Origin: Lentinula raphanica
Lineage: Eukaryota > Basidiomycota > Agaricomycetes > Agaricales > Omphalotaceae
Length of the DNA: 64,000 nucleotides
Direction of reading: 5' to 3'
Assembly (NCBI GenBank): GCA_027919835.1
Contig: JANVFP010000004.1
Location: 186,001-250,000, forward strand
Part shown: positions 1 through 64,000 of the stretch, piece by piece
How positions within the stretch are numbered: the first letter of the stretch is position 1
Layout of the letters: every line of letters begins with the position of its first letter
The notes under the pieces: model-generated
What the model saw: only the letters and a program-made list of their open reading frames with translations
Told to the model about the DNA's origin: nothing
The model's database searches: none
Program-made: the position numbers and the translations under genes

Positions 1-1163
1 CAATTCGCCGCTGTTTCCTTTCCTGCACAAGTCGATATAACCAACGCCTACCCCGTATTCCTGAAGAAAGCACACAAGGACACATTACAGAGGATAATTC
101 TCAAACGGATTGCGAAGGATGTCAAAAACTTAGTGGAGCTACCGAATGGAAAGCTCGATCTCGAGGCCAATAATCTGAAGGTGGAGGGATCCATATGCAT
201 CTTCCGTGATCCTGATTCCGATGACATCCGTTATATCGTGCCGTACAACCTTGCGGTCGCCGAAGAGAACTTTGAAGGCTCGACTCTAGAGGTCTCGTAT
301 GTGGGGGGAAACCCTCATGATTCCAAGGCAAGTTTACACCGGAAGATCAATGGTAAACTTGTAGCGTTTGACCTTTCAGAAATTGAGGTAAGGAAGTTAT
401 AGATCTTTGTCCTTTTAGTCAACGTGCCTAGGCTAACTAATACTGCTAGGCAATGGCTCAACTGATTGCCCGCACGCAGAGATATGCTGAGGTCACCTTC
501 CAAACCAGCGAGATGACTCACGGATACCGGGTGCGACCGATATCTCAAGAGGCACGCTCTACTATGCTTTTGGATGTAGTCCTGCATGTGATTGCAAAGG
601 ATGTTCAAAGCGTGCTCAAGCTTCCTGAACAGTTTCCATATTCATCCTTGTCAAGCAAGTCTGCACCGAAGGTTTTGTCTAAGAACCTTCGCGACAAACG
701 CTATGTCATTCCATACCAACTGCAATATCCCCGGGACCTGGAAAGCAATCGCTACACTGGCGGTCGCATCGAGGTGTGGTATACAGAATTACAAGGTGAA
801 CCTAAAGGACGCATACGCAGGCAAGGCATGAATAGCGACGTGGACCTTTCCAATGGGGACGCTGATGTACAGAAACTTTCAATTTTATCTGCTCCAGTGA
901 TTTTGCTGACTGAACTATGATAGATGTTGCTGCAGTATTTGGATCTGTGCTTTGATCGCCGTTTGCAGGGCGTCGACAACCCCAACGCTTTTGCGGCAGG
1001 AATGCGCTTCCTCAACACTGCAAAGGAAAACAACCTGGTGCTAACACATCCTCCAAATGACGAAATACTCGCAGAAGCATTCAGACTCGCCTACAACAAG
1101 TTTCGTGAAGAGGGACTGGACGTACTACTATTCGGCGGAGGTGCCAATGAAACTCACATATGA
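1..1163 (+). CDS. G1: two-domain RYxxPY-family protein, 5' end missing
   Basis: The gene runs in from the left edge, so the signal exon is absent. Exons read 1-387, 450-866 and 924-1163, all joined in phase 0 with GT-AG introns of 62 and 57 bp. Exon 1-387 encodes the first family domain (IRYIVPY core near nucleotide 230). Exon 450-866 encodes a second copy of the same domain (RYVIPY near nucleotide 700, then a YTGGRIEVW block). The last exon gives a 79-residue tail that does not align with the tails of the other copies. Order and intron phases match the four paralogs downstream. The function is unknown; I recognise no named domain. By analogy with the complete copies it should be secreted or membrane anchored, but that part lies outside the window. 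Confidence 0.8.
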
Positions 1164-2430
1164 CATAACAGTAGTTAAACGTACTAGTAGTGTTTGGCTT
1201 TTGTTGCTTGTGGACGTCCTGCATCTCTTCCTGGATTCTGGAATTACTTTGAACAAAGGAATGCCTATGATTCAAACTGAATTTGAATGTGATAAATGTG
1301 TTTCAATGAACAGGGTGCATCATATCGCACCTGAGCCTTCGTTATTCTGTTCATTTTCTGTGTCGGGTTCTTCAAGGTTCTTCACTGGATGCGGGGTAGA
1401 CTGTTCAAACGTTATGTACATAACAACGTTCATCACTAACCTACACAGACTACCATCTTGCTCCCATCCAATGCATCCTGTGCCTTCCTGTGCTGTCTCT
1501 GAACTTGATGGATGCTGTAGTTATCTCAGAAGTCCAATGCATGGTTCCAATTGCTATAGTACTTATTGTAAATACTTATTGTAAAGACAATGAACAAGGT
1601 AATGAGTGCAACATCTTGTGTGAGTTTGGGCAGGAGGGCTAGAGGCCCTCGGGTCCCAACTGCAGTCAGATTTTATAGACGTGGTCAGCTGCAATGGGTG
1701 GGAGGGCCCATGCAGCTGTAATCCTCACGCAGCTCGGAGCACTGCCTATGAGTTGTGACTTTGCAGATCAGCTGCGTGGAAGTACTGGGTAGGTGGGTGT
1801 GGTGAAAATTGGATAGTCTAGGAGGTTGCATTGCCTTCAAACGGGGGAAGCAGATGCAGTACTTGGAAGAAAGGTCAAGTACTGCATCACATAATCATTC
1901 AAAGACTATAGTTTGCCGACTGATGTCAGCAAACCGGCAACAGCTGGGCCCGCCTGTTCCCTCAGCCCCGGTGAGACCCCATCACCAGATGTCCAATGGA
2001 GGCTGGAGCTGGCTGCGGTATACTAATTTCCTCCCTCAGTCCTCCTGCAATGCCTTCCTCCTCTCCCTTCCGACTCTGTCCCAGTCCGTCCCCCACATAT
2101 GCAAAAATCCCAAATAACTCACATGGTACATCTGCACTCGGGTTTAGCAAGACGAGACTGGCAGAGGAAAGGATGGAAGGTATGTTGTGTTGAGTCTAAC
2201 TGGGAGGATTGTTGGCAGGACTCACTGCTCAGGATGTTGACCAGAAATTATCAATTATCCCTCAATATGAACTCCACTGTGCAACAACCAGAGCAGCTTT
2301 CCTCAAGTAGCTGACATTTTGCTGGAGTTTTACTTGAGTCTTACTGAAGTTGTACTTAGTGTGAGGACATTAGGGACATATGTATGTGAATGGTCAATGA
2401 GGGACTTTGAGGGAACTTCTCAACAAGCAG
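1164..2430. other. Intergenic, no gene recognised
   Basis: There is no convincing coding region. Open frames here are short, lack family resemblance and do not join into exons. The right end may hold the decayed tail of the Helitron that follows on the minus strand. Confidence 0.5.
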
Positions 2431-3241
2431 TGCGTGAACTTGCATATGATGGAATCATTGAGTATGCCAGTGGAGGCTGACACATGTGCAGATTTTCTTT
2501 CACTCCATTCAACTCTCAACGTTCCATAGCTTTCAACAGCCATTGTCACTATAGGGCCTATGTTCAGATGGATCACTGGCTATGCATTTTGCAGCATATG
2601 TGTTATGAACTGCCCCACAATTCAGCAGGCTGAGCTGGATTACAATCTTTGAGAATAGTAGCAAAAAGTGATCTGAGAGTAGCCCCAGATTGCATATGTC
2701 TTGCATCTTCCAAACAATCTTTCCATTCAGAATCATCTTGTAAAAGACCTCATGCTAAGCATGCTTCTTTATTGGTCTGATATACAATCCCATTATAAGT
2801 TCGCAAATTAGTGAATGATGTAGCTCCCTGAACAACTGTAAGTCACAATTGCACATAGAATCTCTCTCCTGCAGTAGGATGCACAAAATACATTCTTCCT
2901 ACAGCATGAGCACCTCTTTCACATCTTTTCCATTTGGAAGTTTTCTTGATTCAAACCCATGGTCCTGGAAATTCTTGATACAGCAATGATCTTGCAAAAG
3001 TAACTGCATTTGCAGGATCTTGTTCAGCTTTTTCTTGTTCTTCTTTGTTTGCATTGAAGTATGCCATCAGAGTACTGATTTTGGTCTGTACAGTAGCCAA
3101 AATGTCTTCAGCTGTTGCTTCTGCATCAAAAGTTACAGAGTGAGCTTCTTCTGTATGAATTGCTAATCTAACTACATTTGGCTTTTCTTCATGCATATCA
3201 TAGTGTCATAGCCTCCAAACAGCTTCAGAACAGGATACATA

Positions 3242-3474
3242 CATCAGGAAAAATACCTTCAACCCAGAGAGCCTAGAGACACCTCCCAAAAGCTCAGGCT
3301 TCCCAGGCTTCCCAGGCTTCCCAGAGATTTTCAAAGATTTTCAAAGATTTTCAAAGCAACTCAGGTAAGCCTGAAGACATAAGGTTGACTTGAAATCATT
3401 TCAAAGACTTTAAACTGCCTGGGATTTTGGGGGTGTCTCCAGGCAACCTGGGCCTAGATAGATTTTTCCTGATG
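3242..3474. mobile_element. Miniature inverted-repeat element, CATCAGG family, copy 1
   Basis: It begins CATCAGGAAAAAT and ends TTTTTCCTGATG, with an inner GGGGGTGTCTCC-type inverted block near each end. It splits the Helitron frame: the protein reads DSR on one side and SCSEAVWR on the other. Flanking dinucleotides are TA on the left and CA on the right, which fits a 2-bp TA duplication with one later change. It has no coding capacity. Confidence 0.7.
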
Positions 3475-3597
3475 CAGCGTGAATCAAGATATAGTTTAAC
3501 TTCATCAATGATTTGTCCAATTGCCATTGTTATGCAGTCATGACTTTTATCAATGTACTTGTGAAGATATTTGAAAGTGTAAGAATGAAAATAAACC

Positions 3598-3668
3598 GGC
3601 CGAGCCAGGGATTGAACCTGGGCCTTCTGCCTTTCCGGTGCAGTGCTCTACCACTGAGCTACTGGGCC
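3598..3668 (-). tRNA. tRNA-like sequence (pseudo-tRNA or tRNA-derived insert)
   Basis: Read on the minus strand, it starts GGCCCAGTAGCTCAGTGG and ends with the T-arm CCAGGTTCAATCCCTGG and CTCGGCC. D-arm (GCTC/GAGC) and T-arm (CCAGG/CCTGG) stems pair perfectly. The acceptor stem has one C-C mismatch, and the anticodon stem has an A-G mismatch. The loop reads CCGGAAA, with C where the universal U33 is expected, so a GGA (Ser) anticodon is only nominal. It lies inside the Helitron coding frame, with Helitron protein continuing on both sides. It therefore arrived as a small insertion, plausibly tRNA-derived, and is unlikely to be a working tRNA. Confidence 0.5.
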
Positions 3669-4033
3669 ATATTCCAATGGATGTTGGATTTCACGATCCT
3701 AACAGAAAACTTTGATTGAAATGCAACATTCAACATTTACATGACAGATCAATTCTATCAAAGCCCAAAGACATGTAGGAACAACCCATGTATTGTCAAG
3801 AATAACTTCAACACCTTTGACTTTTTTCTTACAGGTCCTGCCATTGTTTGGTGTAGCATAAAGAGTATATCCATCTTCAGATAATACAGTTTGTTCCTGA
3901 AATAGTTTTGGATATCCTTTGGAACATTTTCCATCCTTCATACATGATGCTTCAGGATTAAGAGCACCACATGGACCATGTATCATGAGCTTTTCCACCA
4001 ATTTGAATAACCTGGGTTGTGATACAGGATCAG

Positions 4034-4555
4034 TGTGAAGAACTGACATGCTGGGAATGAGTGCCAATAATCCAACTGGGCCAAAAGACCACAATACCAG
4101 GTCATTCTGGTATTGTTCCCAGCACTATATAAGTGGTTCAATTCCTGACAGTACATCCCCCTTCGAAACATCGAGCCCCCAAGATGCTTGGCACAGAGCT
4201 ACACACCCGTGCAGTCAGGCAGATGGGCTACATTATCATCTGCCCCGTCAGCCATGTGATATCTGACCCCCAAAGCCACCACCAAGCGCCAACGACGACT
4301 GGTTGCTAAGGAAATGTACAGAACCAACTAATATAGCAGGCCCCCAAGTCAACATATGACCTGTGAGCCAAGTGGAAACAAGAGCCTCTTTTTTGCCCAC
4401 AAAGAGGATTGAACCATTGACCCTTGGACCTGGTATTCTGTGAAGAACTGACATGCTGGGAATGAGTGCCAATAATCCAACTGGGCCAAAAGACCACAAT
4501 ACCAGGTCATTCTGGTATTGTTCCCAGCACTATATAAGTGGTTCAATTCCTGACA
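4034..4555 (-). mobile_element. TRIM: miniature LTR retroelement with 117-bp LTRs
   Basis: Two near-identical direct repeats of 117 bp (4034-4150 and 4439-4555), each TG...CA, flank 288 bp of non-coding DNA. The whole is bracketed by a perfect 5-bp duplication ATCAG (4029-4033 and 4556-4560) and sits inside the Helitron frame. On the minus strand the stretch just before the distal LTR is purine-rich (GAAGGGGGATG), as expected of a polypurine tract, which sets the orientation. The LTR can fold on itself: GCTGGGAA pairs with TTCCCAGC around an inner AATACCAG/CTGGTATT hairpin. It encodes nothing and so depends on another element. Confidence 0.85.
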
Positions 4556-5526
4556 ATCAGGTAGTTGAGCAAATATTAATTGATCAATATGTTGAGGTTC
4601 TTGAAACCTTGCATCAGGATGAAGAAAAATGAGGATATGAATATGTGGTAATCCTCTCTTCTGAAACTCAATTGTATAAACACGACCTCTGCATTTTCCA
4701 AAACAACCTTCATCAATAAATTTCAACATCTTGCGTATTTTTTCACGGAAAACTCTTGCCACTAAGTCAGGTCAATCTTGAGATGACTGGCCTGGTAGTA
4801 AAGCAGCTTTGACCTCAGCAGCATTAGGATCAGCTGTAATTGTTACAAATAAATCAGGTTTTCCAAAATGTCTCCCCAAAGCAATAGAATCTTGACATAG
4901 TTGATACATATGTCTACAGCCCCCAATATATGAGGAAGGTGAAATAACTCTTTGTCCTATATTCTGAGGTTGAACATCTCCTGCAATAATAGTATCTACT
5001 AAACCACTGTAGAGTTCTGCTCGAATTTTTTTCTGATTATATTTGTAAAAATTCAAGCGAACTTGATCAGTTTGAGCCCATGCATCACAAAAGAACTGTT
5101 GAAAAAGATTCTTTGCATTAGAATATAGTATTTGATTCTATCTCAGGTTTATGTGTATGAAGGCGAAAAGCATAACATTTCATTTGAGTCATGAACCTAT
5201 TGTCTGGAGCAATATATCTGGGTGGCCTAGAAGTATGCTTTATTCTAGGATGCCAACCTAACTGTCCATAGGGACATAGTAGAACATAATGCAAAGGAGC
5301 ATAAGCAGGACTTGTTTCATAGATTCTCTTGAGTGGCAGTTTGACTAGCTCAAAAATGAGCGCCGGCAAACTTGAGTCTTTGTACATGGCATGTGATGCG
5401 GTCTTGTTGCTCCTGCTACAAACCACATTGTCGGGTGGTAGAAAACGCTCGCGTTGCACCCTCTCTTCATCAACATGGCCTTCTTTTATTTTCTCCTCTG
5501 CTCTTCAATATCACTCAGGTTTCAAG

Positions 5527-5643
5527 TGTCAGGAATTGAACCACTTATATAATGCTGGGAACAATACCAGAGTGACCTGGTATTGTGGTCTTTTGGCCCA
5601 GTTGGATTATTGGCACTCATTCCCAGCATGTCAGTTCTTCACA
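5527..5643 (-). mobile_element. Solo LTR of the same TRIM family
   Basis: A single 117-bp LTR begins TGTCAGGAATTG and ends CAGTTCTTCACA, the reverse complement of the repeats at 4034-4150 and 4439-4555. It is flanked by a perfect 5-bp duplication TCAAG (5522-5526 and 5644-5648), as left by LTR-LTR recombination of a full element. Confidence 0.85.
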
Positions 5644-6029
5644 TCAAGCTCAAGTTCAAGCTTCAATTTTCATATTTCAAGTCTTGGTGGCCTCCATCTC
5701 AAACAACCTCAATTACCACCTGGGACAACACCACTACTGCCATATCTCATGTCTCGAAAGGAGAGGGTTTCCAAAATCATAAGGTCCGTTCTTGTCTTCT
5801 TGAAATCAACTAATACTCACTGCTTTGCCACCAACACATGCCTGGCAAGGGCTGCTACCACTGCTGAAACTTCCTTTCTTTGCGGTCATGCCCTTGTGGC
5901 TCCTGCTACTACTTCCACAATTGCCACCTGCACTATTACTACCCTCAACACCACACAACCACCCATGTCGCTACCGCTAATGCTCACGCTAAGGCCCCCG
6001 CCATGCTACTGCCACTGCGACAGTTATAG

Positions 6030-6205
6030 TCCCGGGCCACGCTATGATCTTACTACTACAGCGCCGGGCTACGCTACTGCTACTATGGCCTCCGGGTCAC
6101 ACTATGCTACTGCTACTATGGCCTTTGGGTTACGCTACGCTACTGCTACTATGGCCTACAGGTCACGCTACGCTACTGCTACTGCTACTGTGGCCTCCGG
6201 TGTTG
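6030..6205. repeat. About 33-bp minisatellite, (CTACTGCTACTATGGCC)-type
   Basis: Four to five imperfect units share the core CTACTGCTACTATGGCC, separated by GGGTCACGCTAYG-type spacers. A lone fragment of the same repeat lies at about 8612-8645, in the loop of the large inverted repeat. The long plus-strand frame through this stretch is a consequence of the repeat length being a multiple of three. Confidence 0.7.
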
Positions 6206-6263
6206 CGCGGTTTTTCCGCGCAGGCATGCAATGATCAAAAAGATCAACTTAGACTGTTGCATA

Positions 6264-6697
6264 CATCAGGAAAAATATTCTCATCTCTAGAGTCCCCAGA
6301 GATACCCCCCAATTCCTAGGTAGTCTCAGAGAGCCTAGAGTATCTGAGTTCTTTGAGGCTTCTAAAAATTCTCTGGGTGCTTTCTGGTGCTTTCTGGTGC
6401 TTTCTGGTGCTTTCAGATGCTTTCAGGATCTTTCAGGATCTCTAGGATGTTTTTTGATCTTTCAAAGTTCACAAAAATCTCTGAGCAGCCTAGGAATTGG
6501 GGGGCATCTCTGGGGACTCTAGAGATGAGAATATTTTTCCTGATGTGAAAGCACCAGAAAGCACCAGAAAGCACCAGAAAGCACCCAGAGAATTTTTAGA
6601 AGCCTCAAAGAACTCAGATACTCTAGGCTCTCTGAGACTACCTAGGAATTGGGGGGTATCTCTGGGGACTCTAGAGATGAGAATATTTTTCCTGATG
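6264..6697. mobile_element. CATCAGG-family miniature element, copy 2, with duplicated right end
   Basis: The left end CATCAGGAAAAATATTCTC pairs with GAGAATATTTTTCCTGATG at 6527-6545 and again at 6679-6697. The last ~150 bp repeats the right half, so the copy is a full element plus a second right end. TA flanks both outer ends (6262-6263 and 6698-6699). Inside are tandem GCACCAGAAA/TTTCTGGTGC blocks. Confidence 0.75.
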
Positions 6698-7119
6698 TAG
6701 TATCAATAAGGACTGTAGTGAGCCCGAACTAGCAGTCAAACTTGTATCAGTATAAGCTAGGATACAGATCCTTTGGCAGGATCAGCCATGAATATCCACT
6801 TAGAGCTATTGCTCGCACCCTTGGTCGGGGATCCTTCAAGAATGCTGACTACTGGTACGAGCACACCAAGGGAATATCGACTTAGTATCAAGATCTGCCG
6901 GATCGGCACAACTGAGTTGGGTACTTGGCTGTGATGATGGAAATTTCACTTGATCTAGCAGATCAGACACGATGAGAGCCTATCCGGACAAGTTACTGCA
7001 CGGAAACCCTACGCAAAGTAGCGGAAACCGTTGGAAACATGATGATCTAGTATTTCCGTGGCAGTACGGGTGAAACCCGCAGCGGAAACACGCATATGTT
7101 CAAGTTCTAAACTGGGATA

Positions 7120-8510
7120 TAGCGTATGCTATGTACAGCTTTGACCAGCACTCACAGAAACGCGCGGAAACCTACGGAAAACACTTCTGAAGCATTTATC
7201 TTCGTTGTTCGCTCCAGAACACCAGGCTATATGCATACCGTTCGAAAGCTACGGACCAGACTAACCTGATCCGCAAGATCAACCACTGTTACGAGTCTAG
7301 CTCATTAACTTGGGGAGACCACTACTATTCCACGGAAGCAAATTCGTCGGAAACACTTGAGCAACACAGGCAGGAGCCACTCTGACGAGTTAGGCACCCT
7401 AGCATGTGGAGGCCGCGCAGACCATGGTCGGAACTTGCTTGGTCTTCTAGATCTGGCGAAAGTACGACGAAATATGGACAAGTTTCATCTTTTAATCTGT
7501 TTTCCTTACTATTTCCTTGCATGTTTGTATCGTTTCAGTCATATTTTACTATTTAAGTGTATATTATCGGACTCCGTCCGTAGAAATAGCTAGATCTACT
7601 AGATCAAGGACAAATACGGGTATTGGACTTTTCGTAGTGTACTTAAAGACCTGTATCCGCACAAATGAAACAAGTTTCGCGCCCAGATCTCTCTGAACTG
7701 GTAATCCTTTTCATCCATACGTGGGAGTAAAGGCTTCTAAGCTGTACCGGACCTTGTGGATTAAGTGTGTTACTTCATCACGATAAGCCTGACTTTTGAG
7801 TGGTTTGACTTGGTGTCTGTCACTTGCTAGTTGAAGGTAGACTCCATTCCGGAGATACAGAGGACTTGGTCTCAGGTTGTGCCGAGTGAATGTGCAGAGT
7901 TTTGGTGGCTCTGTTCAAGTTGACACGTAGTGATTGGTGATCTGCGTGATCTTCGAGGTTTTACTGAGAATAGTGATCAGTACTGCTTTACCCGGGAGCA
8001 GAATCGATTGGTCTACCATAATGTCTGGTACCCTGTTGCTTTCCGAGCCTAAAAACATCAGGAAAGATATTTTCATCTCTAGAGTCCCCAGAGATACCCC
8101 CCAATTCCTAGGCTGCCCAGAGATTTTTGTGAGCTTTTAAAGATTAAAAAACATCCTAGAGATCCTGAAAGATCCTGAAAGCATCTGAAAGCACCTGAAA
8201 GCACATGAAAGCATCCAGAGAATTTTTAGAACCCTCAAAGAACTCAGATACTCTAGGTGCTCTGAAACTACCTAGGAATTGGGGGTATCTCTGGGGACTC
8301 TAGAAATGAGAACATTTTTCCTGATGAACCCTTATCCGAGTGGAAGCCGCTCAAAACAAACCCCCTTAGTCCAGATCTTACGACTGGTATATCCGTGTCA
8401 CTTCGTTCTGCTGACCAGTATTGCTGATCTAAAAGATCTTACAAGACTGCATTGGACTTGAGATATAAGATAGTGCGGAATCTCTGACAACGCCCCACAC
8501 CTCGCTATAA
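7120..8510. repeat. Left arm of a large diverged inverted repeat
   Basis: This stretch matches, in reverse complement and with many mismatches, the sequence at 8775-9130 followed by 17684-18395. Shared blocks include GTACAGCTTTGACCA (near 7135 and 18385), GAAGGTAGACTCC (near 7833 and 17710) and GGAATCTCTGACAACGCCCC (near 8478). The copy-3 miniature element lies inside it. I recognise no coding capacity, so the nature of the parent element is unknown. Confidence 0.65.
8056..8326. mobile_element. CATCAGG-family miniature element, copy 3
   Basis: Ends are CATCAGGAAAGAT and ACATTTTTCCTGATG, with inner TCTAGAGTCCCCAGAGATAC and its inverse. AA flanks both sides. It sits in the left arm of the large inverted repeat. 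Confidence 0.75.
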
Positions 8511-8774
8511 ATACAATTTGATTGACGAATCCGTGAAGTCGTACTCTGTGTTCGTGCTAAGTGACCTGTCATAAGGCATTATACTAAGAACCGACTTTAT
8601 ACCTCGTTACCGGGTCATGCTATGCTACTGCTACTATGGCCTCCGGTAACAATGATATGAAGGGTGCAATTTAATGCTTCGTTGGATAGATCTAATGACC
8701 TAGTGACTTTATCACTGAACACTGATCACCAATATACTTCTTATGTCATTTGTCAAATGTATTTAAGCAAGGTG

Positions 8775-9130
8775 TGGGGCGTTGTCAGAGATTCCGCACG
8801 ATCTTATACCTTAGAACGAACTGGTAGTCTTAAAAGATCTACTGGATCCGCAATACAGGTCAACAGAGCGAAATGACATGGAAGTACAGATCTTTTGATC
8901 TGGACTCGAAGGGGGTGAGTGATCCACTCAAAGGGTTTACAAGGAATGAAAGAACTCATATAGATCAGACTTTATGACCACACAAATACTATCAGAACCA
9001 GGTTGAAGATATACTGATCACCAATCACAGGAAACCTTTACAGCTCGTATGGATCACCAATCACCACACGTCTGCTTGAGCAGAGCCACCGAAACTCTGA
9101 ACGCTCACTTGGAACAACCGAGAACCAAGC
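8775..9130. repeat. Right arm of the large inverted repeat, proximal part
   Basis: It begins GGTGTGGGGCGTTGTCAGAG, the inverse of the end of the left arm near 8500. It is interrupted at 9130 by the Copia element and resumes at 17684. The loop between the arms (8511-8774) carries one fragment of the 33-bp minisatellite. Confidence 0.65.
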
Positions 9131-9547
9131 TGTTGAATATATGCTGGTGAAGTCCTCAGACAAACCCCTACTAAAAGGTCAGAGTACGCTGGTCGGACTC
9201 CTACGGCCATACGTATAACGATTCAGACGATGCCTTTCCGAGGCTATACTCATACATACTGTTTCATAAATTTTCGTCGTTTCACCTTTTACTTCCGATT
9301 TCTCACTTATACACGAATCCCCTCGTTTTCGCACCTCAGTCATTTACCACATCCTGTGGATCGCCTGAGGTGTGTATTCTTATATACTTTGTCTATTGAA
9401 CTATACTTACCGACTACTTACAGTATCTTATCGTTGTACTTATTGTACTCCTTTCGTCAGGTACTGTACACAGAATATCAGTCGTTTACCACATCCTGTG
9501 GATCGCCTGAGTATCTTATCGTTGTACTTATTGTACTCCTTTCGTCA
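9131..9547 (+). repeat. Copia 5' LTR
   Basis: 417 bp, beginning TGTTGAATATATGC and ending CCTTTCGTCA. It contains two internal copies of a CATCCTGTGGATCGCCTGAG block followed by GTATCTTATCGTTGTACTT. The close match to the 3' LTR implies a fairly recent insertion. Confidence 0.9.
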
Positions 9548-9559
9548 GGTTATGGGCCC
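9548..9559 (+). promoter_or_regulatory. Copia primer-binding site
   Basis: GGTTATGGGCCC starts at the first base after the LTR. It is complementary to the anticodon region (GGGCCCATAACC, with CAT) of an initiator Met tRNA, the half-tRNA priming mode known for Copia-type elements. Confidence 0.6.
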
Positions 9560-9668
9560 CGCGCTTTGAACCTGCACAAAATCGCGATCAACAGGAATTA
9601 GAAGACTCACAAAGTTCACATACCCGAAATGAGTTGCTAAAAAAAATTATACTAGTCGTTAAGCCACG

Positions 9669-10604
9669 ATGACTTCCATGACTTTGAGCAGCTATACCTC
9701 CATACAGTATCTTCCCGAAGACCAACGCTTCAATGGGGAGAATTTCGTATCATTCAAAGACATCATGATCCCCACCGGTAGACTCCGAGGCCTTGACCTA
9801 TACTGGGAAGGGCGGGTTAACAATCCTCATAATACTCCCTCGCCATACACAACACTTACTGTACCAACCGCTGTCAATGATCCTAATCCAACCCCGCTTG
9901 AATACAACCTACGAGAATCAGTCGCGTTCCTCACTCTCTGGTCGAATATCAAAAATCCGGACGGATTAGGTATCCCCCGAGGACTTAACTCGCACGAATT
10001 ATGGGAATACCTAAAGACAGAGTTTGTGCACGTTGCTACCATCGCAAGACAGCGAAAGGAAGACAATCTTCGTGCGTGTAGGTATCCTGAAGAAGGGATG
10101 AAAGTAGCGGGAGAAGGAGGATACGCTGAGAAAATGTGACTTCTCTTGAAAGAAGCGAAAGACTCGGGTGCGAGTATCACGAACGAACAGTTCATAACCA
10201 TATTCCTCGACTCCTTCCCTCGTAATCCAGTATGGGCCGTATACACGGGGTCCCTCATGAGCGAACGTAACTTCAACACCATCGTATCCCGCTTGGATGA
10301 ATACTATATGCACATTGGAGGGGGAGCGAATGCTCAATTGTCTAGTGTGTTCGCCCCTGACAAGGTGAATGCTCTTCAAGCAGAAGTGGCTGAGCTCAAG
10401 GCGTTGATCGCCCAAAGTCAGACTCGAGGTAACGCGGGATCGGGTGGGAAGGGGCCGGCAAATCCAGACTTGGTGTGTACCAATACCAACTGTCGTGGTA
10501 GAGGTCACACAATCGAGAACTGTTGGAAGCTGGGTGGAGGAAAACAAGGACAGTATCCAAAATGGTGGAAGGGGAAGAGAGATGCCCCTCTCCTGAACAC
10601 TCCG
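9669..10604 (+). pseudogene. Copia gag with zinc knuckle, one TGA stop
   Basis: The Gag frame starts at ATG 9669 and runs in one frame to the miniature element at 10605, except for a TGA at 10137-10139 (after AEKM). A CGA-to-TGA change would explain it, a CpG transition. The C-terminal part has a CCHC knuckle, CTNTNCRGRGHTIENC (CX4CX4HX4C), followed by a GGG/Q-rich stretch typical of fungal Copia Gag. It would form the particle that packages element RNA. Confidence 0.85.
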
Positions 10605-10827
10605 CATCAGCAAAATCACTCTGTCTCTGGAGTCTCCAGAGACACCCCCAAATCCTGGAGAGATTTTATCACTTTCAGAGTGCTCAGAGAAAATTTAGCA
10701 CCCTCAGAGATCTTCAAAGACATTCAAAGTACTCTCAGAGACTCCAAAGTATTTTTAGTACTCTCAGGCTGCTCAGGATTTGGGGGGTGTCTCTAGGGTC
10801 TCCAGGGATAGAGTGATTTTGCTGATG
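10605..10827. mobile_element. CATCAGG-family miniature element, copy 4, in Copia
   Basis: Ends are CATCAGCAAAATCACTCT and AGAGTGATTTTGCTGATG, with inner inverted GTCTCTGGAG/CTCCAGGGAT blocks. CG flanks both sides (10603-10604 and 10828-10829). It separates the Gag knuckle from the protease. Confidence 0.8.
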
Positions 10828-11681
10828 CGGTTGCCAACCAAACCAACGGTCCCGAAACGATCACACCTGGTAGTCACTATGCCCTCACAACTGTCGTTCA
10901 TACCGCACTCACTGCTCATACACCCGGACCACTCCGAACGTTTGCCAATACAGGAGCCTCTGCGCATTTCTTTCGTGACCAAGAATCGTTCAAGACCTAT
11001 ACACCGAAGACTGGGTCAGTTGGAAACTCGTCTAAAGAGGGTGTAAACTTCCCAATTCTAGGAGTAGGAGATGTTGAGATTCGTGTTGTCTACAAGAATG
11101 TCGCTCACCTCCTGACGTTCCGTAACGTTCTTCATGCTCCCGATATCGCGTCTAACCTCATATCGGTTGGGGCGTTAGACAAGTTGAAGTGGAAGGTTGT
11201 GATCAGTGACGGCAGAATGACCTTTCATGACCCAAATGGGTCTGCTGTCTTCGAAGGGAAGTTAGCCAATGGTCTATACTTGATCAAAGGGTCTCTTACC
11301 TGTGCTGTCCCTACCGCTCTCGCTGCCCAATCGCTGTACTCTCCTGGAGATATAAAATTGTGGCACCGACGATTCGCTCATGCAGGTAGCACTCGTATCT
11401 CGAATGCCTCTACCCTTGTCAACGGTCTTGAAATCACCGCTCAAAGCAGTGACACTTGCGAGGATTGTATCCTTGGGAATCATCGACGTCGTCCATTTGA
11501 TGGGGAACGTGGAAATGAGATGCACCCTCTCGAACGAGTCTACCTTGACATTTTCGGCCCCACTCGTGTAAAGTCGGTAGGGGGAGCTAGTTATGCTATG
11601 ATCCTGGTAGATGGAGCCACGTCGAAGAAGAAAGGATACTATCTTGCGAACTGTACGGCTCTAACGACTCTCGAGCATGTA
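10828..11681 (+). pseudogene. Copia protease and integrase N-part, protease Asp lost
   Basis: The frame holds the aspartic protease active-site block, but reads FANTGASAHF where DTGAS is required: codon 10947-10949 is AAT, not GAT. The change GCCGAT to GCCAAT is a CpG-to-CpA transition. The pre-integrase zinc finger follows (LWHRRFAH ... CEDC near 11360-11465), then the start of the integrase core (YLDIFGP near 11545, first catalytic Asp). The frame is cut by the next miniature element at 11682. Confidence 0.85.
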
Positions 11682-12835
11682 CATCAGGAAAAATACCTCT
11701 GACCAGAGGTCTTTCAAAGACACCAGAGATTCCCCCAAAAGTCTAAAGTCTTTCAAATAGTTTAAAGTATCTAGACTCTCAGAACTCTTTGGGAAAAGGG
11801 CTCAAAATTTGGTTTCCTTGAAATTCTTTAGAATTGTTTCTGAGTTGTTCAAAGGTAACTCAGAGATTCCCAAAATGCTCCAGGTTTTTGGGAAAAACCT
11901 GAGCTCTTCAGATACTCTAGAGAGCTTGGATACTCTGAGCTGCCTAGGTTTTTTCCAATATCCTGAAGATTTCTTGAGATTTTTCATGTTCTCTGAATAT
12001 CTTTGAAAGATCTTTGAATATCTTTGAATATCTTTGAACATCTTTGAAAGATATTTGAGCTTCTCTGAAGACTTTGAGTGTTTGCAAAAATTTGAAATTT
12101 GAGATATTGAATATGAAATAAAATAATATTGCATCTTAACATCTAGAAGATAGTATAGTGTAGTAATACAGTGTAGATATCAGTTAAACTATTATAACTC
12201 ACAGTTGTCAATAATATAGGTGGTCACATGACCTGCCACCGTGGACTGTGTACAATCAAAAAGAACTTCACCAGGTCAAAATCTGAATATAGCTATAATA
12301 ACATATATTATATACATTGTTATCTATTATATTTGTTAACATTACACATATATAATGGTTGTAATGAGATATTATGATACATATAATCAGAATGTGTTCC
12401 GAAATTAATAGTTATCAAGTTCAAATACAGTATATACAGTATATCATAATATATGAGTGTTAGTAGATATAGTCAATATAAGAGCAATAGATAGAGTATC
12501 ATATGAAGAAGTAAAAGTGATTGAATAAGTTTTTGAATCATTTGAACTCATTAAAGAGCTTTGGAAAATCTTTGAAAGATATCTAAATATCTCTGGAAGA
12601 CTCTCAGAGATTCTCAGAGATGTTCAAAGATTTCTAAAGATATTCAAAGATTTTTAAAGATATCCAAAGAAATTCAGAGATTTTGAAAGACATTCAAGGA
12701 ACTCTGAAGGCTTTGGGTTTTGGGGGGTGTCTCAGGAGACACCAAAGACACTGAAGACTCTAGAGACCGCAGGCAACCTGAAATTCTTTGAGATCTATGT
12801 TGGGTAGCCCTGAGCACAGAACATTTTTGCTGATG
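11682..12835. mobile_element. CATCAGG-family element, copy 5, 1.15 kb, in Copia integrase
   Basis: It begins CATCAGGAAAAATAC and ends CATTTTTGCTGATG, flanked by TA on both sides. Removing the element and one TA restores the integrase frame across EHV and EEYRV. It is much longer than the other copies. The extra DNA is AT-rich (12120-12530) with many TCTTTGAA/TTCAAAGA words and no open frame. Confidence 0.8.
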
Positions 12836-14749
12836 TAGAGGAATATCGGGTGACCTCCGAGAGACAGACTGGCTTCAAACTCAAGGTGATCCGCACCGAT
12901 AATGCCCCCGAATTTCGGTCGCACATATGGTCTGACTGGTTCAAAAAACATGGGATTGTTCACAAGTACACGGCAGCATATTCATCGGCTTCAAATGGTG
13001 TCGCCGAACGAGCCATTGGTGTAATAATTGGGAATGTGAGAGTGATGCTGATTGAAGGCCGATTGGGACCAGAGTGGTGGGCTGAGGCATGCGACGCCGG
13101 GATCTATGTTGGCAACTTTCTACCTTCGTCACGACATCCAAACAAAATCCCCGAAGTGGAATGGACAAAGAAACCCCAAGACGTCTCCCATCTCAGAGTC
13201 TGGGGATGTTCCTGCTACTGCCATATTCCAGAGGAGAAGGGAGGCAGTAAAATCGACCCACGGTCGATAAAATGCCAACTAGTCGGTTTCGAGGGACCCG
13301 GGTTATACAGGTGTAAAGTCGTTGAATCCACCGAGGTTATTAGATCGAGAGACGTGGTCTTTGATGAAGGAGTGGGACGTTGGACGTCTGACGCTGAGGG
13401 GGAGAGGGAAGAGACGGATGGGAACTTTATCAACTACCCAGCGTCAACCAACACCCACTTAGATCAGCCAGTCATGCCCCACGATCTCGAAACGGACCGA
13501 TCCGAGGAAGCCTCGGCTAACGAACTGACGATTGATAATCAGATTCAAATTCCAAAAACACCAACTCGAACACCAGACATGACCATTCCAGCAGCGCCTC
13601 GACGAAAATGAATCAGAAACCCACCTCCAGAACCAACCAGACGATCTACACGAATTCGAGAGATGTCAAAACCCATGAAGGAGTCACAAGCATTCCAAGA
13701 GGAGGAGAAAGAAGCAGAGAAGAGAGGCGAGGAGTGGGCTGGAGACTGGGGTCTAGGAGAAGTACCAATACTGCCAGATGACGAAGAAACGGCCTTCATT
13801 GCCCAAGACGAACCCCTCGCTAAGGAACCGAATAACAAATGGACTCCGCTATCCTATGCAGAAGCAATGACTCGAGAAGACCTATGGGGAGCGGCTCTAG
13901 ATAAAGAAATCAACCGACTAGATGATCGAAAAGCCTTCACTCCCGTACCTAGAGAAGACTGGATGAAATTGATTGGTACCCGCCTCGTCTTTGATGTCGT
14001 CACCAACGAGGATGGTCTAGTCGTAAAGCGCCGAGTTCGACTAGTAGCCCAAGGTCATACACAAAAGCAAGGCGTCCATTACTTCGATTCCTTCTCGATG
14101 ACGGTTCGATATGAATCCGTACGCTTCGTCATTGCTCTAGTGGCGTTCTTTGGACACAAACTCTGGGCCGGAGACTTTGCTGCAGCTTACCTGAACGCCA
14201 AACCCCAAACGACTAACTACCTACGAATTCCGGATGGATACCAAAGTCATTACGGGCTAAGAAATGGTCAAGAAACGGTGCTCCAGCAGAACATCAATCT
14301 ATATGGAACCAAAGATGCTGGAAATAACTGGTACAGACTACTCGACAAAACGTTTAGGGAGCTCGATCATCAATCCATCTCGGCAGACCCTTGTGTTCGT
14401 TTTCGGGATACGGAAGTTGGAAAGACCATCACGACGACTTACACCGACAACGTGATGGGGGCCTCCACCACCGATGAAGATGCCGAAAGAGTCCAGCAGG
14501 AATTGGGGGGTCAATTTGAGTTTAGAAGAGATGGTCGGCCTGGGGTGAGCTTGGGAATTGTACTCGAGTACCATGATTCAGGAAACATTTCGATCCACCA
14601 ACGCCCTCTCATAGAGAGTACGCTGGAGAGATTCGAGATGATCGGGTGCTCTCCCAAGTATACCCCGCTGCCTCCTGGACTAGACCTATCAGAAAGTCAA
14701 CCACTCCCTATATCTCCAAAAGACCAGCACTTCATGGCAGACAAGGACT
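12836..14749 (+). pseudogene. Copia integrase C-part and reverse transcriptase, RT Asp lost
   Basis: Integrase continues with RTDNAPEF (second Asp) and GVAERAIG (catalytic Glu), both intact. A TGA at 13609-13611 interrupts the linker; AAACGA to AAATGA would be a CpG transition. The RT follows: QGHTQKQGVHYFDSFS, GDFAAAYLNA (first Asp intact), then TYTDNVMGAS where YxDD is required. Codon 14449-14451 is AAC instead of GAC, again a CpG-to-CpA change. The frame stops at 14750 where the fold-back element begins; almost all of RNase H is missing. Confidence 0.88.
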
Positions 14750-17163
14750 CAGCTGATACTGTAAAACTTTTGTAAAAAGTACCGATAAGTTATCGGGTAC
14801 CTATTGCAAATAGTTGTGATAACCTGGAGGGGGTCCCGGAAATGGCCCCGGGGGGTGGTCATGCCTGTCACCACCTGTCACATATGGCTTATATTTACTG
14901 TTTTGGGTAATTAATAATCATCCAGATATTAAATAAGCAGTACATTTTCAAAAAAACTCGAAAATTCATAAAAATTCATAAAAAAACCTAAAATGGCCTG
15001 ATTAGATCAGATCAGGATATGTAAGCAAATGACCTCATATGATTAAAAATGATGTAGGGCCAATGTAGGTACTAAAAATAGCCCAAAAAATCACTAAAAA
15101 TGCCAAAAAATATTTAGGGATGGTATAGAGCCTATTGCAGGCCCAGGCACATCAAAATTACCAAAAAAGGAAAAATTTAATCATGATCTCATCTTGTAGC
15201 AAAAAATCTGAAAAAAATCCTAAAAATAGTCAAAAAATTCAGGGGTGCCTTGTTGGCCCTGAAAACGCAAAATAAAAAAAATACGCGACAAGTGTAAAAA
15301 TTTTCATCACTCCAAATCATCCCAAATCCACTATACAGTCAGTATATATGATGTATATGCTATATTTAGCATCCTAGTACCTTTATTGGGCTAAAAATAG
15401 AACTTGATCTCATCTGATAGCCAAAAATTTGAAAAAATCATAAAAAATACTCAAAAAATTCAGGGGTGCCTCATTGGCCCCAAAAATGCAAAATAAAAAA
15501 ATTTACATAACACAATTGAAAAACAACATCACTCCAAATCATACCAAATCCACTACACAGTCAGTATATGTCATGTATATGCCATTTATAGCACCCCTAG
15601 TACCCTCAATCACTTATATCACTCAAGAATCATACCAAACTTGGGGAGTAAATATATTGTACATGATATTTTTAGCATACCTTTTACAAAAATTTTACAG
15701 TATCAGCTGGCTTTGTATGGGCACTGTATAGTGACCTCAGAAATTCGGGCACGCGATAGACATATCGTGCCAGTTATAATTGCATACGACATCAGTAAGT
15801 GGTCTCTTGAACAAAAGATCACAATATAGCCAGTCCCACAGGCTGTAATTTTGAGTTCTCCAAACTGTATCAAGTGTATTATGATATAAACAACATCCTT
15901 ACACAATATAGAGCCGAGACAAAAATTATTGAGTGTGCTATTAATGAATTTCGACTCAAAAACACCAAATAAGCGCCCATAAGCGCCCAAAACTCATTGT
16001 TATGAGTGTGTTATAGTATAATAATTGTTCCGACTTTTTGACTGTCAAGTGTGTTAAGTATAATAACTGATAACACTGTTTACAGTATTTTCATTGTCAA
16101 CTGTGTTAAGTATAATACATATAAGTACTGTTATGAGTTTTAGTGTGTTAGGTGTGATAAGTGCTAAGTGTACTGGACATATTGAGTAATATAAATTGTT
16201 CTAAGTTATCAAGGGTACTAGGTGTGCTAAAAATATCATGTACTATTGAATATATTTACTCCCCAAATTATTCAGTTTGGTATGATTCTTGAGTGATATA
16301 AGTGATTGAGGGTACTAGGGGTGCTATAAATGGCATATACATGACATATACTGACTGTGTAGTGGATTTGGTATGATTTGGAGTGATGTTGTTTTTCAAT
16401 TGTGTCATGTAAATTTTTTTATTTTGCATTTTTGGGGCCAATGAGGCACCCCTGAATTTTTGAGTATTTTTTATGATTTTTTCAAATTTTTGGCTATCAG
16501 ATGAGATCAAGTTCTATTTTTAGCCCAATAAAGGTACTAGGATGCTAAATATAGCATATACATCATATATACTGACTGTATAGTGGATTTGGGATGATTT
16601 GGAGTGATGAAAATTTTTACACTTGTTGCGTATTTTTTTTTATTTTGCGTTTTCAGGGCCAACAAGGCACCCCTGAATTTTTTGACTATTTTTAGGATTT
16701 TTTCAGATTTTTTGCTACAAGATGAGATCATGATCAATTTTTTCCTTTTGTGGTAATTTTGATGTGCCTAGGTCTGCAATAGGCTCTATACCATCCCTAA
16801 ATATTTTTTGCATTTTTATTGATTTTTTGGGCTATTTTTAGTACCTACATTGGCCCTACATCATTTTTTATCATATGAGGTCATTTGCTTACATATCCTG
16901 ATCTGACCTAATCAGGCCATTTTAGGTTTTTTATGAATTTTTATGAATTTTCGAGTTTTTTTTGAAAATGTACTGCTTATTTAATATCTGGATGATTATT
17001 AATTACCCAAAACAGTAAATATAAGCCATATGTGACAGGTGGTGACAGGCATGACCACCCCCCGGGGCCATTTCCGGGACCCCCTCCGGGTTATCACAAC
17101 TATTTGCAATAGGTACCCGATAACTTATCAGTCTTTTTTACAAAAGCTTTACTGTATCCTGTG
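14750..17163. mobile_element. Composite fold-back element inside Copia
   Basis: The outer ends CAGCTGATACTGTAAAAC (left) and GCTTTACTGTATCCTGTG (right) are imperfect inverses. Sequence from about 14750 to 15670 is repeated in reverse complement from about 16260 to 17163, so the DNA can fold back on itself. The right part also matches the arm of the second copy at 41929-44994. A third end, CAGTATCAGCTG, occurs at 15698-15709, so 14750-15709 alone has matched ends and may be a complete short copy next to a partial longer one. No coding frame was found. About 100 bp at 15710-15810 match neither arm. Confidence 0.75.
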
Positions 17164-17238
17164 GCCGACCTCTTCACCAAACCTTTGTCGCGAGGGCTAG
17201 TTGAGAAGTTCAGCGGGATGATGGGACTGGTTGAGTAG
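17161..17238 (+). pseudogene. Copia polyprotein C-terminus (remnant)
   Basis: The frame VADLFTKPLSRGLVEKF ending at TAG 17236-17238 is the conserved Copia C-terminal tail that follows RNase H. The ~250 codons that should join it to the RT end at 14749 are absent. The fold-back insertion therefore coincides with a deletion. Confidence 0.85.
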
Positions 17239-17258
17239 AGGAATGGGGCCTCGGACTT

Positions 17259-17267
17259 CAGGGGGAG
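17259..17267 (+). promoter_or_regulatory. Copia polypurine tract
   Basis: The purine run AGGGGGAG lies directly before the 3' LTR start (TGTTGAAT), the expected place for plus-strand priming. Confidence 0.7.
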
Positions 17268-17683
17268 TGTTGAATATATGCTGGTGAAGTCCTCAGACGA
17301 ACCCCTACTAAAAGGTCAGAGTACGCTGGTCGGACTCCTACGGCCGTACGTATAACGATTCGGACGATGCCTCTTCGAGGCTATACTCATACTACTGTTT
17401 CATAAATTTTCGTCGTTTCACCTTTTACTTCCGATTTCTCACTTATACACGAATCCCCTTGTTTTCGCACCTCAGTTGTTTACCACATCCTGTGGATCGC
17501 CTGAGGTGTGTATTCTTATATACTTTGTCTATTGAACTATACTTACCGACTACTTACAGTATCTTATCGTTGTACTTATTGTACTCCTTTCGTCAGGTAC
17601 TGTACACAGAATATCAGTCGTTTACCACATCCTGTGGATCGCCTGAGTATCTTATCATTGTACTTATTGTACTCCTTTCGTCA
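17268..17683 (+). repeat. Copia 3' LTR
   Basis: 416 bp, near-identical to the 5' LTR, beginning TGTTGAATATATGC and ending CCTTTCGTCA. A handful of single-base differences distinguish the two. Confidence 0.9.
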
Positions 17684-18395
17684 AAGCCCTCTGTATCTCC
17701 ACGATAGGAGTCTACCTTTGATTCAAATCTAGCTGAGACTTTATCAACTGACAAGATATTGGGCCTAACGAGATGAGAATTCACGACCACTTTCGAAGAC
17801 CGCCCGGCTTACAAAGCCTTTACTCCTCACGTATGAGAGCAAAGGTTAGCTAGTCAGAGAAACTGGGCACAAAACCTGAATATATTTTTGTAGGCTACAT
17901 CCTTAAGTACTTCTACGAATAGATCTGTAGCCAATTTACTATTTTATGGAATAGATCTATAGATTTGAGAGAATGGAGTCCAAGATCTGATACAAATAAG
18001 GAAAGATAGGACAAGAAACAATACAAACACCAGAGAAACAGAGAGTAAAAGGATAAAAACAAGTAAAATGTCCATTTCTGGTGGTCCTTCGTCGAGATCT
18101 AGTTGCCTGACCTTCGAATCCAGACCTGGTCTGTGCGTCCATCCACATGCTGGTGGTTAAAGGGCACGGATAAGCTCCTGCACAGGTAACTCAAACGTTT
18201 CCTCATTTGATTCTGCTATGTGAACAGTTGTATGCCTCTCCAACTGAATGGGAGTACATATAAAGGGGGAAACCTGTCCCAATAGGTTCGTTTGGCTTCT
18301 AGCTTTCCAACGATATGCATATATCAAATAGATCCAGAGGTTTGACAATGGTGAAGTCAAAAGATCTACCCTTGCAACACTCTTGGTCAAAGCTG
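17684..18395. repeat. Right arm of the large inverted repeat, distal part
   Basis: This continues the arm cut by Copia at 9130. Its reverse complement aligns with 7120-7880; examples are TATATGCATATCGTTGGAAA against TATATGCATACCGTTCGAAA, and AGCATGTGGA in both. The arms differ at many positions, so the repeat is much older than the Copia insertion. Confidence 0.65.
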
Positions 18396-18944
18396 TACAT
18401 CTCAGGCATCTATTTCCCATTTAGGAAATGTCCACATGTAACTGGGATGCTACACTTTGGTTGTTTCTCCGTTTAGTCACATTCCTGCGACCTGATCCAT
18501 CCCAAAACTCGATCTAAGTGAACAGATCTGTTGAGTCTGGGCCTTGAATAATCCATCCCCAATGGTAATACGAATAGATCTATTGGTTCTAAGCTCGTCT
18601 CGGTGCAGTATCATACTCAGTTGGCCATTAGGCGTTGAAAACTAAGTTGATAATCCCTTGATAGCTCATATCAGAGGTGGCTTTAGCAAAGTGCGAAGCA
18701 GGGGAGGTTTAAAGTATTTCCTGCTCTTTTCAGTTCTCTTTATGGCAATACACTGTACAGGCTTACACAGGCAGTGGTATCTTCAGGTGGTTTCCCGCTT
18801 CTGAGAACGATACTCATCAAGATCCTGATCCAGGGGATAAGGTATTTTAATTTTTCTGGTATTTTCTGGTATCTTTTGGGTAGTCTCGCAATTGACATCC
18901 GAGAGTCAACAAGAAATCGAGTCTATCATCTTTAAACATCCGAT
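18396..18944. other. No gene recognised
   Basis: There is no convincing open frame. Several GATCT words recur, as in the inverted-repeat arms, so the arm may extend in degraded form. Confidence 0.4.
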
Positions 18945-20550
18945 GGGTTGCCCATCCGAAGTTTAAACATGTTTAAATACTCACTTTGTTTAAACAAGAT
19001 GGCTGGTGATTAATTGATTCCCCAGTACTCAGTATCCATGGCTCATGCGCTGTTCATATTCATATTTAAACAGACCTTACATACAGAATTAAACATTGTC
19101 TTTAAACAAGAATGGTGCATGATATTTAAACAAGATACATGAGGGACATATGCTTAGTACGAAGATGTTTGAACATTAGGGAGATGTCTGAGGGCTGAGT
19201 GCTGCAATGAGTTAGTACAAATAAGAGGAAGGCTCTTGAAGGAAGGGAGGAATGCCAAGTCATGACTGAAAGGAATATCTGGATAAGGTGCTCCAGTAGT
19301 GCAAACGACGGAACAAAAGGATAAAACTCAAGTGGATGCCAGGATCTATATAACACAGCCCAAATATGTTCCTCTTCGCCCGGCGAGTCTCGCACAAATC
19401 AGGTATTGGCCCGAAATTGAGAATAGAGCCCATTGTCGGCGGTGATGACATGAGTCCTGGTAAATAAAGCTGCTTTGAGCAATTGTATACTATGCACTTG
19501 AATACTTTACCTTGCCATAGTCGACCAGTGAGTTCAATATCGGACCCTACAGTGCAAGCTAGAGCTTACTTAGTATGCAACTTGAATGATGATGAATGGT
19601 GAAAAGCTGGAACATACAAAGGCTGCCGCTGCACTGCGGCTGCAAGTTGCAACGACGATGAAAGAGTGAAAGAGAAAATAGATTAGGTTCCCACGTCCTT
19701 GGGCGGGGACGTTACACGTGTAGAGACGTGTAGGCGTGATCTTGTTGATGCTGATATCATATTTCCATTTTCTGTCATTTTCTGTGGGAACCTCAGCTTC
19801 ACGTTGAACCAAATTCGTGGGAATTCCATCTTTCTTTCTCATTCTTACTTCCACCTCTGTCGCCTTGTCGCTCATCGCCCACCTTGTCGTTTGTCACCTT
19901 AACCTCGTCGTTTGTCACCTTAACCTCGTCGTTTGTCACCTTAACCTCGTCGCTCGTCGCCTACACCTCGTCGCTTGTCACCCAGTGCTTTGCCACTCAT
20001 TGGCTCTTCCTACAGTCCAACTTGTTGCTAATCGTTACCGCTACATTCCTCATTGAACCAGGTTGAAATTTGTGCTGCTCATTGTACACCAGGTGAATGC
20101 TCGCGCTCTGGACAATATCTGGCGCTAACCAAATATCTGATCAGCTACTTGTACTGCAACACCATGCGCCTTGAGGCTTGGCCCTTACCAAACAAGACAT
20201 TGAGTAGGATCATGGATGATTAAATGTGAGTTGTTGAAAATCTGTGAAGTGGACTTTGGTACTTAAATATGGATTAAACAGGTGGATATGTTTTGGTGCG
20301 CGAGGTTCCAGATCTGTTGGTATTTGAACACAACTCATCTGTTTAATAGTGAGTTGTTTAATATGACTTTTGTTTAAACAGACTCGGATATTTCAAAAGG
20401 CCTATCCAATGTGAGTTGTTCAATCCTTTCTGTTTAAACAGCTTTGTTTAAACAAGTAGGTAGGTAGTTTAAACAGTAGTGTATATAGTATGTCATAGTA
20501 CAGTGAATGAAGATATTTAAACATGTTTAAACTTTGGATGGACAAGCCAC
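18945..20550. mobile_element. GTTTAAAC-rich inverted-repeat element (non-coding)
   Basis: CCCATCCGAAGTTTAAACAT at 18951-18970 is matched in reverse by ATGTTTAAACTTTGGATGG at 20523-20541, giving terminal inverted repeats of ~35 bp. Each end can also form a smaller hairpin. TTTAAAC words cluster strongly near both ends (18930-19130 and 20340-20560). No coding sequence was recognised inside, and no clear target duplication was found. Confidence 0.5.
19878..19985. repeat. 21-bp tandem repeat
   Basis: CGTCGTTTGTCACCTTAACCT is repeated three times in tandem, followed by two diverged units (CGTCGCTCGTCGCCTACACCT and a partial). Confidence 0.75.
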
Positions 20551-20729
20551 GGCTTGTTTAAAGTGAACTCATCAGGCTACAGAGTCAACAGCGCTCTTGA
20601 AGGCTCTTGAACGTTCAACCTCCATAATTGTTCGTGCGAGATACAGAACAGGGGGGAGTATGGGATGTAAAGTATGTACAGCGGCCTTCCAGGACCTTAC
20701 ATTGCCTCTTCATCGTTATCGTTGCATTG

Positions 20730-22045
20730 CACACATTCTTGAATCACTAGGCGGACTCCGGAGACAAATCAGTAACCGTGCCAAGTTTGTCAACATATGG
20801 ATACATATGGGGCTTCAATGCCCGTTCGATTCGCAAGTCGACTCGCCTTTCGGTATTTGCCACTGAACCTCATGTGTTGTTTGCGCTCTTTATTTTTTTA
20901 TCGAACGAATGGCATTATGGGACACCACTGATTCCACCTAATCTCACCTGATCATGCCTGATCTCACTCGCTCTCGACCCCAAAATGCGATAGGACCACC
21001 CCTTGTATTGAATATCTCACTATCAAGGCTGTACTTTGAGCAGGTGGTGCTTGCTTGCTTCTGAGCAGACCATATCGTTCTCTTTGGGCTTGGGACGAGG
21101 GATTTCCTATGATTGGATGGATAACAGTGGATAACAAGGTTGGTGCAATATGGAGGGATACATCAGAGTATCAATCTATTCATTGATCATTGAAACAGCC
21201 TCAGCTCAGTATAGATGCAACGCACTGAAGCCTGGATGGAATTGAATGTTGACATGATTCCACGTTTGCACTGCGCCTTGCACTGTACTTATACCCATGG
21301 GTACTGGATGTTTTCTTCCCAGATTTTCTGACTTCTTTTGCATCTGCCCCCATCAGTGATCTCATTCAAGTTCGTGTCTTTGCTGGTCAAAGGTGAGCTA
21401 CCAGTTCACTGTCACCATAGACTACACTGACCACCCTTGTTGGACATGTCCTGACAGACCTTTTGCATTTTTTTCTCGACTTTCTCCACACTACCCCAAA
21501 AGAAAGCTTGACGATTCGTATCGGTGAGCTTCATTCTTTTGTCGCTCTTGTGGGTTTGTATCTGACGTCTCACTTTTGTTTTTGTGCCTCGCTGGTAGAT
21601 TCCGTCAGACTTCAATTACCGCACCATACTTCTACTTTCAAGTTCGTCCCTTTGCTGGTCAAAGGCAAGTTACACTTTGGCCATCAGTGTCCTTATACTA
21701 TAGACTAATCTTTCTACATGCGTTGTGTGTGTTACAGACTTCAAGTTGTTTGCTACGAATCACTTTACGCCGACTCGAAAGAAAGCTTGACGATTCTTAT
21801 CGGTAAGCTTATTCTCTTGTCCCTCTGGTGTATCGAGTCCGACTCTGACGTAAATTTTCTCTCCGCAGATTTCGTCAAAAATTCGCCACACGACACTTTA
21901 CACGCTTCACGAATTTTTAACTTCATTGGTGAGGCTTACCTTCCTCGACGAGCATCCCACCTTCTCTGACACGCCTTCCCACATCTCATCATTCAAAAAG
22001 CTCGTTCAAGCTACGCCACTTTGATCGACAACTTCAAACTTCGAC
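20730..22045 (+). promoter_or_regulatory. G2 upstream region and intron-rich leader
   Basis: The sequence is shared, block by block, with the regions upstream of G3 and G4. Distal blocks include CGTTCGATTCGCAAG and GAATATCTCACTATCAAGGC. The proximal part looks like a spliced 5' leader with short non-coding exons bounded by GTGAGCT-type donors and CAG acceptors. A module of TTTGCTGGTCAAAG, an intron, then GAAAGCTTGACGATTC and another intron occurs twice (near 21378-21525 and 21650-21805). The second TTTGCTGGTCAAAG is followed by GCAAGT, a possible GC-AG intron. Splicing of this leader is inferred only. Confidence 0.55.
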
Positions 22046-23466
22046 ATGTTTTTCAATCCACTCAAACGCCCATTTGCGATCGCGTTTGCCTACCTCTTCA
22101 TCGCTGGGTCTATCTCTGTCACTTTGTCCGCTGCGATTCCTGGTTCCGAAGTTAGCTCAGTGAGTACCGTTACTATCGAGTCTCGACTATCACACGCTTA
22201 GCTGTTACTCATGCTTGGATTACAGGACGGCTTGCTCAGTGCTCGTGCGCCGCCGAAAAAATTTGCCACAGTTTCCTTCCCAGAGGTTGACATTGAGGAT
22301 GCCTACCCTTTAATGCTCGACCCAACGGACCTGGTCGAACTTCAGGAACTTTTTCTCGAAAAAATCGCAACGGACATGAAAGATCTACTCAAGAAACCAG
22401 AACTATCCACGATAACAGCCGAGAATCTGGACGTAGCAGAGGGATCTCAGCTCAGGCTTCACCGTAAACCTTCCAATCTGCAGCGCTACATTATGCCATA
22501 CAGCGTCAAAGCTGGCGACAAGGAATACACCGGCATGACTCTGCAGATGTGGAATGTAGACGACAAGGGAAAGACGGTGACTCCCAAGGCACGGTTGTTC
22601 CAAAAGCCATATGTCAAGCAGAATAAAGACGTTTCAATGCCAAAGGTGAGTAAATTAGATACTTATGAGGTGTGCGAGCTAATGCAAACCCGTTAGGAAC
22701 TACTCACAATTGTATCCCGCTCGAAGTTTGTTATCATCACCTTCACAGACAAAACCTCCTTGGAACCATCGAAGCCGCTGGATCTACAGAGCCCAGTCCG
22801 AGGCCTGCTCGAAATGTGTCCAAATGTCACAGGGGTAATCGTGGAGGATATCGCACACAGGTTGGGAATTCAACTGCTTCTCCCCGATGATGTGCGGTTT
22901 GTCGACCTTCCGACTCTCTTGGAACTTGACGACCGGTATGCTGTGCCATACGAACTGAAGCATTCGAAGTCTGGATACTCTCGCGGCCAACTTGAGTTGC
23001 TCAAGGATGCTACGAAGGTGCACTCAAGAGGACGAGTGCATGGGTTTGCCACGTCCAATTCTAAAGGCTCGTTTCGAACAATCGAAGAAGTGGAAAAGGT
23101 ACAGAATTTTCACACACCCCTGTGACCTGCAGGTTGTCTGCTCTGGTGCTGATTGCAACCTGATAGGTCTTGCTCCCGATGATAGACATGAATGCCCGAA
23201 TGAAACCCAAAATCACGTCTGTCATCAGCAACCTCCAAGAAGCCCTGCCAACCATCCGGGGCAAATATTGGCGACAACCGAGGAACTATGATATGTTCCT
23301 TACTGATTCCCCTTATGAATCTGACAAGGCAAAATCTGCTCACTTGTATAGAAACTTCGCGACGTTGATGGTTGCAGTGCAAACGTATGGCAGCAAATCG
23401 CAACCATCCGGCAGAGAGCTAACGAAACTCATCGAGGCAGCAGAAGAAATGTTTCAACGGGTATGA
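22046..23466 (+). CDS. G2: secreted two-domain RYxxPY-family protein
   Basis: Four exons, 22046-22159, 22226-22645, 22697-23098 and 23167-23466, join in phase 0 to 411 residues. ATG 22046 is chosen because the same start is kept in G3 and G4. Exon 1 encodes MFFNPLKRPFAI plus ~20 hydrophobic residues ending near SAAIP, a signal peptide or uncleaved anchor. Exon 2 (140 residues) holds domain A with RYIMPYSVK and YTGMTLQMWN. Exon 3 (134 residues) holds domain B with RYAVPYELK and YSRGQLELL. Exon 4 is a 99-residue tail that is alpha-helical in character and unlike the G3/G4 tails. No named domain is recognised. Family expansion with divergent tails suggests a secreted effector-like or cell-surface role, which is inference only. 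Confidence 0.85.
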
Positions 23467-23854
23467 CGGAGGAGTAGAACAGAAACCTCACAGGCAGAGA
23501 AAGGCGCGATAGGCGGTGACTCTGAGCGACGGCGGAATACGACGAGGACAAAAAGGATAGTGGTAGTATTGGATAAAGAATGAACGGCATACACGAGGAT
23601 AGATCTACGCTAGTCTCCCCTAGGCAGACTTTTGTAAGCAAAGCTTACTGAATTAGAGATCTACGCGATGTATGTACGTGTTTATCTATACTGCACTTGT
23701 CCGAAACAACATGTCACTTGCAACAAGAATATCATAGGAATAACTTGCACTTGATAACACTCTAGCTTGAGTTTTCCCTTATTGAATTCCAGAGCACTGT
23801 TGCCTACTGTTGCTGGTCTTTAGCTTAGATTATTATATGATATGTAGAATATGT
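23467..23854. other. G2 3' flank, no gene
   Basis: AT-rich sequence follows the G2 stop codon. No coding exon was recognised. Confidence 0.5.
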
Positions 23855-24237
23855 AAGTTTGCATATGGGGCATACTTCAATGGGCCGTTCGATTCGCAAG
23901 TCAAATCACCTTTTGGTATTTGCCATTGAACCTCCTGTGTTTTTTGCGCTCTTTGGTTTTTGTCAGACGAAAAGAAGACAAATGGGATTAGGACACCAAA
24001 GGACACCATTAATCCCATCTGATCCACCAGCTCTCGACCCCCAAACATACTAGGACCGCCCTTGTACTGAATATCTCACTATCAAGGCTGTACATTGAGC
24101 AGGTGGTACTCATTCCGGACCATGTCATTCTGTTTGGGCTTAGGGCTGCTTAGGGTGAGGGATTTCCAAGATTGGATGTATAACGAGGTTCACGGTGCGA
24201 CGTGGAAGATGATTTGAGTATCAATCTATTATTAATC
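23855..24237 (+). promoter_or_regulatory. Distal half of the G3 upstream region, displaced
   Basis: It matches the distal upstream blocks of G2 (from about 20800) and G4 (from about 52900), including GGGCCGTTCGATTCGCAAGT and GAATATCTCACTATCAAGG. The match stops at TTAATC (24232-24237) and resumes at 41797, on the far side of the 17.6-kb element. It is therefore the original G3 upstream DNA, now about 21 kb from the G3 start. Confidence 0.8.
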
Positions 24238-24400
24238 TATGAAGACAGAATTCGGACAAAATGTTTACTTCAGAACAAGCATTCATAATTACTCTTTCTC
24301 AGTGAGGAATACTTGACTTTCAATTTGTTGACTCATTTTTTACTTTGACCAATGTATTTTTGAAATCCTTGATCTGATTCTTGACATTGATGGAAATGCT

Positions 24401-24625
24401 ATTGTCATTTGGGTCTTGGACATGTTGCAATTGGGCACAATCATGTTGTTATTTGGGACCCACTTTTGCATTTGGGCCAGACCATGTTGTTATTTGGGAA
24501 TACCTTGTAGCATTTGGACCAGATCACATTATTATTTGGGAATAACTTGTAGCATTTGGGCCAGATACTATTGGTATTTGAGAATACCTTGATTCATTTG
24601 GGCTAGATTATATTGTCATCTGAAA
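24401..24625. repeat. Left subterminal repeats of the 17.6-kb transposon
   Basis: There are about five units of ~42 bp, each made of two ~21-bp halves that begin ATTTGGG (for example ATTTGGGCCAGA and ATTTGGGAATACC). The inverted counterpart (CCCAAAT units of 21 bp) lies at the right end. Paired subterminal repeats of this kind usually bind the transposase. Confidence 0.75.
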
Positions 24626-24886
24626 ATTGCTAAGGGATTCAAGCATTTTCAGTAAATATTGAATAAGTTTTCATAATTATGTAGTATTATTATCAGATCT
24701 TGTATCAACTATATAAACTGAATCCTTCAAAATTTGACTTTCTGTCTTTCCCTTCCCTTCCTTCGGGATCTTTCCTCAACTTATAGCTGTCAGCATCTAC
24801 TTGTTCTATTACTGAATATTCCACATCCTGATTTTTGTAAGTTTTATTATATGAGTTATGAAACTATACTAATATAATCCAAGACC

Positions 24887-27800
24887 ATGGATTACAATCA
24901 GTTAATGCAGCAGTCACTGCAATCATTTTTTTCCAACAATCCTCAGCTTCTGGCTCAGTTTTTGCAACAAAGCCAGCAGTTACCCAGCTCTGGTTCCTTG
25001 AATCCTGCAGCCTCTAGTTCAATTCCTACTCCATCTCAGCCTCTACCTACTTCTCATTCTTCTTCTATCCCTCAGCCTCCTTTTGTTGAGGCTTCATCTC
25101 AATCTGCATCCTTGCCCCCCTCTCAGGTTCCACCTTTATCTGGGCCACCACCTGCCTCACACTTCCTATCTCCCTCTCAACCCCTACCTCCAACTCAGGT
25201 TGCATCCTCATTTCAAGTGCCATCTTTGCCTGTATCTCAGCCTGCAGTTCAGCCTTTATCTCAGCTGCCAACTTTATCAAATTCTTTGGTTTCCTCATCA
25301 TTGCCTACAATGACTACCCAAACTTCCCAAACTTCCCAAATTGCAAGACCAATTTCTACTTACCTATCACCACTTGATATGCTTGCTTCAGTGGGTGCAG
25401 GTAGTTCCAGTGCAGGCAGTTCCAGTGGAGGTCATCCACATCCTTTGTTGGAGCCTGTGTCATCACCATTCCAAAGCCTTTCCATGATCCAAAGGGCAAA
25501 TCAAGATAGAAGAGGCCATGCAGCTCAATCTCTGTCTACTGGAGCTGGAAATAGCAAGCAGAAGAAAAAGAAGAGAGGTCCAGGAAAGAAACCACCTAGA
25601 TTGAGTTCAAGCTGGAGTGATCTCAGCATTGAGGATGCTTTGATGACTGCTGATGATGGAGCAGAAATTATCAACTTGATTGTCCACGTCTATCCACCAA
25701 AGCTTTGTGCAGATGAATGCAATGTAAGTGCATTCTATTTTATATAATCAGAACCTCATTAATTTTGATATTTTCATTATAGATGCTCAATCTTCCACTG
25801 GAGCTTTACCATTACTTACAAAATGGTGATGCTTTTCAAACCTTGCTTGAATCACTTGGGCTGGTTTATAGGTTTGATAAGCTGCCACTTGATACAAAGG
25901 TGGTAGATTTGCTGGAAGTTTTGCATTCTTCTATGTGTCAACATGGCTGGGTGTTTCCAGAGGCTTCATCTGAATCCTCCTCATTTTTCAAGAGACATGA
26001 AAGGCTGGCTATTCAACTTCTGAGGTTTACTGGCAAAGGAAATATCAACAACAATGCTAAAACTCCTAGACTTGGCCCAGGAAAAATCCACTCAGAGAAT
26101 ATGACCTTGGCCCAGCTTGTTTCAAACACATCAGACTATGGCATTGCCAAGTATGCTGTAACAAGTGACAAGAGATTTTTTCTACACACTGGTAAGTCTT
26201 CATTTGAATCACCAAGTTACTTTTTTAATAAAATCAATCTAGTCATCAGATCTTCCAATGTTTCATTGAATATCAACTTATATGAGAAGGGACTTGGAAC
26301 TGAAAACACCACAAGACTTCATCATTGTCTGTCCAAAAGAATATATGGGATATTCAGGTCTGATACAGATGCTCTTGTTGATGAGGGCTACAAGGCCTTG
26401 AATGAGGAGGAGATGGAAATGGGATGTCAAGATCATGTTGCTGAAACAAGTATTAGGGTATGGTTAAATTTTTCAATAATAGCAATTATAAAGCTTACTA
26501 ATAATTTTTAACTTTGATTTAGGAAGCACCAGTTGTAGCACAGCACTTAGTACCTTTGGTGTTTCCTTCCATGGGTTCTCCATCAAGTTGTAAGTTATTA
26601 AGTTATTATTCAAGATTTTCAACTTTGATTCTCATTTATTCTTGTACATTCAGCAAACAACAACACAAATTCATTGATTGATGTAGCAAATTCAGAAGCT
26701 GAATCCCAAGCTGTAAGTTATGAATTGATACTAAGTTTTATATACTCAACAACTTATTAGGCAATTGATGTGCTTTGGGAACTCAACTATGACAATTCTG
26801 CACAAATCTCCAGGGATCTATATTTCAGCAATAGGTCAAGAATATTCCATGTTGTGGACCAATGCTATAGAAGAGTGCTTGGCTTTGAAAGTACTGGTAT
26901 CATGGTCAAAGGACAAGATACACAACACTTGCTTCAAGAATTCTGCCAAATGGTTCAGCATGCTCTAGAAAATGAGGACTTTACAGGCATTCTTTCTGAA
27001 AACAGACATTTCAAACTGTAAGATTGCCCAACTTTGTCAAAATTATTTATCTGCTAACTATTTTAATTTTTCTAGTATAAATATTGATCAGAATGGCATT
27101 GAAACCTATGTTACATCTGGGCCAGGTCTTGAAAAAGAGGTTATGAATCTCTTTTATCAAACCTATGTGAAGAATTCAGATTTTCTGGTCACTCTTATTG
27201 ATGACTATACTACCTTGGCAACCATCCCAGTCTCCTCCTCTTCTGATATCCCCCAAGCCAAACTGGACCAACTGGCATTCTTTGGAGCAGCAGTTGGAAT
27301 ATCCCTTGTCCATGGCACTTATCCAGCAAATATCAATCCACTCCTATTGATCTATCTTCTCAACTCATGCAAACTCAACTCTATATCAAAGCTACTTGTA
27401 CTGGAACTCTTTCCAGAACTTTATACTACTCTTACTCGCTGGCTGGCACTGGATCCCTCTGATGACACTGGTCTTTCTTCCTTTCAATCTCATTTTGCTA
27501 CTTTTCACAACAGTGTGGTATGCAATTTTTGAATTTTTATGTTATTTTTTGATTAATTTTAAAAACATTTCAGGTTTCAACTTTGCGTGGTCGTTCCAAA
27601 AAGCTACATCATTCCCTAGCATGGAAGATGCTTTATGCTGCTGTTGTTGGTCCAACAACAACTGATCATCCATACTTCAAGTCCTTCATCAAAGGACTCC
27701 TTTTGCCTTGTAAAGTCATCAACCTTGATTTATCTGAGGTTAGTTGTTATTCTTTTTTAAAAAATATACTAATTAAAATTATTACCCAATATTTTTATAG

Positions 27801-28481
27801 CTTACTCAGAATTTCAATGGTGGTTCTACAGAGTTTGTGGTATCACTCTTGGAAACTCATATAACTGGAGATTATGGCAAACTCAGACTGGAGTATGTTG
27901 ACAGAACAGAGTGGTCCACAAAACAAACTCTTGAGGAAGCCTATGCCTCAGTTTGTTCAGAATGGTCTGCTGGAGGTTTTGAAGCAATATTCCAAGAGTT
28001 TTTGGAAGGGAAAGAATTGCCTTGTCCAGCTCTGATGCAGGATCTGCAAGGGAGATTTGACTCTGTAGTAGCTCTTGAAGCTGCATCAGACAAGGCTTTT
28101 AGAATGAGAATGTTTTGTTGGGCTGTCAGTGGTGCACCTCAAATTTTTCTTGATGGTCAAGAACTTGAAGTAAGTTAAATTATTTCTAATTTTTTTACTA
28201 CCTTATTTATTATTTTATAGATCTGCCTTGTTGATGATGATGACAACAGGTATTTCAGAATGAGAGATGGCTTTGATGATGAAAGATCAAGGCTGTTGGC
28301 TCATGGTACCATTTGCTTCAAAACCTGTATTCGCAGCATGCAAATCCCTGCCTCTTATTTATTGAAGCTGTTGCAAGCCTCTTATGATGGTATTTCAGAG
28401 CCAAAGAATGTCAAGGATGCAGTATTTCACTGGTTGCTATATGAAATCTTAAATGGGATTGGTAGCTACAATATTATATAA
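24887..28481 (+). CDS. HECT-type E3 ubiquitin ligase, transposon-borne
   Basis: Nine exons join without frame conflict to about 1043 residues: 24887-25723, 25783-26457, 26523-26589, 26654-26712, 26761-27017, 27076-27517, 27574-27738, 27801-28169 and 28221-28481. A TATA-like CTATATAAA lies near 24709. The first ~240 residues are low-complexity Q/S/P-rich, then a KQKKKKRGPGKK basic patch. The C-terminal ~270 residues fit a HECT domain: an N-lobe-like block (AFFGAAVGISLVHG), then the C-lobe ending AHGTICFKTCIRSMQIP. The Cys of TICF sits where the HECT catalytic Cys is expected. It would transfer ubiquitin to unknown targets. The gene lies tail to tail, 89 bp from the dioxygenase gene. The frame is open throughout, suggesting recent selection. 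The N-lobe match is weaker than the C-lobe match. Confidence 0.72.
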
Positions 28482-28570
28482 ATTTACATATTTTTCATAT
28501 TTTCCAAAAACTTTTAATATATTTACAAAATACTTCTTGTAAAGCAAAACAAACAGTTTATGAAGCTATA

Positions 28571-30806
28571 CTAAGCACCATATTCAGGAAACACATCCTT
28601 TTTTTCCCAAGTTTCTGTATCACAAATAACATTCATATCAAGCTGCTTGGCTAATTTGATTGTGGAAACTCCCAACTCTGATGTTTGAATCATGGAGGCT
28701 TGGTTGAACCAAACCATAGATCCTCTACCCTCTGCCTCATGCCAAGCATTATCTTCTTCATGTGAACTGCAGGGACAAAAATAAAGTGGCCTGGAGTTCT
28801 CATGAGTTGGCTGTTCACCAGTGGGTGTGGTAACAATGGGAAGATCTGAAAACTATTCAGAATACAATGAGTTTTTGAAATACAATAAGACTTACTGGCA
28901 AGATCAACATTGAAATGTAGAAAAAGAGAAGAGGGATATATAATGAAAATACCAGGTGGAAGTTCAACAGCAAATCCTGCCTCCCAAAGTACTAACCAAC
29001 ACTTTTCCTTGTGATTGAAATGCCCTATAACTTGGTGAGTTAGTTATTAAGAAAATTCATGATAATCAGTTACCATAGACATAAATCATACAAACACCAA
29101 AAGCCACATTTTTCCAGTCTACATGTGGCTTACAAAAGACACGCTTGACCCCTTTTCTGACAGAGTTCAGACAAAAATTGAAGAATAGGCCAAATTTGGC
29201 ATGAATGCCATATTCTCTGGCCATATAGTCAATTGATTCCTGATATCTTTCAGCAATAACAGGGAATTGGGTTTGCAATATTTTGCATCCATAAGTTCTG
29301 GATTAAAAAAGTAAAGCTACCTCTTTGAAATAATTCAGAACTATTAATTGAATACTCACGTCAGTCTATGAAGAGTTGTTCCAGGTGCAAAGAATTTTTC
29401 AATAGCCTCAGAATTATCTCTTTGAAATACAGTTTCCTTTGATATCTGATCAAGATGATAAAAACTCCAAAGTTCAAGAAAGGTTTTTATTAAATTTTAT
29501 TACTTACTTCTTTATTATTTCTGTCATGACCAGCAATGGAAAACCAGTGATCTCCACGAGAGTGTGTAAGCATATCCCCTTCAGTAAAGGGCTTCTTGAT
29601 TGCCCTGACAAAGTCAATGGCAGTTGAATTGGCTTTTGGTAGCAGGTCCAAAATCATATCTGAAGTAAGTTGAGACTGAAAAAAAAACATATAGTTTGAA
29701 GAATCTATGATTGCAGTTGCTCTATGACTGATATTGATAGGTTTAGCAAATGAACTTTTGGACTGACTTGACAGGCTTACGGAGTATAGGGAATCAGATC
29801 AATTCCTTCAAACATCTCTCTTGCTAGATCAGAGCCTGGCTTGCTAATGGCTTCCATGATCTGATTGCGTATATCAACAGAAGCCTTCAATCCCATCCAA
29901 GCTGGGCGGGAAATACGCCCATCCTTGAAGATTTTGAAATTTTGACCTGATAGCATTATCTGTGCTGTCTCAGAGTATTTGTGGTAAAGAGACCACTGGC
30001 GCTGTTGGCGCTTTCGCTCCTGTTGTCTCAGTTTGCCTTTCAAGGCTTCAGGCAAGGAAGGACGAAATTCCAAGGTATGGGGATTGAATAATGCACGAGC
30101 AGCTCTAAGTAAATATAAGCAAATAGTTTGGTTGATCAAGTGGCAATGCTTACACCAGCTGTTCAAAACCCACTTGAGGAATTTTTGGCAACAAAGGTTG
30201 CGATGATGCTTTTGCTTTGCTTGATCGCTTTGATTTATGCTTTCTGTGTGTGGGTTTGGTTGCAGAAGTAGCACTCAGTGGGATGAGATTAGGTTGGCCT
30301 GACTGGGATCAGGAAGTTTGTGAGATATTCCTTTGCCTTTGACTAGAAAAGGAAGAAGTCCCTCCAATAGAAGAAGAAGGCCCTGCAGTAGTGAAAGATA
30401 ACGCAGGGAGAATGGCAGTGGAATGGAGTGTGGCTTCTTCTGACTCGCTAGATGATTCCTCAGTAATGGAGGATGAAGCCAGAGGGGTAGCTTGTTTGTC
30501 AGCATCAACTTGATTGAGGCGTATACTAAAGTCGTAAGCTTCCAACTGCTCCAGATCCACCTCAACCTCTGAGTTTGTAGCAGGTGTGGCTGGAGCTTGT
30601 TCCAAGAGTTCATCAAGCTGCTGAAGTTCAGGGTCAATATTCTGCAGGTCTTCCAACTTTGAGAAGTTGCGCAGAATTCCCAGGGACTCCAGTTGCAGCC
30701 ACCTTGGTTGCCAGAAGTCCACCCCATGCACAGCACTTGGCTTTGCATTTTCAACCTGTGGAAACCTGTCAAAGCCATCAATGGGATAACTCAGCCCAGC
30801 CTGCAT
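28571..30806 (-). pseudogene. TET/JBP-like 2OG-Fe(II) dioxygenase gene, possibly broken
   Basis: Minus-strand exons: 30806-30154, 30104-29781, 29675-29508, 29436-29360, then further exons to the stop at 28571. The N-terminal third is acidic and Ser-rich, followed by a Lys/Ser-rich stretch. The C-terminal part follows a double-stranded beta-helix dioxygenase: CKPHVDWKN (HxD, two iron ligands, near 29120), WLVLWEAGFAVELPPG (near 28990), SSLFLHFN (distal His ligand, near 28930) and GRGSMVWFNQASM (Arg for 2-oxoglutarate, near 28710). Order and spacing resemble fungal TET/JBP proteins, which oxidise 5-methylcytosine. Two defects: an in-frame TGA at 30309-30311, and a one-base phase conflict between exons 2 and 3. 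Either real breaks or missed introns could explain them. Confidence 0.6.
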
Positions 30807-33800
30807 TGAATCTTATACCTAGTCTTGAGAACCTGAAACGCGGTTCTCATAGAGCGGCGCAAGGTAACCATTGTACAATATAAAGGTGTTAGCTAGCTAG
30901 AGTGAGACCTGGATAAGATGAGGGGAAGGAAAAGAGGTGGGGGCCGCAATTCGAAAGATAAGGACTTGCAAAGTGCCTTATGGTAGAACATGAGGAGAAC
31001 ATGAGGCAAATCCATACTACTGGGTCTTTGTTTCCTCATCTGGATTATGTTGATTTCTGATCTCAAGGTTTATAAGTGTAGAGGGTGTAGATGTATATGA
31101 TGAACTCTTGAAGGAACTCCAGAGTGAGGGTAAGCCAAGACAAGTGCATTGGAGTGATTGGAGAATTTTGTTGAAGCAGGCTCTGATGAAATGTAGTAAA
31201 GGGGCAAATGCTTCCATGGTTCTTCTCATCTTGAATGGAAGGTGTGAGCTCAGAAGAGACAGAGGTGGCAAGAAGAAGAGTAGATTGATGTGTATAATAA
31301 CACAAGGTGATACACCAAAAGAAAGAAAGACAGAAAGGTCAAATGATGTGAGATGATAAGCTAATGAAATAATCAATATAGAATGCTGTTAATGGGATGT
31401 TTATACAATGTTGGATGAAGCAATTGGGAGGGATGACAACAGATAGCAGCCTTCAATATGAGATCATCCAGTCAAAGTCCTTGGTCTGGACATCGAGATT
31501 GGAGAGGTAATTGCCCTTTGAGATTTGGATTTGTAGAGACAATGAATGTGAAAGGATGTGAGAAGTGATATAATCTAAGGCTGCTCTGGCAGCTTCACTG
31601 AGTTCCAGAGATGGGTCGGAGCTGAGCCCATCCAACTTAAGGATAATGAAGACCTCCATGCTGCTGAATTCCAGATAAGATGCATAAGATAGTAAGACGC
31701 AATGAATACACAAGCAGAGATGCACCCACCTTGAGGATTTTGTCTTCCTGGCTACAGTCCAAAAAGCTCTGTCAGGGACCGTAACGACGACGGGCGTTAA
31801 ACTTCTGAGCTCAGTAGCTTACATAATATTTCAATACCTAATTTGTAGGTAGGATATAAAAGGTAAGTAATATAATTGAATGTTGGCTGTCAGTCGAGTC
31901 AATGGGAGTAAGGAGAAACTCGAGTTGACTCGACGAGAGCCGGGACTTCGAGTCCTTAGTGAACAGCAATTAAGATGACTGGAATCAACGTGGGAAGCAT
32001 CAATCCAGTCAGGGAAGTAAAGGATGGAGACAAGCAGGGAAACACTGCCCTATGAAGTCCATTGCTCGTGGTAAGGAAGATGAAAGGAGTGCGCAAGCAG
32101 AAGGAAACAATCTCCCAGAATAGGAAGGAAACTGCAAAAAGGTCAGTAAGTATGGCGGTTTACCTATACTGGGTAAGGGATATCCAGGCAACGAGAGCAG
32201 GGACCTTGAGGGAAGTTATCCTTCGAGGCATCCTCATTTGTGAGAGGCAAGGATTCTCGGTTCCACAATCTTTGGGACCATGTTGTAGTTGAGGAGGTTT
32301 GAATAGAGCACAAACGATAAGAGGGACGATAGAGAACTGGGTCCGAAAGAATTGGAGCGGCGGCGAGTCATTCGTGGAGACGATGACTCGCCGGAAGTGG
32401 TTAGCTTCGAAGAAAGTGTAAAAAACTCATAAACTGGTGGGACCGCCGCGTTTGGTGTCTTCTAGAGTGTGTCAATGAGTGTCGAGACCCCGACGTCCGC
32501 ATACGGAACTTGACTGGTTGAACTGAATCGAGAGATCAAATGAAGTCGCTCTTTCGGCAAGCGATAGGAATAAAGGAAACCACCAAAAGGCGGAATGGTT
32601 ACTTCAGAACAACTAGGCCTTATTCATCTGCTGACGCGTTAGCGGAACCGCGGTGCGAATTGAGGATGAGGGATGGAGGGAGTCCAGTCTTCTAGAAAGT
32701 CAGGGATGGGTGGAAGGAAAAGAGACCGAGGGTTTGGAAGGAAGGGCGAGCCGTGTTAGTGGAGGAAGACCCGGGATGTTGGAAGGAAAGAAAGGGACTG
32801 AAGTTTCTGGAATGACAAGATGGGCGGCCAAGGAGGGAAGTTTCAATGAAGTTGAAGGGAAAGGACCCGAGGCATCAGCAGACTACGTCTACTGGCACCT
32901 CCTAACAGCTTAGTTAGTACTGGTAATCCGTTCTGTTGAACGAATTACGCACTCGAGGTATCGTGGATGGCAGACCATTTCCTCGCGGTCTCCTTCCCTT
33001 AAGCGTTCCCTAGATTGCTATCCATCCCTAGATCCTGGTGGCTATTCCTGTCGCCGTCGTGGAGGTCGAAGAGCAAAGGAAGGTGTTGAAAGCAGAAATA
33101 TGAAGGCGGAGATCGTGGAGGTTGAGAGATGAGAGGCGAAAATGCTTTTAGCGCCGAATTAACGCCAGTTCGGCGATGGTTCGGCCATCGGCTGCGACGC
33201 TGAAAACCCGTTAGGAATCCAAGAAAAATGAGGAGAAGAGTGAGGAGGGTGAGAGAGGGGTGAGAGAGATGAGGGAGAGACAGGAGGGAGAGGGAGGGCC
33301 AAGAGAGAAAAGGAGATGAGCGAGAGGGAGGATGGAGGATTTGGTAGCCTTTGCTGTGGTTCATCCTCGTCGCTGTCGCCAGTCTTTGTCGCTGCTGTCG
33401 TCTCATCATTTCGTCAGCGTGGACGCGTCGTTGTCATTATGCCTGTTGATGAGGTGAGTTACGGTGGAAAGGTGGTGAGACTTGCCGTTGTCACTTGGTT
33501 GCGGTCTTTGCCTTTGCCTTGGGAGGGTGAGGAGGAGGGGGAGAGAGAAGGCAGGGAAGAAGGGGAAGAAAGGGGGGAGAGAGAAACAATTTGAGGTATC
33601 AGGATGTTGTTGAGGGTCTCAGCAACATCCTGAAACCTCAGATCACCTCGTCTCGCCGATCCGGTTGTTGTCTTGCGGTCCTCGTAGCCCTTGGTATGTC
33701 ACGCATATTCGTCGTTTCACCGTTTTGTTTCGCCGCTTCTGAGGGGGTGTCCTTCATTGGAAAATCAGACCGTCGTCAGTAAGCCGTGCAGGCTCGACGT

Positions 33801-34823
33801 CAAAGGCATCAATGCCGTCTTCTAATCCGCTCATCTGTAATGTCAAATTTGAAGCCGGAATCAACCGCTGCGAGGAAGACGTTGGCTCTTTCGTAATGAA
33901 ATACAATGCATGTGAGGCAATGCCGGTGACTATCAAGTGGGTGAGCGCCAGCACAAGATGAGGGTCTTCTTGAGAGTAGCGAATCGAGTGACGAAAAAGG
34001 CGGAATGAAGAGGATCATTGTGGCAAGTTGAGCGTAGGGTCCGCGTCTGCGTCTCTGTTTTTTCTGAATTTCAGGAGAGCAGAGGATGAAGAAGGGGTGG
34101 GTGGAATGAAGGAGTTCACAGCTGCTTGAATGACAAAGAAGCGGGCGAGACAGATGGTGGTCACAAGAGCTGAGTATTTGGTGAACAGCATCCCCTCGAG
34201 GAGGAGGAGAACGAATGGCTCCAGGACCTTGGCGTCCGGAACCTGACGGCGAGCTTGTGCGTCAAGAACCCAGATGAGGATTTGTAACCTAGACCTGCAT
34301 GTGGTTATATGAGTTCAGCTCCACAAGAAAACTTCCAGATACACGACGCGACGTACCACCAGCAGATCAACTGGGCTGGAGATAGCATGCTTGATGAACC
34401 GAGTCGGCGCTTCCTTGTCCCCTCCTCGTCTGGTGGTCTCCGCCGTTGTTTAGTGATCTTCTTGGTCCCGAGTTAGTGCTCCTCTCCTGGTTATGGTAAT
34501 CGCCGTCCTCACCTCATGGGCATGGCCTTGTACGCCAGCTGAGGCTGTAACTTTTATGCATAACAAGTGGGCAACTGCCTGAGGCCTGTTTTGCATTACC
34601 AAGGGGCAGTTGCCTACCCCTCAATAAGCCTCACTACATCTCACTATAGCAGTGGATGTAATGCATAACAACTTGGGCAACATGTTATGCATAACATATA
34701 GGCAAAAATATTTTTCAATATTTTTGAAAAAAAGAATTAATTGTATCTTTTGAAATATCCATTTTTGGAAAAAACTGACACCCCCTATAGGGGGTCTTTT
34801 TTTAAGGTCTATCAATATATCCT

Positions 34824-34913
34824 CAACCCTAACCCCTAACCCAACCCCTAACCATCCTAACCCCTAACCAAACCCCTAACCCTAACCTAACCCAACCCTA
34901 ACCCCCTAACCCT
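34824..34913. repeat. Interstitial telomere-like (CCCTAA)n tract, degenerate
   Basis: About 15 units alternate CCCTAA, CCCCTAA and CCAACCCTAA forms over 90 bp. The standard fungal telomere repeat is TTAGGG. Here it is embedded in a short inverted-repeat element with unrelated DNA on both sides. Confidence 0.75.
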
Positions 34914-34929
34914 TATTGGCCTATGTTTG

Positions 34930-35002
34930 GCACTGAATCAGACCCCTCCCTAATGTTGGGGTTAGCATAGCTAACCCCAACGGGAGGAGCCTGATTCAGT
35001 GC
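34930..35002. repeat. Near-perfect hairpin beside the telomere-like tract
   Basis: GCACTGAATCAG pairs with CTGATTCAGTGC, and GTTGGGGTTAGC pairs with GCTAACCCCAAC around a 4-base ATAG loop. One side has a 4-base TAAT bulge. The centre contains GGGGTTAG, itself telomere-like. Confidence 0.75.
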
Positions 35003-35127
35003 TTAATCCCAGTTTAAATGTTCATTTATTGGCTGAGTGGGCAACTGCCCCTTAGTAATGCAAAACAGGGCTCAGGCAGTTGCCCACTCATTATGCATAA
35101 AACCTACAGCTACAGGTGTGTACGCCT

Positions 35128-35240
35128 CTACGTCGATGCTCGTCGTCTTTGCCTTCCTCGTTGTCTTTGCCTTCCTCGTTGTCTTTGCCTTCCTCGTCAT
35201 CTTTGCCTTCCTCGTCATCTTCATCCTCATCCTCCTCTGA
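35128..35240. repeat. 18-bp tandem repeat, acidic on the minus strand
   Basis: TTTGCCTTCCTCGTYRTC units are repeated about five times. Read on the minus strand this gives repeats of GKDDEE, a possible coding exon remnant, but no complete gene could be assembled. Confidence 0.6.
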
Positions 35241-35999
35241 ATCCTCATTTTCTTCGGCGTTGTTAAGGTTGCTTCCCAGGGCTTCTTGAAGAGGTAGAGG
35301 GAGAGAGTTGAAGCCTTAGGGATAAAGAAGAGAGACGAAGTGGGAATAAGCACGGGATCAAAGGTCCTCGTGATCAGTGGGATCACGGAAAACGCGCCCG
35401 CGTGAAAACACGTGAAAGTTACGTTGATTGTTGATTTCGTTCAACCATCATCTCCGCGGTTCGTGAACCGCGTTGGCGCGTCGGCGTTGAGCAAGCGTTG
35501 GCAAGGCAAAACACGGATATAGAAGGTCAGCGGCACCATGGATGGACTAGATCCGCTGCCTAAGCCGTCTTTTTTTCTGTAGGAAAACTCCTGAGCATCG
35601 CCAACAGCACCATGCACGAAGACCGCCGCAGGACCTGGCCTGACTGGTCTCCGGCCGCCCCCTCCTCTTGCACATCACCTGCAAAGCATACTGGGAGCGG
35701 CACCGTGGATGGACAAAATCCGCATTTTAACCCGCTTTGGCTAGAGGTGGTGATGGTGAGGAATGAAGGGGGGGAGGAAAGGTGAGTGATCCCGCGCTTG
35801 TCTTATAAGCATTCACGCCCATACACCAGCAAACAGATCTCTGAAATCTGTGCCTGGAAGGGCAATAACCACCGCGTCTTTAAGCTCATCCAAAGTAAGC
35901 CCTCAACCCTCTGCTCCTCCTGACTGCTTTCTGACCACACTGCTGCTACTTCGCCGCCAATCCATCTCCGCACCCATCTCCACCACCATCTCCGCACCC

Positions 36000-36275
36000 A
36001 CCTTTGCCCTCATCTTTGTCATCTTCTTCTTCGCCGTCGCCTTCTCCTTCTTCGCCGTCGTTGTCTTCTTCTTCGCCGCCGTCGTCTTCTTTTTCTTCGC
36101 CGCCGCCGTCGTCTTCTTCTTCGCCGCCGCCGCCGTCTTCTTCTTCTTCGCCGCCGTTGTTGTCTTCTTCTCTTCGCCGTCGTCTTCTTGTCGTCTTCTT
36201 GTCGTCTTCTTCTTTGTCTTCCTGGTCTTCCTCATCTTCCTCTTCTGTGCCTTCCTCCTCCATGTCACCCCACCT
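36000..36275. repeat. Pyrimidine-rich trinucleotide-type low-complexity region
   Basis: TTCTTCTTCGCCGCCGT-type words repeat over ~270 bp. Open frames exist in several phases because stop codons are rare in such sequence. The minus strand reads as Glu/Asp/Gly-rich. I do not call a gene here. Confidence 0.6.
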
Positions 36276-36584
36276 CTTTACCTTCCTTGTCTTCATCCTT
36301 TGCGCTGCGGCTGCGGTCATCACCCTTCTTATTCTCCACCACCTCGTTGTCTCATCGGCCCTTCCTCTTCCTCTACCTCCTCTGCTTCCTCCACCCCTGC
36401 TTTTGTCACCCCTGTGCTTTGTCACCTCCTTATGCCTTCACTGCTTGTGCTTTGCACATCCCTAGGTCTTTTGGTGTGTTTGTTGGCCTGCTTGACTCTT
36501 TCAACAAGGTTACTGACTCACTGCCTTCTTTAGTTCTTTTAACCTCATCAAAAACACAAATGGGAAGAGAACAAGGAGGCAAAC

Positions 36585-36800
36585 ACAAGCAGGAAGAGGA
36601 GGTGAACGCGAAAGGGAAGAGGAGACAAACGCGAGTGGGAAGAGGAAGAGGAGGCGAACGCGAGGGAAGAGGAGGCAAACACGAGGGAAGAGGAGGCGAA
36701 CGCGAGGGAAGAGGAAGAGGAGGTGAACGCGAGGGAAGAGGAGGAGGAGGTGAACGCGAGCGGGAAGAGGATGCAAACGGGAAGAGGAGGAGGAGGCAAA
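36585..36800. repeat. Purine-rich minisatellite, GGGAAGAGGAGGYRAACGCGA units
   Basis: Units of ~21 bp, with some 12-bp and 15-bp variants, are repeated about nine times. They give Arg/Gly/Glu-rich frames on the plus strand. No start, domain or splice context supports a protein. Confidence 0.6.
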
Positions 36801-37169
36801 CGCGAGGAGGACGTGTACCGGAAGAGGAGGGTCTCAGGGCACAAGCAAGGTTAGGGGCAACATTAGCATTGATTATAAGCTACCTGCTCTACTTACTCTG
36901 CCTACTGCATGTACTACTTAGAGTAGACTGTCGACTACCAAACTATTAAAGAAATCCTACTGCAACTCTATAATACTGCAAACCAAAATCAAATCAAATG
37001 CTGTGAAATACGAGTCATTTGTTTCTCAATCTGGTCCTGAGTAAGCTTACTTGCTTCCTTCTCATCAAAATTTTGGGATCTACGATTGGGTACTCGCGAA
37101 CCTTGTGGCTGAGTAAGAAAAGTAGTATCCAGCCAAAGGTAAGAAATCCTACACCAAGTCCTATGAGGA

Positions 37170-38809
37170 CTAGGCAAAGAAGCCGTGGCTAGATTGATAG
37201 ACTCTTGTTAAGCTAAGGTAATGAAAGAAGTCGGGGAAGCTCAACTTACAGTGGTCAATTGGAATCTGGAAAGGATCCCAAATCTTGGTACACACATTCA
37301 CGATCACCCAAGCGTAGACCCTAGTCTTTCTAGCAAAAGTGCGATGACACCAGTTGATGTCATTGAGAATGGAAGCAAAAGTCTCCTGTTGTCCTGTGGA
37401 CCAGGTAAAGCTTTGCCTCTCCAGTACCTGTCTTCCAGAGCTTCCATCATAACCTAGCCCCTGAAGTAGAACCCATGCTTCTTTCCAATTGCGATATATT
37501 TCGGTCAAAGAAGTCTGCTGTCCCTTTTGTTGATGGGAAAAGCCTCCCCTCGGCCTTGCAATACCAAGTTGAAAGCAGGCATCATCAACATCAAGGACAT
37601 GGGATAAACGTGGAACTCCAAAAGGAGACAAAGTAGGAAGCTGCGCTGAAGCCAAAACCACTGCAGAGGATAAAGGAGGTTGGACTACTGAGCTGATCAA
37701 GGAAGAGGGATCAAGTAAAGACCAGGGATCAATCACAGAAGGCGAGGACGCCTGGTCAGGCTGACCAGTGGTATTCAAGCCTGGATTCGCATGTAAGCTT
37801 CCTGTAGCAGACTCCGACTCTAAAAAATGGAGTGTGGCTGCAGGAGAATAGGTGTGATTGGTGACGTCCAGAATCGGAACCGAGGCTAAAGAGCACGAGA
37901 AGCCTATAGCATCCAAAGTGCAAGGGCGTTCCACTGAGGAGGAGTCTTCCCTGAAAGCACTAACGAGGATAACCACAAAAGAACTTTCGTAGGAATGCTC
38001 ATGGGACAGACGAAAGTCTACTTCTTCTAAGGTCATGCCAGGGAGGTTTGGGTAAGAAGATCCAGAGATAGCGCCAACCCCTATAGCTTCCTGGATGGTG
38101 CAGATGCGCCTGATACTCCGCAAGCTGTTTACTACACCATAGAGACTGGGAGGCTCAGCAGCTGTGTACAACACTGTACTAGCATCCGCAAGGGCAAGGC
38201 GAACTTCAGCAGGTAAGCCGATTGACAGCAAGAGCAAGACCGCAGCAGATACAGTCAGCTTCCTAACCAGCATATCCGGCTCATGAATAATACTTTGAGT
38301 CAATAGAGGGATGTGAAACAAGGGAGAACAAAAAGAAGGCAAGCTATGCTGATTTTGAGCAAGGGCCAAATATAGAGTAACGCATTCTAAGATATCATCA
38401 GAAACGAAAAGTTTGAGATAAAACACAAAATCTTACCAGCAAGTTGAAGAAGAGTAGATCGAACAGAAGATTCATTAAATCTATTAGAACTATCTGAAGC
38501 CATTTCGGCCAAAACTGCCTCGAGAAGCCTTTGTATCCCTGCATCACCCAAAGAGGCCTGAATGGTTTCAGTGAGGTTCGGGGCCATCGTCGTAGCCTGG
38601 CTTGGGAGATTCAAAGCTGAAGTAGCAGAATTGAAGGTCGCGAAGGTAGAGTCGACAGCGTTCGTCATGGTGGAATTCCAGAGATCAGCTATAAGTGGGT
38701 TTGAATTCACTGAGTTCGCAATAGCTGCAGAGGAGATGACTTCAGCCAGTTGGCTTTTGAAGCTGCTATCTTGATTAGACTGCGAGAAGTCGACCTGTTG
38801 CTGTTCCAT
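37170..38809 (-). CDS. Serine-rich protein of unknown function, transposon-borne
   Basis: Two exons, 38809-38437 and 38386-37170, joined across a 50-bp GT-AG intron, give 529 residues. The ATG at 38809 opens with MEQQQVDFSQSNQ, similar in style to the Q-rich N-terminus of the HECT gene. The first exon is Ser/Ala/Asn-rich and helical. Near residue 160 there is a hydrophobic run (VSAAVLLLLSIGL). The C-terminal ~120 residues are Trp- and aromatic-rich (YRNWKEAWVLLQGLGYDG), which suggests a folded domain I do not recognise. The long unbroken frame argues for a real gene. It lies between the unassigned stretch and the transposase, so it may be an accessory factor of the transposon; its role is unknown. 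Confidence 0.6.
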
Positions 38810-39128
38810 ACTTTAACTATTACTAGAAAAAATACCAAGATAAAAAGAAAGGATGGATGAGTCGTCACAGAAGCAACTCAGAAGGGGGAGGAAGAAAGAA
38901 AAAAAAATTGAGGCGTGTTTACACTTGAACCAACTTTAATACCTACCTACCTAATTTTTTCCCACATTCCATCAGCACAAGGCAAATGTTGGTGATATTA
39001 CACAGTTCTATTAATCAAGATCTATTAATCAAAGATATTAATAATGAAAAGGATGATTCTTCCGAAGGATATATAATAAAGACTGCAGGTTACATATTAT
39101 CTCCCATTTCAGGACTGAAATAACTGCT

Positions 39129-41162
39129 TTGACCACTGCATTCAGTATGAAACTACCTCTAATATCTTGGTCTTTTGCAAACTATTGCATTATTTTGCTA
39201 TGGTCATTGGCAACGTCTTGTCTCTGTTGGGCAAGTAATCCTGCTACACCAAACTCCATCTTCAGTGGCTCCGAAACTCTTTTAAATGAATTTCGAATTC
39301 ACTATCACCACTTTGGACTTATTCTCAATCAAATATCTCAAACTGAAACAGATCCTTTTCACCTGGAACTTCTGAACCAAGACTTACAACAATTCTACAG
39401 CATAGTACAACAGGTATTTGTTGATAAATTCTACAATATAGTATAGCCTTGACTAAGAAAACCAATCAGAATCCCAGTGCATTTTCTGATCCCTCGGAAT
39501 GGCAAACCTTACAGATAAATCTGCAGCATATGATTCTGGATGTACAAACCATCTACAATCATTCAGTTGAGCAGAGCCATAGAGGTCGACCACAGGTTAT
39601 GCAGTGGGAGCATAATGGTTCAGCTGGACGCCCTCACATTACAATTGACCCTGTCTTTTTAAGATGGGCCTATACTCATCGCACCACTAGTGGTATTGCT
39701 GACTTCTTGGGCGTAAGCACAAGAACAGTTAGAAGAGCTCTTCTTTACCATGGCATTGCTTCACCTGGATCAAATCCCTTTCCCAATACCAGAAACTTGG
39801 AATCATCTACCAGCACTGCCCCAGTGGATCCAGTTCTCCATCCAGATCTAGAAATTCCTGACAACCTTCCCCCTGATATTTATAACATGGCAAACTCCAT
39901 TCAATCTTCTTCCTCCTCGAGTTATTCATCCAATATGTCTGACCAAGATCTGGATGGCATGATACAGCACCTTCGCCTACACTATCCTAGGGCAGGTATC
40001 CGCATCCTGCGAGGTATGCTTCAAAGACTTGGTCATGTCTTGCCATATGAGCGCATAAGGCTATCATTGCTGAGGATAGATCCTGTCCATAGAGTCTTTG
40101 AGCCTATTAGGATTAGGCGTAGACACTACAGTGTGCCTGGACCAAACTCCCTGTGGCATCATGATGGACACCATCGTAAGACTATTATTATACTTCAAAG
40201 AGGTTGAAAAACTAAAATTCATATAACATTTCAAGGTCTTATCAGATGGGGTATTGTGATTCATGGATTTATAGATGGTTATTCCCGATTGATTACTGCA
40301 CTCCGTGCAAGTAATAATAATCGCCCTCAGACAGTTTTGTCTCTCTTTATATCTGCGGCTGCAAGATATGGAATACCATCCCGAATTCGTGGTGATCATG
40401 GCATAGAAAATGTATGGGTTGCTGCCTTTATGGAGCATGTACGTGGGGCTGGAAGAGGCTCCTATATATGGGGCAGGTAAGTGATTATTTTATTTTATTT
40501 TATTTTATTTTATTGTTGTAACATTTTATATTTCTAGATCTGTTCATAATGTCCGAATTGAAAGGCTATGGGTTGATGTATCCAACTACATCAGTCAGGA
40601 TTGGAACAACTTTTTTACCAGATTAGACAGCCACCATCTGGATACAAGCAATCAAAATCATATTTGGCTTTTACAACACCTTTTTCTGGAGGCTATCAAT
40701 AACTCTTTAGCTTTTTGGGCTGAGGGTTGGAATAGTCATAGAATCACCCAGGGCAGGGATAGTAATGGACCTAACAGAAGTCCAGAAGATATGTGGGGTT
40801 TTGACATGCTTGTGCATGGAATGCGGGGTGACTCTTTGGATCAACATAGGATGACTGATGAAGAACTGGAGGTCTTTGGAGTCGATTGGGATGGTTTACA
40901 AGACAACCTTCTTTTAGACTCATTGCGCAGCAACTATGCTCATGAAGAAGGCACCAGTACTTGGCTTGGAAGGCATGGCCCTCCTGAAAATCTTAATGAA
41001 GTACAGGTTGATCCACCCTCAGGACCATTGACCATGGAGGAAATTCAAGGCCTAGATATTTTGACTGGTCCAACTTCTAATGTTTTTGGAGAAGAGAATA
41101 TTGTGCAACTTTGGTGTACAGCTATTATTTACTGCCATAACCTATACCCAGAAATATTTTGA
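39129..41162 (+). CDS. Integrase-core DDE transposase (IS3EU-like)
   Basis: Exons about 39129-39413, from ~39447 to 40175, 40236-40476 and 40538-41162; the last two joins are phase-correct. A TATA-like ATATATAATAAAG lies near 39069. Two helix-turn-helix-type segments come first (GIADFLGVSTRTVRRAL and GIRILRGMLQRLGHVLPYER, like the IS3 HTH). The integrase catalytic core follows: SLWHHDGHH (first Asp), RGDHGIENV (second Asp) and RIERLWVDV (Glu). The pattern SLWHxDGxH...LIRW...GFIDGYSRLI is one I associate with eukaryotic integrase-type transposases of fungi and animals. It would cut and rejoin the element ends. The first intron (39414 to about 39446) does not keep frame with the obvious GT-AG borders, so the N-terminus is uncertain or damaged. 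Confidence 0.78.
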
Positions 41163-41337
41163 AGTAGATGTTGCCTGTTTTCTTTTTATGATTTGGTATA
41201 TTTTTTGTCAGTTGCAACAAATTATGAATTACTAGTTACAATTGCTACAACACAACTACCATCAGCTGTAACTAAGACAAACCCTCTGCATATGCACCAG
41301 AAGTGATAAATAATCTGATACAAATTACTTGATAGCT

Positions 41338-41536
41338 GGCCCAAATGGTTTACCAGATGTCCCAAATGGTTTACCAGAGGTCCCAAATGGTTTACCAGAG
41401 GTCCCAAATGATTTACTAGATGTCCCAAATGATTTACTAGATGTCCCAAATAGTTTACTAGGTGTCCCAAATGATTTACTAGGTGTCCCAAATGATTTAC
41501 TAGTTGTCCCAAATGATTTGCTAGCTGGCCCAAACT
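41338..41536. repeat. Right subterminal 21-bp repeats of the 17.6-kb transposon
   Basis: Nine tandem units of TCCCAAATGATTTACTAGATG (variants at the last six bases) are bordered by GGCCCAAA at each side. In reverse the units begin ATTTGGGA, the same word and similar spacing as the left subterminal repeats. This is not a CRISPR array: there are no unique spacers. Confidence 0.85.
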
Positions 41537-41796
41537 ACAAATATAATTAAGCAAGATGTAAAATATAGGTTCTTGAGCCTCAATCTTGCATTTACCAGGT
41601 TGCTACTTGAAACTGTCAAATAAAAATCTAAAAGCCACTTAAGTCTGCCTCAACTTTGATTAAAGCAAGAGTCAAAAGCCTAACTAGTAGATTCAGTCAA
41701 AGGTGATAAGTAAAACTTGTGTTTTTAAGCCGAAGTCAAACACTGAAGTGAGAAAATACAGTCAAAGTCAAATAAAGTCCGAAAAATAACTTCATA

Positions 41797-41928
41797 TTAA
41801 TCATTGAAACAGCCTCAGCTGAGAGCTCAGTATAGTAGATGCGACGGCTTGAAGCTTGGATCAATGTTAACATGGTTCCAACTTCCACGTTTGCACACTG
41901 AGTCAATGCGCTGTACTTACTACTTATA
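41797..41928 (+). promoter_or_regulatory. G3 upstream region, middle fragment
   Basis: ATTGAAACAGCCTCAGCTGA and following bases match the G2 and G4 upstream regions (near 21190 and 53320). The fragment is cut on the left by the 17.6-kb transposon and on the right by the fold-back element. Confidence 0.8.
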
Positions 41929-44900
41929 CAGCTGATACTGTAAAACTTTTGTAAAAAGTACCGATAAGTTATCGGGTACCTATTGCAAATAGTTGTGATA
42001 ACCCGGAGGGGGTCCCGGAAATGGCCCCGGGGGGTGGTCATGCCTGTCACCACCTGTCACATATGGCTTATATTTACTGTTTTGGGTAATTAATAATCAT
42101 CCAGATATTAAATAAGCAGTACATTTTCAAAAAAACTCGAAAATTCATAAAAATCCATAAAAAACCTAAAATGGCCTGATTAGGTCAGATCAGGATATGT
42201 AAGCAAATGACCTCATATGATCAGAAATGATGTAGGGCCAATGTAGGTACTAAAAATAGCCCAAAAAATCACGAAAAATGCAAAAAATATTTAGGGATGG
42301 TATAGAGCCTATTGCAGGCCCAGGCACATCAAAATTACCAAAAAAGGAAAAAATTGATCATGATCTCATCTTGTAGCAAAAAATCTGAAAAAAATCCTAA
42401 AAATAGTCCAAAAATTCAGGGGTGCCTTGTTGGCCCTGAAAATGCAAAATAAAAAAAAATATGCGACAAGTGTAAAAATTTTCATCACTCCAAATCATTC
42501 CAAATCCACTATACAGTCAGTATATATGATGTATATGCTATATTTAGCATCCTAGTATCTTTATTGGGCTAAAAATAGAACTTGATCTCATCTGATAGCA
42601 AAAAATCTAAAAAAAAATCATAAAAAATACTCAAAAAATTCAGGGGTGCCTCATTGGCCCTGAAAATGCAAAATAAAAAAAATTACACGACACAATTGAA
42701 AAACAACATCACTCCAAATCATACCAAATCCACTACACAGTCAGTATATATCATGTATATGCCATTTATAGCACCCCTAGTACCCTCAATCACTTATATC
42801 ACTCAAGAATCATACCAAACTGAATAATTTGGGGAGTAAATATATTATACATAATATTTTTAGTACACCTAGTACCCTTGATAACTTGGAACAATTTATA
42901 TTACTCAATATGTTCAGTACACTTAGCACATATCACACCTAACACACTAAAACTCATAACAGTACTGATATGTATTATACTTAATACAGTTGACAATAAA
43001 AAATACTGAAAACAGTGTTATCAGTCACTATACTTAACACACTTAACAGTCAAAAAGTCGGAACAATTGTTATACTATAACACACTCATAACAACGAGTT
43101 TTGGGTGCTTATGGGTGCTTATTTGGTGTTTTTGAGTCGAAATTCATTAATAGCACACTCAATAGTTTTTGTGTGGGCTCTATATTGTGTAAAGATGTTG
43201 TTTATATCATACTACACTTGATACAATTCGGAGAACTTAAGATTACAGCTTTTGGGAGTGGCTATATTGTGATCTTTTGTGAGATAACAGTGTTTTATGT
43301 GAATGTCAATGCATACACCCATGTTGTGAAGTCAAACTGCTACTGGGTCATGAGAAGAGTCATCCTACAACCTATTTTATGCTAATTCTATGTGATACAG
43401 CCAAGAGATCTGTAATGGGGGTCATTGAATATAACATCTATTGTTACATGTAAGTAAGTGTAGACATCTATAGTGTGCATGAAACATGTACATGTATATC
43501 ACAGAGTCCAATAGTCATAGTGAGTATCTGAACCATGTCCAGACATTTCCAGTAGACTGTAAGAGTGATTCCCTCATGAACCACCATCAGTATACTTGCA
43601 TTACATGGACATATGCATTGACATTTACATGAAACACTGTTATATTTCAAAAGATCACAATATAGCTAGCCCCACAGGATGAATTTTCGAGTTCTCTGAA
43701 TTGTATCTAGAAGAATATGATATAAACAACATCCTCACACAATATAGAGCCCACACAAAAACTATTGAGTGTGCTATTAATGAATTTCGACTCAAAAACA
43801 CCAAATAAGCACCCATAAGCACCCAAAACTCGTTGTTATGAGTGTGTTATAGTATAACAATTGTTCCAACTTTTTGACTGTTAAGTGTGTTAAGTATAGT
43901 GACTGATAACACTGTTTTCAGTATTTTTATTGTCAACTGTATTAAGTATAATACATATCAGTACTGTTATGAGTTTTAGTGTGTTAGGTGTGATATGTGC
44001 TAAGTGTACTGAACATATTGAGTAATATAAATTGTTCCAAGTTATCAAGGGTACTAGGTGTACTAAAAATATTATGTATAATATATTTACTCCCCAAATT
44101 ATTCAGTTTGGTATGATTCTTGAGTGATATAAGTGATTGAGGGTACTAGGGGTGCTATAAATGGCATATACATGATATATACTGACTGTGTAGTGGATTT
44201 GGTATGATTTGGAGTGATGTTGTTTTTCAATTGTGTCGTGTAATTTTTTTATTTTGCATTTTCAGGGCCAATGAGGTACCCCTGAATTTTTTGAGTATTT
44301 TTTATGATTTTTTTAGATTTTTTGCTATCAGATGAGATCAAGTTCTATTTTTAGCCCAATAAAGATACTAGGATGCTAAATATAGCATATACATCATATA
44401 TACTGACTGTATAGTGGATTTGGAATGATTTGGAGTGATGAAAATTTTTACACTTGTTGCGTATTTTTTTTTATTTTGCATTTTCAGGGCCAACAAGGCA
44501 CCCCTGAATTTTTGGACTATTTTTAGGATTTTTTTTCAGATTTTTTGCTACAAGATGAGATCATGATCAATTTTTTCCTTTTTTGGTAATTTTGATGTGC
44601 CTGGGCCTGCAATAGGCTCTATACCATCCCTAAATATTTTTTGCATTTTTAGTGATTTTTTGGGCTATTTTTAGTACCTACATTGGCCCTACATCATTTT
44701 TGATCATATGAGGTCATTTGCTTACATATCCTGATCTGACCTAATCAGGCCATTTTAGGTTTTTTATGGATTTTTATGAATTTTCGAGTTTTTTTGAAAA
44801 TGTACTGCTTATTTAATATCTGGATGATTATTAATTATCCAAAACAGTAAATATAAGCCATATGTGACAGGTGGTGACAGGCATGACCACCCCCGGGGCC

Positions 44901-44994
44901 ATTTCCGGGACCCCCTCCGGGTTATCACAACTATTTGCAATAGGTACCCAATAACTTATCAGTATTTTTTACAAAAGCTTTACTGTATCCTGTG
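41929..44994. mobile_element. 3.07-kb fold-back element, ~1.35-kb inverted arms
   Basis: It starts CAGCTGATACTGTAAAAC and ends GCTTTACTGTATCCTGTG. The arms (about 41935-43280 and 43650-44990) are inverse copies with few differences, around a ~370-bp loop. A 7-bp duplication ACTTATA flanks it (41922-41928 and 44995-45001), one base short of a perfect 8 bp. The paralogous G2 and G4 leaders read straight through this site (CTGTACTTATA). The arms contain repeated ACTGACTGTRTAGTGGATTTG motifs in both directions and no coding frame. It needs a transposase from elsewhere. A target duplication of 7-8 bp and CAG...CTG-type ends would fit hAT, but this is tentative. Confidence 0.85.
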
Positions 44995-45704
44995 ACTTAT
45001 ACTCATGGGTACTCGACGCTTTCTTCTCAGATTCTCAGACTTTTTTTCTGTCTGCCCCCATCAGTGATCTCATCCAAGTTCATCTCTTTGCTGGTCAAAG
45101 GTGAGCTACCGGTTCTCTGTAACTATAGACTATGCTGACCACCCTCGTTGGACATGTCCCGACAGACCTTTTGCGCTTTTTTCTCGACTTTCTCCACGTC
45201 TCGACTTTCTCCACGCTACCCTGAAAGAAAGCTTGACGATTCGTATCGGTGAGCTTAGTTCTTTTGTCGCTCTTGTGGGTTTGAATCTGACATACTACTT
45301 TGTGTTTTTGTGCTTCGCGGGTAGATTCCATCAGACTTTCACCGCACCATATTTCTACTTTCAAGTTCGTCCCTTTGCTGGTCAAAGGCAAGTTACGCTT
45401 TGGCCATCGGTGTACAAATCACTTACATAACGCCGACCCAAAAGAAAGCTTGACGATCCTTATCGGTGAGCTTATTCTCTTGTCCCTCTGGTGTATCGAG
45501 TCCGACTCTGACGTACATTTTTTCTCCTCAGATTCCGACAGACATTCACCACACGACACTTTACACGCTTTACCAATTTTGAACTTTCATTGGTGAGGCT
45601 TACCGTCCTCGATGAGCATTCTACCTTCTCTGACACGCCTTCCCACATCTCGTCATTCAAAAAGCTCGAGTTCAAACTATTCGGCTTTGCTCGACAACTT
45701 CAAC
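44995..45704 (+). promoter_or_regulatory. G3 leader, proximal part
   Basis: Same module order as G2: TTTGCTGGTCAAAG then GTGAGCT (near 45087), GAAAGCTTGACGATTC (near 45227), a second TTTGCTGGTCAAAG (near 45372) and a second GAAAGCTTGACGAT (near 45442). A short duplicated TCTCGACTTTCTCCACG at 45182-45215 is specific to this copy. It is probably a spliced non-coding leader; no transcript evidence is available. Confidence 0.55.
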
Positions 45705-48700
45705 ATGTTTTTCTGTCCCCTCAAACGCCCATTCGCGATCACGTTCGCCTCCCTATTCATCTTTGGGTCTATCTCTGTCGCTTTGTCCGTTGCCATTCCT
45801 GCTTCCAACGTTAGCTCAGTGAGTGTTGTTATTGACTATCACACTTAGAGTCCGTTCGGCAACCGGAATCCAGATTTTGATGAGATTTTGCCAAGATTTT
45901 GCCAGCGTGATTTGTGCTTGACCGCCAACTGCCAACACATTCTGTTCAGTTTTACTTGTCTCCATGCCTCTCCCACCTGATCGTGCACATATCCGAAGAA
46001 TCCTTGCTATCTCTTATTACTATTTTACTGTTGTTGCATTGACAGTGGTCCTGTATGCCACACCCGGATATTGGGCTCAAGAGTATCACACATCAAAGCT
46101 CTCTGGTGCAGAATGGGTAGAGGAACTGCTTCTTGGACACCCAGACCGGATCTATACCGAGCTTGGAATGCGAGTGCATGTTTTCACTGCATTTGTCTTT
46201 GAGCTGCGGTTATGTGGTATATCTGACTCTCGGTATGTCACATTGGAGGAGAAAGCAGCCATCTTTCTCTACTCATGTGTCACTGGTCTTTCTGTGCGAC
46301 ATGTTGGTGAACGGTTTCAACGTTCTAATGAAACTATATCCAAGTGAATTTTGTATATACTGATACTGCAATGGACACTGATATGGGCCACAGATATTTC
46401 CGCGAGATACTTTTTGCAGTATCCTCAGATCCATTCTATTCACATTTTGTTGTTCTTCCAACCAACGAGGATCCTCCGAATATGACTCTGGCATCTAATC
46501 CCAAGCTCTGGCCATTCTTTGAAGATGCAGTTGGTGCAATTGATGGAACACATATCCATTGCTGTCCATCTGCAGAAGAATGACAAGCTGCCCGTAATCG
46601 CAAAGGCTTCTTGAGCCAGAATTGTCTTGCATGCTGCTCACTGGATTTGAAGTTCCTATACTTTGTCAGTGGGCATGATGGCTCTACCGCAGATGCCTAT
46701 ATGTATGACCGTGCTCGGCGTACCGACTTTCCTGTTCCTGCCGGAAAATACTACCTCGCAGATGCAGGCTTTGGTCATTGTGATGCTCTTCTTGTCCCTT
46801 ATCGTGGTGTGCGATATCATCTTGCTGAATGGGGGCGGGCTGCAGTACGGTATGTTTTTCTGAGTTCCCACTTTGTATGCTCAATGATTCATGATCAATT
46901 TTTCAAGGCCTGCAAATCATGAAGAGCTGTTCAACTTACGACATGCTTCAGCCCGCAACTGCGTTGAACGCATATTTGGTGTAGTCAAGAAACGTTGGAC
47001 CATTCTTGTTCATGCTCCACAGTATGACATGGGGATTCAGGCTCGGATTCCCCCTGGGTTAGCTGCTGTTCACAATTTTATCATGACCAAGGATAGCTCT
47101 GATATTGACAACTTCGACAATGCTTGGGATCCGGCACCAGGATATGCTGATCCTAATGTTGGCTTACAAGGTGATCTTGTTGAAGGGCTTATCTCAAATG
47201 TAGAAAAATCCCGAGCAGAAAAACGACGAGATGATATTGCACAAGCAATGTGGGATAGCTATCAAGAGTTATTACGAGTTCGTGCAAGTGATGGCCTCGA
47301 ATAGATTATTTATCACTATAAAATGCCATCAACTTGCGCCTAATCCATGTCTCTCGCAATTCTGGAACCGATAATGCAAGATATGACTCCACCAGGGTAC
47401 TATTCCTTTCAAACATCTCTACCAGATCAATGCATTCATCAGCGGTGAGGTTTTCTGCCTGAAGTTGGGCAAGTGCAAGTCCTCGACGGCGACTTCGAGG
47501 TGTTTCAGTCACACTTGTAGCAGAGCTCGATGCTTGCGACTGAGAGGGAGGCTCTGGGGCAAACATGTCAGCCATCACATCAGTGAAACGTTCCATTGCA
47601 GAGCCAATCATATTGATAGCTTGTGCACTGCCGCTCAAACGGGGCTTCTTGATAGTAGATGGTGGAGGACCTGCAGCCTCACGCTTTTTGGTGGGAGGCT
47701 GTACTGCTGGTTGGAATTTTGGAGTTACAGGCTATGGACCTATAATCAGTATTTCATTATCTGCACAAGTGAAAAACAGAACAAACCTCCTTGATGTCAA
47801 TTTTATCTTCCTGTATACTGACAGCATCATCAGACATATCCTAGACAAAAGATATCAGTAATAGATACAAAAATCTCAACATGCATACCTGAGAACCATC
47901 AGGGAGGTTTTTATTGGGATCCTCGATGTCCCATACTGGACTTTCTTCACGAGGAACACTCATTTGACTGGCACGGAAAACACGATGGTCACGAGGTGGA
48001 GGTGAGCCGAGGATCTCCTTCATTTTATCCCAGAACAGCCATCCCTTGTGTTTGAAGGGAGCGACAGCAGGATTCTTCTTAACAAGGTCAGCCCACACAC
48101 TTTCTGATTCTGGTGTGACATGAGCACCAGTCTCGGTGTCAAAGCCTCCCAAACCAGAGCATGCATCGATAGCGAGGCATACTTTGAATGTTGGACGAAG
48201 ACTCTGTTGAACTCGAATGAGGTAATGTCAAATGCTATTCAATGTACCACACACCGATGAAAACTTGTTCTTACAAGAAGCTCCAGTCTTTTTGGCACCA
48301 TGAGAAAGAATTTTGTTGCATTCAATAGCGGCTTCATTGTAAACAGTCATGGGATAGCTTCCACCATTGCCAGCCCAGGCCTTGTTGTCGACCAAAAACT
48401 GCAATAGACCGAGAGTATCTGTATTTGTCCATACTGCCTTTGTAGGTGCCACTTCTGTCGCTTCTGAGTTGGTGGAGAGTTGGTGAGTGTCTGCTGAGGA
48501 TTGTGGTGCATCTATAATTGGTGTATTGCGCTTTTTTCCCTTGCGAGTTTTGGAAACAGCAGGACCTGCATTATGAGCCTCTTTTAGCATGATAAGCAAT
48601 GCTGTGTCATTCATAATACCTTCGGGAGGTAGCGGGATGCTTTCCGGATCAGGATTGTTGCTCATTATGATGTAGAAGTGTCAGACAATGTAAAGAAATG

Positions 48701-50145
48701 CGGACAGAGTACAAGAGGAGTACGAAACAGTACAAAAAAGGCGCTGGCAAAATCCTGGCAAAATCCGGATTCCGGTTGCCGAACGGACTCTTAGTTGTTA
48801 CTCATGCATAAATCACAGAGCGGCTTGGTCAGAGCTCATGTACCACCGAAAATATCTGCCACTGTTTCCTTTCCTACGGATGACGTTCAGGATGCCTACC
48901 CTCTATTCCTCAACGAGACTGATCTGGACGCACTTCAGAAACTCGTTGTAGAAAAGATCGCAAAGGACATTCAACATTTACTCCAGAACAACAAGTTATC
49001 TACACTTGAAGGAAAGGATCTGGGTGTAGCAAAGGAATCTCAGCTCAGGATTTTCCGTAAACTTTCCGAGAGACGATACATCGTGCCATACGACGTCAAA
49101 ATTGCTGGCAAGAAATTCCAAGGCATGACTCTAGAGATGTGGAATGTAGACAAAGACGGAATTCCTGTGAATCCCAAGGCACGGTTGTGTCGAAGTGGGT
49201 ATGTCGAGAAGCACAAGGATCCTAAACTCATTTTGAAACCTGAGGTATGGAAATTCAGGATATTTACCCTCTTGGTGTGATATGGTGATCAAGCTAATTG
49301 AATCCCTTCAGCCATTACTTGAAATTGCTTCCCGCTCGAAGTTCGTTATCGTCACCTTCACAGAAAAAGCCTCGAAAGCATTGAAGCCGGTGCAACTAGA
49401 GGACATATACGAAGGGATGCTCAATACTCTACGAGCTTTCACAGATCTAATTGTGGTGGACATCATAAAAAGCCTTGGACACAATCAGCTTCTCGCCACT
49501 GATGTGAAATTTGAAGGCCTTCCATCTGTCTTGGAGTCTAGTAAGCGCTATGCTGTGGCATACGAACTGAAGCATATGATGTCCGGATACTCCGGGGGAC
49601 AACTCGAGGTGTTGAAGCAGGAGAGGAAAGAGATAGCGAACAAAAAGAAGAACGTCTCAAGAGGGCAAGTGCGTAGGTTCAAGGATCCCTCGGATGAAGC
49701 CGGCTCAGTTCATATTCTCAAACCAGTGGAACAGGTAGAGTATTTCGGATTTGCCTGCTTTGTATACAGTATGCTGATTGCATCATGATAGTTCTTGCTC
49801 CCAATCATACAGACGAGCGCGCGACAAACAAAGACTTCCGATTACCAAGACCGAGTCAAAGATCTCCAATCTTGTCTGGAAAAAGTCTTCGGCGTAAAGT
49901 GGCGTGACGACAAGACATCCTCCGAATACATGGAGTTTACTCCTTATGAGAAATCTGTGTCTCCTTATCTTCGCCAAACTGTAGTGTTTATGAACGCTGC
50001 TGTTTTTCTTCATGTGGACGGAAACTCCGAAGAAGTGATAGAGCATGATGTCAAGATCATAGAAGCCCACTTCGACAAGAATGGGGCGTACAGAAAACAG
50101 CCTGTCAGAACCATCGAGTTCGAGAAGGGGGGGTTGAATAACTAG
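45705..50145 (+). CDS. G3: secreted two-domain RYxxPY-family protein, intron 1 carries a Harbinger element
   Basis: Exons 45705-45818, 48819-49244, 49312-49734 and 49792-50145 join in phase 0 to 438 residues. Exon 1 encodes MFFCPLKRPFAI and a hydrophobic signal ending near SVAIP. Domain A has RYIVPYDVK and FQGMTLEMWN; domain B has RYAVAYELK and YSGGQLEVL. The tail begins FLLPIIQTSAR, shared with G4 only at its start. Intron 1 is 3000 bp because a 2943-bp Harbinger element sits in it; donor and acceptor are intact and match G2 and G4, so the protein could still be made if the long intron is spliced. The upstream region is also split by two other elements, so expression may be disturbed. Confidence 0.83.
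45964..47304 (+). pseudogene. Harbinger transposase (HARBI1-like), one TGA stop
   Basis: Exons 45964-46343, 46394-46849 and 46908-47304 join in frame to about 410 codons. DDE core: GAIDGTHIH (first Asp), SGHDGSTADAYMYD (second Asp) and NCVERIFGVVKKRW (Glu); LAEWGR and GVRYHL are typical neighbours. A TGA at 46581-46583 sits where Arg is usual (AEE-R-QAARNRKG), explained by CGA to TGA. With one lesion and an otherwise intact frame the copy is recently dead, unless the stop is read through. Confidence 0.88.
47306..48665 (-). CDS. Harbinger Myb/SANT-like DNA-binding protein
   Basis: Minus-strand exons 48665-48255, 48203-47889, 47840-47787 and 47731-47306 join in phase to 401 residues. The Trp-based Myb/SANT-like domain runs from AVWTNTDTLGLLQFL through GAKKTGASCKNKFS to VAPFKHKGWLFWDKMKEI (roughly residues 80-200). 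A Pro/Ser-rich linker with KKPR (nuclear-signal-like) and a helical C-terminus follow. In this superfamily the second protein binds the element ends and brings the transposase to the nucleus. The frame is intact. Confidence 0.85.
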
Positions 50146-52464
50146 CGCTTAGCTCTGGCTTTTGCCTCTCCCGCCCTTCTCGTCTTTCTCGTCTTCATTC
50201 AACCTTCCAAATGATCTCCCTCCGATCCTCCATTCAACCTTCCTTCGGTGACATTTTCTCGTTCACATTGAACACTTTCTCCTTCATATCATCCTCGACC
50301 TCTCGAACATCATCTTCCATCAATAATCTCGCACCTGTCCCTCTTTCCATCATTGGTCTTATCAACCCTCCTTTTCCTGACGGGCGACCAATCTTTCAAA
50401 TTTCCTGGCGACCGTCTAATAACGGACGGTGACGTTGTCGGCGCTGTCTTGGTGCTCCCGCATGCATCATTGGTGCTTTCCCTCGTTTCTAACCCATTTT
50501 CTTGGCATGGGCCTCCAACGTTCCCTCGACTCTCTCCCTCGTTTTCTCACATGAATGAACACGCATACGCCTCCGACTCCCGCTCTTCTCATCGCTCTTC
50601 TCATCCCCCTGACTCTCCTCCCTCCTCTCAAACACCCTCGGCGTCTTCGCCATTGTCGCGGGATTGCGGGGCGTGTGTGGTGTGTTCAATGTTGGGCGGT
50701 GTGAATGCGGTTGGTGGGATATTTGGTCCCGATTCGATCGATGGGGTGTAGACAGAAACGAATGGAACTGTGCACCACGTCCAACAAGAACTCACTCAGA
50801 ACGACACGGAGGACGGGATGAATCCGGGCCTCTTTCCAGCTTTGGGTGAAGGTGAAGGTGCAGATACGGATGCTGATTTGGGTGGTACGAGTATCAGTAC
50901 GACTAGTGTTATGCGTACTGCGTCTATGGCTGTTTTTATGTCTCCGTCTCCATCTGGATCTGTGACCACAACTTCTTTTGTAACGGCAGCTGCAACGGTT
51001 GATCAAGATGCCCTACATCTATTCCTCCTACTCCGCCCCAAGACCAGGAAGCCGCCGAAATCTTGCTAACGTCTACAACGTCCCCAATGTCTCTGACCCA
51101 GACTTGTCCTCTTCCAGTACCACCTCATCTCACCCTACTCATCCCCATCCCAATCAATCCACTGGTCCAAACCACGTCGAAAACCAAAACCCACTGCCCA
51201 GTTTCAGCCTTCAAAACCCGGCTTGAGCAACTTCGGCAGCGCACGGTGGAAAGAGCGGGGTGCCCAACGACGGGGGAGACGAGAGATGAACTCGGGGACG
51301 AACACCAAGAAGACCAGAACGAAGAAGACCAGGAAAACAAGGACAGGCAGGAGAAAGCTGAAGAGATGAGGAAGGAGGAGGTGGAGGACAAACGAAATGA
51401 AGAAAGAGGTGGAGAAGGCGTTTGGGGAGGGAGCGTCACCCGCGGTTCGACGGTGGCGTCGAAGTCTAGTAGAGAGGAGAAGGAGGATTAGGGGGATGGG
51501 TAGCAGAGTTTGCCGGGTGATTGGATTTGTGGAGGACTAGATCCTGCTCTCCGTTTCCCTCTCCGTTTCCTCGTTCCTCTCTCCTATCTGTTCCTCGTCC
51601 CTTTCATCCCTTCTGTCCTTCCTTTTCTTCTCTTGTCCGGGGACCGGCAACGTACACTAACACCACTCTCCCACTCTTGCCCCTCTTACTCTTTCTGATG
51701 AAGTGTTGAATGTTCGAACTTTGAATTTTTGCGAGCGAAGCGAAGCAACTGGGTTCATGTGGACCGCGTAGAGACTGGTCTGAGTTTGTACTTGTTTGTA
51801 TTTTGCGTGACATCGATAACTTTTGCTCTTTTTGACATAAATGCGTCCTTTCTCGTTCAATTCGTTGTCTTTTCATCCAATGCTCTCAAAGTATGCTCAC
51901 CTCGACTGCTCGAACTAGCTTGTGCGCTTTTGAACGGTGTAATGAGGTCAATTTTTGAACCTTCTGCAGCTAGAGAGAAACTGGGAACAAGACGCGTATG
52001 GCGAGTTCAATACTTTTTCTACTCTTCTTCTACTAACGTAGTATATCTTTTAGAGTACCAGATTGGCCTTGTATTACTGACTGGGATCAAGCTTCGCGAG
52101 CACATCACCGTGCTACGGTGAATACCTTGTATTGAAGTGGCATCAAATGCTCTCTGAAGTTCGAGAGCAATTTGCTATCTGGATGTGAGCTGAGTCTAAT
52201 GAGCCAATAGTATTGAGTTGCAGCAAGTTGTTCAACAGAGTTAGTACAGTATACATCGAGTCTCGACGTCGTCTGAGTTCAAGAACAGACTGGAAACAAA
52301 CCTCAACGAACCCCCAGAGAGAGATCTACAGGTTAATGGTATTTGATGAATCTTCGCCGGTTTCCATATGCATAAAACAGTCAGTTCATCTGCAGCTAAA
52401 TGTTGGCGAACTTTGAAAAAGGCGTGTGAACTTTCAAGTCATCCTCCTTCAGCCTGCTCCTTCA
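50146..52464. other. G3 downstream unit, shared with G4; fragments of a possible small gene
   Basis: From about 50755 the sequence parallels 55915-57050 downstream of G4, including VHHVQQELTQ / EDGMNPGLFPALGEG against VHHVQQDLTQ / EDGMDPGLFPALGGG. In this copy a TAG precedes the frame and the ATG is lost. 50211-50750 has frames with a low-complexity Ser/Pro bias (a stretch reading GDVVGAVLVLPHASLV is faintly reminiscent of Mth938/NDUFAF3 proteins), but no intact gene was assembled. 52230-52290 matches 56985-57050. I cannot name a product. Confidence 0.45.
50755..51069 (+). pseudogene. Downstream small ORF, start lost (G3 unit)
   Basis: The frame is open after a TAG and aligns with the 102-residue frame at 55919-56227 over most of its length. 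There is no in-frame ATG in the conserved position. The Thr/Ser/Ala-rich middle and conserved GLFPALG motif are the only features. Confidence 0.35.
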
Positions 52465-52788
52465 GAGTCCGTTCGGATCGTCCGGCGTTCTGCTGCAGGA
52501 TGATTTCAGGATGACACGGATGTCCGGTCCACCTCCCGGCAATGTAAGCCATGTCACGTTGATGTGGTTATATCTAATCATATCTTGCATTTGTAAGAAT
52601 CTGATGGCTTTATCAGGCCAAAATGGGTAAATCTGTCCAAGAGCGTTTGTTTTATCATCCCAGATAAGTGATATCGCTGATAAGCGCCATAAATCAAAGC
52701 GACACGGGAAGGGGCCGGCCTTCCATCCTACTGTCTTGGCATCCTGAAATCATCCGACAGCAGCATGCCGGACGATCCGAACGGACTC
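52465..52788. mobile_element. Harbinger-type MITE upstream of G4
   Basis: 324 bp with ends GAGTCCGTTCGGATCGTCCG and its inverse CGGACGATCCGAACGGACTC, flanked by a 3-bp TCA duplication (52462-52464 and 52789-52791). The first 12 bases are identical to those of the full Harbinger at 45848, which could mobilise it. It is non-coding. Confidence 0.88.
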
Positions 52789-52844
52789 TCAGGTAACGAA
52801 CACTTTCTCAGTATATGGACCAGACCTCTCCGACTCCATCTTTC

Positions 52845-54197
52845 CAGTGCACGCATTCCTCAATCGCTAGGCGGAGACAGATTAACCATGCCAAATGTTT
52901 CAACATGGATGTATATATGGGCAATTGCTCGTTCCATGATCCATCAGCAAGTGTACTCGCATTTCGAGATTTGCCATTGATCCTCATGTGTTTTTTTTCT
53001 TTTGCGCTCATTGCTTTTTGTCAAACGAATGGCACTATAGTACAACACTGATTCATCATTCCACCTCATCCCGCTTGAGCAGCCTGATTCCGCACGCCCT
53101 CGACTCCCGAATCCAATGGGACAGTGTCAGCGTGCTCTTGTATTGAATATCTTGTCTTCAAGGCTGTACATCGAGCAGGCGGTGCTTACTCGCTTCTGAG
53201 CGCATTGATGATTATATCGTCCTGTTCGGGCTTAGGACGAGGGATTTCCTCGCAATTGGATGGATTAACGAGGTTCGTGCGACGTGGAGGGATAATCGGA
53301 GTATCAATCTATCCATCAATCATTGAAACAGCCTCAGTTCAGTATACTGATATGCGACCTTATGCGACGGACTGAGAAGCCTGGATCCATGTTGACATGA
53401 TTCCATGTTTGCACACCTCAGTGCACTGTACTTATACTCATGGATATTCGACATTTTCTTCCCAGATTCTGACTTTTTTTCCTCTGCCCCCATCAGTGGT
53501 CTCATTCAATTTCGTCTTTTTGCTGGCCAAAGGTGAGCTACCAGTCATCTATCGCCATAGATTACTCTGACAACCCTCATCGGACATGTCCCGACAGACT
53601 TTTTTGTGTTTTTAATCGCCTTTCTCCGCGCTACCCTGAAAGAAAGCTTGACGATTCGTATCGGTGAGTTCAAATCTTTTGTCACTTTTGCGACTTCGAA
53701 TCTGACATACTACTTCATTTTTGTGTGCCACTGTAGATTCCGTCAGACTTCTACCGCACCAAACTTCATCCACTTCGTGACCTATTAGTGATCTTTTTCA
53801 AGTTCGTCCCTTTGCTGGTCAAAGGCGAGTTATACCCATTAGTTCCCTGATTATATAGACTAACCTACCTATCTTCGTTGGCTGTGTGCCACGCTACAGA
53901 CTTTTTGCAATTCCTGTGTACAAATTAATACACGCCACGCCCAAAAGAAAGCTTGATAATTCTTATCGGTGAGCTTATTCTGTTGTCGACCTGGCATAAC
54001 CAACTCTGACATATATTTTCTCTCCTCAGATTCCGTCAAACATTCACCGTACGACACACAGTCCACGATCTTTCATTTTTTTCTGGTGAGGCTCACCTTC
54101 CTTGATGAGCATTTCACCATTTTTGACACGTCTTCCCAAATCTCGTCATTCAAAAGCTCGAGTTAAGCTATTCGTTACTTCGATCGACAACTTCAAC
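52845..54197 (+). promoter_or_regulatory. G4 upstream region and intron-rich leader
   Basis: An uninterrupted counterpart of the split G3 upstream DNA: GCATTCCTCAATCGCTAGGC at the far end, CAATCATTGAAACAGCC where the 17.6-kb element entered G3, and CTGTACTTATACTC where the fold-back element entered. The leader modules GAAAGCTTGACGATTC (53641) and GAAAGCTTGATAATTC (53945), each after TTTGCTGG-type blocks, are kept. Confidence 0.6.
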
Positions 54198-55698
54198 ATG
54201 TTTTTCTATCCGCTCAAACATCAACTCGCGATTGTGTTCGCCTCCCTTTTCATCTTCGGGTCTATCTCTGTCACTTCGTCCGCTGCGATTCCTGCTTCCG
54301 AGGTTAGCTCAGTATCTTCATTGACTGCGACACACTTGGCTGTTACTCATGTATCAATTACAGAATGGCTTGGTCAGAGCTTGTCCGCCGCCGGAAATAT
54401 CCACCATTGTTTCCTTCCCTGCGGATGACATTCCCGATGCCTACCCTTTAATTCTCGACCCAAAGGATGTGGTCGTACTTCAGGGACTGCTTCTAGAAAA
54501 GATCGCAACAGACATCAAATATCTGCTCAACAAACCAGAACTATCCACGATCAAAGGCGAGAATCTGGGCTTAGCAGAGGGATCTCAACTCAGGCTTTAT
54601 CGTAAACCTTCCGATCTGCGACGCTACATCTTGCCATACAGTGTCAAAGTTGGCGACAAGGAATACAACGGCATGACTCTGCAGATGTGGAACGTAGACA
54701 AAGACGGAAAGCCTGTGACTCCCAAGGCACGGTTGTTTCGGAAGCCGTATATCAAGAACAATAAAGACCTTTCGACACTCGAGACTCAGGTGAGGAAATC
54801 AGATTCCTCAGTACCCTCTTGGTGTGATGTGCTCGAGTTAATGCATTCTTTTCAGCAATTACTTGAACTCGCTTCCCGCGCGAAATTTGTTATCATCACC
54901 TTCACAGGGGAAACATCCAAATCGGATTCATTGACGCCGCTGAATCTCCAGGACCTATACGCCGGGATGCTCGCTATGTTACGGGCTTTCTCGGATCTAA
55001 TTGTGGCAGATATCAAACAAACCTTTGCTCCGGGGCTCGAAGACCTTCTCGATGAAGATGTGAGATTCGACAATCTTCCCACTGTCTTGCAGTCTGTCAA
55101 GCGCTATGCTATACCATACGGACTGAACCATTCGAAGCCTGGATACTCTGGGGGCCAACTTGAGGTGCTGAGGCAGGAGAGGAAGGGCAAAAAGGTGAAA
55201 GATTCGAGAGGACAAGTGCGTAGGTTCGAGAATCCCTTGGATGGTGAAGGCTCAGTTCATATAAACAAAGAGGTGGAACAGGTACAAGTCCGAATCTGCC
55301 TGCTTTGGTGTATGCTCATTACATTATGATAGTTCTTGCTCCCGATTATCCAGACAAGTGCGCGACCAACAAAGAGTCTAAGGCTTACAATCCAAAATAT
55401 CCAGTTTTGCCTGTCAAAAATGTTCGGCCCAAATTGGAATCAACCGGCCATATTCCGCCTTGCTCCTTATCCGAGAACTGCACTACCTCCGTCTCGCCGA
55501 ACCTCGGTGATGTTGGCAGTTGCGCGTAATGTTGATGCCAAAAAGTCATCGGAAGAAGAGGTAGAGAAGAAGGTGAAGGAGTATGATGACAATTACAAGA
55601 GGTGGATCGAGAAGACACTTCGTGCCGGTGCATATGGTGAATCGAGTTTTGATTGGGGCACAGATTTTAGGAATGTCCCAAATATCATTGTTCCATAA
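54198..55698 (+). CDS. G4: secreted two-domain RYxxPY-family protein
   Basis: Exons 54198-54311, 54364-54789, 54856-55281 and 55333-55698 join in phase 0 to 443 residues. The signal exon reads MFFYPLKHQLAI plus a hydrophobic stretch ending near SAAIP. Domain A has RYILPYSVK and YNGMTLQMWN; domain B has RYAIPYGLN and YSGGQLEVL. Intron 2 (66 bp) contains no in-frame stop, so retention would simply add 22 residues. The tail starts FLLPIIQTSAR as in G3 and then diverges, ending with a Lys/Glu-rich helix and an aromatic C-terminus. All coding exons appear intact. G4 is closest to G3 and G2. Function unknown; export is inferred from the signal sequence. Confidence 0.87.
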
Positions 55699-57053
55699 TA
55701 TGTATTTACACAGTCAGGACTATCAATCATATTGACATCGATTCGAGCCTGATTAATTTCATGATAAGGGGTTCTGTCACCCTTGTTTTCACTGTTCGAG
55801 TCTTTGACGATTGAGTTTATATGCAGGTTGTTGGTATACGTAGTGATTCTGTAGAATTGGCAGAGTCTGTGGAATCAAAGCGTGAAATTAGAGCTGAGAC
55901 TTAGAGAAGACAGGTTCTATGGAGGCAGAAGCAAATGGATTTGTCCATCACGTCCAACAAGATCTCACTCAACTTACTCGGCTTGCTCAGCTCGATGCGG
56001 AGGACGGGATGGATCCGGGTCTCTTTCCAGCTTTAGGTGGAGGTGCAGATGCAGATGCGGGTTTGGGTGGTACGAGTATCGGTACTGTTACGCGTAGTAC
56101 GTGTACCGCTGTGTTCATGTCTTCGTCTGCGTCTGCAACTACGACTACTTCTGTGGCGGCAGCGGCCGCAGCGTCTACAGCAGCTGGTCCTACACCCATC
56201 CCTCCTACACCTCCTCCACAAGAATAGGAAGCCGCCGACCTCTCCAACGCCTCCAACGTCTCCAACTCAGACTCAGACTCGTTCTGTTCCAGTACTACCT
56301 CATCTCACCCTACTCATCCCCATCCCAATCAATCCACTGGTCCAAACCACGTCGAAAACCAAAACCCACTGCCCAGTTTCAGCCTTCAAAACCCGGCTTG
56401 AGCAACTTCGGCGGCGCACGATGGAAAGAGCGGGGTGCCCGCCGACGGGGGAGACGAGTAATGAACATTGAACACGGAGTCGAATACCAAGAAGACGAGA
56501 GCGAAGAAGACCAGGAAAACAAGGACAGGCAGGAGAAAGACAAAGAGATGAGGAAAGAGGAGGTAGAGTACGAGAGAAATGAAGAAAGAAGTGGAGAAGG
56601 CGTTTGAGGAGGGAGCGTCCGCGGTGCGACGGTGGCGTCGAAGTCTAGTAGAGAGGAGAAAGAGGGTTAGGGGGATCGGATTTGTGAAGGAGTGGAGGGA
56701 AAGGGACAGGGCCCTCTCTCCGTTTCCCTCTCCGTTTCCTCGATCCTATCTCCTATCTGTTCCTCGTTCCTTCCATCCCTTCTGTCCTTCCTTTTCTTCT
56801 CTTGTCCGGCAACGTACACAAACACCCCTTCACCCTCTCTCTCTCCTCTCACTCTTTCTGATAAACCGTTGAATGTATTTGAAGTGGACTGTGGCATCGA
56901 ACGCTCTCTGAACGTCGAGAGCAACTTGCTCTTCAAAATTTGAATTCCCTTGAATACCAGATTTCAGTCAACCATGATTGAGTTTTTCAACAGAGTTAGT
57001 ACAGCATACGTCGAGTCTCGACGTCGTATGAGTTCGAGAACAGACTGACAGTA
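55699..57053. other. G4 downstream unit, shared with G3
   Basis: It parallels 50755-52290. Apart from the small frame at 55919-56227 there is a second conserved patch (ACPPT/RRTMERAG region near 56390-56650, Glu/Lys-rich downstream) whose frame shifts between copies. That suggests an old gene fragment carried along by duplication. Confidence 0.45.
55919..56227 (+). CDS. Small hypothetical ORF, 102 residues (G4 unit)
   Basis: ATG 55919 opens MEAEANGFVHHVQQDLTQLT, followed by a conserved EDGMDPGLFPALGG block and an Ala/Thr-rich tail. The partner copy at 50755 has lost its start, and the C-terminal thirds disagree in frame. It could be the first exon of a larger, now broken gene. No domain recognised. 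Confidence 0.35.
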   Translation: MEAEANGFVHHVQQDLTQLTRLAQLDAEDGMDPGLFPALGGGADADAGLGGTSIGTVTRSTCTAVFMSSSASATTTTSVAAAAAASTAAGPTPIPPTPPPQE

Positions 57054-57230
57054 GGTCTGTTCAAAGTTGGGCCTACGGATTTCGTAGCCCCGTAGTTCCT
57101 ATATTTTTCGTAGCTAATAACTGTGACACTATTTGTGACGCCCTGATAGCGCCCGCTGGCGCTTAATAAATCAGAACTGATTTCTTACTCTTACGACGCG
57201 TCTCCTTTGCAACCATTAGTGTATTCTGGC

Positions 57231-58753
57231 ATGGGCAAACGAAAGAAGGCACCGGCTACCTCTGACGCAGAAAATCAGCCTCTCACACCTTCCGAAAACA
57301 CCAAGAAACCCCGGCAAATCAAGGCTCCCAAGCCAAAACTCGGTCCTTTGCCCTGGACTGACAATGACAATGCGAAAGTTTGGGAACTTATAGGACTGCT
57401 GGAGAGTTCAGAGAACAGGGTTTTGCTAGGTACAAGGAAGGGACAGGTACGTACTTATTCCCATTATGTATTCTGGTCCAATTGTAACCATTCTGTATAC
57501 TGTAGAAAACACTCGGCGAAACGAAAGCACATGCGGAGCGTCGTATTGCCGAGCTTCTATTCCCAGAAGACTCTCGAATTGATTTATCCACTGTTCAGAA
57601 CCGCGTTCATGGGAAAATTGCATCGTACGTCTCACCATTGAATCATATTTCTGTCAGATACTGAATAAACAACTCAGCTTGACACAGTCTTACCGCAAAC
57701 ATGCCAAGAAGCTCAAGAGTACTGGCAATGGAGTCCGTGAAGATGAAGAAGATGCCGAAAATCAGGAAGGAGATGAGGAGAAGGAGAAAGATGAGGACGA
57801 AGAGGAACTGGATGTCCTTGCAGGAGATGTCCATCTCAAATGGTACATCGGGAGTGAAGGACCAACAGACGAAACACCTGAGAAGGCAAAGAATTTGTGG
57901 GGTAAGTTTTCAATCATGTTGTTTCATTGCGTCTTATCTCATTTCTATTCAAGCTTCCATTGTCAAGAAGTTTCCGTTCTTCCCCCGTCTTCATTCCCTT
58001 TTAGTCGGCCGACCGAATATTGAACCGCCTGCGATTACAACTGGGTTTGGACCACAAGGAATGGCCACTGTCTTTTACCAGCCCTTGTCCTCGCCAGAAC
58101 TCGCTGATCGTGCCCCCTTGCCACCACCTGCCACAGCAAACACAGATCCTGTCGAAGAGCATGGTGCCGGGTTTCATACACTCTTGGAAGCTATTGAGTT
58201 TGCCCAACATCAGCGTATGTATCTTTCCTACCTTGATTCGTCATGATTACTGACTGAACTTAAAAGAGATGATGGCCGATATCACTGCTCTTGATACGGT
58301 CGATAATTCTGTAAATAGCGGTGAACCACCGCTGCCTGCAGTAACTCCGTCACAGATTACAGAGGCGACACCTACCCGGAAGCCAATTTCGCAAGCACAA
58401 GAGAAAATCAATAATGCACGACATGCTATTACCCCTCGTAGTCAAAAGCCTTCGCGTCTTGAGGATACTCTTGTCAGCATTACATCGTAAGTTTATTTTA
58501 TTCTTTGTTATTTCTGACTCTGACGCCATGAAATTCAAGTGAACATCTTGAACATGCGAAAGAGGAGAGCCGCCGCAAGTTGGTGCAAGAAGATAAGAAA
58601 CTGCGGCTTGAAGCAATGTCTACATTCGAAAGGCGCCGTGATGGAATCATGAAACGGTACGACCTCAATCTGATCACAGCTGAAAGGTGCGGTGAGCTTT
58701 TGAATGAGATTGATAAAGAAGAGGGGGATCTGTTAGCTACTTTACAAACTTGA
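57231..58753 (+). CDS. Harbinger 2 DNA-binding partner (Myb/SANT-like)
   Basis: Six exons, 57231-57446, 57506-57624, 57678-57901, 57954-58214, 58267-58486 and 58540-58753, join in frame to 417 residues. After a basic N-terminus (MGKRKKAPAT) comes a Trp-containing SANT-like domain (PLPWTDNDNAKVWELIGLLE ... VQNRVHGKIASLTQSYRK). An acidic stretch (EDEEDAENQEGDEEKEKDED), a Pro-rich region and a coiled-coil-like Glu/Arg-rich C-terminus follow. Frame and splice sites are intact. It is expected to bind the element ends and help nuclear import of the transposase. Confidence 0.8.
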
Positions 58754-58768
58754 TACCATTTCATTACT

Positions 58769-60073
58769 CTAACTGGATAAAAATGCTACTACTTCTGCAA
58801 CTAATTGTTGCCTTTTTGCGTTATTGTCTGCTCGGAATGATACTGCATCGTAGTCTACTCCATCCTCGATCTCCTCATTCCTGGTATGAATAGGGAAATG
58901 AGCCGTGTTTTCCTCTCCATTGGCCTCATCCATTACATCAATCAAAAAGTTATGGAGAATGATACAAATTGTTACCCAGTCGCATGCATGTACATGATCT
59001 TTGTTTGATCGTATTCGAACTCGGAGGCCACGCAAACATGCAAAGCGACTCTTGAGTGCTCCCATGCAGTGTTCGGATCGTACGCGCAATTGAGACACGA
59101 TTCTGTCAAAGAGTTTGTTTTCGGGAATGAATGAGGCAGGTTCTTTGTGGACAGGGATGGTTCGGCGATTGGCAGGATAAGCTGAGTCTGCCCATGCAAA
59201 CTCTTCGCCCTTGAAGAACCAGTCGGGATACAAAGCAGCAGCAGTATGCTCGAATGCATTTGCATCATGTGCTGAACCTGTCATTCCATGGCTGAAATCC
59301 ACAATTCGAAGATTCGAGGGGATATTCCCAATCTGAATACTCAATCAACACTCATCCATTGAACATAACAAACTGGCACAAACCTGTACATTCAACCCAT
59401 AGTTCCCCTTTCGTGTGAAGTAGGCATCACCATCCTTATCTGGTCGAGTGTGTAAGACAGCTATAGTACCGTCATACATACACCAGCCTTCCGAAAATAG
59501 CCCTCGGAATCCAACCAGCTCCTCAACCCATTGCTTCTCTCTTTCCTTCTCAGTGTCAGTGAGTGATCGCAGGAATAGTGGGGCAAGAGATTTTATAGCA
59601 ACAAAACAACGTTGGGTGAAGTTTTCGACGGAACCCTCTGAAATTCCAGAGGCTCGAGCAACATCCATGATACAGATAGATCGTCCCAAGCGGAACAATG
59701 TCACTGCAAGCTGCTCCTGAACAGGGGCCTGGGGGTTGTTTGAATTGTTCTCGAAAACTGGATGGTCTTTGATAAGCTCGTGTAGGATTTCGAAAGCATC
59801 GGGTGGAATGCGGAGCATTTGTATAAAGCGATGATGATCATTCAGATCCTTGGCATATTCCCAAGCAAGGCAAAGGTTTCCGAGCTTTGGAACTGGCTCA
59901 TCTCGCTGTCGCCCCCGTAGATAACGTGTATCACGGATGATCTGCATAATACGAGCATCTAGAATCAATTTACCCACGAGATCCTCGTGCGTTGTTATAG
60001 AGCTGGTAAGGATATTGCGTACAGTCGAGAAGATGGCATACGTCTGTATGTATTCATCATGAAGTGGTGGCAT
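58769..60073 (-). CDS. Harbinger 2 transposase (HARBI1-like), intact
   Basis: Two exons on the minus strand, 60073-59384 and 59332-58769, with a 51-bp intron, give 417 residues. An N-terminal helix-turn-helix-like segment (ICIMDVARASGISEGSVENF) precedes the DDE core: CMYDGTIAVL (first Asp), DFSHGMTGSAHDANAFEHT (second Asp) and RSEHCMGALKSRF (Glu). All three catalytic residues and the frame are intact, so this element may still be able to move. The ATG at 60073 is used; the frame upstream lacks a better start. Confidence 0.9.
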
Positions 60074-60220
60074 CGTAGGCAGTCGCAAGTGAGCACAGAA
60101 GAAAGAGAGCGGCGCAGAACGCGCTGGCCATCAAATTAATTGCGGTAAATGTCACGCTAGCTACGGAACTACGGGTAGCTACGGAGCTATGAAATCCGTA
60201 GGCCCAACTTTGAACAGACC

Positions 60221-62150
60221 TATTGAGAACAGGTGAGAACAAACTCCGAGGAGTCGCGACAACAGGAATCTTATGTAATCAGAAAGTCATCGCCCTTTGA
60301 CTCTTGAGCTCGAACGACGAACACTGCGTGGACCAACTCAATATTTTCCATGTTCGGCTTCGACCCAAGCAGCCCCAAGCTTCAAGAATCCAAGAATTAA
60401 ACTGCGTCTGGACTTCTGGGGCCAACATCACTCCCAACCTTATGAGTGATCGCGCTACGAGTAACATACGATCTACGAACACAATACCAACATCTTTCAA
60501 AAATCAGCGATTCAGTTTCAATCTCTAAACCTCTCAAATTGCTCTCTATTCGAGGCCTAGGCGTTGCTCTCTTCTATGGCATTGTCACCGAGTTCCTGTT
60601 CGGCGGTCTTTCCGAGAGGGAGAAATGAGGGAAAGACTTAGTACTAAAGTGAGGGAATGAAGGAATGAGGGAATCATTCGTTCGATGACCAGATCCTACC
60701 ACATTGGACCCGGGGCCTGTGTACGTGATCTCGCTCGCACTCTTTCCCTTTTCCAGCACTCAACGTTCAACGTCAACAGTCTTACAGGACCCAGGCTAAC
60801 CACTCTTAGTATTGAACCTATCCTGAACCGTTTGGTTTGAACAGTACTGCAGGAATCAGAATGATTAATTATACTAGAGAATCTCCCTCAATGCCGATGA
60901 TGAACTTTGTCTGTCGCATCGTGGCTATGGCTAATTTCCAAGGATCGAGTCAGTTGAGGTTCCCCGAGTGAGAATGCGAGGCTATGTGAGGATATCCACA
61001 GGGATATTGGGACATGTACGTGATTGAGGGATATTCTCTTCAATGACCGGTGCGTGAACTTGCGTGTGCATTATGTTTCAAGGATATCGGAGAAGCTGAC
61101 GCGTCGACATTCACCCCGTTTCAGCCTTCAACAGCCTCCAGCTTAATCGCTCTCAATTGACATCTGTGGCGACCGTGTAAAACTGCACAAGATACCAGCG
61201 AATGTATCTCTCAATGTTCATGCCCAGACCCTTGCCAAGGAGTCAAAATCACCTCCGTTATCCGGTTTGAACGTTGTCGACTCGTCGTTCGCTTCCAAGC
61301 TCCAAATCCCAAGTTCGGAGAATCGATTATCAAGCTCAAACCATACCATTGGAAGATTGGTTGATCTGAGGGAATACTTTTCAACATTCGGTGCGTCAAC
61401 GCTGACTCCGCGCTGAATTTCCCTCACCCTTGTTTCAACCTTCAACAGCCCTTCAACGTTCAACTCACGTTAACCGGCGTTAACCGTTGACGATACCACA
61501 GGAATCCAGAAAATATCCCTCAATGATTGAAATCTGTCGCCATACATGTCCGGACCCCAAGATTGCGTCCGGACTTCCGTCTAAACGGACATTGACCACC
61601 TTTGGCTTTGGTCAACTGTCAGGCAGGCGGGTTCTAACTTCTGAACTGTGATCCAAGCTCATATGCAACTCATTCGATGGTTCGGAGCCAAAGAGATTCA
61701 GTCGTTGAACTACTCAAAATTGAAGACGAAGCTGAACTTCGAACTTTGAACTCGATCACCATTTGGATTCATGAACTTGTACGATCTTTGAAGGGAGGGC
61801 GTGGCTCTTACTATCAGCCTTCCTAGCAGCCTCCCTTGTTTCGTTCTTGCCTTCCTTCCAGTGCGAGTAGGCAGTGTGAACCTTCGTGAACCTTGTGAGT
61901 TTCATACCTTTTCATACCCGTAAAACACCGTTCGCTATTCATTCACTGACATGGAACTCAGATTATTCCCTCATTGTGAGAAGGGGTACATCTGGACACA
62001 TTGTATCGGTTAGCTTCACCCTTCGAAATTCTGACATATGGCAAAGTAAAGCAATGGCCCGAGAACTCGGTGGAATCCTGTGCTGCTGCCCAGGACATAT
62101 ATACACACGGAGAGGTAGTAAGGAGTCCCAAGCTTCTACCATTGTCTTTG
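60221..62150. other. Intergenic, no gene recognised
   Basis: No exon-like frame with family resemblance. The region between about 61020 and 61520 has two loosely repeated blocks (GAGGGATATTCT / GAGGGAATACTTTT ... TTCAACAGCC), probably an old local duplication. Confidence 0.5.
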
Positions 62151-62698
62151 CCGTCTTGCATCTTCGTCTCTGCTTTCTTCTTCTTTGCTGGTCAAAGGTG
62201 AGCTGTTGTCAGTTCTCCCTACTGCGCTCGACGTTATGGTTTGAGACTACGCTGACCACACGAGTTGTTCGTTCTGTGTCTGTAGAAGTTGTTTTCTCTC
62301 AAAAGAACTCTAGAGTTCACTCCGAATCGCACGCCACCCTCCAAAAAACGCTTGACAAGTTTTCGAGCTTGAAGCTTCATCGGTGAGCTTGTTTTTTCTC
62401 TCTTCCGTTTTAGCGCTTCCTCTAACATCCTTCGTATTGTTTGTTTCGTATCTACCACAGACTTCCGTCAAGACTTTTTGCCGGCGTCAAAACAGGATAC
62501 ACCGTGCTACGATTACTGTAGTCTTGTTCCAGTCCAGGTTCGTTCACCGTTCAATCATCGTCTCCTCAAAATACTTCAACATGCTTTCCCCGTTAACAAT
62601 CTCAACTGATTTCTGTTCTTTTCTCCACGCAGATTCTTTACATCGTTCGATTCGCTTTCATCAACATCAACAATTACTTCTTCAATATCCTCTTGAAC
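62150..62698 (+). promoter_or_regulatory. G5 intron-rich leader
   Basis: TTTGCTGGTCAAAG then GTGAGCT (62187-62207), CGCTTGACAAG ... CATCG then GTGAGCTTG (near 62350-62390), ACAG/ACTTCCGTCA (near 62458) and CAG/ATTC-type acceptors recur in the order seen in G2-G4. The leader is more diverged and has only one set of modules. Confidence 0.5.
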
Positions 62699-64000
62699 AT
62701 GTTTTTCTTTTCTCCCAACCGTCACTCCCCTCGGGCTATCAGTTTCCTCTCCTTCTCGCTCTCACTGTTCGTGGTCCTCGGGTCAATCTCTGTCGTCCTC
62801 ACGGCCGCAATTCCGCCTGGTCCTTCTTCTGGCTCCGTAAGTGGCACCCATTTCTGATATACCGCATCCTAACTATAAAACACTCATTTGTCGATCCCTA
62901 TAGAACAATGTGATCGGCCTAGCTCCGCGCGCTCCGCCCAAGAAAGCCAAAGTCTCCTTCTCTACGAAATACGCTGCTACGGACAATTACCCAGTATCTC
63001 TGATCAAGGATGATGACAAGGGACGCCTCCAAAGACTGGTCTTGATTCAAATCGCGAAGGACGTCAAGCGTTTGATGCCAGGACTAGGTTCTCGAGTCTC
63101 TTCGGATAGCTTGGAAGTGGTTGGATCCCTCAGCCTCTTCCGCACGTCTACCAACTGCTACGTCGTGCCATACGAAGTTTCTGATATCAAGAATAAGAAG
63201 AGATTCAAAGGCATGACCTTATCGATGTGGTACGACGACGACAAGGCGCAGTTTTCAGGACTGATCAACAATGAAAGGGTTAACCAGAACCTCGATACGA
63301 GCGTTGCTCAGGTGAGAAAGACTCGTTTCAAATCTTGTCTCTTTCCTTGTGCGCGGTGTAACGTAGTGTTGATACTCTTCACTAGGAATTGCGCCACATC
63401 GTCGCCCGCTCATACATCGTCACTGTCATCTTCCTGGAAAGTAGCAAAACTTCCGATTCTGCCTCGAAGGTGGAACTGAGCGGAGCATTCCAAGGGCTGC
63501 TCGAAAGCTATCCCGGTCTCCTAGACCAGATTACGAACGATATTCAACTAAAAGAAAAAAACCTGGCTGGCAAAGATGTGAAAGTACAGGGATTTCCACA
63601 TGTATTCGAATGTTCTGACCGCTACATCATACCCTATCGGATAACATATCCCAAGGAGAACCTCAAGCCGGAGCTGAAAAGTGTTCGGGGTGTTGTCGAG
63701 GTGTTGAAAGATGTAAACAAAGGCAAGGATTCCGCGGCTCCCTATCAAGCGCGTTTACAGGGCGTCCGGGGATACGTGAATATTCCCGACAATGTCGCCA
63801 AGGTATGTACAGTTACCCCTTTTCCAACGCTCTGTCTTTTGCTCCTTCCCCCGATATGAGTCGTTCGCTGACTTGAAACCATGCTAGTTCCTGTTCCAGA
63901 CGATCAAGATGGGTGTGGAGGCGGAAAGCAGCGATCCTAAACTCGCTGAAGTTTCCAAGCTCATGGAAACCATCCTGGGCAATGAATGGCAGCCTGATGC
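62699..64000 (+). CDS. G5: secreted two-domain RYxxPY-family protein, 3' end outside
   Basis: Exons 62699-62836, 62904-63311, 63386-63802 and 63888 to the window edge, all phase 0. The signal exon (46 residues, MFFFSPNRHSPRAI then a hydrophobic run to TAAIPPG) is longer and more diverged than in G2-G4. Domain A has YVVPYEV and FKGMTLSMWY; domain B has RYIIPYRIT followed by VRGVVEVLKD. The tail begins FLFQTIKMGV and runs off the window after 37 codons. G5 and G1 are the most diverged copies, suggesting the cluster is older than the G2-G4 expansion. Confidence 0.85.

Follow-up and report, generated by a model that had tools for sequence, protein, structure and literature searches.

The question raised by this locus of Lentinula raphanica, a relative of shiitake, is whether a transposase, a HECT-like protein and a TET/JBP-like oxygenase encoded close together belong to a single mobile unit, and whether the latter two act jointly to protect it, as a preliminary description had proposed. 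TET-bearing fungal transposons are thought to escape methylation. Our analysis covered a window of 64,000 bp (C4:186001-250000) and the whole genome (49 Mb, 75 contigs); positions below refer to the window unless a contig is named. With a probability of roughly two in three, the segment is an IS3EU-type element with a HECT-like core gene beside its transposase and a further gene, ORF4, and with a TET/JBP-like accessory gene, likely captured, whose predicted activity is the oxidation of methylcytosine.

Analysis of the borders revealed a DNA transposon of 17,559 bp (~17.6 kb) at 24238-41796. Its outermost letters, TATGAAG at 24238 and CTTCATA at 41796, are of the TAT..ATA type and are enclosed by a perfect target-site duplication, TTAATC, read directly from the sequence (24232-24237 and 41797-41802). 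The left terminal inverted repeat (24238-24257, plus strand; TATGAAG......TTCGGAC), variants of which bound six other elements, and the right one (41777-41796, minus strand; placed by the end-motif search) are perfect over 7 bp, with 18 of 30 positions matching over 30 bp. Subterminal repeats of the ATTTGGGCCAGA type with a period of about 42 bp (24423-24632, plus strand; repeat families D7 and D8) follow the left end, and a set with a 21-bp period (41321-41551, minus strand; repeat family D1), inverted relative to the left set, precedes the right end. The word ATTTGG is inverted between the ends, occurring eight times in the first 600 bp and nine times in the last 600 bp read in reverse; the 16.4 kb between the subterminal zones hold 11 occurrences, either orientation counted. 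When the 400-bp flanks were joined, they aligned through the junction, with the element absent, at two paralogous places of the window outside the element (20804-21291, plus strand, 71% to the joined flanks; 53134-53441, plus strand, 70%). Genome-wide, with up to two mismatches, the end motif gave 373 matches against 334 for a reversed control and is therefore barely commoner than the control; several of its matches flank transposase copies. Because the motif alone is barely enriched, the case for a bounded element rests on the duplications and the gene content. The borders, the perfect duplication, the subterminal inverted repeats and the two empty sites of the preliminary description were all found, and 24238-41796 is confirmed, beyond chance, as a real and well-bounded mobile DNA unit.

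Other repeated sequences occur in and around the element. Repeats of about 0.9-1.4 kb with 95-97% identity are found at 14750-17163 and 41929-44994, that is, right of the element and about 25 kb to the left, in both orientations. A DDE_Tnp_4 transposase frame (E 4.5e-22) at 58772-59344 on the minus strand is a separate transposon remnant. Within the element, a nested repeat of 583 bp with 82-bp inverted ends (34536-35118) has other genome copies, 34 of them near full length (88-99%) among the matches listed. We considered whether a single large nested transposon makes up the non-coding middle and rejected this, as in the listed matches only this 583-bp repeat has other copies.

The transposase gene (39147-41162, plus strand) has four exons and encodes 612 amino acids. 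Its product matched Pfam rva_4 (E 2.1e-65) and rve (E 4.7e-07), in line with the IS3-like integrase type described before, and carries a candidate D321-D378-E413 triad, assigned by eye, with 34 residues between the last two. The IS3EU superfamily, as outlined in the available part of PMC10045372, is characterised by TA..TA termini, a 6-bp target-site duplication and an IS3-like DDE integrase-type transposase. TAT..ATA termini and perfect 6-bp duplications were found in all seven bounded elements of the genome, and the transposase combines the rva_4 and rve matches with a D-D-E triad. By termini, duplication length and transposase, the element thus appears to fit the published superfamily.

A catalytic cysteine in a TC motif near the C terminus is a hallmark of HECT E3 ligases. 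The HECT-like gene (24887-28481, plus strand) was modelled as an open spliced frame of 10 exons and 1026 amino acids, with the candidate catalytic residue Cys976 in the context FKTC. The C-terminal TC motif was present in all 11 covering rows of the 13 aligned, the focal cysteine being Cys976, and two homologues are named HECT domain-containing in UniRef. Pfam analysis of the focal protein and its homologues gave no HECT match, a genome scan with the Pfam HECT profile found other HECT loci with no element copy among them, and a profile search of PDB sequences returned no HECT chain, only weak low-complexity matches. The predicted fold of the homologue P0003 (mean pLDDT 59), however, has HECT ligases as its closest solved structures (Foldseek rows 1-48) and spans both the N- and the C-lobe, so the earlier HECT assignment is supported by the model at fold level, though it has no Pfam match. 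In the six of 21 pairs of bounded elements with usable dS, dN/dS was 0.22-0.26 for HECT and 0.15-0.21 for the transposase. The near-identical C30-C31 pair gave 0.43 for HECT and 0.60 for the transposase, on very few changes, and the other 14 pairs, including all focal ones, were saturated for dS (focal HECT pairs pN/pS 0.37-0.45). The likeness to the cellular fungal HECT ligases (RSP5, TOM1, UFD4, HUL4, HUL4A, HUL5; PMC5913265, as far as its available part describes them) consists in a HECT fold over both lobes and a C-terminal TC motif; the element's protein differs in having no Pfam HECT match and in occurring, among the candidates scored, near transposase only. The main text of that survey (Marin 2018) contains no word starting with "transpos".

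The TET/JBP-like gene (28571-30871, minus strand) has eight exons and 641 codons including the final stop and an in-frame TGA at codon 170 (30311-30309), and encodes the predicted motif H490-x-D492 and H543. The L. raphanica protein C8R42DRAFT_716909 is 100% identical to the gene over 27% of the query, and the homologue P0014 from another L. raphanica strain has the frame without the interruption. No Tet_JBP match was obtained by Pfam for the focal protein and 34 homologues, and among PDB sequences a profile search brought up weak low-complexity matches but no TET chain. At two loci of the genome, on C51 and C19, a match to the focal protein coincides with one to PF12851, which there scores below its curated cut-off. 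As with the HECT-like protein, the fold was more telling than the profiles: the closest solved structures to the predicted fold of the homologue P0015 are CcTet, NgTET1, CMD1 and TET2 (Foldseek rows 1-26), with a TET-type double-stranded beta-helix. The earlier TET/JBP assignment is therefore supported at the level of the modelled fold. Of the profile matches that the preliminary description had looked to, those of the transposase were obtained (rve, with rva_4), whereas the HECT and Tet_JBP profiles matched neither protein. H-x-D occurs in all 31 covering rows and the second histidine in all 34, the triad being assigned by sequence position. The focal protein reads H-V-D, not the H-x-E of the PE type, and has asparagine and cysteine where the AG type has glycine at H+5 and aspartic acid at H+11 (331 and 337 in CcTET), as read in the focal protein and P0015 and counted without gaps. 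The predicted active site is thus outside the published AG and PE types. In the genome as a whole, the focal protein found at least 76 TET-like loci and Pfam Tet_JBP gave 28 matches, largely in different places.

Nine other loci were fetched for their ends: six were bounded, one was fetched in part, and two, on C40 and C19, were without ends. The six further elements (C4:256666-280459, C1:2013868-2037633, C30:544240-571492, C31:613489-645044, C1:1020018-1034668 and C1:1038501-1054829) have ends that are variants of the focal ones, and the 6-bp duplications are perfect in all six (GAATGT, GATAGG, GAGAGC, GTTATC, CAGAAT and CTCATC). C40 and C19 have a TET-like gene close to both HECT and transposase; the motif search gave no ends at either, and both were left out of the bounded count. 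A weak motif match with three mismatches at C4:275476, inside the C4 sibling, was considered as an end and dropped. Among the six copies with both ends found, none ended elsewhere.

Comparison of the seven bounded elements revealed the same gene order in each: HECT, a variable slot, ORF4 and transposase. ORF4, a fourth gene missing from the preliminary description, lies at 37051-38809 on the minus strand (~549 amino acids as modelled, 3' end uncertain); it has no Pfam match, and homologues occupy the same place in all seven elements, as the HECT-like gene also does. The TET-like gene fills the variable slot in the focal copy, and the siblings have other genes there, namely one large protein family in four and a different family in two; one representative of each family was scanned and gave no Pfam match. 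When 58 TET-family proteins were searched against the six siblings no match was obtained, which leaves TET in one of seven bounded elements. Of further bounded copies, six were thus obtained with variants of the ends and with HECT, ORF4 and transposase, and none with TET. Siblings also hold fragments of putative captured host genes: Nup192 (Pfam E 8.6e-61; two pieces, 97-98% to C4:927504-930401), acetyl-CoA carboxylase (99% to C57:34119-35821) and Tra1 (Pfam E 1.2e-38). These fragments sit in the elements C1:2013868-2037633 (at C1:2017500-2020000), C30, C31 and C4:256666-280459. A small protein is encoded after the transposase in the C30, C31 and C1:2013868-2037633 elements; that of C30 resembles T5orf172/MUG113 weakly, with E values of 0.005 and 0.013 that miss the cut-offs.

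Genome searches identified at least 45 transposase, 34 HECT, 28 ORF4 and 76 TET-like clusters, counted from 89 of 93 transposase, 70 of 124 HECT, 28 of 30 ORF4 and 77 of 82 TET rows, the others being, by eye, further exons of the same loci. All 34 HECT clusters among those listed lay within 25 kb of a transposase (1.4 expected), on scoring the best 72 of 146 transposase and the best 45 of 163 HECT candidates, by which a HECT copy far from a transposase could be missed. The same distance held for 25 of the 28 listed ORF4 clusters (1.2 expected) and for 9 of the 76 listed TET-like loci (3.2 expected). The binomial value for TET-transposase proximity is 0.004, or 0.013 without the focal locus, with the clustering of transposons ignored; most TET-like loci of the genome do not adjoin an IS3EU transposase. 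Eleven of the 45 listed transposase clusters are without a nearby HECT match. As every listed HECT cluster lies near a transposase (34 of 34) and few TET-like loci do (9 of 76), HECT belongs to the core of the family together with transposase and ORF4, and TET is an accessory. The earlier claim that genes for an IS3-like transposase, a HECT-like protein and a TET/JBP-like protein form a single mobile unit is upheld, Pfam, sibling borders and predicted folds being in agreement.

TET-like and transposase homologues were also found together, on contigs taken as shared from their identical length and with locus tags close to each other, in four assemblies from three species: Paramarasmius palmivorus (VNI00_008790/008798), Marasmius tenuissimus (PM082_023298/023307 and AAF712_013512/013510) and Marasmius sp. 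AFHP31 (PQX77_018222/018216). These pairs were chosen among 58 TET-family and 90 transposase proteins listed, the transposases down to E 1e-110, and on this sequence evidence the pairing of the predicted genes recurs in related fungi. The pairing itself is not new. TET-bearing IS3EU elements are published for seven rust species and the truffle Tuber indicum (Kojima, December 2025, PMC12730594), so that the statement that the transposase is of the integrase type instead of KDZ is right for the focal element but does not make it the first such case. As described in the available part of that paper, to which the following comparisons are limited, the published elements share with ours an IS3EU transposase, 6-bp duplications, TA..TA-type ends and a TET/JBP gene beside the transposase. 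They differ in that TET is placed between transposase and an alpha-kinase gene, the partner in the L. raphanica element, from a mushroom, being HECT-like; in the rust ends TAYGG..CCRTA with terminal inverted repeats of more than 30 bp, against a repeat perfect over 7 bp and otherwise imperfect; and in the TET types, the L. raphanica protein having H-x-D without the Gly/Asp of the AG type and without the H-x-E of the PE type. The same part lists no TET-bearing IS3EU-type element in Agaricomycotina, and the words "HECT" and "ubiquitin" are absent from the paper's main text. The KDZ transposons (Kyakuja/Dileera/Zisupton) with TET/JBP are alike in having a transposon-linked TET, and CcTet from Coprinopsis cinerea is the closest solved structure; the L. 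raphanica transposase, however, matches rva_4/rve and no KDZ family, and its duplication is 6 bp against the 7-8 bp given for KDZ in the available part of PMC12730594. Added here are HECT as a core gene, a mushroom host and a TET active site predicted to lie outside the AG and PE types, and, within the literature searched, the combination of a HECT core with a TET accessory is new for a known transposon superfamily.

Deamination of methylated CpG gives CpG loss with both TpG and CpA raised. Unexpectedly, the focal HECT gene contains five CpG against 134.5 expected, none in its introns (514 bp), and uses AGA or AGG for 33 of its 37 arginine codons; TpG (1.33) and CpA (1.40) are both raised. Its CpG o/e is 0.04, compared with 0.92-1.04 in the siblings; the transposase gene has 0.31 against 0.83-1.03, and the whole element 0.46, where the six siblings without TET have 0.94-1.01. 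The shortage is uneven along the element (TET gene 0.24, ORF4 0.51, non-coding middle 0.73). CpG o/e drops sharply at the left border, being 0.94 in the 500 bp ending at 24000, with 0.66 for the whole left flank; low values also mark the repeat just to the right of the element (0.37 and 0.10 for the two 500-bp windows that follow 42000). At C40 and C19, where a TET-like gene is nearby and ends were not found, no CpG depletion was observed. The composition suggests that the focal lineage was exposed to methylation-linked deamination. The possibility that TET spares its element from CpG loss was considered and given up, the composition having come out opposite. That CpG is scarce in the TET-bearing copy and not in its siblings argues against the simple view of protection from methylation-linked mutation; with a single TET-bearing bounded element, the association is a correlation of one. 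Hypermutation was not detected in Agaricomycotina according to the available part of PMC12730594.

If the preferred reading is right, target strands would be cut with a 6-bp stagger and joined to the TAT..ATA ends by the D-D-E transposase, which would account for the 6-bp duplication seen. The HECT-like protein may use Cys976 to ubiquitinate nuclear proteins that hold the element in check, putative substrates being silencing factors, repair factors or the element's own transposase. Methylated CpG within the element would be the target of the TET-like enzyme, with any protection at best partial in view of the CpG deficit, and the two proteins might cooperate. The joint self-protection system put forward earlier was not supported as a whole, given that TET occurs in one of seven bounded elements, with an in-frame TGA interrupting the gene, and that CpG is scarce in the very copy that bears it; we treat joint protection as a hypothesis. 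Its strongest form, in which a conserved HECT removes silencing proteins and a TET of neither AG nor PE type oxidises the element's own methylcytosines so often that nearly all CpG of the HECT gene mutated away, leaving an intact frame that can hardly be CpG-methylated, is very unlikely, and is rated lower because the deficit is uneven within the element and also affects the flank on its right. A possible, if tentative, account of the HECT-like protein is that it regulates transposition, for example by turnover of transposase or end-joining factors, and is unrelated to silencing; its link to the transposase is no looser than that of ORF4 (34 of 34 against 25 of 28 listed loci), and elements without TET have it as well.

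The TET-like gene might be a decaying passive passenger, picked up like the host-gene fragments of the siblings, with HECT, ORF4 and transposase alone of consequence. The TGA at codon 170, the absence from six bounded siblings and the putative captured Nup192, acetyl-CoA carboxylase and Tra1 fragments speak for this, but the family is conserved across Agaricomycetes (H-x-D 31/31, second histidine 34/34), is found near members of this transposase family on four contigs of Marasmius/Paramarasmius and has the uninterrupted homologue P0014 in another strain, and we consider a mere passenger rather doubtful. Horizontal arrival from a CpG-poor genome, instead of methylation of the lineage in Lentinula, would agree with a CpG o/e of about 0.9-1.0 in other family copies and in the 500 bp just left of the element. 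The HECT-gene deficit is, however, CpG-specific with the raised TpG and CpA of deamination; the transposase matches same-species copies at 65-76% (best-scoring exon matches) and other genera at 54% or less, and HECT matches full-length L. raphanica homologues at 52-58% and other genera at 38-41%. With same-species copies closer than other genera there is no sign of a foreign source, and such an arrival is rated as improbable. That unrelated genes lie between fortuitous ends as a chance assembly artefact could draw on the 7-bp perfect terminal repeat and the barely enriched end motif, but is refuted by the two empty sites and by six further elements that have perfect duplications, similar ends and their core genes in the same order; its probability is close to nil.

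Within the L. raphanica genome, bounded elements that share their core genes can be compared, one with TET and six without, and the CpG poverty of the TET-bearing copy alone among them is the opposite of simple protection. A HECT-fold ligase so strictly tied to a family of DNA transposons would bring ubiquitin signalling into the set of means by which DNA transposons deal with their hosts, and the element, with almost no CpG in its HECT gene, would be well suited to testing how mobile DNA contends with silencing by DNA methylation.
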